A stretch of 64,000 nucleotides of DNA. Source: Corbicula japonica. Its lineage: Eukaryota > Mollusca > Bivalvia > Venerida > Cyrenidae. Both the position numbers and the translations under genes were made by a program. How positions within the stretch are numbered: the stretch's first letter is position 1; each line of letters starts with the position of its first letter. Shown here in pieces: positions 1 through 64,000 of this stretch. The notes beneath the pieces were generated by a model that ran no database searches, had not been told where the DNA came from, and worked only from the letters and a program-made list of their open reading frames with translations. Location of the stretch: the NCBI GenBank assembly GCA_038501625.1, contig JAZAYU010000002.1, positions 16,668,053 through 16,732,052 on the forward strand, written 5' to 3'.

Positions 1-189
1 ACGAAATACTTTTCGCAAAAGTTCTGACCAATAGAATTCACTCAAAATTTACCCAAATATTACTCAAAGATTTTTCTTTAAAAAACTCAAGAAAAATATA
101 GGACAGCTTGTTTGTTTTGGAAACAATACAAAATGTTTAAAACACGTACACATTCGCCGCAATGGCATTTTAAAATGTTTTATAGGTAA

Positions 190-394
190 CCCTTTACTCC
201 ATAAAATTTGCCTATTATCCCGCGGGCGAACAGTGTAAATCCGGATCAGCCGGCAAATACGTGTTAGGATCAGGATCTGCATTGTTCGTTGTTAGATTGA
301 TTAGGTAAGTTCTGACCAAGAAGCGATCACTGAAGATCCTGATCAGACACACGGCATAAGGTAAGATTATCTATCGTATTTATGGAGCAAAGGG
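190..394. mobile_element. piggyBac-type MITE (old copy)
   Basis: The ends read CCCTTTACTCCATA and TATGGAGCAAAGGG, inverted repeats of the same family seen intact at 59372-59615 with TTAA on both sides. Internally it has the GATCAGGATCTGCA-type inverted modules shared by all copies. It lies in intron 2 of the left STRA6-like gene. The same element lies at the equivalent place in the right gene (40904-41262), so it was present before the gene duplication. Confidence 0.7.
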
Positions 395-499
395 TTATAC
401 TTTTATTAACGTTTAATTTTATATCTAGTTCTAGCATAACAAAGGTTTTGTACATAATTGCAGCTACATATTAGCCGAGCCTTTAGAAAAACGAATTAC

Positions 500-1155
500 C
501 GATAGCAAAAGTAGATACAGATGAAATGGTGATGTTGGGACCTTGGTGATGCACTCAGGCCTGTCACTGAAAAAACAACTGTGTCGTTGTTTGGCTTTCC
601 CGAAGTAGACATAATATAAGACCATGTTATGTCATACTTTTTCGTGCACAATGTGCAACAATGCTATCCTACTTTCCCGTTCAACAATGTGAAACAATGG
701 CATGTTACTTTTTCTTGGAAGAATGTGAAACAATGTTTTTTTTTAATTTTCCGTCCACAATGTGCAACGATGTTACATTAATTTTCCTTGCGTAATGTGC
801 AACAATGCTATTTTGCTTTGTACGTGCTATGTGCAACGATGCTCTCTAAACATTATATTATACCAGCTACGTTTATCGACTATTATATTTATAGAACAAA
901 ATATTTATCCATCAATTGTTTAAATATCAGAAGTCTGGAAACGAGAACAAATTTCTAGAAACAATTCGCATCGTATTTAATTTAAATTTCTATACTCCAT
1001 TAAAGCAACTAAATAACAAAAGCAAACAGCGCTTTTATTAGTGTTGTCTAGTATTTGCTGACAAAAAATACTTACTCATCTGTTCTGTTTTCATTTTTCC
1101 TGGTTCCTGTCAATTTCTTGAATACAATATTTAATGCTTCCAAATAATCAGCCAT
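500..1155 (-). CDS. STRA6-like gene, left tandem copy, exons 1-2 (partial)
   Basis: Only the first two coding exons are in the window: 1155-1076 (80 nt) and 566-500 (67 nt); the rest lies beyond position 1. Exon 1 starts MADYLEALN and ends in phase 2 at a GTAAGT donor. Exon 2 reads DRPECITKVPTSPFHLYLLL and ends in phase 0 at GTAATT. Sizes and phases are identical to exons 1 and 2 of the complete STRA6-like gene at 42242-10719. Exon 2 differs from its partner at only two residues, whereas exon 1 has diverged strongly. By homology this would be a multipass membrane receptor or transporter for retinoid-type cargo. The missing exons prevent deciding whether the gene is intact. Confidence 0.85.
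620..845. repeat. Degenerate minisatellite in intron 1 (left gene)
   Basis: About six units of roughly 37 bp each contain a variant of TTTTCGTGCACAATGTGCAACAATG. The same array, better preserved, occupies intron 1 of the right gene at 41560-41905. It therefore predates the duplication. Confidence 0.7.
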
Positions 1156-1420
1156 CTTTAACTCATCAAAGACATTAACTAACTACTGCGTGCCATGTTA
1201 CGCTGGTTTAATTTATATTAGGTTTTGTATTTGATTGGACTCGAGTCTACATCGACGCCGGGTTGTTTACACTCCGGACACTAACACCAACGTCTAAAAT
1301 AAATATATTACAAAGTTGAAGTGTACGAGCAGGTATGTTTACCAAATCAAGAAAGATTTTAACATGTATTTCCTTAACTTTTTGGAATACATGTATATCA
1401 TAAACGAATTGAAAAAATGT
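1156..1420 (-). promoter_or_regulatory. Shared upstream region of the left STRA6-like gene
   Basis: Directly upstream of the ATG at 1155. It aligns almost gap-free with the sequence upstream of the right gene (42243-42480), including the block TTGATTGGACTCGAG at about 1230-1244 and ACACCAACGTCTAAA at about 1284. The conserved 5' UTR and core promoter probably lie here. No clear TATA box was found. The alignment could also reflect recent duplication without function. Confidence 0.45.
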
Positions 1421-2149
1421 GTCATTTCTTGCGGATTTTGAATGAACTTGTTTGCACTTATGTTAAATAATATTAAATATAACGAAAGGTATACAAAGGG
1501 AAACTATTAGTTGAGAGTGATTTACGAATAGAGACGAATGGTTACTGTTATTCGCAAAAATATGTTGGGTCGCGCAAACAATCTACGTTCTTTTCGTTAG
1601 CGATTTAAAACGCAAATATGTGGCCTAATTTGTTTTTCTCACGTCTTGTTTAACGTCCGGTAACGGCCGGATGCGGAAATGCTCTTTCGTAAAGCAACGG
1701 ACAGCATCGGAAGCGAGTGCAAGACTGCACTTCGGTTCGCATGTTTGCGTTCCGATTCGGTAACGGAAAAAACTCGCGACCCAACGCATTTTAGCTAGAA
1801 ACAGTAACCGTTCGACACCCCTCGTAAGTCATTAGCAACTAAAAGCTTCATTACGTTTGCCTTTTGATTTATTTCAAATTATGTAATAATTTTTCAAACA
1901 GTTCGTTCAATATTCGCAAGTATTGACAAATTTACCCAGTTCGCCGGGATGCGTAAATGGATTCGCCTATGTGTGAGGAGGCCCTTAACAATTTTTAAAG
2001 TTCATTCATTCACACTGTGTATATGCAGGGTGTGCCGTGTTGAAATGTGATTTTAAATTAGTTTCTTCTCAAATCGATAATAAATTCAATATAACACAAG
2101 TGTATTTAATATTTGATGAAATGCTTTATAGATCGAATAACAAGTATGT
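1421..2149. other. Non-coding upstream flank
   Basis: No supported exon. The part around 1980-2110 aligns with 42905-43200, continuing the segmental duplication. About 1540-1800 holds a locally GC-richer stretch with no recognisable gene. Confidence 0.5.
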
Positions 2150-2640
2150 GTTATATGTAATTTTCGCATAATAATAATCTAAAGGTTTTAAAGTTTTATT
2201 TGTAATACAATTTATCATACTTGATCAAGGAATACTGTCTACATATCCAAAATAATTTAAATAACAATGTTCAATGTGACGCCCATTTTGTGTGATTATG
2301 TCAGACGTCAAGTCTTTTCTTGAAAAAATTCATCGCATATAAGACCTTTTACTTTGGGGGCATCTTAAAAGATAAGATTCAGACACCTAAACCAACATCA
2401 GTGCAATAGCTAAAAATCATATTTTCCATGAGAAATTAGAAAGATAAAGCCACACTTGTGCGGATCGGCCAAAGACAACTAGAGAAAAGACTTGACGTCA
2501 CAATATCCCATAATGGACGTCACATTTGTTATAAATATTATTTTAAATACACGTACAGCATTCCTTATTCAAGTATGGTATGTTATTTATCAAACAAAAC
2601 TTTAAAACCTCTAGATTAACACAATGTGAAAATTGAATGC
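2150..2640. mobile_element. Non-autonomous element with long terminal inverted repeats
   Basis: The outer ~165 bp on each side are imperfect inverted complements: about 2150-2320 against 2475-2640. Shared blocks include AGGTTTTAAAGTTTT with its complement and GACGTCAAGTCTTTTCT at 2302 with AGAAAAGACTTGACGTC at 2481. The spacer is about 160 bp and non-coding. It is absent from the equivalent place in the right duplicate, so it inserted after the duplication. Confidence 0.65.
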
Positions 2641-2910
2641 CTATGTTTGATGATAGTAACGCTATTATTTCAAAAGCGTATCAGATATTTTGTATCACTC
2701 TGTACGCATGCACTTTAAATATCAAAGTTGATCTGTGCAAGTTTTTAATTGATATGGCAAAATTTTTATGGTTAAAAATGGAAGATGGCACGATGGTTAT
2801 CAACAGTGAAGTGTTATATATTTATATTTTTAAATATTAATATATAAATTGTTCACTGTTACATTGACTGCTGACAAGTGTTCTCTTCAAAATCGAAGCA
2901 ATGAAAAACT

Positions 2911-3000
2911 AGTATATCGAGGGTTGCATGCAAGACTGTCGTAACTCCTTCTTTATTTCAATGTAGTTACGACAGTCTTGTGTGCAACCCTCGATATACT
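2911..3000. repeat. Hairpin-forming inverted repeat
   Basis: Arms of 35 bp begin AGTATATCGAGGGTTGCATG and end at TCGATATACT, separated by about 20 bp, with one or two mismatches. Probably a small foldback element. Confidence 0.8.
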
Positions 3001-3819
3001 CCACGTCAGTAGAACGCTGCTTCTTACGGTAATTACGACCAGCAGTGACTCACCTGTAACACATTGATAAAATATGAATGACTTCATATGAAATTAAAGT
3101 TTTACTTATGACGGAATTTGAAAGTATTACTATGATCAAGATCAGTAACACGCTATGGGTTTTTGCACCCTTAAACCTATTTTCGGTTTTCGGTCTTACT
3201 TTTCTGAAAAAGTAACATTTTAGGTGTTAACATATTTTCCCATTGTCGGTAATGCAAATTTTTTCCAGTTGATATTAATGTTTCTATAAAATGTTGAGCT
3301 TTGGAAATATGACAGCAGAAAAGCCTGATAAGACAGTAAGTTAACCGAGATTGCAAGTATGTACCAGTGCTACTTCGCTATACCTTATAGTTTAAATTTT
3401 AACAATGTAAAAAAGCTACGGTAAAATTGGTAATTTTCTCTTGGCGGTCAATATATAGTCAAATATATAGCGTATATTACGGGTAATTTAAAAAAGTAAC
3501 AGAAGGAGTATTAATCTTGGGAATTAAGGTAATGTGCACAGTTGTTATACATTTGTATTTGAGTTGTATTAAATATTTGGGTATTTTTAAAATTTATTTT
3601 AACATGGTGCTAGGCAGCGTTGGAAGTAATATGCATTTCCATAACTGACTCGAGTAACTAGAATGTAGAATAAATTTCATACGATAACACACTCGATGAA
3701 TAATCGGAATGTCGAGTCTGACACATATAATTTTCAAGAAATTGACCAGTCGTAAGAATATATACAACGCGTTGGAAACATGGAATGGTCGGCGACATGT
3801 CTCGAAAGAGACCGGCTGC

Positions 3820-4556
3820 TGGTCCAAAATGAGAACCCGAGAGGTAACCGCCTTGGAACGGTCAGTGACAAATCAAATTTTCACTGGGGGTTTAAACAAG
3901 GTTCTAGGGTTCACCAACCGCATACTTGCCCCAACAGGTTCTCAAATCAACACACAAGAACAAGTTGTCTTAGTGAAATAACTGCAACCTACCATCAGCT
4001 CAACAATGTTGCATGCAAAAGCACACAAACATATAAAACATTAGAAGCTAATAGTATTGCAAAGCCAAAGGGGCGGGTACTTTATGATCTAACCGAGACC
4101 AGAGCCCCTGGAGTAAAATCAGCAAGTACACGATGACAGGGATAAAAGAAACAAATCGAGCTTCTAGGTTCTTTTCAGAAAATATTTCCCCATAAACCGT
4201 CAAAAACCCCTAAACCCCTTCCACCGTCGTGCAATCAAAGAGGTAATCATAATGATCAACTGTAGATGGGTTAATCACCAAGCCTGCAGAGCGCTGTAAA
4301 ATATCATGTTGGTCAACCTTTCTTTTTTAAATTTGCAGATCGTTTTTACGAATAACCGGAAGAAATTAACATTGCATTTTATCTTCTTAAGTTTATAAAT
4401 TAAATCTCCATAAAAAACTGACTGTGAAATACCTTGTTACAATAGTGATTTAAAACTGCACCTGTATTTTGAATTAAATCTGGGTATCGGCGCTAAACTT
4501 GCAAAAGGTTTTCCTTAATTTGTGATACCGATAACCTTTTTTTAAAAGGTTGTCTG
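3820..4556 (-). mobile_element. LINE-family 3' fragment (copy 1)
   Basis: Reads right to left as the same sequence as 17180-17890: the end of a reverse-transcriptase-type ORF (decayed), then the 3' UTR with the CAGTGxxxA stem-loop region. It interrupts sequence that is continuous in the right-hand duplicate near 44800-44910, so it inserted after the gene duplication. Confidence 0.8.
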
Positions 4557-4939
4557 TTATGTATAGATAATGAACTTGACAAACTGATAATTAAGGTCAC
4601 CATGTTATTTTTTTCAGGAGTCGCACAAACCAGTATCGATAGTGTCTGTTCCAACTGCTACCTGTTCGTTGAAATGTTACATAAAATAATTTATTGTCTA
4701 AGTATAAAACAAGAATTTTAATATATAAATTAAATGTTTATAAGGTATGCTTGTATCAATCAGGAAATCTTAAGACAAATGATAGCACAGCATCAAAAGA
4801 ATATTAAATTAAAAAGGACAATGCATAAACACATTTAAAAAGCACAACTTTCTCTTTGTGCTTTGTATAACAATACAATTATAACAGTATTTTTGAAATT
4901 TGTAAAATAAACACGATAATTTTATTTTCACATCTCACC

Positions 4940-5215
4940 ATTAGTAAAACTGTAGTGGGTGCAATTCCTTAAGGAATCAATTACAGACTTGCCAGCACAT
5001 ATATTTGATTTTTAACCAAATTTTGAATCTTGTTGAAGCTTACTAAGCATGGCAGTGTGAAGATAAAAAATTTATTTTATGCTTTTCAGTGAATTATAGA
5101 ATTTTCCCGGTGAAATAAAAGTGGTATTTCAATGTTTTCAAACAGTGGAATATCATTTTTATTTTCACTGATTTTTCACGTTGGTACCCAAACGCAAATA
5201 ACATACCAAATTAGA
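4940..5215 (-). repeat. Dispersed repeat, family shared with 13375-13498
   Basis: The block containing AGTGAAAATAAAAATGATAT on the minus strand and the following ~130 bp recurs on the plus strand at 13375-13498. Copy number and element class cannot be judged from one window. Confidence 0.6.
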
Positions 5216-5219
5216 ACGT

Positions 5220-5740
5220 TTAGATACACTATCCGAACAGCTACCGTCCTAATCAGAGCTATCACTATCAGAATCGAGCATTCCTAGTCTTGCCTGTCCC
5301 ACATTAGCTCTTAGTTTATTATCAGACCTGAAACGAATATCGATAGTTTTTTGTGATTTGCCATTAACATTTTCCACAGCCGAAGAAGAAACAAAAATAG
5401 TAAATTTTTGCCTACCCTTTAACTTCTTGATATTGTCCGTCTCCTAGATTTTCTGGCACATTTCCTCTTTGCATTTCTGCTGTAACATCAACCGATCATC
5501 TTCCTTTACCCTACGATACTCCTCAAAACCTTCAACTCCTCATCCTAATAAACTTCGCCATAATCCGAATGTTTAGGTGAAAATATAGCACTATCTGAGG
5601 CCCTGCCTCCACACGCGCCGATTTGGGAACTTCTAACAATTGCGCCGATCCCAATTTCTTTGTATCTGACTCAGTAGTAGCACTCTTGAGGCTCCGTTTA
5701 GGTTCTTTTTAGACCCTCTTTATTACGGAGTCTATAATCA
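5220..5740 (-). pseudogene. Degraded ORF next to the dispersed repeat
   Basis: The minus strand has runs of codon-like, acidic/serine-rich sequence (for example GRASDSAIFSPKHSDYGEVY) broken by several stops, ending just before the repeat at 4940-5215. It resembles a decayed transposon ORF but no family was recognised. Low certainty. Confidence 0.3.
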
Positions 5741-5974
5741 ATATTCTCCCTTTGTCTCACTGACTTCGGCGTCGTTTAAACACTAACACCAAGCGCTATT
5801 ATAATAAAAGTTCAAACATTCCATGTTGATAACAATCACGAGATTCAGCTATGTTGACCTTCATCTTCACGAAAACCCGAATCTAATGTCCAATAGACTC
5901 TCTGCTACTTATAACTATTAAAACTGCTCCCAAAACCCACCGCCCACCAGTTATGTGTCACCAGCTGGGTGTCA

Positions 5975-6573
5975 CGGGTGGCTATTTAAAGTGTTTCTTA
6001 TAGCAGTCCTAAAACATCGTTGCTCGCAGACTGAAGGAAGAAAAAATGGAGGAATCGCGCGAGAACTGCTCTGTAAAACTACAACTGTACACGATTCTTA
6101 GTACACGATTTCTTTGCGACTACACAAGCAGTAATCAAAAATCTTTGTCGGGCCTACTATATGATAGCCTATCACTTTATATTAGAGCGGTTATCGGAAA
6201 AATACTGCACATTTTGATAAAAGCATGCAACTTTGCACAATTATTTTGCATGTCAGTTTTGCATTCAAAACATGTGATCTTAGATATGGAGGCATTTGTG
6301 GAAACACCTACTTCCGGTTTTATCCAAGATGACAGCATTTATGAGTAATTACATGACCCTGATAATTATATAATGTATTATTTTAAAAACAGCTCATGTG
6401 CAGACTGTCATTCAAAGATATATTTAAATTTTTATTTTCTGTTTTGATTTCAGTTGTGTGGATAGAATGCAATCATTCATTTGACAAATGTTGTATGACC
6501 CTCTGGGTGAAACAGAATAAAGGATGCCCACTTTGTAATCAGGGCAGGGTTGTACAACTTATCGGAAAATGAG
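5975..6573 (+). CDS. Putative RING-like zinc-finger fragment gene
   Basis: An ATG at 6046 opens a 100-codon ORF (MEESRENCSV...). A TATTTAAAG motif lies about 60 bp upstream. After an AG acceptor near 6450 a second open stretch reads VWIECNHSFDKCC ... WVKQNKGCPLC, the second half of a RING-H2 finger, ending at a stop near 6571. The fifth metal ligand position is D and not H/C, and the first C-x2-C pair is not convincingly visible, so this may be a decayed or partial RING gene, possibly transposon-derived. The exon joint is not resolved. Confidence 0.35.
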
Positions 6574-7030
6574 ACATGTCTCCTAAAGAGATTTATCATT
6601 TGTTGTCCATTAGTCAGTGAATCTGAGTGTAAGTGTAAAATGTTATATTTATTTATTTGACATACTGTGTGGATATTTTGAGGTGGATAATAAACAAAAC
6701 AATGAGAAATCTACAAGAGCAAAGTTCTGTTTGTTAAAACTTGTGGTGGAAAGCACCAACAAATTATGGTCTTAAGCTGTATATAATGTCAGTGACAGCT
6801 GAAGTTAAATGTTCATTTTGCTCCATAAGCCGTGAATGCGTTTATACATGTATTTGGTGTCATTTTGTGTGTGAAACGGACATACCAGATTTTGTTTATT
6901 TCATACTTGATGAAGACTTGCTGTTAAAAAGCGTAAACAAATTTTCTTAAATCTTTTGTGCTGCTTTCTGTACAAACTGTTTATTATTTCTAGCATAACA
7001 TTTTGTGGTTTTAAATAAAATAGTAAATCA

Positions 7031-7562
7031 ATGGGTTCTAAAATGGGTTTAAGAGTTTATGAAGGTTTTTGGGAAAATCTTTTCGTAAAAGAACATAGAA
7101 GCTCTATTTGTTTCTTTTATCCCTGTCATCGTGTTCTTGTTGATTTTACTCAAGGAGCTCTGGTCACGGTTAGATCATTGAGTACCCGCCCTTTGGCTTT
7201 GCAATGCTATTAGCTTTTTATGATTTATATGTTGTGTGCTTTTGCATGCAACATAATTGAGCCGATGGGTGGGTTGGAGTTTTTTCAACAAGCAAGACAA
7301 CTTGTACTTGTTTTGTGATATAAAAACCAGGTGGTACAAGTGTGAGGTTGGTGCACCCTAGAACCTGGTTTAACCCCCAAGTGGCAATGTGATTTGCCAC
7401 TGACCGTTCCAAGGGGGTAACCCCTCGGGTTCTCATTTTTGTTTTTGGTGTCTGTTTTGAAACTGATCATTTTAAAAACCATGCTATCTCCCTCTCTCTT
7501 CCTTTTGACTGTGTGGGGAGGCTGTTTTTTTTTTGAATGTGGCAATTCCTGATATGCATTTT
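7031..7562 (+). mobile_element. LINE-family 3' fragment (copy 2)
   Basis: Homologous to 17505-18005: the short stretch beginning GGTTTAAGAGTTTATGAAGG, then the 3' UTR including AAGTGGCAA...TTGCCACTG and a TCTC-rich tail. The protein-coding part is absent. Confidence 0.8.
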
Positions 7563-8401
7563 TCACCTTAAAGTTTTCTAAAAGTTATGTTTTTCAATTT
7601 TTCTGGAATTGCGTGCACAAAAAACTACAGGTGATTTTTATGTGCACCACTCGTTTTATTGTGATGGTACGGGGTGATAGCAGTTGCTCACAAAATTTAA
7701 CAAACGCAATTTACAATCACTTAAAGCGGCATTACTTTAATTTAACCCGCTCTTGTATGAAATATTATATGTATTTGGAACTATAGGCACAAATTTGCAG
7801 CATTAGTTCGGGCTAATAAAATTTTAATTCACTAAAATAAATTTGGTCCGCGCGACTAAAAGGGAAAGTAGGATTTCCGAAACGTCACAGAAATCGAGAT
7901 CGCAATGAAGTGGTCTCTCCGTCGGTGCTAAATATAGCTCCATTATATTTAGCTTCTTAAAAGTTCGTTAACGATAATTTAACAATATCATTGAATAACC
8001 CGTCTATAAGAAAGTATTCGATCGGACCTTTTGTGTTCTGTGAGAGAGTTTATATATTGGAGTCTATATGGACAATTATGATTTTTCAGTAGTATATTCT
8101 TACTTAAGTTTAGGGCTGGGGTTTTAAAATAACATGGTTGAGAAGATTATTTATTAAATGTTCAAAGAACTTTGATTTGGTAAAAGAAATCTGATCATTC
8201 ATAACATAATTTAGTAAATAACATAGGTACTTAAAATCCTTGTAATTTTATTAACTATCTTAGTACTTAGTAGATGCTTAAAATGTGATTTTGATGCACT
8301 GTATTTTAATGCTTACTTAAATAAAAATAATTACAAAAAATACCACAATCTCTTTAACGGCAAATGCAGTTCAATAGAACTTTGCACAATACATACTATT
8401 A

Positions 8402-8620
8402 ATGTATGTTTATTTCATATATATTAAAATGGATGAAAAGGGAATTTTAAAAGCCACGTTCGAACAGTTTGCTACGCTATTTTTTCGATATACCACTTTG
8501 CATTTTTGCAGCAACAAGCACTATCGCTGCCGCGCCTTCAATGTTAAAATAGATGAAACGGGAACTTTGAAGACTCTCGACCACGACAAATATGAAACTA
8601 TTGCAGGCTCGGATTGATTG
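8402..8620 (+). other. Short ORF of unknown origin
   Basis: A 71-codon open frame with Cys/His content (LHFCSNKHYRCRAFNVK). It might be the remnant of a zinc-binding domain such as FLYWCH, but too little is present to assign it. It adjoins a dispersed repeat and is probably part of a transposon relic. Confidence 0.15.
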
Positions 8621-8684
8621 AGCCTGTTTATGGGCAGTAATGGTAATGCTTATTCCTGCCCACACCGCTTAGCCCCGGGTTGAG

Positions 8685-9045
8685 CGCAACTCAATATTTA
8701 CACCAATTAACAGTACAATTTAGATCCATCCCAAACGATGGAGTGCATATGACGGTGAACGTGTAACCTTCAATGCGGTATTTTCAGATAAAACCCATTC
8801 CATGTTCAGCGGCGTATGGTCCCCAGTTAAAAGAATGGGTTTGCCCTAAACGAAAAAACAATGAGCGGAACTTAACAGAATAGAATTTCGACAGGGGTTC
8901 TTAGAATATAAATCCTGCATATCACAGACCACGCCAAAGGCAAAATTTTAAAAGCAGGAAGTATATCTTTAGGGGTGATTGAACAATATCCAAATTTATA
9001 TAAATTGCTGGGATATTGAAACCACGCATCTTTAAACTGGCCGAA
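8685..9045. repeat. Direct repeat copy A (~350 bp)
   Basis: Nearly collinear with 9660-10012: both contain CAGTACAATTT, GATCCATCCCAAAC, TTCCATGTT and GGTGATTGAACAATATCC in the same order. A partial third copy lies at 13500-13606. Family unknown. Confidence 0.75.
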
Positions 9046-9119
9046 ATATTTAAAACAAAAAGTAAATTTAGAAGTACTATAAACGCTACTGTGATAGCTT
9101 AAATCGCTCCTACGCGCCT

Positions 9120-9540
9120 GTATACATAATGGTTTAACTACTGCACACCACGAGGCAGAACTTCTGCAGGAAATTATATCAGCACTGAAAGGAAAGAATT
9201 TAACTGCACATAAAGATGTACACTACTGCACATTTAGATGTAACCAATGCACAGAATGATGCTCAGCCGGCAACTGCACGTAATAGTGCAACAACTGGAT
9301 ATAAAGATGTACCTACTGCACAATATGATGTTACTACTTTACAGTGTAACTACCGCACACCATGTAATTACTGCAAGAAATGACTTTTTACAACACATCA
9401 TTGTGTTATTATTGCACATTAAATTATGTTACTACAGCAGGTAATAGAACAAATTCTGCACATAAAGATGAACTATTGCACCGAATGATGTCTCAAAATT
9501 TCTTTTGCACATTATCAAAGAGTTACTATTACACACAAAA
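9120..9540. repeat. Degenerate ~20-bp minisatellite
   Basis: More than a dozen loosely conserved units around TACTGCACATAAAGATGTA occur between the two ~350-bp direct repeats. The short ORF at 9247-9444 is a by-product of the repeat. Confidence 0.6.
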
Positions 9541-9659
9541 ATGTAATTTCTAACCGTAATGATTCTTTCCAAATCTTGCCATAAACTTTTGTATTGCACT
9601 TTGAATATACGATTTTTTTCAAAAGACTTGTGTAATCAGAAATAGATGAAAAGGGAACT

Positions 9660-10012
9660 TAGACTTTACACCAATAAACAGTACAATTTTGATCCATCCC
9701 AAACCATGGTATGCATATGGCGGTGAACATGGAACCTTCAATGCAATATTTTCCAGATTAATACCATTCCATGTTTAGCGGCATATGGTCTCCAGATAAA
9801 ATAATGTGTTTGCCCTAAACGAGAAAACAATGGGCGGAACTAAACAGAATAGAATTTTGAGAGGGGATCTTAGAATATAAATCCTGCATATCACAGATAA
9901 CGCCAAAGGTAAAATTTAAAAAAAGCAGGAAGTATATCCCTGGGGGTGATTGAACAATATCCAAATTTATATTTGCTGGGATATTGAAACCACCCATATT
10001 TAAACTGGCAGA
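9660..10012. repeat. Direct repeat copy B (~350 bp)
   Basis: See 8685-9045. The copy is about 85-90% similar by eye, with a few small indels. Confidence 0.75.
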
Positions 10013-10587
10013 AAAGAGTTGAAATGTTTTTTTTTCTCAGTGTCTTTAATTAAAATGATATAACATCATCTCTAACTGAAAAATATAAAAGCTAAACAAT
10101 ATTTTTTTAAATAGATCTCGAAAAACTCACTTAAATAAAAACAGAGCACCCGTATGTATTTAAAATTTCACCGGTCTAGTACGATTATGCAATATTTAAT
10201 TTTTCAATAAAGGTGAAGGTATGGGTTTATAGACTGAAATCACTGTGTTCAACCGACTTTCACATATTACACCCTCTCCCGATCACTAGATAAGTCGTTA
10301 ACAGTAAACACATGGAAGAAAGATGTAAGAAAAGACCGTTCTTTTGTCCAATAAATAACAATCTTGATTCTGACACAATTCAAATGATGCACCAACTATC
10401 TAATACTAAATGGATTATCATTTCAGTATTTTAGGTAAAATGCAAAACTGTACAAACAAAACGTGTAGATTTGTTTTAGCAAAAATCTTGCTGAATCATG
10501 AGAATGCAGAATGTTGTGCTCATTGCCTTTTAACGATTTTTTTTCATTTATTAATATATTTCATAGTTTGAAAGATTTTTTTTAATT

Positions 10588-10593
10588 TTTATT
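10588..10593 (-). terminator. Candidate polyadenylation signal of the STRA6-like gene
   Basis: TTTATT on the plus strand gives AATAAA on the minus strand, about 125 nt beyond the stop codon at 10719. Such hexamers are common in AT-rich DNA. The stretch 10013-10718 shows nothing else. Confidence 0.35.
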
Positions 10594-10718
10594 TAAAAAT
10601 TTATTATATCAACCTCTGAACTTTTCACGATTTGTAACGATCATATTCGAAGAACTTTTTACATCAATAATTCAAATTAAAATCTATCCTTGTGCTTTTA
10701 TGGAGTTCACCAAGTGCC

Positions 10719-13700
10719 TCATAGTTTGGTTTCACTTGGTTTATTCATTTCTTGTGTCAGTGAAGTCAGTACGGCTTTTTTCCACATTCTACTTGGAGAT
10801 TTTACATTTACAGAGTTTTCATGATAGGTTTCGTCAATGTAGTTCTTGTAGTCATGGCCTGCAAAGTTATCACTATTTGTTGCGTGATTAATATTAATAC
10901 TATTATTGGCATTCCAAGCTGCCGCTCTCTGTTCCCTGTCCAAGTCCCGCTGAATTTGCTTTAAGAATTTATTCATTCCAAGCAAAGCATTCCAGTTGGC
11001 TTGCGCTGGATTAGAACCTTCGTTAATTGAAACTTCAACATCTTCTACCGCCGCTGTTCCACCGGTTGCAAACGCATCGTTCATATGTTTAACTAGTTTC
11101 CCCATTGCAGATTTGTTCAGATTATAGCGCTTCGCAATTCGCTTTTGTAGTTCTGTCATGTACCGAATATGACTTTTCCTGTATGCTCTAAGGGTGGGAT
11201 TGTTGTTTAATGTGTAAAGTAAACTCCATCTGTTTCGAACTTTTCTATTCGGCTGTTTAGATTTCATCGGTGATTGTTTGTTCTCTACAATTAATGAAAT
11301 ATATTAGAAAAAAATAACACTGTAATATATATACCACAAATGACCAAAAAACCAACAACAGCTAAACATAACAAAGCGCAGTGGGTTTCATCGATTTTTC
11401 GGCGAAGAATTCCACAAAATGCATGTACGCCATTGCTCATTGGCTAAATTCTAAATTCAAAGAGACATTCCACTGAATAGAAGTTTTAATGTAAAACTTT
11501 TCCCAACTTGTCTACCTTTTTCAACTTTCACCTCTTCGAGTTTTTCCGCCTCCACCTTCCGTTTCTCGTTCTCTATTAGAAGTAGTCTCATGAACATTAC
11601 CAACACAGGATGGGTGTGGGCACACTCCACATGGATGAAACCACAATAATTCGCAAATCCTAAAATACACATTTATTATGAATTAGCATATTAGCATACA
11701 ATAAATGCAAAAACATATCCGAGCTTACTATAGTCTGAATTCACTTATTGTTTGAAAAAGTACTTGCGGTGTTAATTCGATTCGAATCTTATTAAACGTC
11801 AGATAATTATTCAATATTATCTATGAATAAAAGTTTGACCCACAAAACAATTTTCTGACCAAAACAATTGGACACCTGACCGATTGAATATCTAATATAT
11901 CGTGCTTACATGATACTTAATTGACTAAATTCAAATTTTAAGTGGTGAGTGGTGTAGATTACCTGGATCAAACATCTGAAACCGTCTTGGTAGTGTGCTG
12001 TTGTCTAGACGAGGTAGAAATATAGAACCAATGACAATAGATTTGACAATCCTTAACAAGCAGGACAGAAATCCAACAAAGATGTTGTAAAAGAACATGA
12101 AGAATGTGAAACTGAAGAGCACGCGCCTGTGAATAAAGAAAAAATAATTCAGTTGACTATAACAAATTTTCTTAAAGTAAAAAAAGTTTTACAATCAACA
12201 AGATGTTGAGAGGAATGAAGTGGTTTTCAACATATCTTTTATTTTCTGTCAATATTTCCAAACGAAAGTTTCTCAAAAACGTAAGTAAGGGTCATTGTAC
12301 AACCTTAATTGAATGACCGATATTTATTCATTTATTAAATTAAGGGACATCAAGATTCCGAAGTCTTATCAACAAGTATCCATTTATGTTACCCATTAAA
12401 TAATACAAGGCTATTATGAAGTTGTCCGAACAAATGAGCGGACAAATAAGGCTTCATGACAATGAATTAGTGATGTTTTGGCTTTGCCATGCTAAAAGCA
12501 TCTTATGTTTTATATGTTTGTGTGCTTTTGCATGCAACATTGTTGAGCCGTTGGGTATGTTGGAGATATTTCACCAAGACAACTTGTACTTGTTTTGTGA
12601 AAAGAGAACCTGTTGGGGCATGTGTGAGGTTGGTGCACTCTAGAACCTGGTTTAAACCCCCAGTGGCAATTTGTTTTGCCACTGACCGTTCCAACGCGGT
12701 ATCCCCAAAGGTTCTTTTTATTTAATTGTTTGAGGGGGCCTTTTTGAAATGACATACTTATTACAAACATGCTCTCTCTCTCTTTCTCTCTTTTTTCGCA
12801 GCGTGGGTAGGATTTGTTTTGTGAGTGTGGCGATTCCTGGTATGCATATATTACTTTTTGTTTATGTTAGAGACGTAAATAAGGGAGTGGCATTTCGTCT
12901 TAATAGCGTATATTTATACCTGTTATCGATAGCTAAAACTTCTCCTCTTTCTTGCAGAAAAACAAATTTGGAGAGAAGTGTTTGTGTCAGTAGAACAACA
13001 AGCGTCATTAGTGCAGCTGGCCTGAAATTTATAATAATATATAAATTAATTCATCATTCATTTCTCTAAATTTACATTCATTGTCAATCTAAAAGTCCCG
13101 TACAATGATTAATTATTTATTTTATTTACTAAAAAAACTATTTTACTATCATTATTTCTTCACTGGACTGGACCGTCCGTTATAGATGTGTTACTTATCA
13201 TATTATTAGACTCAGTCTGCATATAAAAAATTTAGTATATCTGATTTTCAAATACCTGAAAACACATTATAGCGTACTTTCTAAGAAAAGCGAAAGAAAA
13301 AGCGTAACGTCATGACGTAATTAACCAAACTTGAGCCCGTTTTCTAAAGGTTCTCATTCGGAATGTTATGTACGTTGGGGTACCAAAGTGAAAAAAAAAC
13401 AGTGAAAATAAAAATGATATTCCAATGTTTTAAAAACAGCAAAATACCACTTTTTTCACCCGGCAAATTCTATAATTCACTGGAAAGCATAAAATAAAAC
13501 TCAATATTTACACTGATAAGCATTACAAATTTGATCCATCCCAAACGATGGTATGCATATGGCGGCGAACATGGAACCTTCAATATGGTATTTTCAGATT
13601 AATACAAATATTTCAAAAAACCTCAAGTCCTGTTGATGTTTTCTATACTTAATCTTTAAGTTCAAACTCACAATCGTATGTTTTTACTGAAACAGTTTGT

Positions 13701-14357
13701 TTTGTTTTCTTTTTGGAAATATTTAGTCGGAATATAAAAATGACATTTTTTTTTCAAATTGCACATTAACTCAAGACATTCGGTATATAAACTTATTCGT
13801 TAAAATCGATTTTAACCACGTATTTGAGTATCTTCAGAATTTCAAAATTATCAGTAAGTTGAGTTTTAAATCCAACTAAATATTTTTCGTGATACAGGTT
13901 CCTGGTGTTTTCTCTGAACCAAAACACAATGCGTCAATAATGGTCTTTATTGCAAAATAGTTGCTAAGCTTACATATGATAAACACTCATATTAAAAACA
14001 ATTATCTGTGCCATTAAAAGTCTTTACCGTGAAGTAAAATGGAATTTGAGTTAACCGTGGGAAAACACAAAATTGCACGTATAAATATTGGTAATTCGAC
14101 AACGAAATTACATATTACTCATACACTGAATTTCGTAAAAAAAAATCAAGCTACGCTTTTTTTGTAAAGAAGCCACTTGTTTGTCAAAAAACACTACTAA
14201 ATATTACATATATGTTCATTTATATGTATAGTAAGTCATTACCATGCAGTTTTGAGAATGGTCAGAATCCATTGGTAGTAACCTTCTTGAATCATGGTGA
14301 TTATCAACATTATAGCAACCGACACTATAAAGAATATGATGCAGTGAAGAACGAGAC
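10719..14357 (-). CDS. STRA6-like gene, exons 13-17 (C-terminal part)
   Basis: Exon 13 (426-463) is a strong membrane helix beginning LVLHCIIFFIVSVAIM. Exon 14 has PAALMTLVVLLTQTLLSK. Exon 15 ends TLPRRFQMFDPG. Exon 16 has YCGFIHVECAHTHPVL then a charged coil rich in E/K. Exon 17 (601-788) begins with the conserved WSLLYTLNNNPTLRAYRK block and then a low-complexity, Asn-rich cytoplasmic tail unlike vertebrate STRA6. The stop is at 10719-10721. Confidence 0.93.
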
Positions 14358-15205
14358 CTGAAATTAGAAGATACATGTAACTTATAAATGTTTTTGGTGT
14401 CCCTTAGAAACTGATATTGGTTTTCAACAAAATGTAAAATATTTATGCATATCGGAAACGGCCACATCCAGACAACACCGACTACCCACACTGCCAACAA
14501 GTAGGGAGAAAAAAGAGGCATGGGTCATAAAAAGATCAATTTCAAAACCAAAATAGACACCACAAACAATCAAAAACTCATCTTTTTCTCTTTGCGTTTT
14601 GTCAGTGTGAGGAGGCTTGTTTTCTAAATGCTAAAATTTATATACCCTTCTCATATTTGTGTCTGGTCGTGTTTTACAATGTTCTCTCTTCAGTCTTCTT
14701 TTGCAAAAATAGGAAAACACATAGCAAATTCATTGATAGAATAAGTAAATTTAACAAATTTTATATTATCCATTTTTACAAATTCAACAGGTTAAGCGTA
14801 TTGCTAGTGTATGTATTTCATTCAAAAAAAGGAAAGCACAATACAAACTATAACATGTGTTCAAATTTTGGAAGTTAAGAGTTAAGCTCGATTATTTACC
14901 CCATCCAATATACGCAACTTGGTATCCAGCATATCGCATACTGCCAACCTGAAATTAGTAACACAGCGAATACACACAGTGAGAATTGGTGGCGAAATTT
15001 ACGTAAGTGTAGTCTTCTAATAAAGTGCAAACAAGTCATTTATTAGACTATTAAAATTTACTACGGTAGTTGAAAACTAATAGTTTTGTAATTGCTTATC
15101 CTTAATGCAATTTTAGGGATGGCTGCAATTTTAAACCCAGGAATTGAATACATAAAAAATGGTATTGAGAAATATGTAATTTAAAGAAGTACATACTACT
15201 ACTAG

Positions 15206-15238
<33 letters not shown>

Positions 15239-18200
15239 AAATGATGCGCAATTTGAAAACAGCCTTTCAGGAGAGATATTATCCATTTTATATGCAGTTA
15301 CACTTACCAGCAAGGATGTATTCGACCTTGTTGATCTATGAGGAATATGAGTGTTGTCTCCCTTGTACAAATCAAACAAGTTTGTTCTGTAACAGAAATG
15401 CCTTTTGCATTGGCCAGTGACATTACGTCTTTGCACGTTCTGGTTTAAGTTTAATACTGGAGTAATCCAAACTCGAATTAGCCATACTACACTGTCTAAA
15501 AACTTTGATCATTTTTGTATTGGTAATAACAGTTTCAAAGGCTCGGCAGAGTAACAAGTAAAAGCAAGCGCTTGCACTCATTTTACGTAAAATTTACAAA
15601 TAGTACTTTAAATATTGAATGTTTATTATCACTATAATTTGCATACCATTGCATTGAATGGAATGGGAAATAATTGTTTTGTATGCTACCTTTATATTGT
15701 AAACTATAAAATACCAACCTAGAAACCGAGTTGCAGTGGACAGTAATTTGCTATCCAATTACAGTTTCAGTTAGTTACAGTGTCGTTGTTTGAGCTGTGT
15801 GGTGGAGCAGAATGTCTACCCAAAATTGAAAATATGTGCTGCCGTGAATGTGAGCTTTAAACAATATTGCCTATACCTGGGAGCGAACCCACAACGTCAC
15901 GGCAACAGCACCTAGCCCTGCCATTCCGACAACGCAACCAATGAGCTAGCCGGGAAACCCCCCACCCCAAAAGCTTTATCGAATAGCCCTCACATACGTT
16001 AACATCACTGCATGACATCCGTAACAGGTTAATTTACTAATAACACTACTGACTGTATGTACTGGGAGACTATTTACGGCCGCCACACTGCACAAATAGC
16101 GCTATAGTGAATTGCAAATCAATTCAATTTAAATATCCTAATTACGATCATAGTTCTTTTTATAAAGGTATTCATTCACATAACGACCCATTCCAATCCA
16201 GTCTGAAATTTATTTCAAATGGGTCATGTTTGGTGGATTAATAAAGAACTATTTTTAAATCTACATAGAAGAAACGATACAGCAACCAGGTATGCTATTA
16301 TATTAAAAATCAAGTTACCGATATGAAGACAGCGTGTGTAAAATCGAGAGAACTCCGGAAGCACAGGCCAAAGACATAGCCACTATGAAACATACTGTAA
16401 CACAGGTTGAAAATAATATTATTGCAAACAAATGGGGCGCGCCACGGGAAAAATTACCTTCGATCATAATTTGTGACATTTTAGTTGTTACTTAATTTAG
16501 TAACAACTTACAACTATCTATAAATTTCTTATAACTAACAAGTGCTTTCTTAAAGATTTTGACAATAGAATGATATTTTTAACGCGAAATGCATAATAGT
16601 TAATGTCGTCTGCTCAACTTTATGATGTCATTTCAATTTCAAGGATTGACGTCAACTGTCCAAAGGTACCTCTTCCCGAGACGCGCCCTATTGTGACGTT
16701 TCCAGATTAGCAAATATCTGATTGGATTTTCAGACTTACTTAAACAAACAAGAAATAAAGACTTAAGTAAGAAGTAAGAAAATAAATATAAAAAATCAAC
16801 TTTATACATACATGATATATAAGATTTATATTATGAGCAAACTGTAATGTTTAGACCATGTCCATTCACTGTATTCTATAGCAATTACTGAATAATTAGT
16901 TACAGCTTAACAAAGCGAACACTTCAGAAAAGCAAGCAAACTTCCTTGATTTAAATCTATCCATCGAAAATGGTTACGTCACTACTAAAATTTATGATAA
17001 AAGAGATGATTTTAATTTTAATATAGTAAATTTTCCGTTTCTAGACGGCGATGTTCCTCGTGCAACTTCTTACGGGGTTTATATCTCACAGCTTGTTCGC
17101 TTTTCAAGAGCTTGCAACGATGTGAATGATTTCAATGAACGTAATCTTTGCATTACAGAAAAACTTTTAAAACAAGGTTATCGGTATCACAAATTAAGGA
17201 AAACCTTTTGCAAGTTTTATCGCCGATATCCAGATCTAATTCATAAATACAGCTGCAGTTTAAAATCACTATTGCAACAAGGAATTTCACAGCCAGTTTT
17301 TTATGGAGATTTAATTTATAAACTTAAGAAGATAAAAGGCAATGTTAATTTCTCCCGGTTATTCGTAAAAACCATCTGTAAATTTAAAAAGAAAGGTTAC
17401 CAACATGATATTTTACAGCGCTCTGCAGGCCTGGTGATTAACCCATCTACAGTTGATCATTATGCTTACCTCTTTGGTTGCACGACGGTGGCAGGGGTGT
17501 AAGAGTTTATGAAAGTTTATGGGGAAATCTTTTCTTAAAAGAACCTAAAAGCTCGATTTGTTTCTTTTATCCCTGTCATCGTGTTCTTGCTGATTTTACT
17601 CCAGGTGCTCTGGTCTCGGAAAGATCATTGAGTACCCGCCCTTTGGCTTTGCAATGCTATTAAATTCTTATGTTTATATGTTTGTATGCTTTTGCATGCA
17701 ACATTGTTGAGCTGATGGGTGGGTTGGAGTTATTTCACCAAGACAATTTGTACTTGTTTTGTGATACGAGAACCTGTTGGGGCAAGTCTGAGGTTGGTGC
17801 ACCCTAGAACCTGGTTTAAACCCCCAGTGGCAATTTGTTTTGCCACTGACCGTTCCAAGGCGGTATCCCCAAAGGTTCTCTTGTTTATTAATTGTTTGTG
17901 GCGTCCTATTTTAATTGACATACATATATAAAACATGCGCTCTCTCTCTCTTCCTCTCTTCTTTTTCGCTGCGTGGGGAGGCTGTGTTTTTTGAGTGTGG
18001 CGATTCCTGATATGCATATGTTGCTTTTTTTTTCAAACACACTGTATTTGTTAGCAATAAAACAGTTTTGTAAATAAATTGATGTCACATAACGATGTCT
18101 TCGCTTTAATAACCTGATTTTATTTTTAACTGTACAGGGTTTTGTCGTCCAGTAAGATTTGTTTAATCCTGTTGCTCATTTAACAAAGCATCACAAACAG

Positions 18201-21200
18201 GGAAACATTATTTGAACATTGCCATGATTGCTATAGATGATTTAACCAGATACAAACTGTTTGGATATAGAGAAAACCGATATATCATATTTAAAATAAA
18301 TCGTTAATTTACCTTTTTTAATCGTTCGTACCATTATTTAATCACATAGAACGTGTAGAGTACAACACGGTATAAAAAATACAACAGGTCAACTTAGCAA
18401 CTAAGCCATGTAAAAATAAATCTAAGGAAGAATAGCTTGAACTTAAAGCACGTGACTTACTTCTACCGTTGATGAGGAAGTAATATGCTAGGTAAGTGTA
18501 GTCCCTGATGCTCGTGACGTAACTGTCTTCACCCGCTTCCGGAAACCAACCGATTAATGTCAATGTTGTTATAAAGCCATCCTCAACAAATTTTAAAATA
18601 GCAATCACTATAACCATAATTTCCAGAGTAGCCTGCAAAGAAACGAAAATCAAGGTTTTATGGTCTGCCAAATGTGTGCGTTGTTTTTCTTCAAAAAAGT
18701 GTGTACATTTTAGTTTGAAATGAACTATAATTGGGACATGCCACGGAAAAGGAATCTTCGGACATATTTTTGGACATTTAAGTTGTTTCTATATTTGGAA
18801 AGAACTTACAATCATGTATTATTTTCTCTTAATTTCGAGACTTTGTTACAAATTTTCACGACTACGTGTTTTTACCGTAAAATGCATAATAAATATTGTC
18901 GCCAGCTAAACATTTTGAGAATTAACGTCAGCTGTCCGAAGGTACCTTTTCTTGTGACGCGCCCCATTTGTGACTGTTCATCGAATATATTACAGTAACT
19001 ATATTTATAAGATGGTTCAGTTTAAACAAAATATAACAATTTTACGCTGTTACATGTAGAACAAAATACTTAGTACATTATTAGATTTTTGTTAAAGTTA
19101 TTTCTTTGCTCCTGAAACCTTTTATTTACTCAGCTTAAAATAAATAAAAAGATGTAAAATAAAAAAAAAGAAAAATCATTACTTGCATTTTGAAAGCTTT
19201 ATGTATAATTAACAATTCACTTTTTATTTTTTCAACACCGCTCTGAAGTGACTTTGTTTCTTCACTGCATATTGGTGGCATACACAGAACAGAGATCAAC
19301 CCCTTCGTCAAAAGAAATAAATGAAAAATAGCATAAACCAGAAAAGTTTACCTTGTAAATAAGCATCAACCCAACAAACATCACCGACAGGATTCTGGAC
19401 GAGTAACGGAAATCTGAAATATAAAATGATATTGCCTCTACCTGGGAGCGACAGCGCCAAGCACTGCAATTCCGACAACACAATCAATTGAGATATTCGG
19501 GGCAATCCCCCAAAAAGATTGATCGGAAAGCCCTCATTATACGTTACCATCACTGCATGACATCGGTAACATGTTATTTTATTGGTAACAGTACTGACTA
19601 TATGTACGGGGAGAATTATTACAGCCGCCACACTGCACAAATAGCGCAATCGAAGAATTGGTGAGGTAAACAATTGCCCTTAGATTCATAGCCCCGTTGT
19701 GTATTTATGTTTAATTGCAATATTAATATAAAAATTTGCCATACATATTTTGACACCAACAGTTCCACCTTTTGTTTTCTCGTTATTGCAAAACCCTTTT
19801 TTTATTAAGGCCGCTGACCCGAGAATGTCATTTCATTGGATATGAAACTATTGTAATGATGGTTCTTCCATGTTCACCATTATATGCACATCATCGCTTT
19901 GCGAAATTTATAGTATTTTTAATTGAATGAATTGAGCTTATGGCGGGGCTAGGTGGCACGGACATGGTAATCTACCAAACCGAGCATACTCGCCCACTCC
20001 CAACCTTCATTAGTATATGACAATAAACAATATAGGTGATTGTGACTTACTGTGGTGGTTGTGATATATCCAGTTGCTTATCAAAGTTTTCACCAAGTCT
20101 ACCACTTTACCCTTAATCGTTGATGGCGGAGGGCTGTAGTGAACGAAAAGTTAAAATTACCTTTACAATTCAATGCCATAAAAACGATGAAGTGTGTTAT
20201 AATGGTTTGTTTCTTTTTACATGTAGTGTTTCAACGGCATTCTATCGTACCTACGTTAAATGTCAAGACGGACAAAGAGGTGTGAAACATAGCAGGAATT
20301 ATAATAATTCATTCGCCCTTTTGATCCTCCACCCATGTACCGTAACTATACTTACAGAAACCTAATTTCGTAGCATAACATATCTTTTTCGAAAATATCG
20401 GCACAAAGATGTTTGTTTAACACAATTTATTGACTTTTAAAAAAATTTATACATATTTATAAAAGTGCGAAATACGTATCAGGAATAATCATATTACGAA
20501 AACACAGCTTACTGACATAGCCAAAGAGCAGAGAGGAAAAGAGAGCATGGGTTAATCAATCTCACTAAAGTCAGGAAATGTAAGGTCTGATGACGGCCTC
20601 TTAACACCGTATACAAGCTATAGCGGTTTTCCTCGATAACGCTTCCTCAATTACGGCGATCAACATGTACTTTGCGATTTCGAAGGCGACAATTTGATTG
20701 GTTCAAAAGGTTGTTGATAAAAGCAATTTTAGTGGCTCGTCGTCAGATCTTTAGCGTAGAGGTTTTCAGGAAATGATTTTAATCAGATTGTGGGTTTAGG
20801 GCCTATACAAAGATAAATTTCAAATAAGACATAACAATTAATTAAAGCAGAGGGGTTATCGCTTAAAGCAGCTAGTGGCAACACAATTTGCCACTGGGGA
20901 GATTTAAACCAGGTTCTATGGTGCCTAACCTCACACTTGCGCAAACATGTTCTCATATGAACAAACAAGAACAATTTATCTTGGTGAATTAGCTCCAACC
21001 CGCCCACCAACGAATAAAAAGAAATTATAGGGTCAAATAAAAAACGTATGGAGGAAGAAACACAGGGAAGAAAAGAAAGAACGAAATATATGAGTTACTT
21101 ACAAAGGAGGAAGCAGTCGGAAAAACAAAACGTGTGTAAGTTACATATGAAAAAAAAAGAATATGCGTTACTTAAGTAGAAGGAAAAATAAAGGAAAAAA

Positions 21201-24200
21201 GAAAGAACTAGTGTGGGGTATTTACGAAGGAGAGCACATATGGGACAAGGAAAAAACGCATGGGTAACTTACAGAGGAGGAATCGCTTGTTGGGGGTGAA
21301 AGATTGAGTGTGAAGAAGGAATCAGAGAGAAAAAGAAAGAATGTGTGTTACTTATGGAGGTTGGAGTTGGAAAGAACGTAATCATGTGAGTTGCTTCCAA
21401 AGGAGAAATCTCAGGGTAAAGTGAAAGTACGTACATGGGTTAGTTACGGTGGAGAAATCACTGAGGAAAAGGAAGAACGTGTGACAGTTACTTACGGAGG
21501 AGGAATCACAGGTTTCAATAGGGCTTTCACATGAAACGCCTCCGGTGTCTTCTGCACTTCTTTGTCCAAGTTAAGGATAGAGACCATCTCAGAGGAGGAT
21601 ATCAACTGAACAGTTTTATGATACAACGCTTGCAAGGTGCGAACAGGAAGACTGATTGACAAGTAGGCGAGGCACAAGAAATTTGGTACGTCTCGAAGAA
21701 TTAAAATGAGCCGTGCTTGCTGGAAAGTATAATGTCCCTTTAACTGTTGATGGCATATTGATATTGAAATTGTATTCTGTTTAAGGGAACACTACACTCC
21801 TCCCCTGCACGTACATCGATAAAAGGACAATAAACTAAATAAAGGTGAAATGTCGTTCAATGATACTTTGCACAAATGAGTGCTACAAATGTATCTTTAT
21901 TTTACATACAGCAAGATACGTTAGAAAAGTAAAATGAGATTTTGATAATTTTCTTTTTATCGATGCTGGGGGGGGGGGGGGGGGGGGGGTTGTAGTGGGC
22001 CCTTAAATATCAAATTATTAATTAATACTTCTTTAGTTATAGTGAACATTGTAGAAATTTTTAAACAGGTTTTTTTTTCATTCAATTGAGATATTTATAT
22101 GAAAAAAATGTGTTTGAAATGATTCGATGTATTTAATCTTAATTAAAACAATAAAAAAGGTTTACTATGGAAAAAAAAGGATGATGCTAGAGAACCATTC
22201 AGGACATGTTAAAATTTGGCCAGGGTAAAATATGCTTTGTTGAGTCACGGGGTTATTTTGACTTTGCAAAAATTTATACTCACATGTAAATTTTATTTGT
22301 GACGAATTCGCGATTTCGATATAAAATGTTAACACAGTCACATAAAAAATACCGCAGTCACATCGACAAAAAAGGAAAATGAGTTGCATTGATATGAAAT
22401 GATACCATATTCACATCAACAGAAAATGATTCCACCGTCACAACGATATACAATGAAACCACAACCCTATGAAACAACTTACATATGCTAAATCACATTC
22501 CGTTTCTTTGAAGATGTGTACACCTAGCAGCATCCAGGCATATGCCGTCCCCACAATGTAGCCGGTCACTGATTCCACGGCTAGGGCCGCAAATAACGGA
22601 AAATAATCGACCCCGATGACGATCATAGACAGGACTGTGTTAAACACTGAAAACATTAACAACACGCGATCTTATCGACTATATATATGCATGATTGTCT
22701 GGGCGCCTTAAAGGGAAATAAAGACAAAGATATTGATGGAGGGCTGTGTTAAAAAATTGAAATAAGTATATCAGGAATTGCTACATCCAAAGAACGCAGC
22801 CATCACACAAAGCCAACAAGTAATGAAGAAAAGAGAGCATGTGTAATCAAATAATAAATTTCAAAAAAAGACACCACGAAAACGAGAACCCGAGGGGTTA
22901 AGGCCTTGGAACGATCAGAGACAAAACAATCTGCTACCGTGGGTTTAAAAATCACTTGCGGTAAAGGTCTTCTTATTAAAGACGTGAAAAAAAGCTGAAA
23001 CACAGGTAAACGCTTTCATAGGCGTGGAGAAAAGCCATAAAAAGAAAATGCTTTTATCAGTGTCAATATTATGAAAACTCTTTAATCTATAATGTTTACA
23101 TTTGATCTTTATAACCAGCTTAGGTCACTCCAACTCGTAAAACAAAGGCATGCTATATACTTCATGAACTCCTGATGAGTCAGTAACGAGAAATGTGGGA
23201 CTTGAGATATATGACAAGTGACTTGAAATTAGTCAAGTTACTTTCGCTAACTGTCTTGGCCGAGTAATGCGTAATTGTCTGATCTAAGGAAGGTCATATA
23301 TTCAATCTCTACCAAAGGCTATTTTATTTCGTTATTTTTTTTCCCAAAGTTATTTTGTATCTATAGCCTGTTTATTGATTTATGGTATTCTGCGTGTTTG
23401 ATCTTTCTGTCCCTTTTGTATTTTCTTTCACAATAGCATTCATGAAATTTCAGTCATAAATCGCATCAATACTGTTTTTAGATGGATTTGAATGCTCAAG
23501 TCCTGCCTCACCTCCTGTGCGTACATCTCGCTTTTCTGGTGGTGGACGACCTCGCATGCCCTCTGGGCATTACTACCGGTGTAACGTTGTAATGTGACCC
23601 CCCATAGAATAATGACCCCCCCGGTCATTATTTTATATAAAATAATGACCCCTTTCTATAAAATACTGACTCCCCTTATAAAATAATGACCCCCCGATTT
23701 TATCTGTAAAATATTGACCCCCACCTAGCCTATTTCTAACAAACTCTATATCGATTCAAGTCACTGTCGTGTTTCTATGGCTTTTATATTTGTTGTTGTT
23801 TCTACTTGAGCCGCTGCATGCTGCTGCTGCTGCGTCTACATCTATTGAAATGAAATTTAAAATTACTTTCAGTAGCCACATAAATATACATTCGTTGGAA
23901 CGTCCGTCCGTCCGTCCGTCTGTCTGTCTGTCTGTCTGTCTTACGGTAATGTCAATCCCCTCACGGTGACGTAGACATGGTTGCGCGTCAAAATCGCAAG
24001 AAGGTTAAAATAGTAGTTTAAAAAGAAGTTAAAACAATGTTTAAAAGTGTTAAAAATCAGGGGGCTGTATAACTAAGGCGAGACATGTTCAATGCTAGAT
24101 ATAGCTGCACTGAACTGCTCTGGGGTAGGGAGGAGGGCAACAGTAGGTGGTAGGTTGTTCCAATGGTATACAGTCCTAGGGAAGAAAGAAAATTTATAAT

Positions 24201-27200
24201 AATCCGAGATTGCTGTAAATTAACCTGTAACTCAGATCTTTTGCATGCATTGCTTATCCTTTTTTGTGCTAAATGACTTCCAAAACCACTTTTCGATTAG
24301 TCGTGAAAAGGGAAACAGAATAATATTTTTAAGTTATTTCATCATTGCTAGTTCCACTAGTTACACTGTGTGGGACGTTTAATCACTATACAACTTCGAT
24401 GACTACGAAAATGATTCAAACCACTAACAAACATGCACTTAGTGATTCTGCTTGTAAAATTAATAGATATTTGGTTTCAATCGCAGAGTGGTTTATGATT
24501 CCTAATCCAGTTGCCCAGATTCGATTCCCAGGCGAGGACGCTACCGAAGAATTACATCAGATCAGGATTAGACGAGTTCTGGTAAGAAGCCTAGAGATAC
24601 TAGATTGAAATCCAGCCACCCTCGCCGCCTGAAAACTAGCTAGTTCTGTGATTATAAATATTTTTTGATGATTGATATTCAAACAGGCCGTAAATTGCAA
24701 AAAGTAGTTGCGTATCTTGTTGATGGAACGTTCCTATGCAGTCCACAGGGAATCGGCACATAACTTTTTTTTTCCAATCCTCTCAATCTATGCTATAATA
24801 TACGACAAGGGATTTTAGTTACTGATTTCCCTATATAAATCCATTTGGACACGGGTCCGCAACACCGATCACCACGAGTAAATCACTGTTCCCACGACTT
24901 TTGAGCGGAAATCTTTGGTTTGGTTCGAAAGAGTGAGCATAAATGATTCTCTTATCACCAGTGGTCTCTCGAAAAGTGGCCTGTAGTTCGCAGCTTAAAC
25001 AACTTTATTTCATTTTCACTCAAAGTAGCTGAAAGTCAGCCATCATTGTTTTGGGTCACCGCTGATGTCTGATTGGCTCGCGTAAAAACCTCTACCGTAC
25101 TATTACGCAATGTCCCGGCCTGTAATATATTTAGAGCGTATGAAGAGGGAAACAGCCTCGTTTTAAAAACATCCGCTTAAAGTTCCGGTTGTAATACGCA
25201 AAATTCAAACATGAACCCCGAACAAAATATTGCTTTAGAAATCGCCATCGGAGGCCACAATTTGTTATTATTAGGTACTGCTGGAACTGGCAAGTCATTT
25301 ACAGTGTGTCAAATTTATAAAAGATTATCAGAAAATGGTAAACATGTTCAGATAACATGTTCAACAGGAATAGTGTGTTCTGTCTACCAGAAGAGAAACT
25401 TGCCAGCTTGTACAGTTCACAAATTTCTTGGTCTAAGTGATGGTCGTTTTGACCCACAAGAATTAAACGTGATACACAGAAGTGCCAAGAAATATGAATA
25501 TGTGTACCATAACTTGGATGAATGTGATTGCTTAATTGTTGATGAGTGTTCAATGCTGAGTGTGAGAACATTTACTTCAATTTTAGAAGTGTGTAAGCAA
25601 AAGAACAAACCTATTCAACTCATTTTTGTTGGTGATTTCTATCAACTACCCCCAGTATCAAATACACGGTATAATGATGATGGAACTTTCTGCTTTTGCA
25701 GTGATATTTTCCAAAGAGTGTTCCCGCATAAAGTTGTTTTGAAAGAAAATATTAGAGCTGAAAATCATCAACTTCTTAATTTGATATCTGAGGTTTTTGC
25801 TGGACAAATTTCAGCAGATGGAGAAGACTTTATCCGTAGTTTAAATAGGGCACTGCCATCAAGTGTTAACAGCATCAAATTGTTCTCGAAGCATGCACTG
25901 GTTGACGATTTTAACAGAACATGTGTTCTTAATTTCCCTGGTTCGTTATATGAATTTACAGCAAATGATTCAGGGGAAACTGCAGAATTACAGATGTTGT
26001 CCGTACCGAAAACACTTTGGTTAAAAGTAGGGTGTCCTGTATTACTGATACAAAATCTCTCGGACAAACTTGTAAATGGATTGGTAGGACATGTAATCAG
26101 TATTGAAGATGGGCCTGTTGTGAAGTTCGACGATATCAACATGACATTAAGCATTCCAAAGGTTAAGTTCTCGAGTAAGTAAATTTTTATGTTAAAAAGG
26201 TTCTTGCAATCTGGGAAATAAGGGGAAATCAGATTGGCAACAGATACATATTGGTTGAAAGTTTCTCTCTAATGCATGATATTAGACATGTGAAATTACT
26301 TAGATTTGAAATGATGAACATTGCAATTGCATAACCAGTGTTGTTCATTTTTTGTTCAAAATTTTAATCTCTAACTTTAAAGAAGATATTTCATGAAAAA
26401 CTCCTATGTGTATATTTGTATAATCATGCCACCAAATCCGGGTTTGACTGACATTGAACACACTTGGTTCTACATACCATATATTGTTTAGTTTTCAGTC
26501 CTTCACAGAACAGAGACATTGCTGTACGTGAGCAGTATCCTTTAAAGGCAGCGTTTTCGCTTACCATTCACAAGGCGCAGGGCATGACATTAGAGAGGTA
26601 TAATTATATGAACTGTAATCCAACCTGCTTTAGCTGTCAGCTACATTAAGCAAACACATGCCTTTTACAGCCAGCCTGTACATAATTTTGCAAATTAACA
26701 TTTTCACCTTTTGTAAAAAACCATCTTTGTTAAGCAACCACTTCTTACCGGGCTGCTTGATGCAGGTTTTAATAATATATAGCCACTCTTTATCTTTTGT
26801 TATTTGAATGACTGTTTTTAATCAGTAATTAATATTGAATAAAAGATTTGACCAAAAGTTTAATCCATTAGTTTTTTACAGTTTCTAGTATTAAAGAACA
26901 CAAGAATTTAAAATGCATGGAATTGATGTATAATTATTACAAGTAAAGAAGATTAAAGAAAAATGAAGATTCTTATTATAAGCAATATAATAAGTACTTG
27001 TAAATTAAAAATTTTCATATATAATATTTCAGTGTTGAAGTGGACTGCAGAGAAATATTTAGGCCAGGCCAGCTGGGTGTGGCACTGTCAAGAGCAACCT
27101 CGCCCCAAGGACTACGTGTTATCAATTACCATCCTCGCTATGTTATGAAACCCTCACCACAGGTTACGGAATTCATGGTCAAGCCAACAGAGGATATTTT

Positions 27201-30200
27201 AACAGATATGACATGCTGTATGACATGGTCAAGGTATGAATAGTATTCAACACAATTACAGCTCTTTTTTTAGAAACCAGTTAACTGTTATTATCACTCC
27301 ACAAAAGTCTTTATAAGTAACAGCAGTGAAGTAATAACTGACTCCCAAGGCTTTTCAAAGGATTACTTAGCATTAAAAAGGATTAATGTCTTAACGTAAG
27401 GCTTCTGTATACAGAAATGATTACCTCGGCAATAAGCATCTTGCCTGCTGATCATGGTCTACACTGGTCATATGCTAAATGTCAGCATTCTAAAGGTTAA
27501 ATTGACTTGCGTATCTGTTGTGTCCTCATCAGCACAACTCATCAGCTCAACTCATATAGCTTTAACTAGGTCAACTGCTGTTTTTATCTTCCAGCATCAT
27601 TGAGGAACATGTTTCTGTAGGAGCTGCAAGGCAGACAGAGCTTGGTGATGATTCTTGCCTCCCTGAAAAAGAAAGGTATGAACATTCTGTAAAGGTGACT
27701 TTTAGGTTTTAAGAATCCATTTAACCCATTACTCCATGGGATATGCAAACAATTGTAGATCCAGATAATCAATCACGTCCGGATAAGGATAAGGATCTAC
27801 ACTGTTAACTTTAAGATTAATTAGGTTATCTCTGACCAACAAGCAACAAGTGTAGGTCCAAGTCAGATTACACAATATATGAACTTAGTTGACTTAAATG
27901 CAATTAACATAATAATAAGTATGTTTACATAAGGCAATACTTATTTCAACACTCTTAAGATAAGTTTTGAGGATTTAATTCTTACCTTTACAGTCTAATA
28001 ACTTTTATCTTGCTGTCTGCCTGTGCCTTATCTGATATTTTCCTTTTTCGAATTGGACTTCTCATATGGACGGCGAACGGTTTCGACATAGAACTTGATT
28101 TAGCTGCATTTGCTTTCTTGGACAGTACATTTTGTCCAACAATAATGCTGTTAATTGTTTTTTTGTATTGATATGCATTAGGATTTGTATTAGCTCCGTT
28201 ATATGTGGAGCGCTGTTGATTAAAAATGTTCTCAATTATGTCTGAGTTAACAAGACCAGGTGTCACAAATACAGTGTGACTAAGTTTCAGAACATGCTCA
28301 CACAGTGCAAGAAAGCCAGCAATACTGGAGTGAATATCCTCATGACATTGGGAAGACATTAAACATTGTGACTTTTGTTTGCTAGATAAAGTGGAGTCAT
28401 CCTCAATATATTTTTCCCAATCTGCAAACCATGAATTTACAGCCCTCAGAGTATTCAGTCTTGAATCATTAATGCCTGTGATAGGTCTCATGTCTCTAAA
28501 AATTGTCACAAGATTGGATGTTTGTTGCAACAGCTCTACGAGACCACTTAACACAATTCCTTTTTCTCCGAGACTCAGCTGATATACCTGCATAGCGTGA
28601 AGCATTTCACAGTTGAGAACATCTTCTGCTAAGTAGTTTCGCATTTTCAGTTGTTTGTCGGGATAGATATGTTCATGTGTCAACTTTCTATGGAGTTTCA
28701 AACCATTTTGTTGATCCCAATTATAAAAATCAACGAACATTTGCCAGTGTATTTGATATTTACTGGGCAATGTTAGTAACCTTGTTGAGTGTTTCAGGAT
28801 TCCACTCTTCATTATATTGTTTCTGATCTTTTTCAGTGTATGTGAAATGTCCATCATTAAAATGAGAGGCTGAGATGTGCATGGGCTGGGTGTAACAAAT
28901 GTTGCAGGTTTCTTGCCTAAACATATATGCATAAAATTTCGATTACATTGTGCCCCATCCATGCACGTAAATAAAACTTTGAAGCCAAATGTGAACAAAA
29001 TTCTCACAGCTTTCCAAAATATGCTATACAGTTCTGATGCTTGAATTGAGTCTGTCACAAAATGGGCAAACGGAAATCTGAAGCCGTTTATACCAAGAAA
29101 TAGTAATTGGAGTACATGTGTTCCTAGAACTTTGTTTCTTGAACCTTTTCTGAGTTGATTGCACATGTTTCCCTCGTCATCAAGTTCCGAAAATCCAGAG
29201 ATTTCAAGCACATCTCCATTTTTTTCTAGCTGGATGTCTTGCTGGATGCTCATTTCATCAAAAATGATGCCTCCTATTTTTTCATCTTCTGTCATCTCTC
29301 GACGACTGGCTTCGTCATACATCCATTTGATGACGGACATATCAAACCCTGGATCCTGCTTTAAGGCATTCTTATACAAAATAAGAACTGACTTCGATGG
29401 TAACACCAACATTTTACTTTCGCACATCAATTCGTAGCATTTTGGACTGCGGTTAAACAGTTGTAAGCAAATGGAGATAAAATCCTTTGACCATCTCCTA
29501 CCTTTAGGGTGGCGATTGACATTCTTCACCTGCTCTAATAGCATAGCGATCATTTCACTTGGTGCTGCAGGGAAAAGTTCCTTTAAAGTGTCAGCTTTAC
29601 TTTTATTCTCAGGAATTACATCATGGTCTGGTTGGTTTTCTTTCCCCTTATTGGAGCTCTTAAAGTAAAAAGTCATTTTCTGACAAACCCTGCATGTTCC
29701 AGCTTTGCAATTAAATGGCAGAATTTGAAGACAAGACACATGCCTGAGTGACTTAACAGTTTTCCCATTACATGTCCAGTTTTCAATGGTGTGGAACCTG
29801 CTAACAGTAATGGATTTATTAACTTCCATTCCAGAACATAAAATTAACTTGTCTGCTATAGCAAAGACAGATGAGACACTGCTTGCACTCATCTGATATT
29901 TTGAATCCACACCAATCTGGTCAAGAGACATTACTTTGCCACCAATCAATACTTCAAAAGTGCCATTTTTCTTGAAGGAGATGGTTTTTACAACACAATT
30001 TCCATTAGAAATGAAGTCACTGTCTTGCTGAAACTCTAGCTTGTCATTACTGTTTGATTTTAAAGTACAGTTTGAAGGTTTGACTTTAACAATGTCTTCA
30101 AATTCAATCTGTTCTTCACTTGTGTTTATAAGTGGCTTCAGCTTTATTCCTCTATAAACAGTGTCAAAAACTTTACCAACCCTCTTTCTAGCATGCTTAA

Positions 30201-33200
30201 TGTTTGGAAACAAACATTTAAGAGTGTCAATAAAAGAGTTCTTTGTTGCAATATTGACGAGATTCTTTTGAGAAGACTCAATGCATTCAAATCTGTACGA
30301 GTTGTAGAGGAGATTGATTTCTACTTCACCAAGCTCTTCAGACTCAAGTCTGGATAGAATCCTAAAATAATGTAAAAAATCCCATAATGAGCAATCTAGC
30401 AATGTAGTGAGCAAATGAGCATACCGTAAAACTCCTTTTAAATGCCCCCTCCCCTAGTATTTTTTTGAAAAGGGTTGGCTTATTTATTTATATAAATTAT
30501 TTTTATGTTAATATTCAATTCTAAATGATATAAGATAAAAGCTATAAGAATAATCCATTTTTGCCTAAACATAACATGGAGGAGTTTAGGGGGGGGGGGG
30601 GGCATTTATGAGTAGTTTTACGGTATTGATAAAATAAAATAGATTGACTGACCAAATGACTGGTTGACTGACAGACTTACTGAATGAATAAGTGAGTGAG
30701 TGAGTGAGTGAGTGAGTGAGTGAGTGAGTGAGTGAGTGAGTGAGTGAGTGAGTGAGTGAGATAAACAAAAATAAATATTACTTATTCAACCAATATATCT
30801 AAAAATAAGAAGATGACTGACTGACATAAAAATATTATTAAATAAATTGCTAAAACAATAAATAAAAAATATTTCTATTTTATGAAATATGGAAAATCAA
30901 AATATTAATCTGATTTTCAGTGAATCTGATGTTACACTGGATCCCGCAATAACTCAGGAAATTGAACTTGAGGAAGGTTGGGAGGATGAACTTGAGGATG
31001 AATTCAATGATGTCTTATCATCTATAATTGCTGAAGAAGAAAAGGCTGAAAATTTTGAAATTCCTGAAGGATTTATTCTTGAAGACCTTAGAAAAAGTCT
31101 GCTGATTGAAGAAGAAATCACACCATCACACAGACACATTAATGAAATAGTTTCTAGAATGAATGAAAAAAAGTTTACAAGCTTTGTTAAAAAGTTGCTT
31201 TTAAAAATGTCAGTTTTTATTAAGACCATATTAGGAACAGATTCTGAGGAAGAAGTTAGGAAGGGAATCACTGAAAAAAATCTATCTCAATTCTACCATC
31301 TTTTTCATATGTACAGTACCGGCAGTGAATATAAACTTGCATGTCTGTCATGTTTTGAAAGTGAGGGTTCATTCACGGATGACCACAGTATAGTTTGTTA
31401 CCAGATACTAGAATATGTTCGAATTTTTTATATAAGGCAGAAAGTGCAGCTCCTTCAAGTTGGTGGAGGTGGGGTATTGAGAAGATATGTTACAGATGCC
31501 TCCAAGGCAAGAGTACGTTATGTTGCCGGATATTGCATAGCAAAGCTGAGGAATAAATATGTGAAAAAGCAAAAAGCGAACATGTATTTGGTGGGAAAAG
31601 AAGGACAAGAAGTCTATTTGGAATCGAAATGTAAAGTGAACATACTTAACACATTGAAAGAAGAGGAGGAGTTCTTAAGTGAAAATTGTGTTGAACCAGA
31701 TTCCTTAATAGATATAAAAAGAAAACAAAACATTAGACATGGACTAACAAATGTGGCAGACAGTACATATGCATTTTTTATTTCTCTAACTGAAATTTCC
31801 TTAAGTGTTGTAATAAATGAAAATCTTGTTACATATGGAAAAGATATGTATAAACACTGCTACCATGATATTTATACCAACAGTGAACTTTATGAGCAAT
31901 TTTGCAGCCTTGTGACAAACAGACTATCAGCAGAAAGAAATGAAGATTTTAACTCAAATACACATGAAAACTTTGCTATTTCCAACTTTATGCAGAATTT
32001 AGTTTTAATAAGTTCTCAGATTCATGAACTATTCCAAGAAATTATCAAAAAGTATTTAAATGTGCTCCTAGCCCAGTTCAGAAAAGATGTTAAGTCTGCA
32101 AGTAAAATAGAAAAAAAAATGGCTCATAGGAAACAAATCAAGGTCTCACAAAAGGTGAAAACAAAATCTAAAAAGAGTACTGGGGCAAGTGATACAATTT
32201 CCCACAAAAAACAAAGACAAAGTAATGTAGTCACACATGAAACCGGAATAGAGGATGCTTTAACTCGGTCTTCATACACTGCTTCAGTATCCCCTCAACC
32301 ACCAATGGCAATGTCAAGACCTCCATTGAGTGATATACATTCTGATCCTGTGCCAGGACCATCTGGTATCCAGAATATACAGTCATCAGGGTTATTAGAT
32401 GACAACCAGTCAACAGAACCAAGTCCAGATAAACTCCAAGATGATTTGTGTAAGAAATGTTTAACTGAAAAAAATGATGACTGGATCCAGTGTGACTCTT
32501 GCAGTGCATGGTTTCATAGAAAGTGTTCAGGAATTAAAACTAAGAAACAGTGGGCTAAATTTTCGAAAGATGGAGTCAGTTGGTTTTGTATAGAGTGCCA
32601 GTAGAATGTTTTTGTATTTTTACAGTTCACATAATTTGTACAGCTGCTGGTATGACTTCACTTTGAACCTACCTGCTAACAAACTTTTTAAAAATGTGGT
32701 GTACTGCAATTGACAGAATTCGTGCCAATCATGTTACCCTGTGTTAATAGATCTGTAAAAAATGTTATCTCAGACAAAATGATGACTGAATCCAGAGTGA
32801 ATCTTCCTATGCATGGCTCCAAAGGTGTGCATGAATTGAAACTAGAAAACATTGTGCTAGGCCTATGAGTCCGTTTTCAGTGTAACTGGTATCATAGTAT
32901 TTTGATATCTTTACTATTCACATGACTAAGGCAAATATTGTGACTTTTACTAATATACAGTACATTTGCTGGCACTACTTTACTTTGAACTTACCAATTT
33001 ATAATCATATTTGCAAAAGTCAACTTTTGATTTTGGCGCACTTGCAATGTTTATAAATGTTATGGTGCCCTGCATATACGTTTATAGATTAAAAAACTGG
33101 GAACCACTTACCTTGTTTGACGGTATGGTGTTGACTTTTTCATTAGCCAATGAGATTTATTGATTCTTTACACACCCCCAACATCCAAAATGGCTTCCAG

Positions 33201-36200
33201 CAGTAGAAAATCCAGTGAAATAGAGAAAAGTTGTTTGTAGCTCGAGCAATAGGCCACTTTGCGAGAGACCACTGGCGGTAAGAGAATATTTTATGTTCAC
33301 TATTTCGAACCAAACCAATGATTTCCGCTCAAAAGTCGTGGGAACAGTGATTTACTCGTGGTGATCGGTGTTGCGGACCCGTGTCCAAATGGATTTATAT
33401 AGGGAAATCAGTAACTAAAACCCCTTGTCGTATATTATAGTATAGATTGAGAGGATTGGGAAAAAAGTTATGTGCCGATTCCCTGTGATGCAGTCCAGCG
33501 CCTGTGTTTTAAATGATAAACTGAGCGCCGCACAGTATGTATGCCTGTCACCCATACACGACCCTGGTAGGCATCGAACTCACAACGGTGAGGAGCAAGT
33601 TATTCTAGGTCGGAGACCTTAACCTTTTTTTTTCTTTCCACACAAATAGGCATCGGTAGTGGTAATCCCTGAAGCTTGGATCAATTCCGTCTAATTGCGG
33701 TCAAAATACCTGCACGTACGGACGCATGCACGGACGGGTGCCATTACTCCTCCGATGCCTATCGATGGAGATAATTGAGTGTACCATAGAGGTTTGGGTC
33801 GGGGGTCCTTATTCTATAGGGGGTCACATTTCTACGTGAGGGGTCATTTTTCTACGTGTGAGGAGTCATAATATTATGACCCCCCCCCCCCCAGTCATAA
33901 TATTATGACCGCGGAGTCAATATTTTATATAAAATAATGACCGGGGGGTCATTATTCTATGGGGGTCACTTTACAACGTTACACCGGCCCTGGCAAACAA
34001 CCCTACGAAAGCTTGCCGATTAGCTACGTCACGTAAAATTATTCCTGGAGGAGCCAAACCTGTACGGTGAATGACATGCAAAGTTCTTAAGCACTATGCC
34101 ACAAAGGCCCTTAGAGACGACATACACTTGATCAACATGCTGTTCATGGATATACTCCCGACTTACCTGTTACGTACGGCGGTCCTTCGAGTTTAACAAC
34201 CTCAGTGGAACCAAACACAAGATCAGCAGCCAAGAAGGCTATCGCGCCCCAAGCTGCTGCATAGGAGAACCTGTTTGACTTGCCGAGAATGTCCATTGGG
34301 CTGCATTGAGACAAAGCATATTAACTAAATATATACTCAACAAAAAAAGAAACCTGACACTGTAACTTTGAATAAGTATGAGGTGCATATTCAAAATCTA
34401 TATATTTTTGCACCATCCAAAAGAAAATAACCACTGAATCACTTGTTTCATGCACCAAAAATATCAAAATGCATAATTAAGTTCAAAACATGCACAATTT
34501 TTATTACATACCACAATTCAATTAGCTTTAAATCTGATTCCAGGAAAATACACCGATATAAAGTGTCAGGTTTCTATTTTTGTTGAGTATATTTAAACGA
34601 AAATCATTGGTTCATATTATTGCCAGATAAGAATTTCTGCTACTGAGCCAATTATTAATTTTTCTACTTTGCATTGAATTAAAATATGAATTTCTATCGC
34701 AAATTCTAATTATTAAATGTCTATCTGATAACATTCAGTTGGGTTCAATATATTCTGATTCTTAATGAAAAACCCAGTCCGGATAACATTATACTAAAAT
34801 ATTTTGCCTGTAGGAAGAGTTCAGAATGTCTGTCTGTAAAGCATCATGATCATTGCAGGTTTTAAACAAACGTTCCTACTTCATAATAGACACCTTGCAG
34901 TTAACAAAAGTATGGTACACATAAACTGTTTATATTATATTGCTTACAACACAGCACCCGGACGACCCCAGAAACATGTTAACCATTTGTTTTTCCTCGA
35001 CATGGTACACGCTAATAACAACATCATAGCGAACTGAAGTGGAAGAATGATAAACATGTATGGGAATAAGAAAAAATGAAATATAAAATTCAAAAGTATA
35101 AGATTGAATCATAGTCTGACGAAGTAAACAGTAATGTTGCATAAAGCTCCGTAGAATTCAAGCAAAACAATAAGAAAACAGAAATCATGAATAAAAATAA
35201 GAAAAGTGTATGGCATCAGTTCACAAAGAAAGCAGTATAGAAGCATTCGAGCGCAAAATTAGGAAAACAGTAGAACTGAATTAGAACACCGTAGACTTGA
35301 ATAAGAAAACAGTATACATGAAAAAGAAACGTTTAAGACATAAAAAAAGTAAAAAAAAAAGGTGAAAATAAGCATATCAGGAATCGTCACACTCACAAAA
35401 CACAGCTTCCTCACGCAGCGAAAAAGGAGAGAGGAAAAGAGAGCATAATGAGAGTATGTCAAATGTCAAATTCAAATAAGACGCCACAAACAATTAACGA
35501 AAAGTGAACCCTTGGGGTTATCGCTTCGGAATGGTCATTGGCAAAACAAATTGCCACTGGGGTTTAAACCAGGTTCTCGGGTGCACCAACCTCACACTTG
35601 TCCCAACAGGTTCTCATATCACAAAACAAGTACAGATTTCCCTATAAACATTCATAAACTCTTAAACCCCTGACACTGTCGTGCAACCAAAACGGTAAGC
35701 AAAATGATCAACTGTAGATGAGTTAATCACTACGTAAAGTAGCATTTAAGCACAAAAATAAGAAATTAGTAGACATGAATAAGACAACAATAGACATGAA
35801 AAAGACAACAGAAAAGTATATGGCATGAAAAAGAAAACGGTACATTAGCATTCAAGCACAATAACAAGAAAACAGTAAAGTAACATTCAAGCACAAGAAT
35901 AAGTAAACTGTAGAAATGAATAGGAAAAGATACAAATAAACAACACAACAGTAGACATAAAAAAGAAAACAGTAGACAAGAATTATACACAGTTATTAAG
36001 TATACAATGAAGAGATATGAAACATTTAAGTCAGCGAAAAAAACAACGCAACATTTAATGTCATTAATAAGAAAACAATAATGTAATATCGAGTTCTAGC
36101 TCGGGTCGCGAAGCGACCCGAGCGTTAAGCTCGTCTTAAGGTCGCAGGAATGCCCATTCACTAGCTAAAAAAACGATGTCCTTCCGTTTGCTCTGGTTAC

Positions 36201-39200
36201 TGGTTGTGCAAAGCATAAGGGCATGTAAACACAGGAAAAAACCTGACCGGTAAAAACTTACGGCAAAGTATTGTTTTGACAAATTTTGTTATTGGCTTTA
36301 TTTTAATAAATCGCTAATTGCAAAATATCTTTAAAAATTAAAACTTATTTTTCGATAGCATTGTTATCGGACTAACATTTTGGAAAGCAAAAAAACTAAA
36401 TCGTCAGTTTAGAGAGTAGGTTGTCGTTCGTTGTAACCAATAGCAATCGGCCATTTTTAGAAATTAGACTGAAGAAATCAAGTTGAAAACTACTGAATGG
36501 TAGCTTGTCAGTGGATTATTAGGCCTTTAAATTCAAGGGAGCATAAGGCCCAGTGACGGAACAATCAGATGCATGGAGTTTTTCTTGAAAACAATATGTA
36601 AGGCTGGTGAGAACCAACTTTTATGTGAAGTTGCATTGTGAAATGAACCTCGCAATGTTCAGTCACTCACAGTCACAGTGTGAGACACACTGAGCTTAGC
36701 GTCGACCAGCGCCACAATTCAGTTTTGTATAAGAGTTTTTTGTCACTGGTCATGTTCGTTATTCAGAGAGCTCATGGCAGTCGAAGATATTGTTTGTGAG
36801 GGTACTGAACACGAAGTATGAGATTTCTTTTATTTATTCTTATAAAACACATGGCACAAGAGCAAATCTACACCACAGGGGCTTTGAAGACTGACCCTGT
36901 TTTCTAAAAAAAAAAGAAACTGGCCGCCGCCCTCCCCCCTCTAAAAAAATGAGGGTCTACACTGGATCTACACTGCATAAAAATAATGTCTATTGTTTTG
37001 GTTGATAGATTGGGATCGTTAGGCCACAAACAAGTCAAATGAGCCACACTTTATTTTGAAAAAGCACAAGTAGGCCTCAAAAATAGGCCACATTTTTATT
37101 TTATTTAAAAAGTTTTTATTATCATTGTGTTCACAGGGAAAAGAAGAGTTTTTAAACATATAAGTCTATAATACCATATTATAGACTTATATGTTTAAAA
37201 ACTCAAGAAGAGTTTTTAAACATATAAATCTATAATACCATATTATAGACTTATATGTTTAAAAACTCTTCTTTTCCCTGTGATTGTGTTAATATGTTCT
37301 GTGTCAGTTTATGATGTTTTATAAAATATTTTTCATGAACAGTTGCTTCATAGATTGAACATTTTGTACAAAGCAACATGTACTTTTTCTGGATTTTTGT
37401 CCAAGACTACAATGTATCATGACTAAACAGGTGGGAAAACAATTAACAAAATGTTGCAACGAAAGAAAAGACATCATTTATATGTCAATATGCTCTTTTG
37501 ATCAATGACCTTAGTCTACAAAAGTCACTAGGTCTACACTAGCACAGAATCAAATATTGATGGTTGTAACATAAGCTGTGTATTTTGCATTGTCCAACAT
37601 GGAAATTGGTTTAGAAATCAATTTATTTATTTATTAAATATGACACCTTTGATTGCATTAGCACCTCTGACTTTTACTGCAAGTGTTGTAAATTGTGATC
37701 TTATATAACATTGTGACACCCTGACAAAACTGATTGAATCAACCACCTTGGGTAGGTGTAGGGAAGAGATTATGACTGTAACATAACTTAATTTACTTTT
37801 TGATGACAGTCCAATTTTTAAAGCAAAAATGACAATCAGATGATGTTTTTATTTGTTCTTGGGTTTCAGGATGACAAGCACAATTTTAGATATCAATTAA
37901 ACAATGATACTATTTTTTAAAAGCTTGTGTAAATCTAAAAACAAAACTAACTCTTTACAGTGATTGCCATATACAATAGACCTACAAGTACTGCCTGAAT
38001 TGACTTGTGGCCTATTTGACATGGTACCTCCAGATACAATTTTTTTTATTTTTTGTCCTAAATGTATGAAATTTCAGGTTTTATAAATATTATAGACAAT
38101 ATTGTTTGTTTGTTTGTTTGGGGTTTAACGCCTGGTTTCAACACCTTTCTGTTTATATCCCGGCGGTCAGTCCACCTAACCGGTGTTCCTGGGTCTCTAA
38201 CCAGTACTAACCAATTTCTCCGCAAGCGACTGACTGCTTCCTCACTTGAATCAGAGGTGAGGGACAACTGACTCTCAGACGCAATGTCCGAGTTCAATTG
38301 TCACGGAGAAATTTTTCCCGCCTAGGCTGGGGATCGAACTCACGACCCCTGGATTGACAGTCCGATGCTCTATCCACTGAGCTAGCCGGGCGGGCCCATT
38401 ATAGACAATAATTTTCTCAAAGTAACTACTGAGTATTACCTTTTTAATTTTAATACACAGTAATATGAGATTTTAAATAAAAGAGAAATTTACCCTTTTA
38501 CTTTACAGACATGCCTTTTTACCCATGTGAGACCAGTGTAGATCCAGATTAGCTGGCACATCTGATCAGGATCTGCACTGTTCACTTTTTGGTCAGAAAT
38601 AACCTAATGATTTAAACAAGTGAACATTGCAGATCCTCATCAGACATCATGGATGAGCTGGCTGATCTGAATGTACACAGTTTTTCCATGCCATAAAGGT
38701 GTTTACATGGAGGAAAGGGTTAATCTCCAATATATTATCATCAGTTGGGACCAAAAAGTTTGACCAGAAAGCAGAATACATGTGTACCAAGAATAGCATC
38801 AAATATCAAGTTAGTGCTTTTGGGAATTAAGTGTTCTATTATTACCATATTTTCTGTCATGTGCACATTTCAACATGATTTCATAATCAAAATATGTATG
38901 TGAGGTACATGTATAATCAAATACACTATTTACAAGGTGTCTGTTTTGTTTTGTTTTATTTTTGCAAATTTTGTTAAATATTCATGGTGTCACTAAATTT
39001 GCTCAGCATCAAAAAGTTGTGTTTTAGAAAATAAAAAAATCAAAGCTTTCATAATCATTTAAATTGTTGAAAAAAAGTAGATTGCTGTGAAGAGGAAGAA
39101 AAAACATTTCTTGCCATGTCAGTGGTTTTTTGGCCTCTTTAAATACATGTAAAAATCTGAATATACCGGTACTTGGATCTGCTTAAGCTGGACTTTTACA

Positions 39201-42200
39201 CAGAAAACTGGAAGTTGCACTCGTAATAAAAACAATGATTTTTTTTTCTTTTTTATGTTTTTGTTTTAGCAATTGTAACAGTAGATAAGTTTACATTTTT
39301 TAATATATGGTACTTTTTAAAGAGAAATTTACCTATTTTAAAGTAGTTTTGCCTACATTTCTGCAAGGAAAAATACAAAATCAACAATATACCAACTGGA
39401 ATGAGCTTCAGAATTTGAAATTCACATTTTCCAGTATATATTACATTTATAAAATACTTACCAGACAGAGATCCAAAAGTGTTTATGAATAATGGCATTT
39501 TTATTGCTAAATGATGTGTTCATTTTTGCAAACAATAATCTCTTTACATTGTTATTATACATTTTAAAAAATGGACCAACAACAGTTTAAATTCATGATT
39601 TGATTGGCAACTGCAATTCATTTATGTAATGAAAATAGATATAAAGAAGCATTTTGTAACAAATCAGTTACTAAGACCTGTAAAGGATAATCAGACTACA
39701 TGACATTGTACATGTTTATGTTTAATTGATTGAGATTATTTCATCTATTTTGGCCCAATAGCTGAACTATTTTTCAACTTAAATAAGTAATTCTATCATG
39801 CACATTCAAGTAACTTAGTTCAAATATGTACCTTATTGTCACCAAATATGTATCATATTGTCACAATATTTTTCACACAGCATCTATAGCTTCAAATTAC
39901 TGTTGTTAATAACTGAAAATTCATATGTCATTGTCATTCCTGGAGATATTTTCAAATGACTTTGCACAAATATACCCCAAAATCTAGGTGATGTATCACA
40001 CTACATATTGAAGTCTCAATGTGGTGTTAATGTGATGTACATGGATATTAAAACGGTACTTTTTAGGTCTAGATTATAACTTTATTCATATACATGCATA
40101 TATATTTTTTGAATAGCATGGGACAATTTTGTGCAATTGCAAGTTATAAATGCAAGTGTAATCAAGGTAACATTTTAAAAAATAAAATTTATTTTTCAGA
40201 CAATAATATATTAATTTTCATGCACATGTGACAATGTGACATAATATTTAGAAATTACATGTATCAATGAAGAATTTATCAATATTCAATATTGCATTAA
40301 TTGAGGTAATGGAAAAGATTTGGGTTGTAAATTTAAGCAAGAAGCCTTAATGTTTGTGTTTACACATTAAAAACCCAAATGTTTAGTAAAAGTCAGATTG
40401 CCAGTTGTCCAGCTGAATTAAGTTGATGTAGACTTAAATTCTTTCCAAAAATCACATAATGTTATCGTGCATGAGTAGGCTAACAAATGTTAGAAACAAA
40501 TTATTTTTAATATAAATCATTATCCGAGATTATTAAAGCTATTATACAAGCACGGGAACTAGTAAATATATAGTAATTCAAGACTCGAGCAAAAAGAAAG
40601 GTTTTGTGTGTTCACTCTCAAAATGTTAGGAAAACATCAAGCATTCAGATTCTAAAATATATTAATTATGTATACATAAAACTCTCTATTTTTTAATTCA
40701 AAAGTGATATGTTTGACTGTACAATTATGCTTTTAGCATGAAATACTTACTGAAGGAAATAAAACGTCCAGTTTGACAATAGGATATTTAATACAAAACC
40801 GAGATACGGTCAAAGAATGCGAATGTACAAAAGAAAAATGATCTTAAGTTTAAATTTTCTAAAACATTTATTAATGCCGCTATAACATGTCAGGATATCT
40901 TAACCCTTTACACCAGTGCCCAAGGTTATAAAACTGAGCACGGAAACCAGTCTCAAATCTCAAGCATCTGATTGGCTGAAATGGCGACTGGTCGCCATTT
41001 CAGCCAATCAGATGCTTGAGATTTGAGACTGGTTTACAAACTCAGTTTTATAACCTTCACCCCAGGAAATATGGTTGTTATCCAGTTGACGAACAGTTTA
41101 GATCAAGATCAACCGGCACATACGCATCAGGATTAGGATCTACACTGTTCGCTGTGTTAGATTTATTAGTTAAGTTCTGATCCAGAAGCGATCAGTGTAG
41201 ATCCAGATCAGACACACGTGATAATGTAACATTATCTATTGTTTTTATGTAGCAAAGGGTTTAACTTTATTAACATTTGCTTTTACATCAAGTTTTGTTG
41301 TACTGTCTTCTCCTCGATGCTTTCTTACTTCTCCTTGCACAATGTGCAACGATGCCGTCTTACATTACTAGCAAAACACGGGGTTTCGTACAGCTACAGA
41401 TGAGCCGAGCCATTAGAAAAATGACTTACCGATGGCAAAAGAAGATACAGATGAAATGGTGATGTTGGGACCTTGGTGATGCACACAGGCCTGTCACTGA
41501 AAATACAACTGTGTCGTTGTTTGGCTTTCCCGAAGTAGAAATAATATAAGAACCATGTTATATCATACTTTTTCGTGCAACATTACTATCTTACTCTCCC
41601 TTTCAACAATGTGAAACAATGGCATTTTACTTTTCCGTGCATAATGTGCAACGATGCTGTCTTAAGTTTGAAGTTCGCATTAAGCAACAGCGCTATCTTA
41701 CTTTTCCGTGCATAATGTGCAACGATGCTGTCTTAAGTTTGAAGTTCGCATTAAGCAACAGCGCTATCTTACTTTTCCGTGCACAATGTGCAACGATGCT
41801 GTCTTACTTTTCCGTGCATAATGTGCAACAACAATGTCTTACTTTTCCGTGCATAATGTGCAACAACCATGTCTTACTTTTCCGTACCCGCAATGTGCAA
41901 TATATTATATTTATCGAACTGCTCAGAAACGTGTAATAGCTAGATCACTTACGTGTATCGATTAATCTATTTATAACATAATATTTGTTCATCGAAAGTT
42001 TAATTTAGAAGTCTGGGATCGAGAGCAAATCTCTAGAGACTATTCGCGACATGTTTATAATTTCGTTCAAACGTTTGTACTTCATTACAGCAACTAAAGA
42101 ACAAAAGCAAACAGCGCTTTTATTAATGTTTTCTATTATTTGCTAACAAAAAAAACACTTACTCTGCTGTACTGTTTCCATTATTCCATGTCCCTTTTAC

Positions 42201-42242
42201 TTTGTTGTATAAACCGTTTAATGCATCCAAAAAATCAGCCAT
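10719..42242 (-). CDS. STRA6-like multipass membrane receptor, complete 17-exon gene
   Basis: Coding exons (minus): 42242-42163, 41496-41430, 35033-34948, 34300-34167, 22646-22483, 21719-21496, 20133-20051, 19413-19352, 18632-18461, 16394-16319, 15386-15308, 14948-14900, 14357-14243, 13021-12920, 12126-11963, 11659-11516, 11284-10719. They sum to 2,367 nt, 788 residues, with all GT-AG junctions in matching phase. The product matches STRA6, the plasma-membrane receptor that takes up retinol from retinol-binding protein in vertebrates. Collinear landmarks are a PxDxL block in exon 4, the ECDLAY-type loop at the end of exon 5, HRSTR in exon 11, RRVLFSF then RRFQMFDPG in exons 14-15, HPVLVMFMRLLL in exon 16, and WSLLYTLNNNPTLRAYRK in exon 17. 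The start ATG has a good context (AAAGATGG). Ligand in an invertebrate is unknown. At 788 residues it is longer than the human protein (667), mainly in the C-terminal tail. Confidence 0.95.
12487..12850 (+). mobile_element. LINE-family 3' fragment (copy 3) in intron 14
   Basis: 3' UTR only, including CAGTGGCAATTTGTTTTGCC and the CTCT-rich tail ending GGCGATTCCTGGTATGCAT. It lies between STRA6-like exons 15 and 14, antisense to the host gene. Confidence 0.8.
13375..13606 (+). repeat. Junction of two dispersed repeats in intron 13
   Basis: 13375-13498 matches 4940-5215 in inverse orientation. It is directly followed (13500-13606) by the start of the repeat seen at 8685 and 9660. The two modules may be parts of one element. 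Confidence 0.6.
14455..14640 (-). mobile_element. LINE-family 3' fragment (copy 4, very short)
   Basis: Contains ACACTGCCAACAAGTAGGGA followed by GACACCACAAACAATC, matching the start of the LINE tail on the minus strand. It explains the hydrophobic ORF start just upstream of exon 13. Confidence 0.5.
14900..22646 (-). CDS. STRA6-like gene, exons 5-12 (central membrane domain)
   Basis: Exon 5 (123-177) carries two hydrophobic stretches and ends KETECDLAY. Exon 6 (178-251) has LCLAYLSISLPVRTLQ. Exon 7 is short and ends NWIYHNHH. Exon 8 gives FRYSSRILSVMFVGLM. Exon 9 (301-357) has EIMVIVIAILKFVEDG and an acidic loop PEAGEDSY. Exon 10 is ICFIVAMSLACASGVLSIL. Exon 11 is the polar loop TNLFDLYKGDN ... 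HRSTRSNTSLL. Exon 12 is only 49 nt (VGSMRYAGYQVAYIGWG). Donor phases 0, 2, 1, 0, 1, 2, 0, 1 all agree with the next acceptor. Confidence 0.93.
15195..15238. repeat. (TAC)n microsatellite
   Basis: About 14 units of TAC with one interruption in intron 11, 70 bp downstream of exon 11 in the gene's direction. It generates a spurious poly-valine ORF on the minus strand. Confidence 0.9.
15780..16140 (-). mobile_element. tRNA-derived SINE copy (intron 10)
   Basis: On the minus strand it has an A-box-like TAGCTCATTGG and a B-box-like GGGTTCGCTCCC. The body around CACTGCATGACATC and GCCGCCACACTGCACAAATA is shared with 19430-19665. The orientation matches the host gene. Confidence 0.65.
16915..18020 (+). 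mobile_element. LINE fragment with reverse-transcriptase C-terminal region and 3' UTR (copy 5)
   Basis: The open frame 16930-17502 encodes about 190 residues: FLDLNLSIENG, then FPFLDGDVPRATSYGVYISQ, LLKQGYRYHKLRKTFCKFYR, GISQPVFYGDLIYKLKKI. This is the conserved region after the catalytic core in a widespread animal retroelement reverse transcriptase. The palm motif is not in this fragment, so the copy is 5'-truncated. The 3' UTR follows, with the CAGTGGCAA/TTGCCACTG stem-loop (about 17824-17850) and a TCTCTC-rich end. It lies in intron 9 of the STRA6-like gene, antisense to it. Confidence 0.8.
18720..18990 (+). repeat. Diverged repeat, partner of 16430-16740
   Basis: Both contain AATGCATAATA followed by TTGTCG/ATGTCG, then ACGTCAACTGTCC-type sequence, GGTACC and GACGCGCCC in order. 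Similarity is perhaps 75%. Class unknown. Confidence 0.5.
19430..19668 (-). mobile_element. tRNA-derived SINE copy (intron 7)
   Basis: Shares the body with 15780-16140 (ATCACTGCATGACATC, GCCGCCACACTGCACAAATA) but has lost part of the tRNA-like head. Confidence 0.6.
20505..21010 (-). mobile_element. LINE-family 3' fragment (copy 6), disrupted
   Basis: 20505-20580 matches the extreme 3' end (AGAGGAAAAGAGAGCATG). 20870-21010 matches the central 3' UTR, with the stem AGTGGCAA...TTGCCACT intact. The 290 bp between them is foreign sequence. Confidence 0.6.
21085..21515 (-). repeat. Minisatellite made of splice-donor-like units (intron 6)
   Basis: About nine units of 40-60 bp each contain a version of GTTACTTACGGAGGAGGAATC on the plus strand, which is the exon-6 end plus GTAAGTAAC donor on the minus strand. 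Unit starts are near 21092, 21132, 21165, 21216, 21268, 21347, 21388, 21436 and 21486. The last is the real exon-6 donor (exon ends 21496). Several others keep an intact GTAAGT or GTAACT. Confidence 0.75.
21969..21990. repeat. Poly-G tract
   Basis: An uninterrupted run of about 20 G in intron 5. It is a potential quadruplex and a likely sequencing-error spot. Confidence 0.9.
22770..22985 (-). mobile_element. LINE-family 3' fragment (copy 7), decayed
   Basis: Contains AGAAAAGAGAGCATGTGTAA and GAGAACCCGAGGGGTTAAGG, the same landmarks as the 3' UTR of the other copies, on the minus strand just upstream of STRA6-like exon 5. Confidence 0.55.
23567..23735 (+). repeat. GACCCCC-type repeat, left copy
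   Basis: Begins CCGGTGTAACGTTGTAA and contains several variants of AAAATAATGACCCCCC. The inverse copy is at 33780-33990. The two lie about 1 kb and 0.3 kb outside the ends of the P-type transposon. Confidence 0.75.
23815..23942. repeat. Microsatellites (CTG)n and (CCGT/CTGT)n
   Basis: A short GCTGCTGCTGC run at 23818-23830, and at 23900-23940 tetranucleotide repeats switching from CCGT to CTGT. Confidence 0.85.
24073..24240 (-). mobile_element. CR1/L2-like LINE 3' coding scrap
   Basis: The minus strand encodes FSFFPRTVYHWNNLPPTVAL and continues to EHVSP followed by a stop. This is the typical end of a CR1/L2-type reverse-transcriptase ORF (PRTVxxWNxLP). Only the last ~55 codons are visible. 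Confidence 0.7.
24736..24743. repeat. 8-bp target-site duplication, left
   Basis: ATGCAGTC, identical to 33488-33495 on the other side of the element. An 8-bp duplication is the hallmark length for P-superfamily (and hAT) insertion. Confidence 0.92.
24744..25020 (+). repeat. Left terminal inverted repeat of the P-type element
   Basis: Starts CACAGGGAATCGG and matches the reverse complement of 33214-33487. Conserved inner blocks include CCATTTGGACACGGGTCC, ATCACCACGAGTAAATCAC and AGTGGTCTCTCG. Weaker similarity continues to about 25110. Confidence 0.92.
25211..27712 (+). CDS. PIF1-like superfamily-1 DNA helicase, transposon-borne, 4 exons
   Basis: Exons 25211-26174, 26492-26597, 27033-27233 and 27595-27712 join in phase to 1,389 nt, 462 residues. 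PIF1-family enzymes unwind DNA 5' to 3' using ATP. Motifs: Walker A GTAGTGKS (22-29), Walker B IVDECSM (109-115), GDFYQLPPV (141-149), the ENIR region near 180, LTIHKAQGMTL (345-355), and GQLGVALSRATS (369-380). This is a full helicase core with almost no N-terminal extension. Exon 2 begins at the TTTAG/TTTT acceptor; the nearby TTTTCAG acceptor would break the frame. The last exon reads through a possible GTATGA donor at 27676 to a stop at 27710, so the C terminus is the least certain part. It faces the transposase gene tail to tail. Probably helps transposition or repair; untested. Confidence 0.9.
27721..27910. mobile_element. Degraded piggyBac-type MITE between helicase and transposase 3' ends
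   Basis: TTTAACCCATTACTCCATGG followed by GATCC/GGATCTACACTGTT modules matches the family at 59372-59615, but the right end is eroded. It shows the P-type element has itself been a target. Confidence 0.55.
27988..33143 (-). CDS. P-element/THAP9-type transposase, 2 exons
   Basis: Exon 1 (33143-33112, MKKSTPYRQT) ends at AACAAG/GTAAGT. Exon 2 (30361-27988) starts after TTATTTTAG. Both are phase 2, giving 2,406 nt and 801 residues. P-family transposases cut and paste DNA with an RNase-H-fold DDE active site. Visible: a zinc-knuckle-like region with C-x2-C (TCRVCQK, about 233-238); the helix-turn-helix block GRRWSKDFISICLQLFNRSP (about 298-317); catalytic candidates D379 (FDEMSIQ), D479 (CMDGAQCN) and E721 (IIENIFNQQRSTYNG); the insertion-domain motif MDISHTLKKIRNN (514-526); NPNAYQYKK near 737; and basic RKRK near the C terminus. 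No N-terminal THAP zinc finger is visible. An alternative unspliced start (MLTTLL, 30414) would run through the acceptor and is less likely. Confidence 0.9.
30421..30627. mobile_element. Small MITE nested in the transposase intron
   Basis: Ends TACCGTAAAACTCCTTTTAA and (inverse) GAGTAGTTTTACGGTA, with C-rich and G-rich subterminal runs (CCCCCTCCCC and about 15 G). TA-flanked, about 207 bp, Tc1/mariner-like by its ends. Confidence 0.65.
30688..30760. repeat. (GAGT)n microsatellite
   Basis: About 18 perfect GAGT units inside the P-type element, 130 bp upstream of the PHD gene. It yields a spurious LTHS-repeat ORF on the minus strand. Confidence 0.95.
30889..32604 (+). CDS. PHD-finger protein encoded by the P-type transposon
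   Basis: A single 571-codon ORF from ATG at 30889 to TAG. The N terminus (1-100) is strongly acidic. The middle region has a motif KARVRYVAGYCIAKLRNKY (about 208-226) resembling the (Y/F)-x-A-G-(Y/F) block found near the C termini of some DNA transposases. Then comes a Lys-rich stretch (about 395-440) and a PVPGPSGIQ linker, common in transposon proteins. The last 50 residues are a Cys4-His-Cys3 PHD finger: CKKC, CDSC, AWFHRKC, CIEC. PHD fingers usually read histone H3 tails, so a role in target-site choice or chromatin access is plausible but inferred. The whole gene lies within intron 1 of the antisense transposase gene (30362-33111). No upstream coding exon was found. Confidence 0.85.
   Translation: MENQNINLIFSESDVTLDPAITQEIELEEGWEDELEDEFNDVLSSIIAEEEKAENFEIPEGFILEDLRKSLLIEEEITPSHRHINEIVSRMNEKKFTSFVKKLLLKMSVFIKTILGTDSEEEVRKGITEKNLSQFYHLFHMYSTGSEYKLACLSCFESEGSFTDDHSIVCYQILEYVRIFYIRQKVQLLQVGGGGVLRRYVTDASKARVRYVAGYCIAKLRNKYVKKQKANMYLVGKEGQEVYLESKCKVNILNTLKEEEEFLSENCVEPDSLIDIKRKQNIRHGLTNVADSTYAFFISLTEISLSVVINENLVTYGKDMYKHCYHDIYTNSELYEQFCSLVTNRLSAERNEDFNSNTHENFAISNFMQNLVLISSQIHELFQEIIKKYLNVLLAQFRKDVKSASKIEKKMAHRKQIKVSQKVKTKSKKSTGASDTISHKKQRQSNVVTHETGIEDALTRSSYTASVSPQPPMAMSRPPLSDIHSDPVPGPSGIQNIQSSGLLDDNQSTEPSPDKLQDDLCKKCLTEKNDDWIQCDSCSAWFHRKCSGIKTKKQWAKFSKDGVSWFCIECQ
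32605..33111. other. 3' flank of the PHD gene inside the transposase intron
   Basis: No ORF supported. The PHD transcript must end here. No canonical AATAAA was noticed close behind the stop. Confidence 0.4.
33112..33143 (-). CDS. Exon 1 of the transposase gene
   Basis: Ten codons plus two bases (MKKSTPYRQT) from an ATG just inside the right TIR to a textbook GTAAGT donor. Its phase exactly fits exon 2 at 30361. The small size makes it a prediction. Confidence 0.6.
33214..33487 (-). repeat. Right terminal inverted repeat of the P-type element
   Basis: Reverse complement of 24744-25020. It ends TGCCGATTCCCTGTG. The transposase start codon is about 70 bp internal to the arm, so the promoter should be within it. 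Confidence 0.92.
33488..33495. repeat. 8-bp target-site duplication, right
   Basis: ATGCAGTC, identical to 24736-24743. Confidence 0.92.
33496..33640 (-). mobile_element. tRNA-like SINE remnant at the insertion point
   Basis: The minus strand carries GTGAGTTCGATGCCT (B-box-like) and ends in poly-T on the plus side. The P-type element appears to have landed in this repeat. Confidence 0.4.
33780..33990 (-). repeat. GACCCCC-type repeat, right copy
   Basis: Inverse of 23567-23735, ending CTTTACAACGTTACACCGG. The inner part has extra units with GGGGTCA and a 14-C run. Confidence 0.75.
34167..42242 (-). CDS. STRA6-like gene, exons 1-4 (N-terminal part)
   Basis: Exon 1 (residues 1-26) starts MADFLDALNGLYNKVKG. 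Exon 2 (to 49) ends in PFHLYLLLPS, the start of the first membrane helix. Exon 3 continues it with FAMMLLLACTMSRKNK, followed by basic residues and WGRPGAV. Exon 4 (to 122) holds PMDILGKSNRFSYAAAWGA and a second hydrophobic helix. Phases at the donors are 2, 0, 2, 1. Intron 2 is 6.4 kb and intron 4 is 11.5 kb; the latter contains the large P-type transposon. No competing exons were found in these introns. Confidence 0.93.
34332..34591. mobile_element. Tc1-like MITE (intron 3)
   Basis: Ends TATACTCAACAAAAAAAGAA and (inverse) TATTTTTGTTGAGTATA. About 30-bp TIRs with a CCTGACACT inner block, about 260 bp in total, non-coding. Confidence 0.8.
35120..36085. repeat. Degenerate ~20-bp minisatellite split by a LINE tail
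   Basis: Units like GAATAAGAAAACAGTAGACA run from about 35120 to 35340 and resume from about 35720 to 36085. Between them lies LINE copy 8. Located in intron 2 just upstream of exon 3. Confidence 0.65.
35370..35720 (-). mobile_element. LINE-family 3' fragment (copy 8)
   Basis: Contains the full 3' UTR set on the minus strand: GCGAAAAAGGAGAGAGG, GACGCCACAAACAATTAACG, the stem TTGGCAAAACAAATTGCCAC, then TAAACATTCATAAACTCTTA. Confidence 0.8.
36101..36122. repeat. Short GC-rich hairpin
   Basis: CTCGGGTCGCGAAGCGACCC forms a 9-bp perfect stem, conspicuous in AT-rich DNA. Probably a piece of a repeat. Confidence 0.6.
37132..37282. repeat. Doubled near-perfect palindrome
   Basis: Two ~60-bp self-complementary units (37145-37204 and 37210-37268), each with arms GAGTTTTTAAACATATAA and its complement, lie in tandem. 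They are enclosed by CACAGGGAAAAGAA and its complement, so the 151 bp is also one large palindrome. One base distinguishes the two units. Confidence 0.9.
38101..38397 (-). mobile_element. tRNA-derived SINE with 12-bp TSD
   Basis: The minus strand begins GCCCGCCCGGCTAGCTCAGT (A box) and has GTGAGTTCGATCCCC (B box), ending in a (CAAA)n tail. Direct repeats ATTATAGACAAT at 38089-38100 and 38398-38409 flank it. It sits in intron 2 of the STRA6-like gene, same strand. Confidence 0.9.
38508..38724. mobile_element. piggyBac-type MITE (degraded left end)
   Basis: The right end ATGGAGGAAAGGGTTAA is intact and the GATCAGGATCTGCACTGTTC core is present. The left end is eroded. Confidence 0.65.
38725..40900. 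other. Intron 2 of the STRA6-like gene, no gene seen
   Basis: AT-rich. Several ORF-like openings lack coding character and no additional exon fits the phase between exons 2 and 3. Confidence 0.5.
40904..41262. mobile_element. piggyBac-type MITE with a nested palindrome
   Basis: TTAACCCTTTACACCAG ... TGTAGCAAAGGGTTTAA. The 136-bp palindrome at 40922-41057 is inserted near its left end. Allelic to 190-394 in the left gene copy, which lacks the palindrome. Confidence 0.75.
40922..41057. mobile_element. 136-bp palindromic foldback element, copy 1
   Basis: AAGGTTATAAAACTGAG to its complement, with 60-odd-bp arms and essentially no loop (centre GCGACTGGTCGC). Contains ATTGGCTGAAATGG. Copies also at 59063 and 62301, and a half copy at 57600. 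Confidence 0.9.
41560..41905. repeat. Minisatellite in intron 1 (right gene)
   Basis: About eight units with CTTTTCCGTGCATAATGTGC. Two units are joined by a longer repeated spacer (AAGTTTGAAGTTCGCATTAA). The array is more regular than its counterpart at 620-845. The ORF at 41619-41936 is an artefact of it. Confidence 0.85.
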
Positions 42243-42480
42243 CTTTAACTCATCAATAATATAAACTAACCACTGTGTGCCATGTTACTTTGGTTTAGTT
42301 TAAGTTATGTTTTGTATTTGATTGGACTCGAGCCTGCATCGACCGGTGTTTACTCTTGGGGCACAAACACCAACGTCTAAAAATATATCATAAAAATTGT
42401 TCTCAAGTTTACGAGGAGGTATGTTTATCAAATCAAGAACTGTTTTAACATAGATTTCCAGTGATTTCCGTATATCATAA
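42243..42480 (-). promoter_or_regulatory. Shared upstream region of the complete STRA6-like gene
   Basis: Aligns with 1156-1420. Conserved blocks are TTGATTGGACTCGAG and ACACCAACGTCTAAA. Probable 5' UTR and promoter; no TATA box recognised. Confidence 0.45.
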
Positions 42481-43890
42481 ATTTCTTTTCTGTATAATTC
42501 ATGTGTTCAAATCTTAATTGTTCTGTGAGTTTGGTAACTTTAACGTTCAATAAATCAGCTTAATTATTATTATAAACATGCATGTTAAAATACGTTTTTG
42601 GTTCAGTAAATAAATAAAATACCACGCTGTTAACACAAATCACAAAACTGATGGATTTTTAGTTATTTCAACCTTTGCAATGTCCTACATTTCGACAACC
42701 TCAATATTATTTACATTAAACTTGATCGATAATCATGATTTCAGTTACTACTTTACATCATATTTACTCAAATAGAATCGGATAATGATGAAAAGGTTCA
42801 GTACTAGTAAGTTGAAATGCAAACTATGATACTCTCAAATACTATAGCCCACCCGTGTCATTTTCTATTACCCGATCATTTCGCAATCTCTTAACGATTT
42901 AAGTACATTCATTCACACTGTGTATAGGCACACAGGTGTGTCGTGCTGAAAAGGTGTATTAGGTTGTCTTATAATAGGTTGCGGTTTAGTTTTTGTGATA
43001 GCTAGACAAATGTTGCATTTTGAAAATCCTCAAATTTAGTCTAAATTAAATATCTTTCAGCTGTGCATTTAAATTATTTGCGAGCAGTATATTTAAAATA
43101 ATAATATATGAGCATTATATTTAAAATAAACTCTATAGAGATAGCTCCATATTTAAAGAAATGTCTTTTAAAATCGATAATAAATTCAACGCTACATCAG
43201 TATTATAATTATGTTATGAATAAGAAAATGCTTTAAAGATTGAAATAACACGTATGTGCTCTGTGTTGACTCAATAAATTCTCAACTCACTTGCAGGAAT
43301 ATTACAAAAATCGTTGCTTTACTGTTGGCTGGGTTATTTTAACCCAGCTGTTGGTAAAATCTATCGAAGCTAGTGCTGTATTGATTATCTCACGGAACAA
43401 AAGAAGCTTATTGTATATAATTGTACGCGATTTCACTTACCTTATCACAATTCCCCATTTCTACAAAACACGATTTCACTGCTTTATACATACATTATCA
43501 TAAAATGGTAGTAACAAAATAATTAAGGTATGTCAACATTGTTAACAATTTCTTTAATAGTACCCTCTACCCATGTCACTGACCTGACCCAGTTATTTTG
43601 CAATCTCCACCACAATATAAAATATATTCAATACTATTAGTACACGTGTACTTTAATATATCAGAGTTGTTTTGTGTGAGTTCGTTGTTAATATTGCGAA
43701 ATTATGAAGGTGACACATGGATAATTGTTAGACGGTGGCCAAGAGTATCCATACGGAGTGAATTGTGATATGTTCATATTTAAAATATTATAATTATAAT
43801 ATTGTTCAATTGCGTTATGTTGGTAGCAGAAAAATGTTATCTTTAACATCGATACAGTGAAAAACCAATATATACTAGTATAAATTCAAA
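42481..43890. other. Upstream flank, segmental-duplication remnant
   Basis: Patches align with 1420-2140 of the left copy (for example AAAATCGATAATAAATTCAA at 43169). No gene seen. Confidence 0.5.
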
Positions 43891-43894
43891 TATA

Positions 43895-44453
43895 CTGAAC
43901 CAAAAAAGAAACTTTCGCCAATTTTGATTGTAGATATGTTAGTACAGTTTCAATCCTTTTGGCTGAAAGCTTACATTTTTGTAAAATAATGTATTGTGGT
44001 TCTTTTAAAATCGTCATTTTGGAGGAAAGGATCAGATTGATTTTTGAATTTTAAATTAAAATAAGCTAGGGGTCGTTTCTAAAGTTAACAATCAGTAGCG
44101 TGTGTGACCGCCGTGTGCGATGCTGACTGCCTGACAGCGACGTCGCTTTGAGAGCACAAGTTTGTTAGTCAGCCTGTGGAATATTATTCCATTCTTCAAG
44201 CAATGCTGCTCGAAGGTCGTTGACGTTGTTTGGAGGGGTCGGACGTCGACGTACGCGTCTATCCAGATTATCCCAAAGATGTTCAATTGGGTTCAAATCC
44301 GGACTTTTTGAGGGCCAGTCGTCGATGAAATCAACGTTATGATTTTGTAAATACTGTATATTGACACGAGCAACATGGGATGTATGTGTGTACATCTAAG
44401 TGGTACCCTTGAACAACTGGCACATACTTTGCGAAAGTTTCTTTTTTGGTTCA
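43895..44453 (-). mobile_element. Truncated Tc1-like transposon
   Basis: TIRs TGAACCAAAAAAGAAACTTT and its complement. The minus strand encodes the last third of a Tc1 transposase: [20 protein letters not shown] (with the final catalytic region [11 protein letters not shown]), then [14 protein letters not shown], after which the frame shifts. Internally deleted, non-autonomous. The left gene copy retains the empty site near 3450-3470. Confidence 0.85.
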
Positions 44454-45360
44454 AATATATATATAGCGTATATAAAGTAACACAAATGGTTTTAATTTTG
44501 CGATCGATCAAAATTTGCACTGTCAGATATTTGTATTAGAGATGTTCTAATTATTTGGGTAATTGTTTAAATTAATTTTAACTTGGTGCTAGTCTGGGTG
44601 GGCAGTGATGCATTTCCATGACTGTCCTTTAACAGGCTCAAGTGTCCCTAGTCTAAAATACTTTCATACATTTAGATACAGTAGATAAATAATGAAACTG
44701 TAATTATGACATAAAGTTAGACTGACTCGTGTAATTTTAAAGAAATTTGAACCGTCGAAAGATTTCAATTTACGGGTGGGAAACACGGAATGTTCAACGA
44801 CACTAATGATTTGTCCGATTTCGCACCTAACAATTTATAGGTACAAGTAACACTTCCAAATTAAACATACTTTAGACCAGCAAAATTAGTACTGTGCTTA
44901 AAATAAACTTGACAAACTTGTATTTGTTAAAAGGCACCATGTTAATTTATTCTTGAGTCGCACAAACCAATAATAATGTAACTTTTCAGCTGTTACGCAA
45001 TCGTTCCAATGTAAAAAAAATGTTAAATAAGCTGCTGCTTTGAGTTACACTTAAAAAGTGTTAAATGTTTTCTTTTTATCAACATTGCATCTCATTTTGG
45101 GGTATTTGCCCTTAATAAACATATCGGTAATCCTACGTATACTTTTTTTATTTTGAACTTAGTCTGACTCATCTGAGTTTTAAAAGATTCTAAAACCTAG
45201 TAAAATCGGTCGCATAATGGTAATAAAATATAAAATGTTTTGTTTCAGAAGTAATGGAAATTACTGCGGCATATGTTTCGTGTTAAATCGAGAGAAACTT
45301 TTACTTGATTTCTCTGCCTTACAGGGCCCGATCCAAAGGTTACAGCCGAGGGAGGGCTGA
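44454..45360. other. Non-coding, partly duplicated with 3480-4690
   Basis: TTTAACTTGGTGCTAG and the following segment match 3596 onward; 44908-45060 matches 4570-4720. No gene seen. Confidence 0.5.
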
Positions 45361-45586
45361 CATTATGCTGCTGCTGCTGCTGCTGCTCCTCCTCCTCATC
45401 ATCATCTTCATCATCTTCATTATTATCATCATCTTTTTCTAATTATTACTATTCTATTTCTTGTCTTCTCATCTAATCATCATCATCATCATCATCATCA
45501 TCGTCGTCGTCGTCGTCGTCATCGTCATTATCATCATCATCACCATCATCATCATCTTCTTCTTCTTCATCTTCTTCATCACGGTA
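45361..45586. repeat. Compound trinucleotide microsatellite
   Basis: Runs of CTG, CTC, ATC, GTC and TTC succeed each other over ~225 bp. No ORF is supported. Confidence 0.95.
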
Positions 45587-45678
45587 TGTACCCTGATATT
45601 GACAATCGCGGATAACGATAGATTGTGAGAATAATGATAGATCGCCAGCTCGGAGAAAACAGTATAGAGAGGTTACAA

Positions 45679-48221
45679 TGGTATCATACTACGTCACGAG
45701 CACCTACCAAAAAGATCCATCCCGGACTTTTTTTGTAAACAAACCCGTCGCTTCAAAGGTAAACTTTTATTTTTCTGTTTGAAATCTTCGTAGCTAAAAA
45801 TTGTTTTGTAGTGCAACAAATATTCATAAGTCTCAATATTATTATTCCGAGAAGCATTTACTGTGAGATGAGCCAGTTAATGAGTTTATTCGGTTTTAAT
45901 TTGTTTTTTGAGAGATCTAACCGGGACTCAGGCCAAAAACAACATACATCGATGCCGAGTTCTGTCGATGCAGCCCTTCATTTTTGTAGCCGATTGGAGC
46001 CGATTGTTAGATACATTATTAAAGTCATTTCGGCATTTGATTTTATGCACAAATCGTGATAAATTGTCCAATTTCGAGTAAAAAAAGTAAAAAGATCCAT
46101 CTGGGACACGAGTGAAAAATACATGAAGATCCATCTAGGACTCGGTTCCGTCGAGCGCTTTGTGTACCTTGTCAATTACACGTTTTATTCCCATAAAGCA
46201 TTTAATCTATACGAATTATTTAACTTGAAAATAAATATAACTGAACATATTCTCAAAAAAGGTAGCTTACAAACAATAATGTAATATAAAGCAAGCAAGG
46301 GCATCATCAACTGTTAACAAACTGTCAACTTTAAGGGCATCAGGCCTTTAAACATCCCGACGATTAACCAGTCCACTATGGACGAACAATAAAAATCAAA
46401 CACAAACACTAAACACCACAAAACATCAATTTAAATGCCCGCATGAGAAATAAGATACTGAAACAATATGTTAGGTCTTTTTGTCTAACAAATTTATAAA
46501 TATGAGATTTGTAAAATTGTGTATGACCTTGAATTTCCCGGTCGCGTAAATGGATGACAAAATAATTTAAAAAAATTGAATTCTTTGTTCGTTTTTTTAA
46601 AGGATCTCACATAATGGTGTCGGTATCAAGTTACTCACGTGGACATTTAAATTGATATTTTGTGTTGCATGGTTTTTGTGTTTGGATTTTAGTAAAATTG
46701 TTAGAGAATTTTTAGGTTTAGTTATTTTTCTTCACTGTTCTATTTTTTTTCTTAACGTATGTAAAAAACAGATTCATTTATTTGTGCAAAGATTTACTGG
46801 ACTGTATTTTGCCGTTAGAGACGACTGGAGACGGCCCGCAATATAGGTTTATAAAATCATATTTTGTTTAGTAAGAAATTTTGGTTCGATAAAGACAAAT
46901 GTTTTAAATGCTTTCATTAAAACATTTAACCGGAAGGCAAATGTAGCAATATTTTAAGCCTGACAAAGACTGCATCTTGCATAAAATTAGTATCATTTCT
47001 GATTTTCTTTAAGTTTTAATCGACAAACTTTAACAACGTACAATACGTTTTATGAAATTATAAAACATTCACAAATGATGGTTTATGAAGCGATGCTTTC
47101 AAATGAAGTGAAAACATATTTAATACATTTCAAATGTAGAGAAAAACAATAAATTTTGTGTTGACCTACCACAGTTTGGACAGTCAAAAGTCTTGTTGTT
47201 CTTATGTCTTGCAGAATGTTCTTCGTGTTCTTTCTGGCAGAATGCCAGCTTGCCATACACAACACATGTGTATTTCCCGGTTCCTTCGTGTCCTTTTTCA
47301 TGTCTTCGCAATCCAGTCTTACTGTGAAATTCCTTGCCACAATGTGAACAGGTAAACATTGTTCTGAAATATTAAATTAATTATTTCTCATAACATATAT
47401 ATCAGTACGAAATATGGAATAAAACCGCAGTGTTGGGCCTTGCCAAGTCGGAAAATTCAATGTAAAGTTGTCCTAAATAAGTAATTTAACTGTATGATTT
47501 GCATACATTATGCACATCAGAACGTTTATTTTTTATGTTTCGTCCATAGTGGACTGGTTAATTGTCGGGATGTTTAAAGGCCTCATGCCCTTATAATTAA
47601 AGTTGACAGTTTGTAAAACAGTTGATGACGCCCTTGCTTTCTTTTATATTACATTATTGTTTGTAAGCTATGTACATGTATTGAGAACATGTTCAGTGAT
47701 ATTTATTTTCAAGTTAAATAATTCGTATAGATTAAATGCTTTATGGGAATAAAACTTGTAATTGACAAGGTACACAAAGCGCTCGACGGAACCGAGTCCC
47801 AGATGGGTCTATTTTTCACTCGTGTCCCAGATGGATCTTTTTACTTTTTTTACTCGAAATTGGACAAACTATCACGATTTGTGCATAAATCAAATGTCGA
47901 AAAAGACTTTAATAATGTATCTAACAATCGGCTCCAATCGGCTACAAAAATGAAGGGCTGCATCGACAGAACTCAGCAAAGATGTATGTTGATTTTGGCC
48001 CGAGTCCTGGATGAATCCCTAAAAAAAAAACCCAAAAAAACGAATAAACTCGGAATAATAATATTGAGACTCATGAATATTTGTTGCGCTACAAAACAAT
48101 TTTCAGCTACGAAGATTTCAAACAGAAAAATTAAAGTTTACCTTTGAAGCGACGGGTTTGTTTACAAAAAAAGTCCGGGATGGATCTTTAAGGTAGGTGC
48201 TCGTGACGTAGTATGATACCA
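45679..48221. mobile_element. 2.5-kb element with ~700-bp inverted arms
   Basis: Arms 45679-46387 and 47538-48221 are inverse copies: GGTATCATACTACGTCACGA at the left edge and its complement at the right edge, with conserved GATCCATCTGGGACACGAG and GGACTGGTTAAT blocks inside. The 1.15-kb spacer contains a C2H2 zinc-finger exon. A target duplication could not be recognised, so it is either an old transposon or a local inverted duplication. Confidence 0.6.
47170..47363 (-). CDS. Isolated C2H2 zinc-finger exon
   Basis: Bounded by an acceptor (ATTTCAG) and a donor (GTAGGT), 194 nt. Encodes FTCSHCGKEFHSKTGLRRHE, then a second finger whose second Cys is Tyr (CVVYGK) but whose His pair remains (HEEHSARH), then the start of a third (FDCPNCG). 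No flanking exons could be linked. The lost zinc ligand suggests a relic or a captured exon. The full finger type matches the zinc-finger gene at 52-59 kb only in general. Confidence 0.5.
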
Positions 48222-49460
48222 CTGGGTTAGTTATTGCATGAATTTCATGTTATTGTCATTATCATACTTATCTTTTGCGATATATAATAATCAAGCGGTG
48301 TCTTTACCTTCCTCTCATACCCATACATTCGGAATCGGCCGTCAGATAAAGAGGAAAATAGGAAAATGATCAGGCAACATCCCAGATTTATACAAAAAAC
48401 TACATGCGAAGGACGACTATCGAATATATAGAAAAGTCCTTGTTGCGCACAAATAGTTGGGCTAATGCCCACCTGGGTCTACACTAAATCATGATCATAA
48501 ATTAAAATTTTTAAAATATTATAAGGTGATAAATACTGAAATAAAATACTAAAATTAAAGTCGGACATCTTTGATTTTACCCTAATTGTAAGTTAGACCT
48601 AGGTAACAACTGTGTTAAGTGACGGTCTATGTATTGACAATTGTTCGATTAATATTTCATTTTTGGGGAAACTCTAAGAACACATTCACTGTTTTAATCA
48701 ACAATACCATCGCATTGTTTTTGTAGAAATAAAGCAAACAAAACAAAAATATTAGCATAAAACCTGCTAGAATTTGTCTTCACATGCAAACGTAAGCATT
48801 AATTTCATGAAGAGCATCTCCAGATAACTCACAAGAGTTAAACATTCAGAAAACATTGTTTACCTTAATGATCAAGGAAAATATACGGACTTTTGCAGGA
48901 GCTCCGACACTTCCTTCAACAAACCCAATCTAATATCCCTTGTTTACTTGTAAAAGTGATGACAACTATCTGAAATTGTTGCATATAAAGGGTTTTGCGA
49001 AAGAGTTAGATCTAACAATAATATCAGAAAATCTTAGCAAAATAACATGGCCAATTCTGGATGGAAGTCGCAGTGATCAGTGAAAAAATGGAGAAAAGTA
49101 GTTGAATCTACATTAAAGATAGCAATTGACTGGGGAAAAACTGGAGGTTGCAAGACTACCTTATTCATTGGTTTTCATTATTCCCTAAAGTAGGAGTTGC
49201 CCTAAGGCTGCTACTTCGTAATAAGAAATGATTCTCTAAGGCACTCATCGTCTGTAGAAGCTCCAAATCCTCAATTATGGCAACAAGCAGTTTACAGTTT
49301 GGAAGTGGTGATAAGAATGACGTCATGTTGTGACCTATTTTCCTTCTTTGGGAATGAGCTGGGTGCCAGACATTCAGGTCCATCAGTCTCGGTGGCTACC
49401 ACAACACTTTTTACCAATCGCCACTCATGTGAAATTGTTCAATATTAACCCAAAATCTCG
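48222..49460. other. Intergenic, nothing recognised
   Basis: A 72-codon open stretch on the minus strand at 49165-49383 has no recognisable domain. Confidence 0.4.
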
Positions 49461-49468
49461 CAACAAAC

Positions 49469-50843
49469 CAGGGTTGGCACCAATCGATCGCCCCTGGTTT
49501 TAACCGGCGGTTTTAACCGGTTAAAACCGTCCCGGTCAATACTCCCCAAGTGGTTGATACTGGTCAATACTGGTCAACTGAACTTTTTTTTTCAAAATTT
49601 TCTTAAAAGAAAGGAAGAAAACAAACCATTTAACTTTTATTTAATTTCTACTCAAGTTACTTTAGAACTAACTTCACTTGAACATGCTTTGCACTTAGAA
49701 ATTGTCTTATTTCCCTCAGTAACTGAGATCATAAAATCCCCAAACAGGGTCTTTTTGGCTTCATTCTGGTGAGTTTTTAGACAAAGTAAGAATTCTTTTA
49801 ATGTTAGTGTTTTATCAACTTTCATCAAAGAATGATTCAGTAACTTGAATTTGTTTTTATTTACAGCAAAGGCAATTTGCACCACCAGTAGGTGTTACAC
49901 TCTTGCCAACTAACACTTGTGTATGTCTAGAGATGGAGGGGTGTTGTGTCACACTTCTTATGTTTATTGAACTTGGGAACATGTCAATTAAGATGCCTAT
50001 GTGTTTATTTAAGGATTATCCAATAACCATAAAGTATGTGTTATACACCTGCCAGTTAACACTTATGCCAGGAGACTGAGGGGTGATTGCACTTCCTTTG
50101 ACCTCACAGATCTTTGCCCAAGACATACTGTTTCAGATATAATGTATATATTGTACTGAGCACTTGGGCAAAGCTTAAAGAATGTTCTTGAACGAATCCA
50201 ATACATAAATTACATAAAACATAACAAACATTATATAACTTGAAACTTTTAGCATACTACATTTATTGATTTCAGTCTGTTACTTATCATAAATGCCTAT
50301 CTATAATTATGTCATGCTGTTTATATATACCGTAAAGTTTCCACGTACTTAAGAAAATGTGTCTGTAAGCATTGAATCATCAATGCCCAAAGCTGAATGA
50401 CCATATATTTTCTAACAATACACATGAGAACTCGTGCATTTTACCAATGAAAAAACACCTTTTGATTGGTACATGTACATTCAAAAGATCTTACCCAATC
50501 AAAGGAAATTAATATTTTCCACCTAATTCGCTTTGCTTAACTGGTGGAAAATACATATCTATTGCTTATTGAACATAGGAACATACCAATTAAGAAGTTG
50601 TGTTCATTAAAGGCTTATCCAATAATAAACCATAAATGAAGTACCATTTAGGCCCTTACAGTGGCTATTGTTAGGGCCTAAAGGATTTAAAATGATTCTA
50701 AGAACATTTTGGACAGTTTGGTTGTGAATAAAATTGAATTGACCAGTAATGACCAGTATTGACCAGGAACGACCACTATTGACCACTATTGACCAGTATT
50801 GACCACCGGCCCGGTCAATTGACCGGTCAATAAGCCAACCCTG
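49469..50843. mobile_element. Non-autonomous hAT element
   Basis: Ends CAGGGTTGGC and GCCAACCCTG with a perfect 8-bp duplication CAACAAAC (49461-49468 and 50844-50851). Subterminal arrays of GACCAGTATT-like units occur at both ends (49560s; 50740-50810). The minus ORF 49885-49652 includes KCKACSSEV, perhaps a remnant BED-finger. 1,375 bp, no transposase. Confidence 0.88.
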
Positions 50844-51034
50844 CAACAAACAAGTGCCAGAGTTTGCCTTTAACCGCTTCCTGTAAATTTTTGTATTATC
50901 GCTCATTCTTAACATTGTTGTGGCAGACTGGTCTTCGTGCTTCAATTTTTTTTCCGTAAGAATTAGTAAGTTTGCAATTATTGACCATAAACCAGTCTGG
51001 AAAATAAGACGTGTATAATAAATGCAGACTTGAT

Positions 51035-51859
51035 CCAGGGGTTTTCCTAGCCTTTCTGAGGGTCTGGAAAACAGACCCTCTCTCAAAGCAAACGGACCCT
51101 TTCCCAATCTGAAATTTCTTCCATTTTTCCCAATTGAATCCACAGATAATTTTCAAAACATTAACAGTGTTAACAACAACTGACTGCTTTATCTCACACT
51201 ATGCATGTGACGTCACAACCAGGTTGTAAAATTCGGTGCATACGGTATAATTATGTGTCTGTATGGAGAACAGTTCGTCCAGATACTGGTCTTTGTCAAG
51301 AAAATGGACATTCCCTTCCGTTCAAAAAAGTTTTAACCAAATAAAAATTGATTGGAGTTAATAGGCGATTTGGAGTAAAACAAATCATTCTTTTTCGCGA
51401 TATTAAAACTAATACATTACCGAGTATGGCCTCTCATAATAGCAAATACTATGCAAAAAAAAATTGTAAATGGGATTCAAAAGGCTGTTCACTAATTGTT
51501 GAGGGTGTAAGTGTTGCTTGTCTTAAAGCAGTAGAAAACAAAGAAAAATTCTGTTATAACTTACGGTCATTTGTTGACTTCAAAAAATTAAAATTATTCC
51601 ATACCTTGGGTTTTTTTCTGAAAAAAAAAGCCTGTATGTAGGTTTTAAACACTAAACCACCTTGAGTGAATAAAAATTAAACTGATCCTTCCTTGTTAAA
51701 GTTTCAAAAAAAGGGAAAAATGCATAAAACCATTATTTCAAAATTCCCAAAACTTGTATTTTTGTTGATAAAAATTCCCAAAATGAGACATTTCACAAGC
51801 TAAAACTTTCCCAATTCTGGCCAGGGTCCTTTTCCCAAAATGGCTAGGAAAACCCCTGG
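51035..51859. mobile_element. TIR element family 2, copy A
   Basis: Ends CCAGGGGTTTTCCTAGCC and the exact complement, with inner AATGGACCCT/AGGGTCCTTTT modules. A second copy is at 55216-56137, about 85% alike. No transposase recognised. Confidence 0.8.
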
Positions 51860-52117
51860 GATCATTGACGGTTAGATTTACTAGCATTCATTTAATACAG
51901 TTAGTTTACACTCTACGAGATTTCTAGCGAAAACTTTTCATAAACTTAATTTTATTGAATGGAAAGTCTGTCACTACCATACCATAACTATCGGTATTTA
52001 CCTACATTTTTAAAAAGGACTGACAGCTAGTTAAACTCTATTTTATGGATTAAAGAGTTTGTCAGTACCGCTTCATCATTCTGACTACATACAAGTTTTT
52101 ATTTCAGAGTGTGAACT

Positions 52118-55100
52118 ATGGGTGAAGTGTGTCAGTATCATATAACCATGCTGATTACAGGAGAACAAGAGGATGTGATCAGATCCACATTTAGAGACAG
52201 AAATTGGCCATGTTGGATAAAAGGTAATAATTTAATTTGAACATAAAAGGCTGGGTTTTTGTTTATTTAATTAGAGCAACACTTGTGCACCAGTATCCTT
52301 TCAGTTTTTGTTCATCAGAGAGTTCACTTCTAGGTCGAAACCAGTACTTACGAGGGTTGTCCCAATAAATCGTAGACTATTTGAATAAAAAGAAAACTAC
52401 TGAACATATCATTAAGCAATTTTCACAGTTAGTTAAGACATCATTTGGTAACAAGTATGTTGAATTTAAAAGAAAAATCTTCTAAAATAAAGAAATTACA
52501 AACCCTTTATTAAACCGTGATTGCAATCGGCGGCGCACGTCAAAAAGCGCCATGATTTGGAATTCAATAATTTACTTTAAACAGTTAATACATTCCACAG
52601 TGCCATTTGAGCCACAAATTGTTATTGTTGCCCCAATTGGTGATCATTCTGGAATCTATCCGCAAAGTTTCAAAAATTGCCATAATTTGTGTAAGAGAAG
52701 TGCTTGTTTCATTCTAATGGGTGAACATTGACTTCTAATGAAAGTCGTGACGTTTGAAGAAGCCGCGGAGCACATTTCGATCATCCAATATTGTGATAAA
52801 AGCGAATTGACCCCCAAAAGACACGCTTAAGGAATAAAAACAAGTTAAGAAGCATCCTCATATCTAGAGTGTTGGTATACAAGAGTGGCAAAGAAAGTTT
52901 TCGCATTGTGAAACCGAAATAATAATCGGAATGAAGCATTCCCCGTACTCGCCGGACCTCACTCCGCTAGACATTGTGTACGTTCGGGCTCATATGTCGC
53001 AATTTGAGATCTGCCACGAAATAAGAAAGCTTGGCCTTCAACAAAAGTCTTCCAAAAGAGTGTTACATTAATTTATTTAATAGAAGGGTGAACAGACACT
53101 GTGCGTGTATCGAACATGCTAAAGAGTACTTCAGGAAGGAGTAACGGCATGCTGTGTGGGCATAGTAATGACGTTGCGACGTGCGCCGCTGGTCGATAGG
53201 TCGCCTTGTTAAAATATTTGCAATTTCTTTATGAAAATCTATTTTTCTTTGATATTTCGTCCACAAATAACCAAATAATGTCTTAACTAACTCTGATGTT
53301 TACATAAACATGTGTTCATCACTTTTCATTTTATTCAAATAGTCTACGATTTACTGGGACAACCCTCGTACACCACATAATGATTAAGAAAATTTTGAAG
53401 TCTGGGTTTCTTATGTTAATTTCCCCTTTCCTTCATATATAATTTTACCACATGTGCAAACTCAGATCACAATCTGCATGGTTCACATATTGATTCATCA
53501 GGTTCTTCCTGTCCAGTCAGCAAACCAATCAGATTCTGATCAATTGGCATGGATGTGCCAGCTGATCTGAACATACACTGGTTACCCATGTGATTAAAGG
53601 TGCATAAATGAAGTAAAGGTTTACACCACTTATCCATGTTCTAAGGGCAAAAAGGTTACCAATGATCTTATTAATTTTTAGTTGGAACATGTTTATGTTG
53701 AAATCCTGTTTTCATTGCCTCATCTACTGTATAAGTGGATATTTTCGCTTGTGTAAAAGTTCGCGATTTCTGTTTTGCCGGCGTTTTGTGTGCAGAAATG
53801 TTTGTGGAATTCATGAAATTCATAAAATTTACATGCCGTTATATTCGTTCCGACTTATTTGGTCATCAAAAATTGCATGGTAGAAATTAAAAGTAGTCTT
53901 CCCAAAAGTCTTCCAAATGTGTTGATATTACTTTTACATGTCTTTTAATCTGTACAGGTATACTATGTAGTCTTGTAATAAAGTTCAATGATACTTATGT
54001 GTTTTCTTCCACCTTAGTCCGGTGTAAGGGTAAAATTTTGCTTGTACATAAGCTCTAATTTACGCTGGCTGATAATTTCGCGATATTTATCAAATCGCGA
54101 AATATGCTAACATTACATCCTCGCGAACATTACCACTTATACAGTATATCCACACCGGTTGCCATTTTAATTGATTAATATTATTCATCTTCAGCTTCTT
54201 TATTATTCATTGAGTTAAAATTGGCACTTAAGATTATAAACATACATTGTACATGTAGCAATCTTTTTCTGTTTCAGTTTTATCAGATAAAAACGTTGCA
54301 GGACTTATTCAAAGTGGCTTTTCAGAAATATTCCCCATTCTTACTGAAGGCCAAGATGGCGGAATGGGTCATACAGTTTTCACAGAAATTAAGTCGGAAA
54401 TTGTTGATATTGAAAATGAAGAAACAATGACTGAAGAAGTTGAAAAAAGTACAGAAGATGTTGATAAGTTGGGAAATGGTAATAAACCTCCCACCTGGTC
54501 TGAGAACGAGGACACTATGGACTATGATATGGCAAAGACTTGTGATAAAGATAAGGTCAAGGTCAAAATGGAAGACAACTCTGAGATAATTCCACTAAGG
54601 GACACTAACTCTAAAAATAAAATTCAAGGAAAAGAAACCGGTTTTGGTAATAATAGTTTGCAGAAAAGAAATAAAACTGGTTCAGAGACTCATACCAATG
54701 ATGGTGTAGAAAGGCTACAGTGTGGAATCTGTGACTTTCCTTGTGTGTCAGAGACTGTTCTGCAAGATCATTATAAAATTATGCATCAAGAAGTCTGGTG
54801 CAAGTTAGACAATTCTACAACTGCTGAGATAACTCCTGTAAAGACACCAAAGAACAGTAACTCTGGAAATACAGTTAAAGTAAAACTGACAAGTTTTCTT
54901 AATAAGAGGTTGGGAAAAAGAAAGAACAAAACTGCTTCAGACACGGATACAGATGATGGTGGGGGAAGGCTGCAGTGTGAATTTTGTGAAGTTTCTTGTG
55001 TATCAAAGACAGTTCTGCGGCGTCATTGTAAAAATATGCATCCAGATGTGTGGTGCGAGTTTGACTGTAATGATTGTGAGAGCAGATTCAAAACTAGTGA

Positions 55101-58100
55101 GTACATGAGTCTTCACTTCTTATTGAGAACAAAGTCTGTTTTTATCATTTATAATTCAAAGGATATGCAGCTCACTGTCTTCTCAATGTCATTTCTAGTA
55201 AGTACATTTATAGCTGCAGGGGTTTTCCTAGCCTTTCTGAGGGTCCTGAAAATGGACCCTTTCCTAAAGCAAACAGACTCTTTCCCAATCCGAAATTTCT
55301 TCCATTTTTCCCAATTGAATCCACAGATAATTTTCAAGACATAAGAAACAGTGTTAACTTCCAATTGTTGTAAACAACTTACTGCTTTATCTCCCACTAT
55401 GCATGTGACGTCACAACCAGGTCTAAAATCTGGTGCATACGGTATACAATTATGTGTCTGTATGGAGAACAGTTTGTCGAGATACCAGTCCCTGCCGAGA
55501 AAATGGACATTCCGTTCCATTCAAAGAAGTTTCAACCGAATAAAATTGATCGGAGTTAATAGGCGATTTGGAGTAAAAAAATCATTCATTTTTGTGATAT
55601 TAACACTAATATGTTACCGAGTATGGCCTCTCATAATAGCAAATACTACGCAAAAAAAATTCGTAAACAGGATTCAAAAGGCTGTTAGTCAATTGTTGAC
55701 CTTTGCAAGAAATGGCAACAAAAAATACTGAACAAGAAACATCAAAACATCAACCGAAATCTGGACAAACAAAGCAACACGAGGGTGTTAGTGTTTGCTT
55801 GTCTGAAAGCAGTAGAAAACAAAGAAAAATTCTGTTATAGTCATTTGTTGACTTCAACAAATTAAAATTATTCCATACCTTGAGTTTTTTTCTAAACAAA
55901 CCTGTAGGTTTTAAACATATAGGTTTTAAACACTAAGCCACCCTGAGTGAATAAAAAGTAAACTGATCCTTCGTTGTAGAAGTTTAAAAAAGGGGGAAAA
56001 ATGCATAAAACAATGATTTTAAAATTCCAAAAACCTGTATTTTTGTCGATAAAAATTCCCAAAATGAGACGTTTCATGCGCTAAAATTTTCCCAAATCTG
56101 GCCAGGGTCCTTTTCCCAAAATGGCTAGGAAAACCCGTCAGCTGCTGTAAGCACTTCTCATCACTTTTCCTTGCAAATACAGCTGTCTTTACTTCTAATT
56201 ATTCCACTTGAAGTTGATTACAGCTTTCTTTATTTCACATACAGCTGTCTTCATATGAGTCTCTCATCCCTTCTTATTTATGGAAATCAGCAAAATTAGT
56301 CTTTTGATTACGGTCACTGTCATCGTAATTTGACACACGCATGCTGCTAATAAAGAACGATTCTGATTATTCCTACGAAATTCAACTTGTTCGCCTTGGA
56401 AAACTGAGCTAGCCCACGGACAAGTGACCAGTAAATTTGAGATTGTCCGATTCGATTTTCGGCTTGTCCCGGGCGTCGAGCTAGTGGGTTTGTCCAGCCC
56501 TGTTACCGCACTGGTAAATTGTTGTTCTTTTTACTGTATTGGCCTAGGCACAACCCAAAGTGAGATGAGTCTCTCACAGTTATTTAAATTCAAAATAGCA
56601 TTGTATTCGAACTACATGTATTGTGAATTTTGGCCCCCAAGTTACTGATTTGAATGCTAACTTGCTTACCATCCAAACAGATTCAAAAAGAATCTAGTTA
56701 AAATGAAACAACTCAATTTACACATTTCATATTTGATTTAGCGATATATTCTCTTATCCGATATGCAAATGGCCGATAAAATTTACATTGAGTATATTAT
56801 AGGAAATGGTTTGGTGTTTGCTGACATATTCTTATAGCCGATACCCGATTTTGTTGAGTCTACTATATAATAGATATTAACATTTGTACATGTAGAACAT
56901 TTAGTAACATGTAAAATTCTACTTTTTGGTTACAGAAGAAGAGCTGTGGGAGCATAGAAGACAAGCCAAACACGAGCCTCGGGAACCCAGACCATTTCCT
57001 ACAGAGAAACTCAAACAAACACCAGAAGAACTGCTGAAAATGGGTCAGCTACAGTGTAGCTTCTGTTTCCACTTCTACCTGAACAAGAGGTCCCTGAGAC
57101 GACATACTGTGAACGTACACAGGAAATGGTTGCTGTGGAACTGTGCTGTCTGTTTTGAAGGATTTAAGTCCAGTAAGTAAGGGAACCCTCAGGGTTTTCA
57201 ATAGCTTTTAACCCTTTCCTCCATATTATATACACTTTAATTAATCATCGCCATGCCGTCTGATCAAGATCTAAACTGTTCACTTTCTGATTTGTTAGGT
57301 TATCTCTGGCCAAAATGCAACCAGTGCAGATCCTGATTAGACGGGATGGATGTGCCGGCTGATCAGGATCTGCACTGGTCACTCATGCGTAAAAATGCAT
57401 ATTTATGGAGGAAAGGTTTGAAAATCCAGGAGTCATTCATTGTACCCTATTTGAGAATATTCAGAGGGTCATAATAAGGTCATCATGAGTCATGCATTGT
57501 ATCCGTTGTCTTATCATTTCTGTAAATCTATTTAACTTTAGCACCCTCAGGGTTTTCAATAGCTTTTGTTAATCAGGGCCTGTGGTCGTTTAACTTAAAT
57601 TGGAGACCAGTCTCAAATCTCAAGCATCAGATTGGCTGAATTGGGGACATGTGTGGTACCACACACATGCTTATGTGAGGTTGCGTCATTAAATTTTTTA
57701 TGCGATGTACAGCCAATCCTGTGCTAAAGACCACCTGTAAAGAAAGACCACCTGTCGACAAAGATCATGCTTTATTTGTCCCATGGACTGATTTAAAGAA
57801 GAAATTTACCTGTGAACAAAGACCACCTTCCTTTAAAGACCACTTTTGGGTTCTCCCCTGAGTGGTCTTTGTAGACAGGTTTGACTGTATTCAATATACT
57901 GATATTATTTAGAAAAATTATATTTTCTTTATGCTAAGAGTTCAGCCTATTGAAACATAATTTAGATTGTATTCTTAACTTATACAAAATTCTAAACAAT
58001 AAAAGGTATGCAAGAAAAGGTATCTAGAAAAATCTGTTACCTTGCCATGGGTAAACAGTTTTTGCAGGAACTCAGTCAAACTTTGTTTTCATGACTGAAG

Positions 58101-58984
58101 TTTACTCTCGATAACAGACTTTTCCAGCTTCACCTTACACTCATGCATGTAGTTATAGTCAAACCTTGGTGTATTTCTGAGTTTTACATATTTCAGGAGA
58201 TGAGTTGAATGCACATAAGAGAGAAAAACAACACAAGAGCAGCAAATGGGTGCTAGGAAACCACCAGTGTGACTCATGTGGCAAAATTTACAGCCGGCCT
58301 GACTCGTTCAGAGAACACAAATTGACCTGCAAGAAAACCGCAGCGGAAATTATGGCGTGTCGGACATTCCCATGTGACATTTGTGGATTATCATTTAAGT
58401 CTCAGATTCGTGTGAAGGCTCATAAACGCAATGTACATGTTGATGAGCCCGTTATTTGTCATGTCTGTGGGACAGTGTGTAAAAACAAGAGGGCGCTTCT
58501 GGTGCATCGACGGAGACATGACATGAAAAATAAAAAGTACCGATGTGAAAATTGCGGCAAGAGTTTCTTTAATAGCACGCTGCTTGAGCAACACGTGAGA
58601 ACACATTCTAAAGAGAAGCCATACAAATGCCCCGTATGTCCGTACACATGCGCCATAAGACAAAACGTTCACAAACATTCCAAGAAAGTTCATAAAGTAC
58701 AATATAAAGCCATTGATTTAACAAAGTTAAAGCAAGGGGCCAATGCAGCCAGTGAATTTTCTGTTTTCAAGGAGGAAATTAAACAACTTGGCATTGGTGT
58801 AGAATCGGATATGGATTCTTCTGATGCATCCAATCAAATGTCCACATCCAGTAAAATGTCGAGTTCCAATCAAATGTCGATGTCCAATCAAATGTCCACA
58901 TTCAGTAAAATGCCGATGTCAAGTAAAATGCAGACAACCAGTAAAACAGCAAAATTGCAAAGTGATAAAAACGTGTCGCCTTAA
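52118..58984 (+). CDS. C2H2 zinc-finger protein, 4 coding exons
   Basis: Exons 52118-52223, 54278-55096, 56936-57172 and 58197-58984, all joined in phase 1, give 1,950 nt and 649 residues. Probable nuclear DNA-binding regulator. Residues 1-165 are acidic with no known domain. There are about ten C2H2 fingers: two in exon B (LQCGICDFPC..., LQCEFCEVSC...), then CNDCESRFKT/KEELWEHRRQAKH, whose Cys and His halves are on exons B and C, LQCSFCFHF, CAVCFEGFKS/RDELNAHKREKQH split across C and D, and five more in exon D including a C2HC-like HQCDSCGKIY and YRCENCGKSF with a TGEKP-type linker SKEKPYKCP. The tail (about 595-640) is a 6-residue repeat. The clean assembly of fingers across two introns strongly supports the model. 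There may be a non-coding upstream exon, since an acceptor precedes the ATG. Confidence 0.92.
52349..53370 (+). mobile_element. Decayed mariner-type transposon in the zinc-finger gene intron
   Basis: TA-flanked TIRs CGAGGGTTGTCCCAATAAAT and inverse. A broken ORF retains HSPYSPDLTPLD near 52935, the mariner third-catalytic-residue motif. About 1.02 kb, many stops. Confidence 0.8.
53447..53630. mobile_element. Eroded piggyBac-type MITE
   Basis: The GATCTGAACATACACTGGTT and ATGAAGTAAAGG portions match the family. The ends are lost. Confidence 0.5.
53724..54146. mobile_element. MITE with ACTGTATAAGTGG ends
   Basis: TACTGTATAAGTGGATATTT at left and CATTACCACTTATACAGTA at right, TA-flanked, with CGCGAAAT subterminal motifs. 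About 420 bp, intron 1 of the zinc-finger gene. Confidence 0.8.
55216..56137. mobile_element. TIR element family 2, copy B
   Basis: CAGGGGTTTTCCTAGCC to GGCTAGGAAAACCC, in intron 2 of the zinc-finger gene. Collinear with 51035-51859 plus about 100 bp more. Confidence 0.8.
57207..57420. mobile_element. piggyBac-type MITE
   Basis: TTTTAACCCTTTCCTCCATA to TTATGGAGGAAAGGTTT, with the GATCAGGATCTGCACTGGTC core. Intron 3 of the zinc-finger gene. Confidence 0.8.
57600..57652. repeat. Half copy of the 136-bp palindrome
   Basis: GAGACCAGTCTCAAATCTCA and the following 25 bp match one arm of the family. The other arm is replaced. Confidence 0.65.
57705..57893. mobile_element. MITE with AAAGACCAC modules
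   Basis: The right end, read on the minus strand, is TACAGTCAAACCTGTCTACA; inner modules of AAAGACCACCTG recur four times. Tc1/mariner-like by its TA edge. Confidence 0.6.
58829..58956 (+). repeat. Coding 18-bp minisatellite in the zinc-finger gene
   Basis: Seven units of TCCAATCAAATGTCCACA type encode S-N-Q-M-S-T/S-S-K-M-S-S hexapeptides in the protein tail, in frame. Confidence 0.9.
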
Positions 58985-59025
58985 GTTGTGCTTAACTATG
59001 TTCTCCATACATACACCTTTATCAT

Positions 59026-59367
59026 GTGGGTAAACAGTGTAGATCCAGATTAGCCAGGACTGAAGGTTATAAAGCTGAGATTGGAAACCAGTCTCAAATC
59101 TCAAGCATCTGATTGGCTGAAATGGCGACTGGTCGCCATTTCAGCCAATCAGATGCTTGAGATTTGAGACTGGTTTCCATGCTCAGTTTTATAACCTTGA
59201 GCACAGTACACCTGTGCCATCTGATCAGGATCTACTCTGTTCACTTTTTGATTCATAAGGTTATATCTAACCAAGTAATGAACAGTGTAGATCCAGCTAA
59301 GGTAGCACGGATGTGCCAGCTGATCTGTTTGCCTATGAGATAAAAGTAGTTTATAAGGAGCAAAGGG
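59026..59367. mobile_element. piggyBac-type MITE with nested palindrome
   Basis: GTGTAGATCCAGATTAGCC, then the palindrome at 59063-59198, then the rest of the MITE ending AAGGAGCAAAGGG before TTAA. It overlaps the presumed 3' UTR of the zinc-finger gene. Confidence 0.7.
59063..59198. mobile_element. 136-bp palindromic foldback element, copy 2
   Basis: AAGGTTATAAAGCTGAG to its complement. Almost identical to the copy at 62301 and within a few bases of 40922. Confidence 0.9.
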
Positions 59368-59371
59368 TTAA

Positions 59372-59615
59372 CCCTTTCCTCCATATATACACACATATAC
59401 ACATTTTAACGCATGTACGACTAGTGTAGATCCAGATCAGTCAGCACATCTGTGCCTTGTGATCAGGATCTGCACTGGTCGCATTTTGATCAGAAATAAC
59501 CTAACAAATCAAAAAGCAAATAGTTTAGATCCTGATCAGATGGCACTGATTTGCTGACTGATCTGGATCTAAACTGTTCGACCACACAATAAAGGTGTAT
59601 CTATGGAGGAAAGGG
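59372..59615. mobile_element. Intact piggyBac-type MITE with TTAA on both sides
   Basis: CCCTTTCCTCCATATATA to TATGGAGGAAAGGG, with TTAA at 59368-59371 and 59616-59619, 244 bp. It shares its left TTAA with the neighbouring MITE. Confidence 0.9.
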
Positions 59616-59850
59616 TTAAAGTTACGTATACAGACTGTACATGTTGAAAATGAACATTCATTGTAAAATTTGAAGAATAGTATTTCAAATGTTGTTTTTT
59701 ATATTGTTTACTTTTAAAAAAATCCTTTTGCTATATATAGATATCAGATATTTTTTATTGAGACATTTTTATTACTGGAATCTTGATTAAAGTTGATTGA
59801 CCTATATTAAATACTTCGTCTTTGTAAGTGTTTGTAATTAGTCTTGAATG

Positions 59851-59856
59851 AATAAA
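59851..59856 (+). terminator. Candidate polyadenylation signal of the zinc-finger gene
   Basis: AATAAA about 870 nt beyond the stop, after the MITEs. Not unique in AT-rich DNA. Confidence 0.3.
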
Positions 59857-60289
59857 TAGGATTTCATCAAATGTATTGTGCTTTTATCTAATGTATAGGA
59901 AATAGATGTTGCACATCACAGGAAAACGTGTTCTTGGGGGAATAGACGTTATTTCTTGAAATGACATTGTAAAGACGAGTAGAAGACAAGATTCATTATG
60001 CAAATTGTTGGTAAAATAATACCTTATAATCAGAGTTGTTTCAAAAATTCCGCTCTAAGTTTGAGAAAAAAAGGGATATTTATGAGCTCATTCCAAATAC
60101 AATGTATAGTAAAAACTAACGTGGAAAAACCTATCGCCGAAGAAACTTTTTCCAGTAACGAGCTGCAAATGAAAGCAAACTAAGACAACACTGTCACCTC
60201 CAAAGGGAGATGATGCCTGAGGTGACAGCATTTTTTAACGATCAGTGTGATCTGTGTTTCAGTTTGTTTTAATATACTACCCCCGCCGT

Positions 60290-61320
60290 GTAGCAGTAGG
60301 AGTAAATAGAAATGGTCTTCGTTCATCCGTCTCTCCAACTGTCCGTCCATGTGTGTGTTGATTTCGTGTCTGGTCCATAACCTCTCAACCCCTGGAACGA
60401 ATTTCATGTAACTTTAGTCGAATGTTCAACCATAAGACGAAACCCATGGCCAAGGTAAAGGTCACCAGTGGTGTTCAAAGATTTGAATCATGTATTTCAT
60501 GTCCGGTCCATATCTATTGAACCCATGGTAGGAATTTCATAAAACTTTGGACAAATGTTCAGTCCATCAAGACGATGTGCATAACCCACAGACCGGCTCA
60601 AGGTCAATGTTTTCGTGTCTTTTTCATAACTTCTATAACCCTGGAAGTAATGTCATGAAACTTTTGTCAAATGTTTATCCCATCAAGACGATGTGCAGAA
60701 CTTCTATTCCAACCTGGCCATCTCGAGGTCATGGTCACCAGAGGTGTTTAAAAGTTTGAACCATTCATTTTGTGTCCGCCATAACTTTTAAACCCCTAAT
60801 AGTAATGTCATGAAACTTTTGTCAAATGTTTACCCCATCAAATCAATATAAACATGTCCAAATAAGGCCAGCTAAAGGTCAAGGTCACTAGTGTTTCAAT
60901 CACGAATTGTGTGTCCGCTCCATAACCACTAAACCGCTAGAAAAAATTTCATTAAAGTTTTGTCAAATGTATACCTCATAGAGACGATGTACAGAATCTA
61001 TGCTTCAACCATATTGGGGGTCAAAGGTTTGAGTAATGTATTGTGTGTCGGCTTCATAAAATAAACTCCTGGAAGGAAATTTACAAATCTTGTATCAAAT
61101 GTTAACCTCATTGAGATGATGTGCAGAACCTGTTTCAAATATGCTGGTTGAAGGCCAAGATCACAAGTGGTGGTCAAAGTTTTGAGCAAAGTATTTCCTC
61201 TCCGCTCCTTAACTTTTAAACCCGTTGAATGGATTTCATGAAATTTTGGTCAAATGTTAACCTCATTGAGACAATGTGCAGGACATGACATCGTACACCT
61301 TAATCAATTTTGACAATACT
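60290..61320. repeat. Degenerate satellite-like tandem array
   Basis: About seven units of 115-155 bp each contain GTCCGGTCCATAAC, a TTTCATGAAACTTTGGTCAA variant, and AAGACGATGTGCAGAAC. Units start near 60364, 60497, 60613, 60766, 60907, 61036 and 61191. Confidence 0.8.
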
Positions 61321-62300
61321 GTCTTATTTTATGTTATTCAACTAAAATAAATAATTATGTTTTCTTCCTTTTATAAGGGAGCGTGTTATTGAAAAAAGTT
61401 GGCATGACATGATTTATATATGGCCATGTGTAGTAGTTTCCGTCCGACTTACTAAGTAGTAATGCAACAAGACGACAAATATTAAAAGAATTTAGACATC
61501 ATCGTAACAACATTCCGGTGTCCGCTTTAAAGCTTCCATACTTCTATAGGTAAATCTCGAAGATCATGTAAGAAATGGCGTACTACTTATATAAAATACG
61601 TATAAGGCTATTTGCACAAAATGCGGAAAACATAGCTTATAATATGTTTTGATTGTTGGAATTAAGCATTAACAGTCATTTGGTAGTTTTGGTTCATAAC
61701 TAGTACTCATAATATATTGGTTCGTAACTAGTACTCGAAATTTGTGTTGGTCAAAACTTGCGATTTGTTGGTTTTTTGTGCTTAAATATCGACTTAAAGA
61801 CATAAGGGAACAGTAAATGTGTGTTAAAATTTGATTTGCAATATCTGACATGTCACTTTTAATCTAAAAAGAAACAAAATAAGGATTGTTCGTGAATTTT
61901 ACTCTTAAAATTCGTCCGCATTAAATCACTTTTTTGACTTTCAGGACCTAACTGCACCATTCTCAGCAACAACTAAGGTACCGATTGAAAGCTTTCATTT
62001 GCACGCATTCCGTGCACAACATGAACTTTAGAAAATATAAGAATATAATTAAATAATTAACTATTTCGTCCTAGCACGCGCGCAAGTTCTAAAAATGTTC
62101 GTGAATAGTACTTTTGATTCCCCACGGTGAGACTGCCTTGTTCAAACTATTTTCTGATAATTATCGAGGATTATATTCGAGGATAGGAGTAAGTGCATGT
62201 TATATTGAATTTCAATGCACTTTTGAAAAAGAAATGTATATAAAAATGTAGTTAACACTTTTTAAGCCGATTACTCTTGCAACATCGATGAACAGGCCTG
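61321..62300. other. Intergenic, nothing recognised
   Basis: AT-rich; short ORFs only, no coding character. Confidence 0.5.
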
Positions 62301-62436
62301 AAGGTTATAAAGCTGAGATTGGAAACCAGTCTCAAATCTCAAGCATCTGATTGGCTGAAATGGCGACTGGTCGCCATTTCAGCCAATCAGATGCTTGAGA
62401 TTTGAGACTGGTTTCCATGCTCAGTTTTATAAACTT
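62301..62436. mobile_element. 136-bp palindromic foldback element, copy 3
   Basis: AAGGTTATAAAGCTGAG to CTCAGTTTTATAAACTT. Nearly identical to copy 2. Confidence 0.9.
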
Positions 62437-64000
62437 GGGCACAATGTTGATCTAGATGATCCAGTTCAGTCTTGCTATGGACATGATGGATGCAATTAAA
62501 TTTACATATTAAAACTTTTTTTAGTTTAATATTTGAGACGATTTTGATTTTCGTGGAAACTTAAATTCATGGATCTTAAGTTAAATTTCAATTCCTATAT
62601 GGTTTAAAATTTTGCCCGAGAAATCCGCGAATAATTGTACCCCATCAATATTAATGATTTTACCGTAATCTTTTGTTCACTTTTCTCAAACATAAAAAAC
62701 ACCTTAATATGATCCTTAGCAAATTACATATATGAGTAGTTTAACAAAGAATGCAGAATAAAGACAAGTCATCAACAAGTATGTTTACTATCACATGCAT
62801 ATGATTAAAGGTGGTTAATCACTTTTTTCTCTTACAAACATGGCAAAAAATTAAAATTCGTTGTTGAACATAAGAATATACTGATATTTGCAACATAATA
62901 ATACATTTCTGCATAAAACAACTTTCGTGTTATGGTTTCGAAATTGGATGTTCAACCAAGTTTTCAATTTTGTTTTCTTTGGCCAGAAAACCTCTCGCCA
63001 TGTCAAGTATTTCGACTGAGAATCGTACATTAAAATTTTTGGCTAACCGTCTAGGAACGCACAAACGATATAAATATCACGGAAACAACGAATAAGCCAT
63101 TTTTTGTATTTGGTCGCACACAGAGGTTTAATCCAGAACAACACAGAAAATATGTAAAAACTCAACATTTTAATGATAACAACATATTAACTTTTCAATT
63201 TTGCACGCTACTGAATTCTGAGTAAACACCTGTTATGAGTTATACTGAGAAAACTCATTTCAAGCCTGTATATAAATTTATGAAATGTTGCTTGACTGTT
63301 AAAGAAAAATGTTTTACGTTTATAAAACTGGTTTAATTAATATGTTCTTGTTGTTTATACTGAAAAAGATGTAATTAAATCCAAAACTGTGATTATATTT
63401 GTACGAAATATAACTATCTGTCATGTAGGCCTATGTATCACCTGCCACTTCAAAATAATGTTAATAAGTAAAGTATAATAATATTATTATGTAAATGTTA
63501 CATAAAAGTAAAATGTATAATTATAAAATAAGATACAACGAAAGTGCGTTGCCATAAGACAGAAGACAATTGAAAAATATTGCGACACGGGAAACATTAC
63601 TGTTAATGCTAGGCTAATTGTGTCATAGATAGATAGCTGCAACTAAAGTCTGTCCCACCTAACCGTGAAACACATTTTCTGAATTTATTATGCATCTTTT
63701 AAAAAAAAGAATATCACCAATCGACGCAGAAAAAAAAATCCATGGGGTTGGTCTTTCCTTAGTTTTTGGATTTAAACACCTATAAAATAGTTATTTGTAA
63801 AAGTTTCATTTTCCCCATAGACGCTAATGTTATTTGTTTACGTCCATTTATTGCCGCGATATCTCACGTGCGATAAATTTCGCAACGTCATGTTCTTTCA
63901 ACGTTCTTGTTAACTTAGTATTATGGCGAGGTCGTGTTAACATTTTCATCTCTGTTATAACACAGATGAATGAATAATGATTAAAACAAGTATGTCAAGA
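62437..64000. other. Intergenic, nothing recognised
   Basis: No exon, TIR or tandem repeat could be supported on either strand. Confidence 0.5.

Follow-up and report, generated by a model that had tools for sequence, protein, structure and literature searches.

The classic transposon of animals, the P element, has been described with a single gene, that of a THAP-domain transposase; in Drosophila the DNA work of excision and at the donor gap is left to the host's repair factors, the Bloom helicase among them. In the portion of PMC7776569 that was available, likewise, one transposase is named for the P element. DNA transposons with a helicase gene of their own have been described in other superfamilies, as AcademH in the Academ superfamily (PMC10045372, available in part) and as KolobokH and Kolobok-1_CCri, where the helicase is an accessory gene, placed in one of the two on the complementary strand (PMC9587614, also in part). 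The element considered here, from the bivalve Corbicula japonica, is very probably a cut-and-paste P-superfamily transposon that is autonomous or was so until recently, belonging to a lineage with two genes, one for a transposase and one for a helicase-PHD protein. Compared with the Drosophila P element it is much longer (8.7-9.4 kb in the lineage against 2.9 kb) and its terminal inverted repeats (TIRs) measure about 0.27-0.7 kb against 31 bp. In contrast to both the P element and THAP9, its transposase has an RFX-type winged helix, with no THAP domain seen in the main exon (the first exon being unplaced), and it carries the extra gene for the helicase-PHD protein.

Results

The element is 8744 bp long and occupies positions 24744-33487 of the window, the stretch of 64,000 nucleotides that was analysed. 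The word ATGCAGTC flanks it directly as a target site duplication (TSD) of 8 bp, on the left at 24736-24743 and on the right at 33488-33495, and occurs nowhere else on the plus strand of the window. The left TIR (24744-25020, plus strand, tip CACAGGG) and the right TIR (33214-33487, minus strand, tip CCCTGTG) align as inverted repeats with 91.7% identity over 278 columns, the outermost 27 bp being perfect. The precise ends proposed in the first-pass annotation, CACAGGG TIRs of about 270 bp with a perfect 8-bp TSD, were thus confirmed on the window sequence. Three large coding regions lie between them: a helicase exon ORF on the plus strand (25181-26182), a transposase ORF on the minus strand (27988-30453) and a PHD ORF on the plus strand (30886-32604). 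A non-coding segment inside the element (27748-27867) recurs in the window at 41092-41212 and 57262-57333, and is perhaps a piece of a SINE or MITE.

Searching the animal's own genome (1.07 Gb) with the left end of the element gave at least 72 matches, with 40 of 209 candidates scored. Around these matches 36 loci were taken, of which 25 had both ends and the 11 without a complete pair were left out. The paired ends lay 526-1460 bp apart, with a perfect 8-bp TSD in 20 of the 25 loci and both CACAGGG and CCCTGTG tips in 19, so these ends are not due to chance. The imperfect TSDs had one mismatch (L033, L043 and L045), two (L027) or six (L037). L005/L008 gave one further perfect TSD pair, and L039 and L040, found on one contig with identical TSDs, may represent one duplicated insertion. 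The existence of further copies with 8-bp TSDs, proposed earlier as a check on the element, was accordingly verified. None of the 25 short TIR-bounded copies matched any of the proteins.

A second large copy, on contig C45, matches positions 1-8701 of the window element in colinear order at 88-93% identity, with the three coding regions arranged and oriented alike. It is interrupted by an LTR retrotransposon (recognized by eye) and a 1-kb insert and contains frameshifts and stops; at its right end the last 43 bp or so did not align and no TSD was found. Between the window and C45 the dN/dS ratios were 0.25 for the helicase, 0.40 for the PHD exon and 0.46 for the transposase, values that suggest conservation of the coding parts, although one of the two copies compared, C45, is dead. 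The corresponding dS values (G000:C45:5032400-5051560; L029, L009) were 0.24, 0.11 and 0.07, differing by gene as if the copies were mosaics or gene-converted.

The main exon of the transposase (gene A) was placed at 27988-30361 on the minus strand from its ORF and from profile, fold and alignment evidence. The ORF encodes 821 amino acids and is open to 30453, with a splice acceptor chosen by eye at about 30362; the first exon was not located. The exon encodes an RFX-type winged helix, a beta-rich domain with invariant cysteines, an RNase H core and a putative GTP-binding-type insertion. The core is of the P/THAP9 type, TNP-like_RNaseH_N being matched by all 29 members, and D399, D499 and E741 (numbering of the 821-aa ORF) are invariant in the 29 and present in the window; we take them to be the counterparts of the catalytic residues of the P element. 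The Pfam family TNP-like_GBD was matched by 9 of the 29, the window scoring 22.9 bits, below the cutoff of 24.8, and in the fold search the GTP-binding-type insertion region falls inside the alignment range of 6p5a. The same search found an RFX DNA-binding fold where a P transposase has its THAP domain. Assignment to the P superfamily, as first made, is therefore borne out by the profile and fold matches of the core, while the RFX winged helix in the usual place of THAP had been missed. No THAP domain was seen in the main exon: THAP was not among the Pfam families matched by the 29 members, and a C2CH THAP pattern was found in none of 13 chosen loci when 1.7-2.8 kb upstream was scanned, the first exon being unplaced in both cases.

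The beta-rich stretch, which separates the RFX fold from the catalytic core, covers residues 118-258 approximately and contains four invariant cysteines (C206, C241, C254 and C257). On the 5' side of the transposase, within intron 3 of the gene described next, lies a MITE-like piece with inverted arms of 34 bp (30421-30626), beside a GTGA microsatellite; since the C45 alignments run through it, the piece is probably older than the window and C45 copies.

The helicase-PHD gene (gene B) is predicted to have four exons on the plus strand. Exon 1 (25211-26174), identified by its ORF, Pfam matches and motifs, encodes a PIF1-type helicase with Walker A, Walker B and motif III (Pfam PIF1, 4.6e-15; Pif1_2B, 1.2e-06). 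Exon 2 (26492-26597) joins in phase at GT-AG sites and carries motif V (LTIHKAQGMTL), and exon 3 (27033-27233), also with predicted GT-AG joining, carries motif VI and the end of the helicase. Intron 3, as predicted, spans 3687 bp (27234-30920) and encloses the antisense transposase exon. Exon 4 (30921-32604), predicted by splicing and by profile and fold matches, encodes an acidic linker, a conserved helical region with RVRYVAGY (labelled PF27108 in relatives) and a C-terminal PHD finger before the stop; the PHD assignment comes from both profile and fold matches. A self-contained helicase gene was rejected, because the helicase frame (25181-26182) ends ahead of motifs V and VI, which sit in two short downstream frames, and is completed only by the next two exons. 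With the four exons joined at GT-AG sites, the PHD ORF, a frame of 572 aa with the finger at its end, becomes part of a single uninterrupted predicted protein of 984 aa, which aligned end to end with P0041 of Mercenaria mercenaria (989 aa) at 50% identity (505 of 1010 columns). Helicase, RYVAGY region and PHD finger were found in one protein in 17 of 20 homologues hand-picked from 120 listed, the PHD segment being absent from P0066, P0068 and P0078. Helicase and PHD finger thus look like exons of one gene, and the three open genes of the first-pass annotation are better read, on the in-phase junctions and the P0041 alignment, as two transcription units with predicted splicing.

The idea that the YVAGY/helical region is a displaced C-terminal domain of P transposases was not supported. 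A PDB-sequence profile search matched the C-terminal PHD part (best 60 of 69 matches), Pfam on 22 members gave no second widely common family besides PHD (among 25 of 33 families), and a fold search of the region gave no clear match beyond the PHD finger, a result that excludes no origin. Part of the PHD coding stretch (32471-32519) is repeated in degenerate form (82%) at 32776-32824, about 170 bp beyond the stop codon, and the C45 copy likewise shows a second weak PHD match.

Two further complete families have the same plan. L076 (contig C211) is 8939 bp long, with TIRs of about 700 bp that are 99% identical and the TSD GTAGTTAG; L077 (contig C9) is 9410 bp long, with TIRs of about 437 bp that are 99.8% identical and the TSD AACTTGAT. 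Both start with CACAGG, and the near identity of their TIRs suggests that they moved recently. For L077 the ends (221-9630) are the outermost pair, with a non-palindromic TSD; several inner candidate pairs had palindromic words. The 8-bp TSDs and TIRs that mark the P superfamily are accordingly found in the window, in L076 and in L077 as well as in the paired-end loci (TSDs perfect in the 20 pairs and L005/L008). The predicted helicase-PHD proteins have 968 aa (L076) and 967 aa (L077), each with three introns, the first two at sites homologous to those of the window and the third in the unconserved linker. At junction 3 of L076 a second candidate, from the donor CAG|GTAAGG to the acceptor TTTCAG, looks better and is also in phase, and the 968 aa refer to the first candidate. 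The predicted intron 3 measures 3114 bp in L076 and 4401 bp in L077, and each encloses, as in the window, an antisense transposase, open without a stop over 815 aa in L076 and 820 aa in L077.

With the transposase as query, 55 of 224 candidates in the genome were scored, giving at least 67 matches. Thirty loci were inspected with about 1.5 kb on each side, one being the window and two (L056 and L059) pieces of the C45 copy. Helicase-PHD pieces stood beside the transposase in 25, always on the opposite strand; the helicase part was downstream in 18, plus the helicase N-terminus in L072, and the PHD part was upstream in 11 and downstream in 4. Five loci had no such piece (L056, L067, L068, L071 and L073). 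The same queries found no match in 37 control records (129,106 bases). The PHD part gave at least 90 matches (76 of 309 candidates scored). When matches on one strand with gaps of up to 3.5 kb were clustered, a PHD cluster lay within 10 kb of 38 of the 45 transposase clusters, on the opposite strand in all 38, with 0.045 pairs expected at random; 7 transposase clusters and 16 of 54 PHD clusters were unpaired. The 38 pairs are not all independent, as some clusters are equal in score and possibly duplicates. In 29 pairs the order was that of the window, with the PHD part upstream of the transposase; in 9 it was downstream. Downstream pairs belong mostly to more distant families (C772, with L074, L078 and L079; C1266, C82, C119, C131, C177, C23 and C86). 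On C772 the helicase-PHD gene is convergent to the transposase, which is not nested, and this may be the older layout.

That helicase and PHD belong to the mobile unit, and that the lineage is not a single event, is upheld by the C45 copy, 25 of the 30 transposase loci, L076/L077 and the clusters. As for copies lacking them, which the first-pass annotation would take as a sign of nesting, the short TIR-bounded copies matched neither gene and 7 of 45 transposase clusters had no PHD cluster within 10 kb, but the other 38 have their PHD partner. Dozens of related copies keep the pair, so transposase and helicase-PHD gene seem to travel together as a lasting association, not by accident.

Named helicase-PHD homologues came from the bivalves Mercenaria, Mya, Dreissena, Argopecten, Saccostrea, Ruditapes, Mytilus and Pinctada, and named transposase homologues from Dreissena, the snail Littorina and the hemichordate Ptychodera. 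Contigs of equal size (10961, 6280 and 920231) appear in both the transposase and the PHD homologue lists, which suggests that the same contigs carry both. In the trees the window transposase groups with P0001 (90/86) and P0003, and the window PHD part falls in an open group of 7 rows including P0052 and P0041; P0001 and P0052 are on equal-sized contigs, a faint hint of linkage. No relative was confirmed in the databases of viral contigs and genome contigs. Two helicase-PHD pieces, P0055 and P0082, are filed under Candidatus Thiodiazotropha MAGs, most likely because DNA of the bivalve host was binned with its symbiont.

Discussion

The lineage has TIRs, 8-bp TSDs, a conserved D-D-E triad, predicted in-phase exons, the same layout in independent families and genome-wide linkage of its two genes. 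Gene A would encode a P-core DDE transposase whose RFX-type winged helix probably binds sites in the long TIRs, and which would make staggered 8-bp insertions like the P element. Gene B would encode one protein of about 970-985 aa with a PIF1-type helicase, an acidic linker, a conserved helical domain and a PHD finger; gene A would lie antisense inside its last intron in the window and nearer relatives. The finger, a PHD by its profile and fold matches, may bind methylated H3K4 and so steer the complex to open chromatin, and the helicase may remodel DNA at excision or insertion or aid copy-back at the donor gap. The roles in excision repair and chromatin targeting put forward in the first-pass annotation are likewise conjectural. 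It is possible, though on balance doubtful, that all this amounts to a two-protein machine, in which an RFX-type transposase and an obligate PIF1-PHD helicase act together, with targets guided by H3K4 methylation, unwinding for excision repair or insertion and nested antisense genes that balance the products, and that it is a second, independent instance of the RAG1/RAG2-like plan of a DDE enzyme with an opposite-strand PHD partner.

A chance origin, by which helicase and PHD were captured by or inserted into an ordinary P-type element, would agree with the P-element parts named in the available portion of PMC7776569, which include no helicase or PHD gene, and with the MITE-like and simple-repeat pieces in intron 3. 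It is hardly credible, however, and was rejected on the genome-wide linkage (38 of 45 clusters, all antisense); three divergent families (the window, L076 and L077) with one four-exon plan, homologous fused proteins in other bivalves and the equal-sized contigs in both homologue lists also stand against it. That helicase, transposase and PHD come from three separate transcripts is improbable. The PHD ORF does have an ATG (about 30889) upstream of the predicted splice acceptor, where such a gene could start, and many database homologues are PHD-only, some of them maybe unspliced genomic frames. Against this are the in-phase GT-AG junctions in all three families, the match of P0041 over the full predicted protein and proteins on short contigs that run unbroken from helicase to PHD, P0050, P0063 and P0075 among them.

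With the two-gene reading retained, gene B could still be a regulator or host-interaction gene, for example one that counters silencing, its helicase activity being dispensable for movement. Fly P elements are not known to need such a gene to move, and the available part of PMC7776569 names one transposase for them. We nevertheless consider this role unlikely, given the helicase motifs in the window and the helicase dN/dS of 0.25; the linkage across deep divergence also counts against it and suggests a need for gene B. A different matter is whether Repbase or Dfam already has an entry for this lineage, filed under the P superfamily and with the same gene set. This is quite possible, if the less probable case, as these collections hold many bivalve elements and the helicase-bearing lineages of Academ and Kolobok already have names in the parts available of the papers cited above; in contrast, full-text searches of open-access papers listed none with such a combination. 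The novelty claimed at the outset has held to this extent, that no paper on a P-type element with a helicase or PHD was listed in those searches.

The P core and the 8-bp TSD speak against membership in Academ or Kolobok. AcademH, compared by its description, has TSDs of 9-10 bp and a transposase of another superfamily, and KolobokH and Kolobok-1_CCri have a RecQ and not a PIF1 helicase, with a Kolobok transposase; the term PHD is absent from the available text of PMC9587614. The RepHel protein of Helitrons also brings a helicase into a DNA transposon (PMC6431247, available in part). Gene B encodes, by Pfam profile and motifs, a helicase of the PIF1 type to which that of RepHel also belongs; RepHel is, in contrast, a rolling-circle enzyme, and Helitrons are not known to have the TIRs or TSDs found in the window element. 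RAG1/RAG2 and ProtoRAG share the arrangement of a DDE enzyme with a PHD-finger partner on the opposite strand, and RAG structures were distant fold matches of the transposase, but they have a Transib-type core, 5-bp TSDs and a kelch-PHD partner without helicase. Helicases in DNA transposons and a PHD partner, RAG2, are therefore known, and their union with a P core appears to be new, with the proviso that a Repbase or Dfam entry may exist. A lineage present in several bivalves has exchanged one DNA-binding domain for another and has a gene in which a helicase is joined to a finger resembling a histone reader. With it, two questions become open to experiment: how chromatin targets are selected by P-type elements, and why a helicase gene travels with some DNA transposons. 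Through the parallel with the PHD finger of RAG2, the lineage is also an independent case in which to compare the routes by which recombinases acquired the reading of chromatin.
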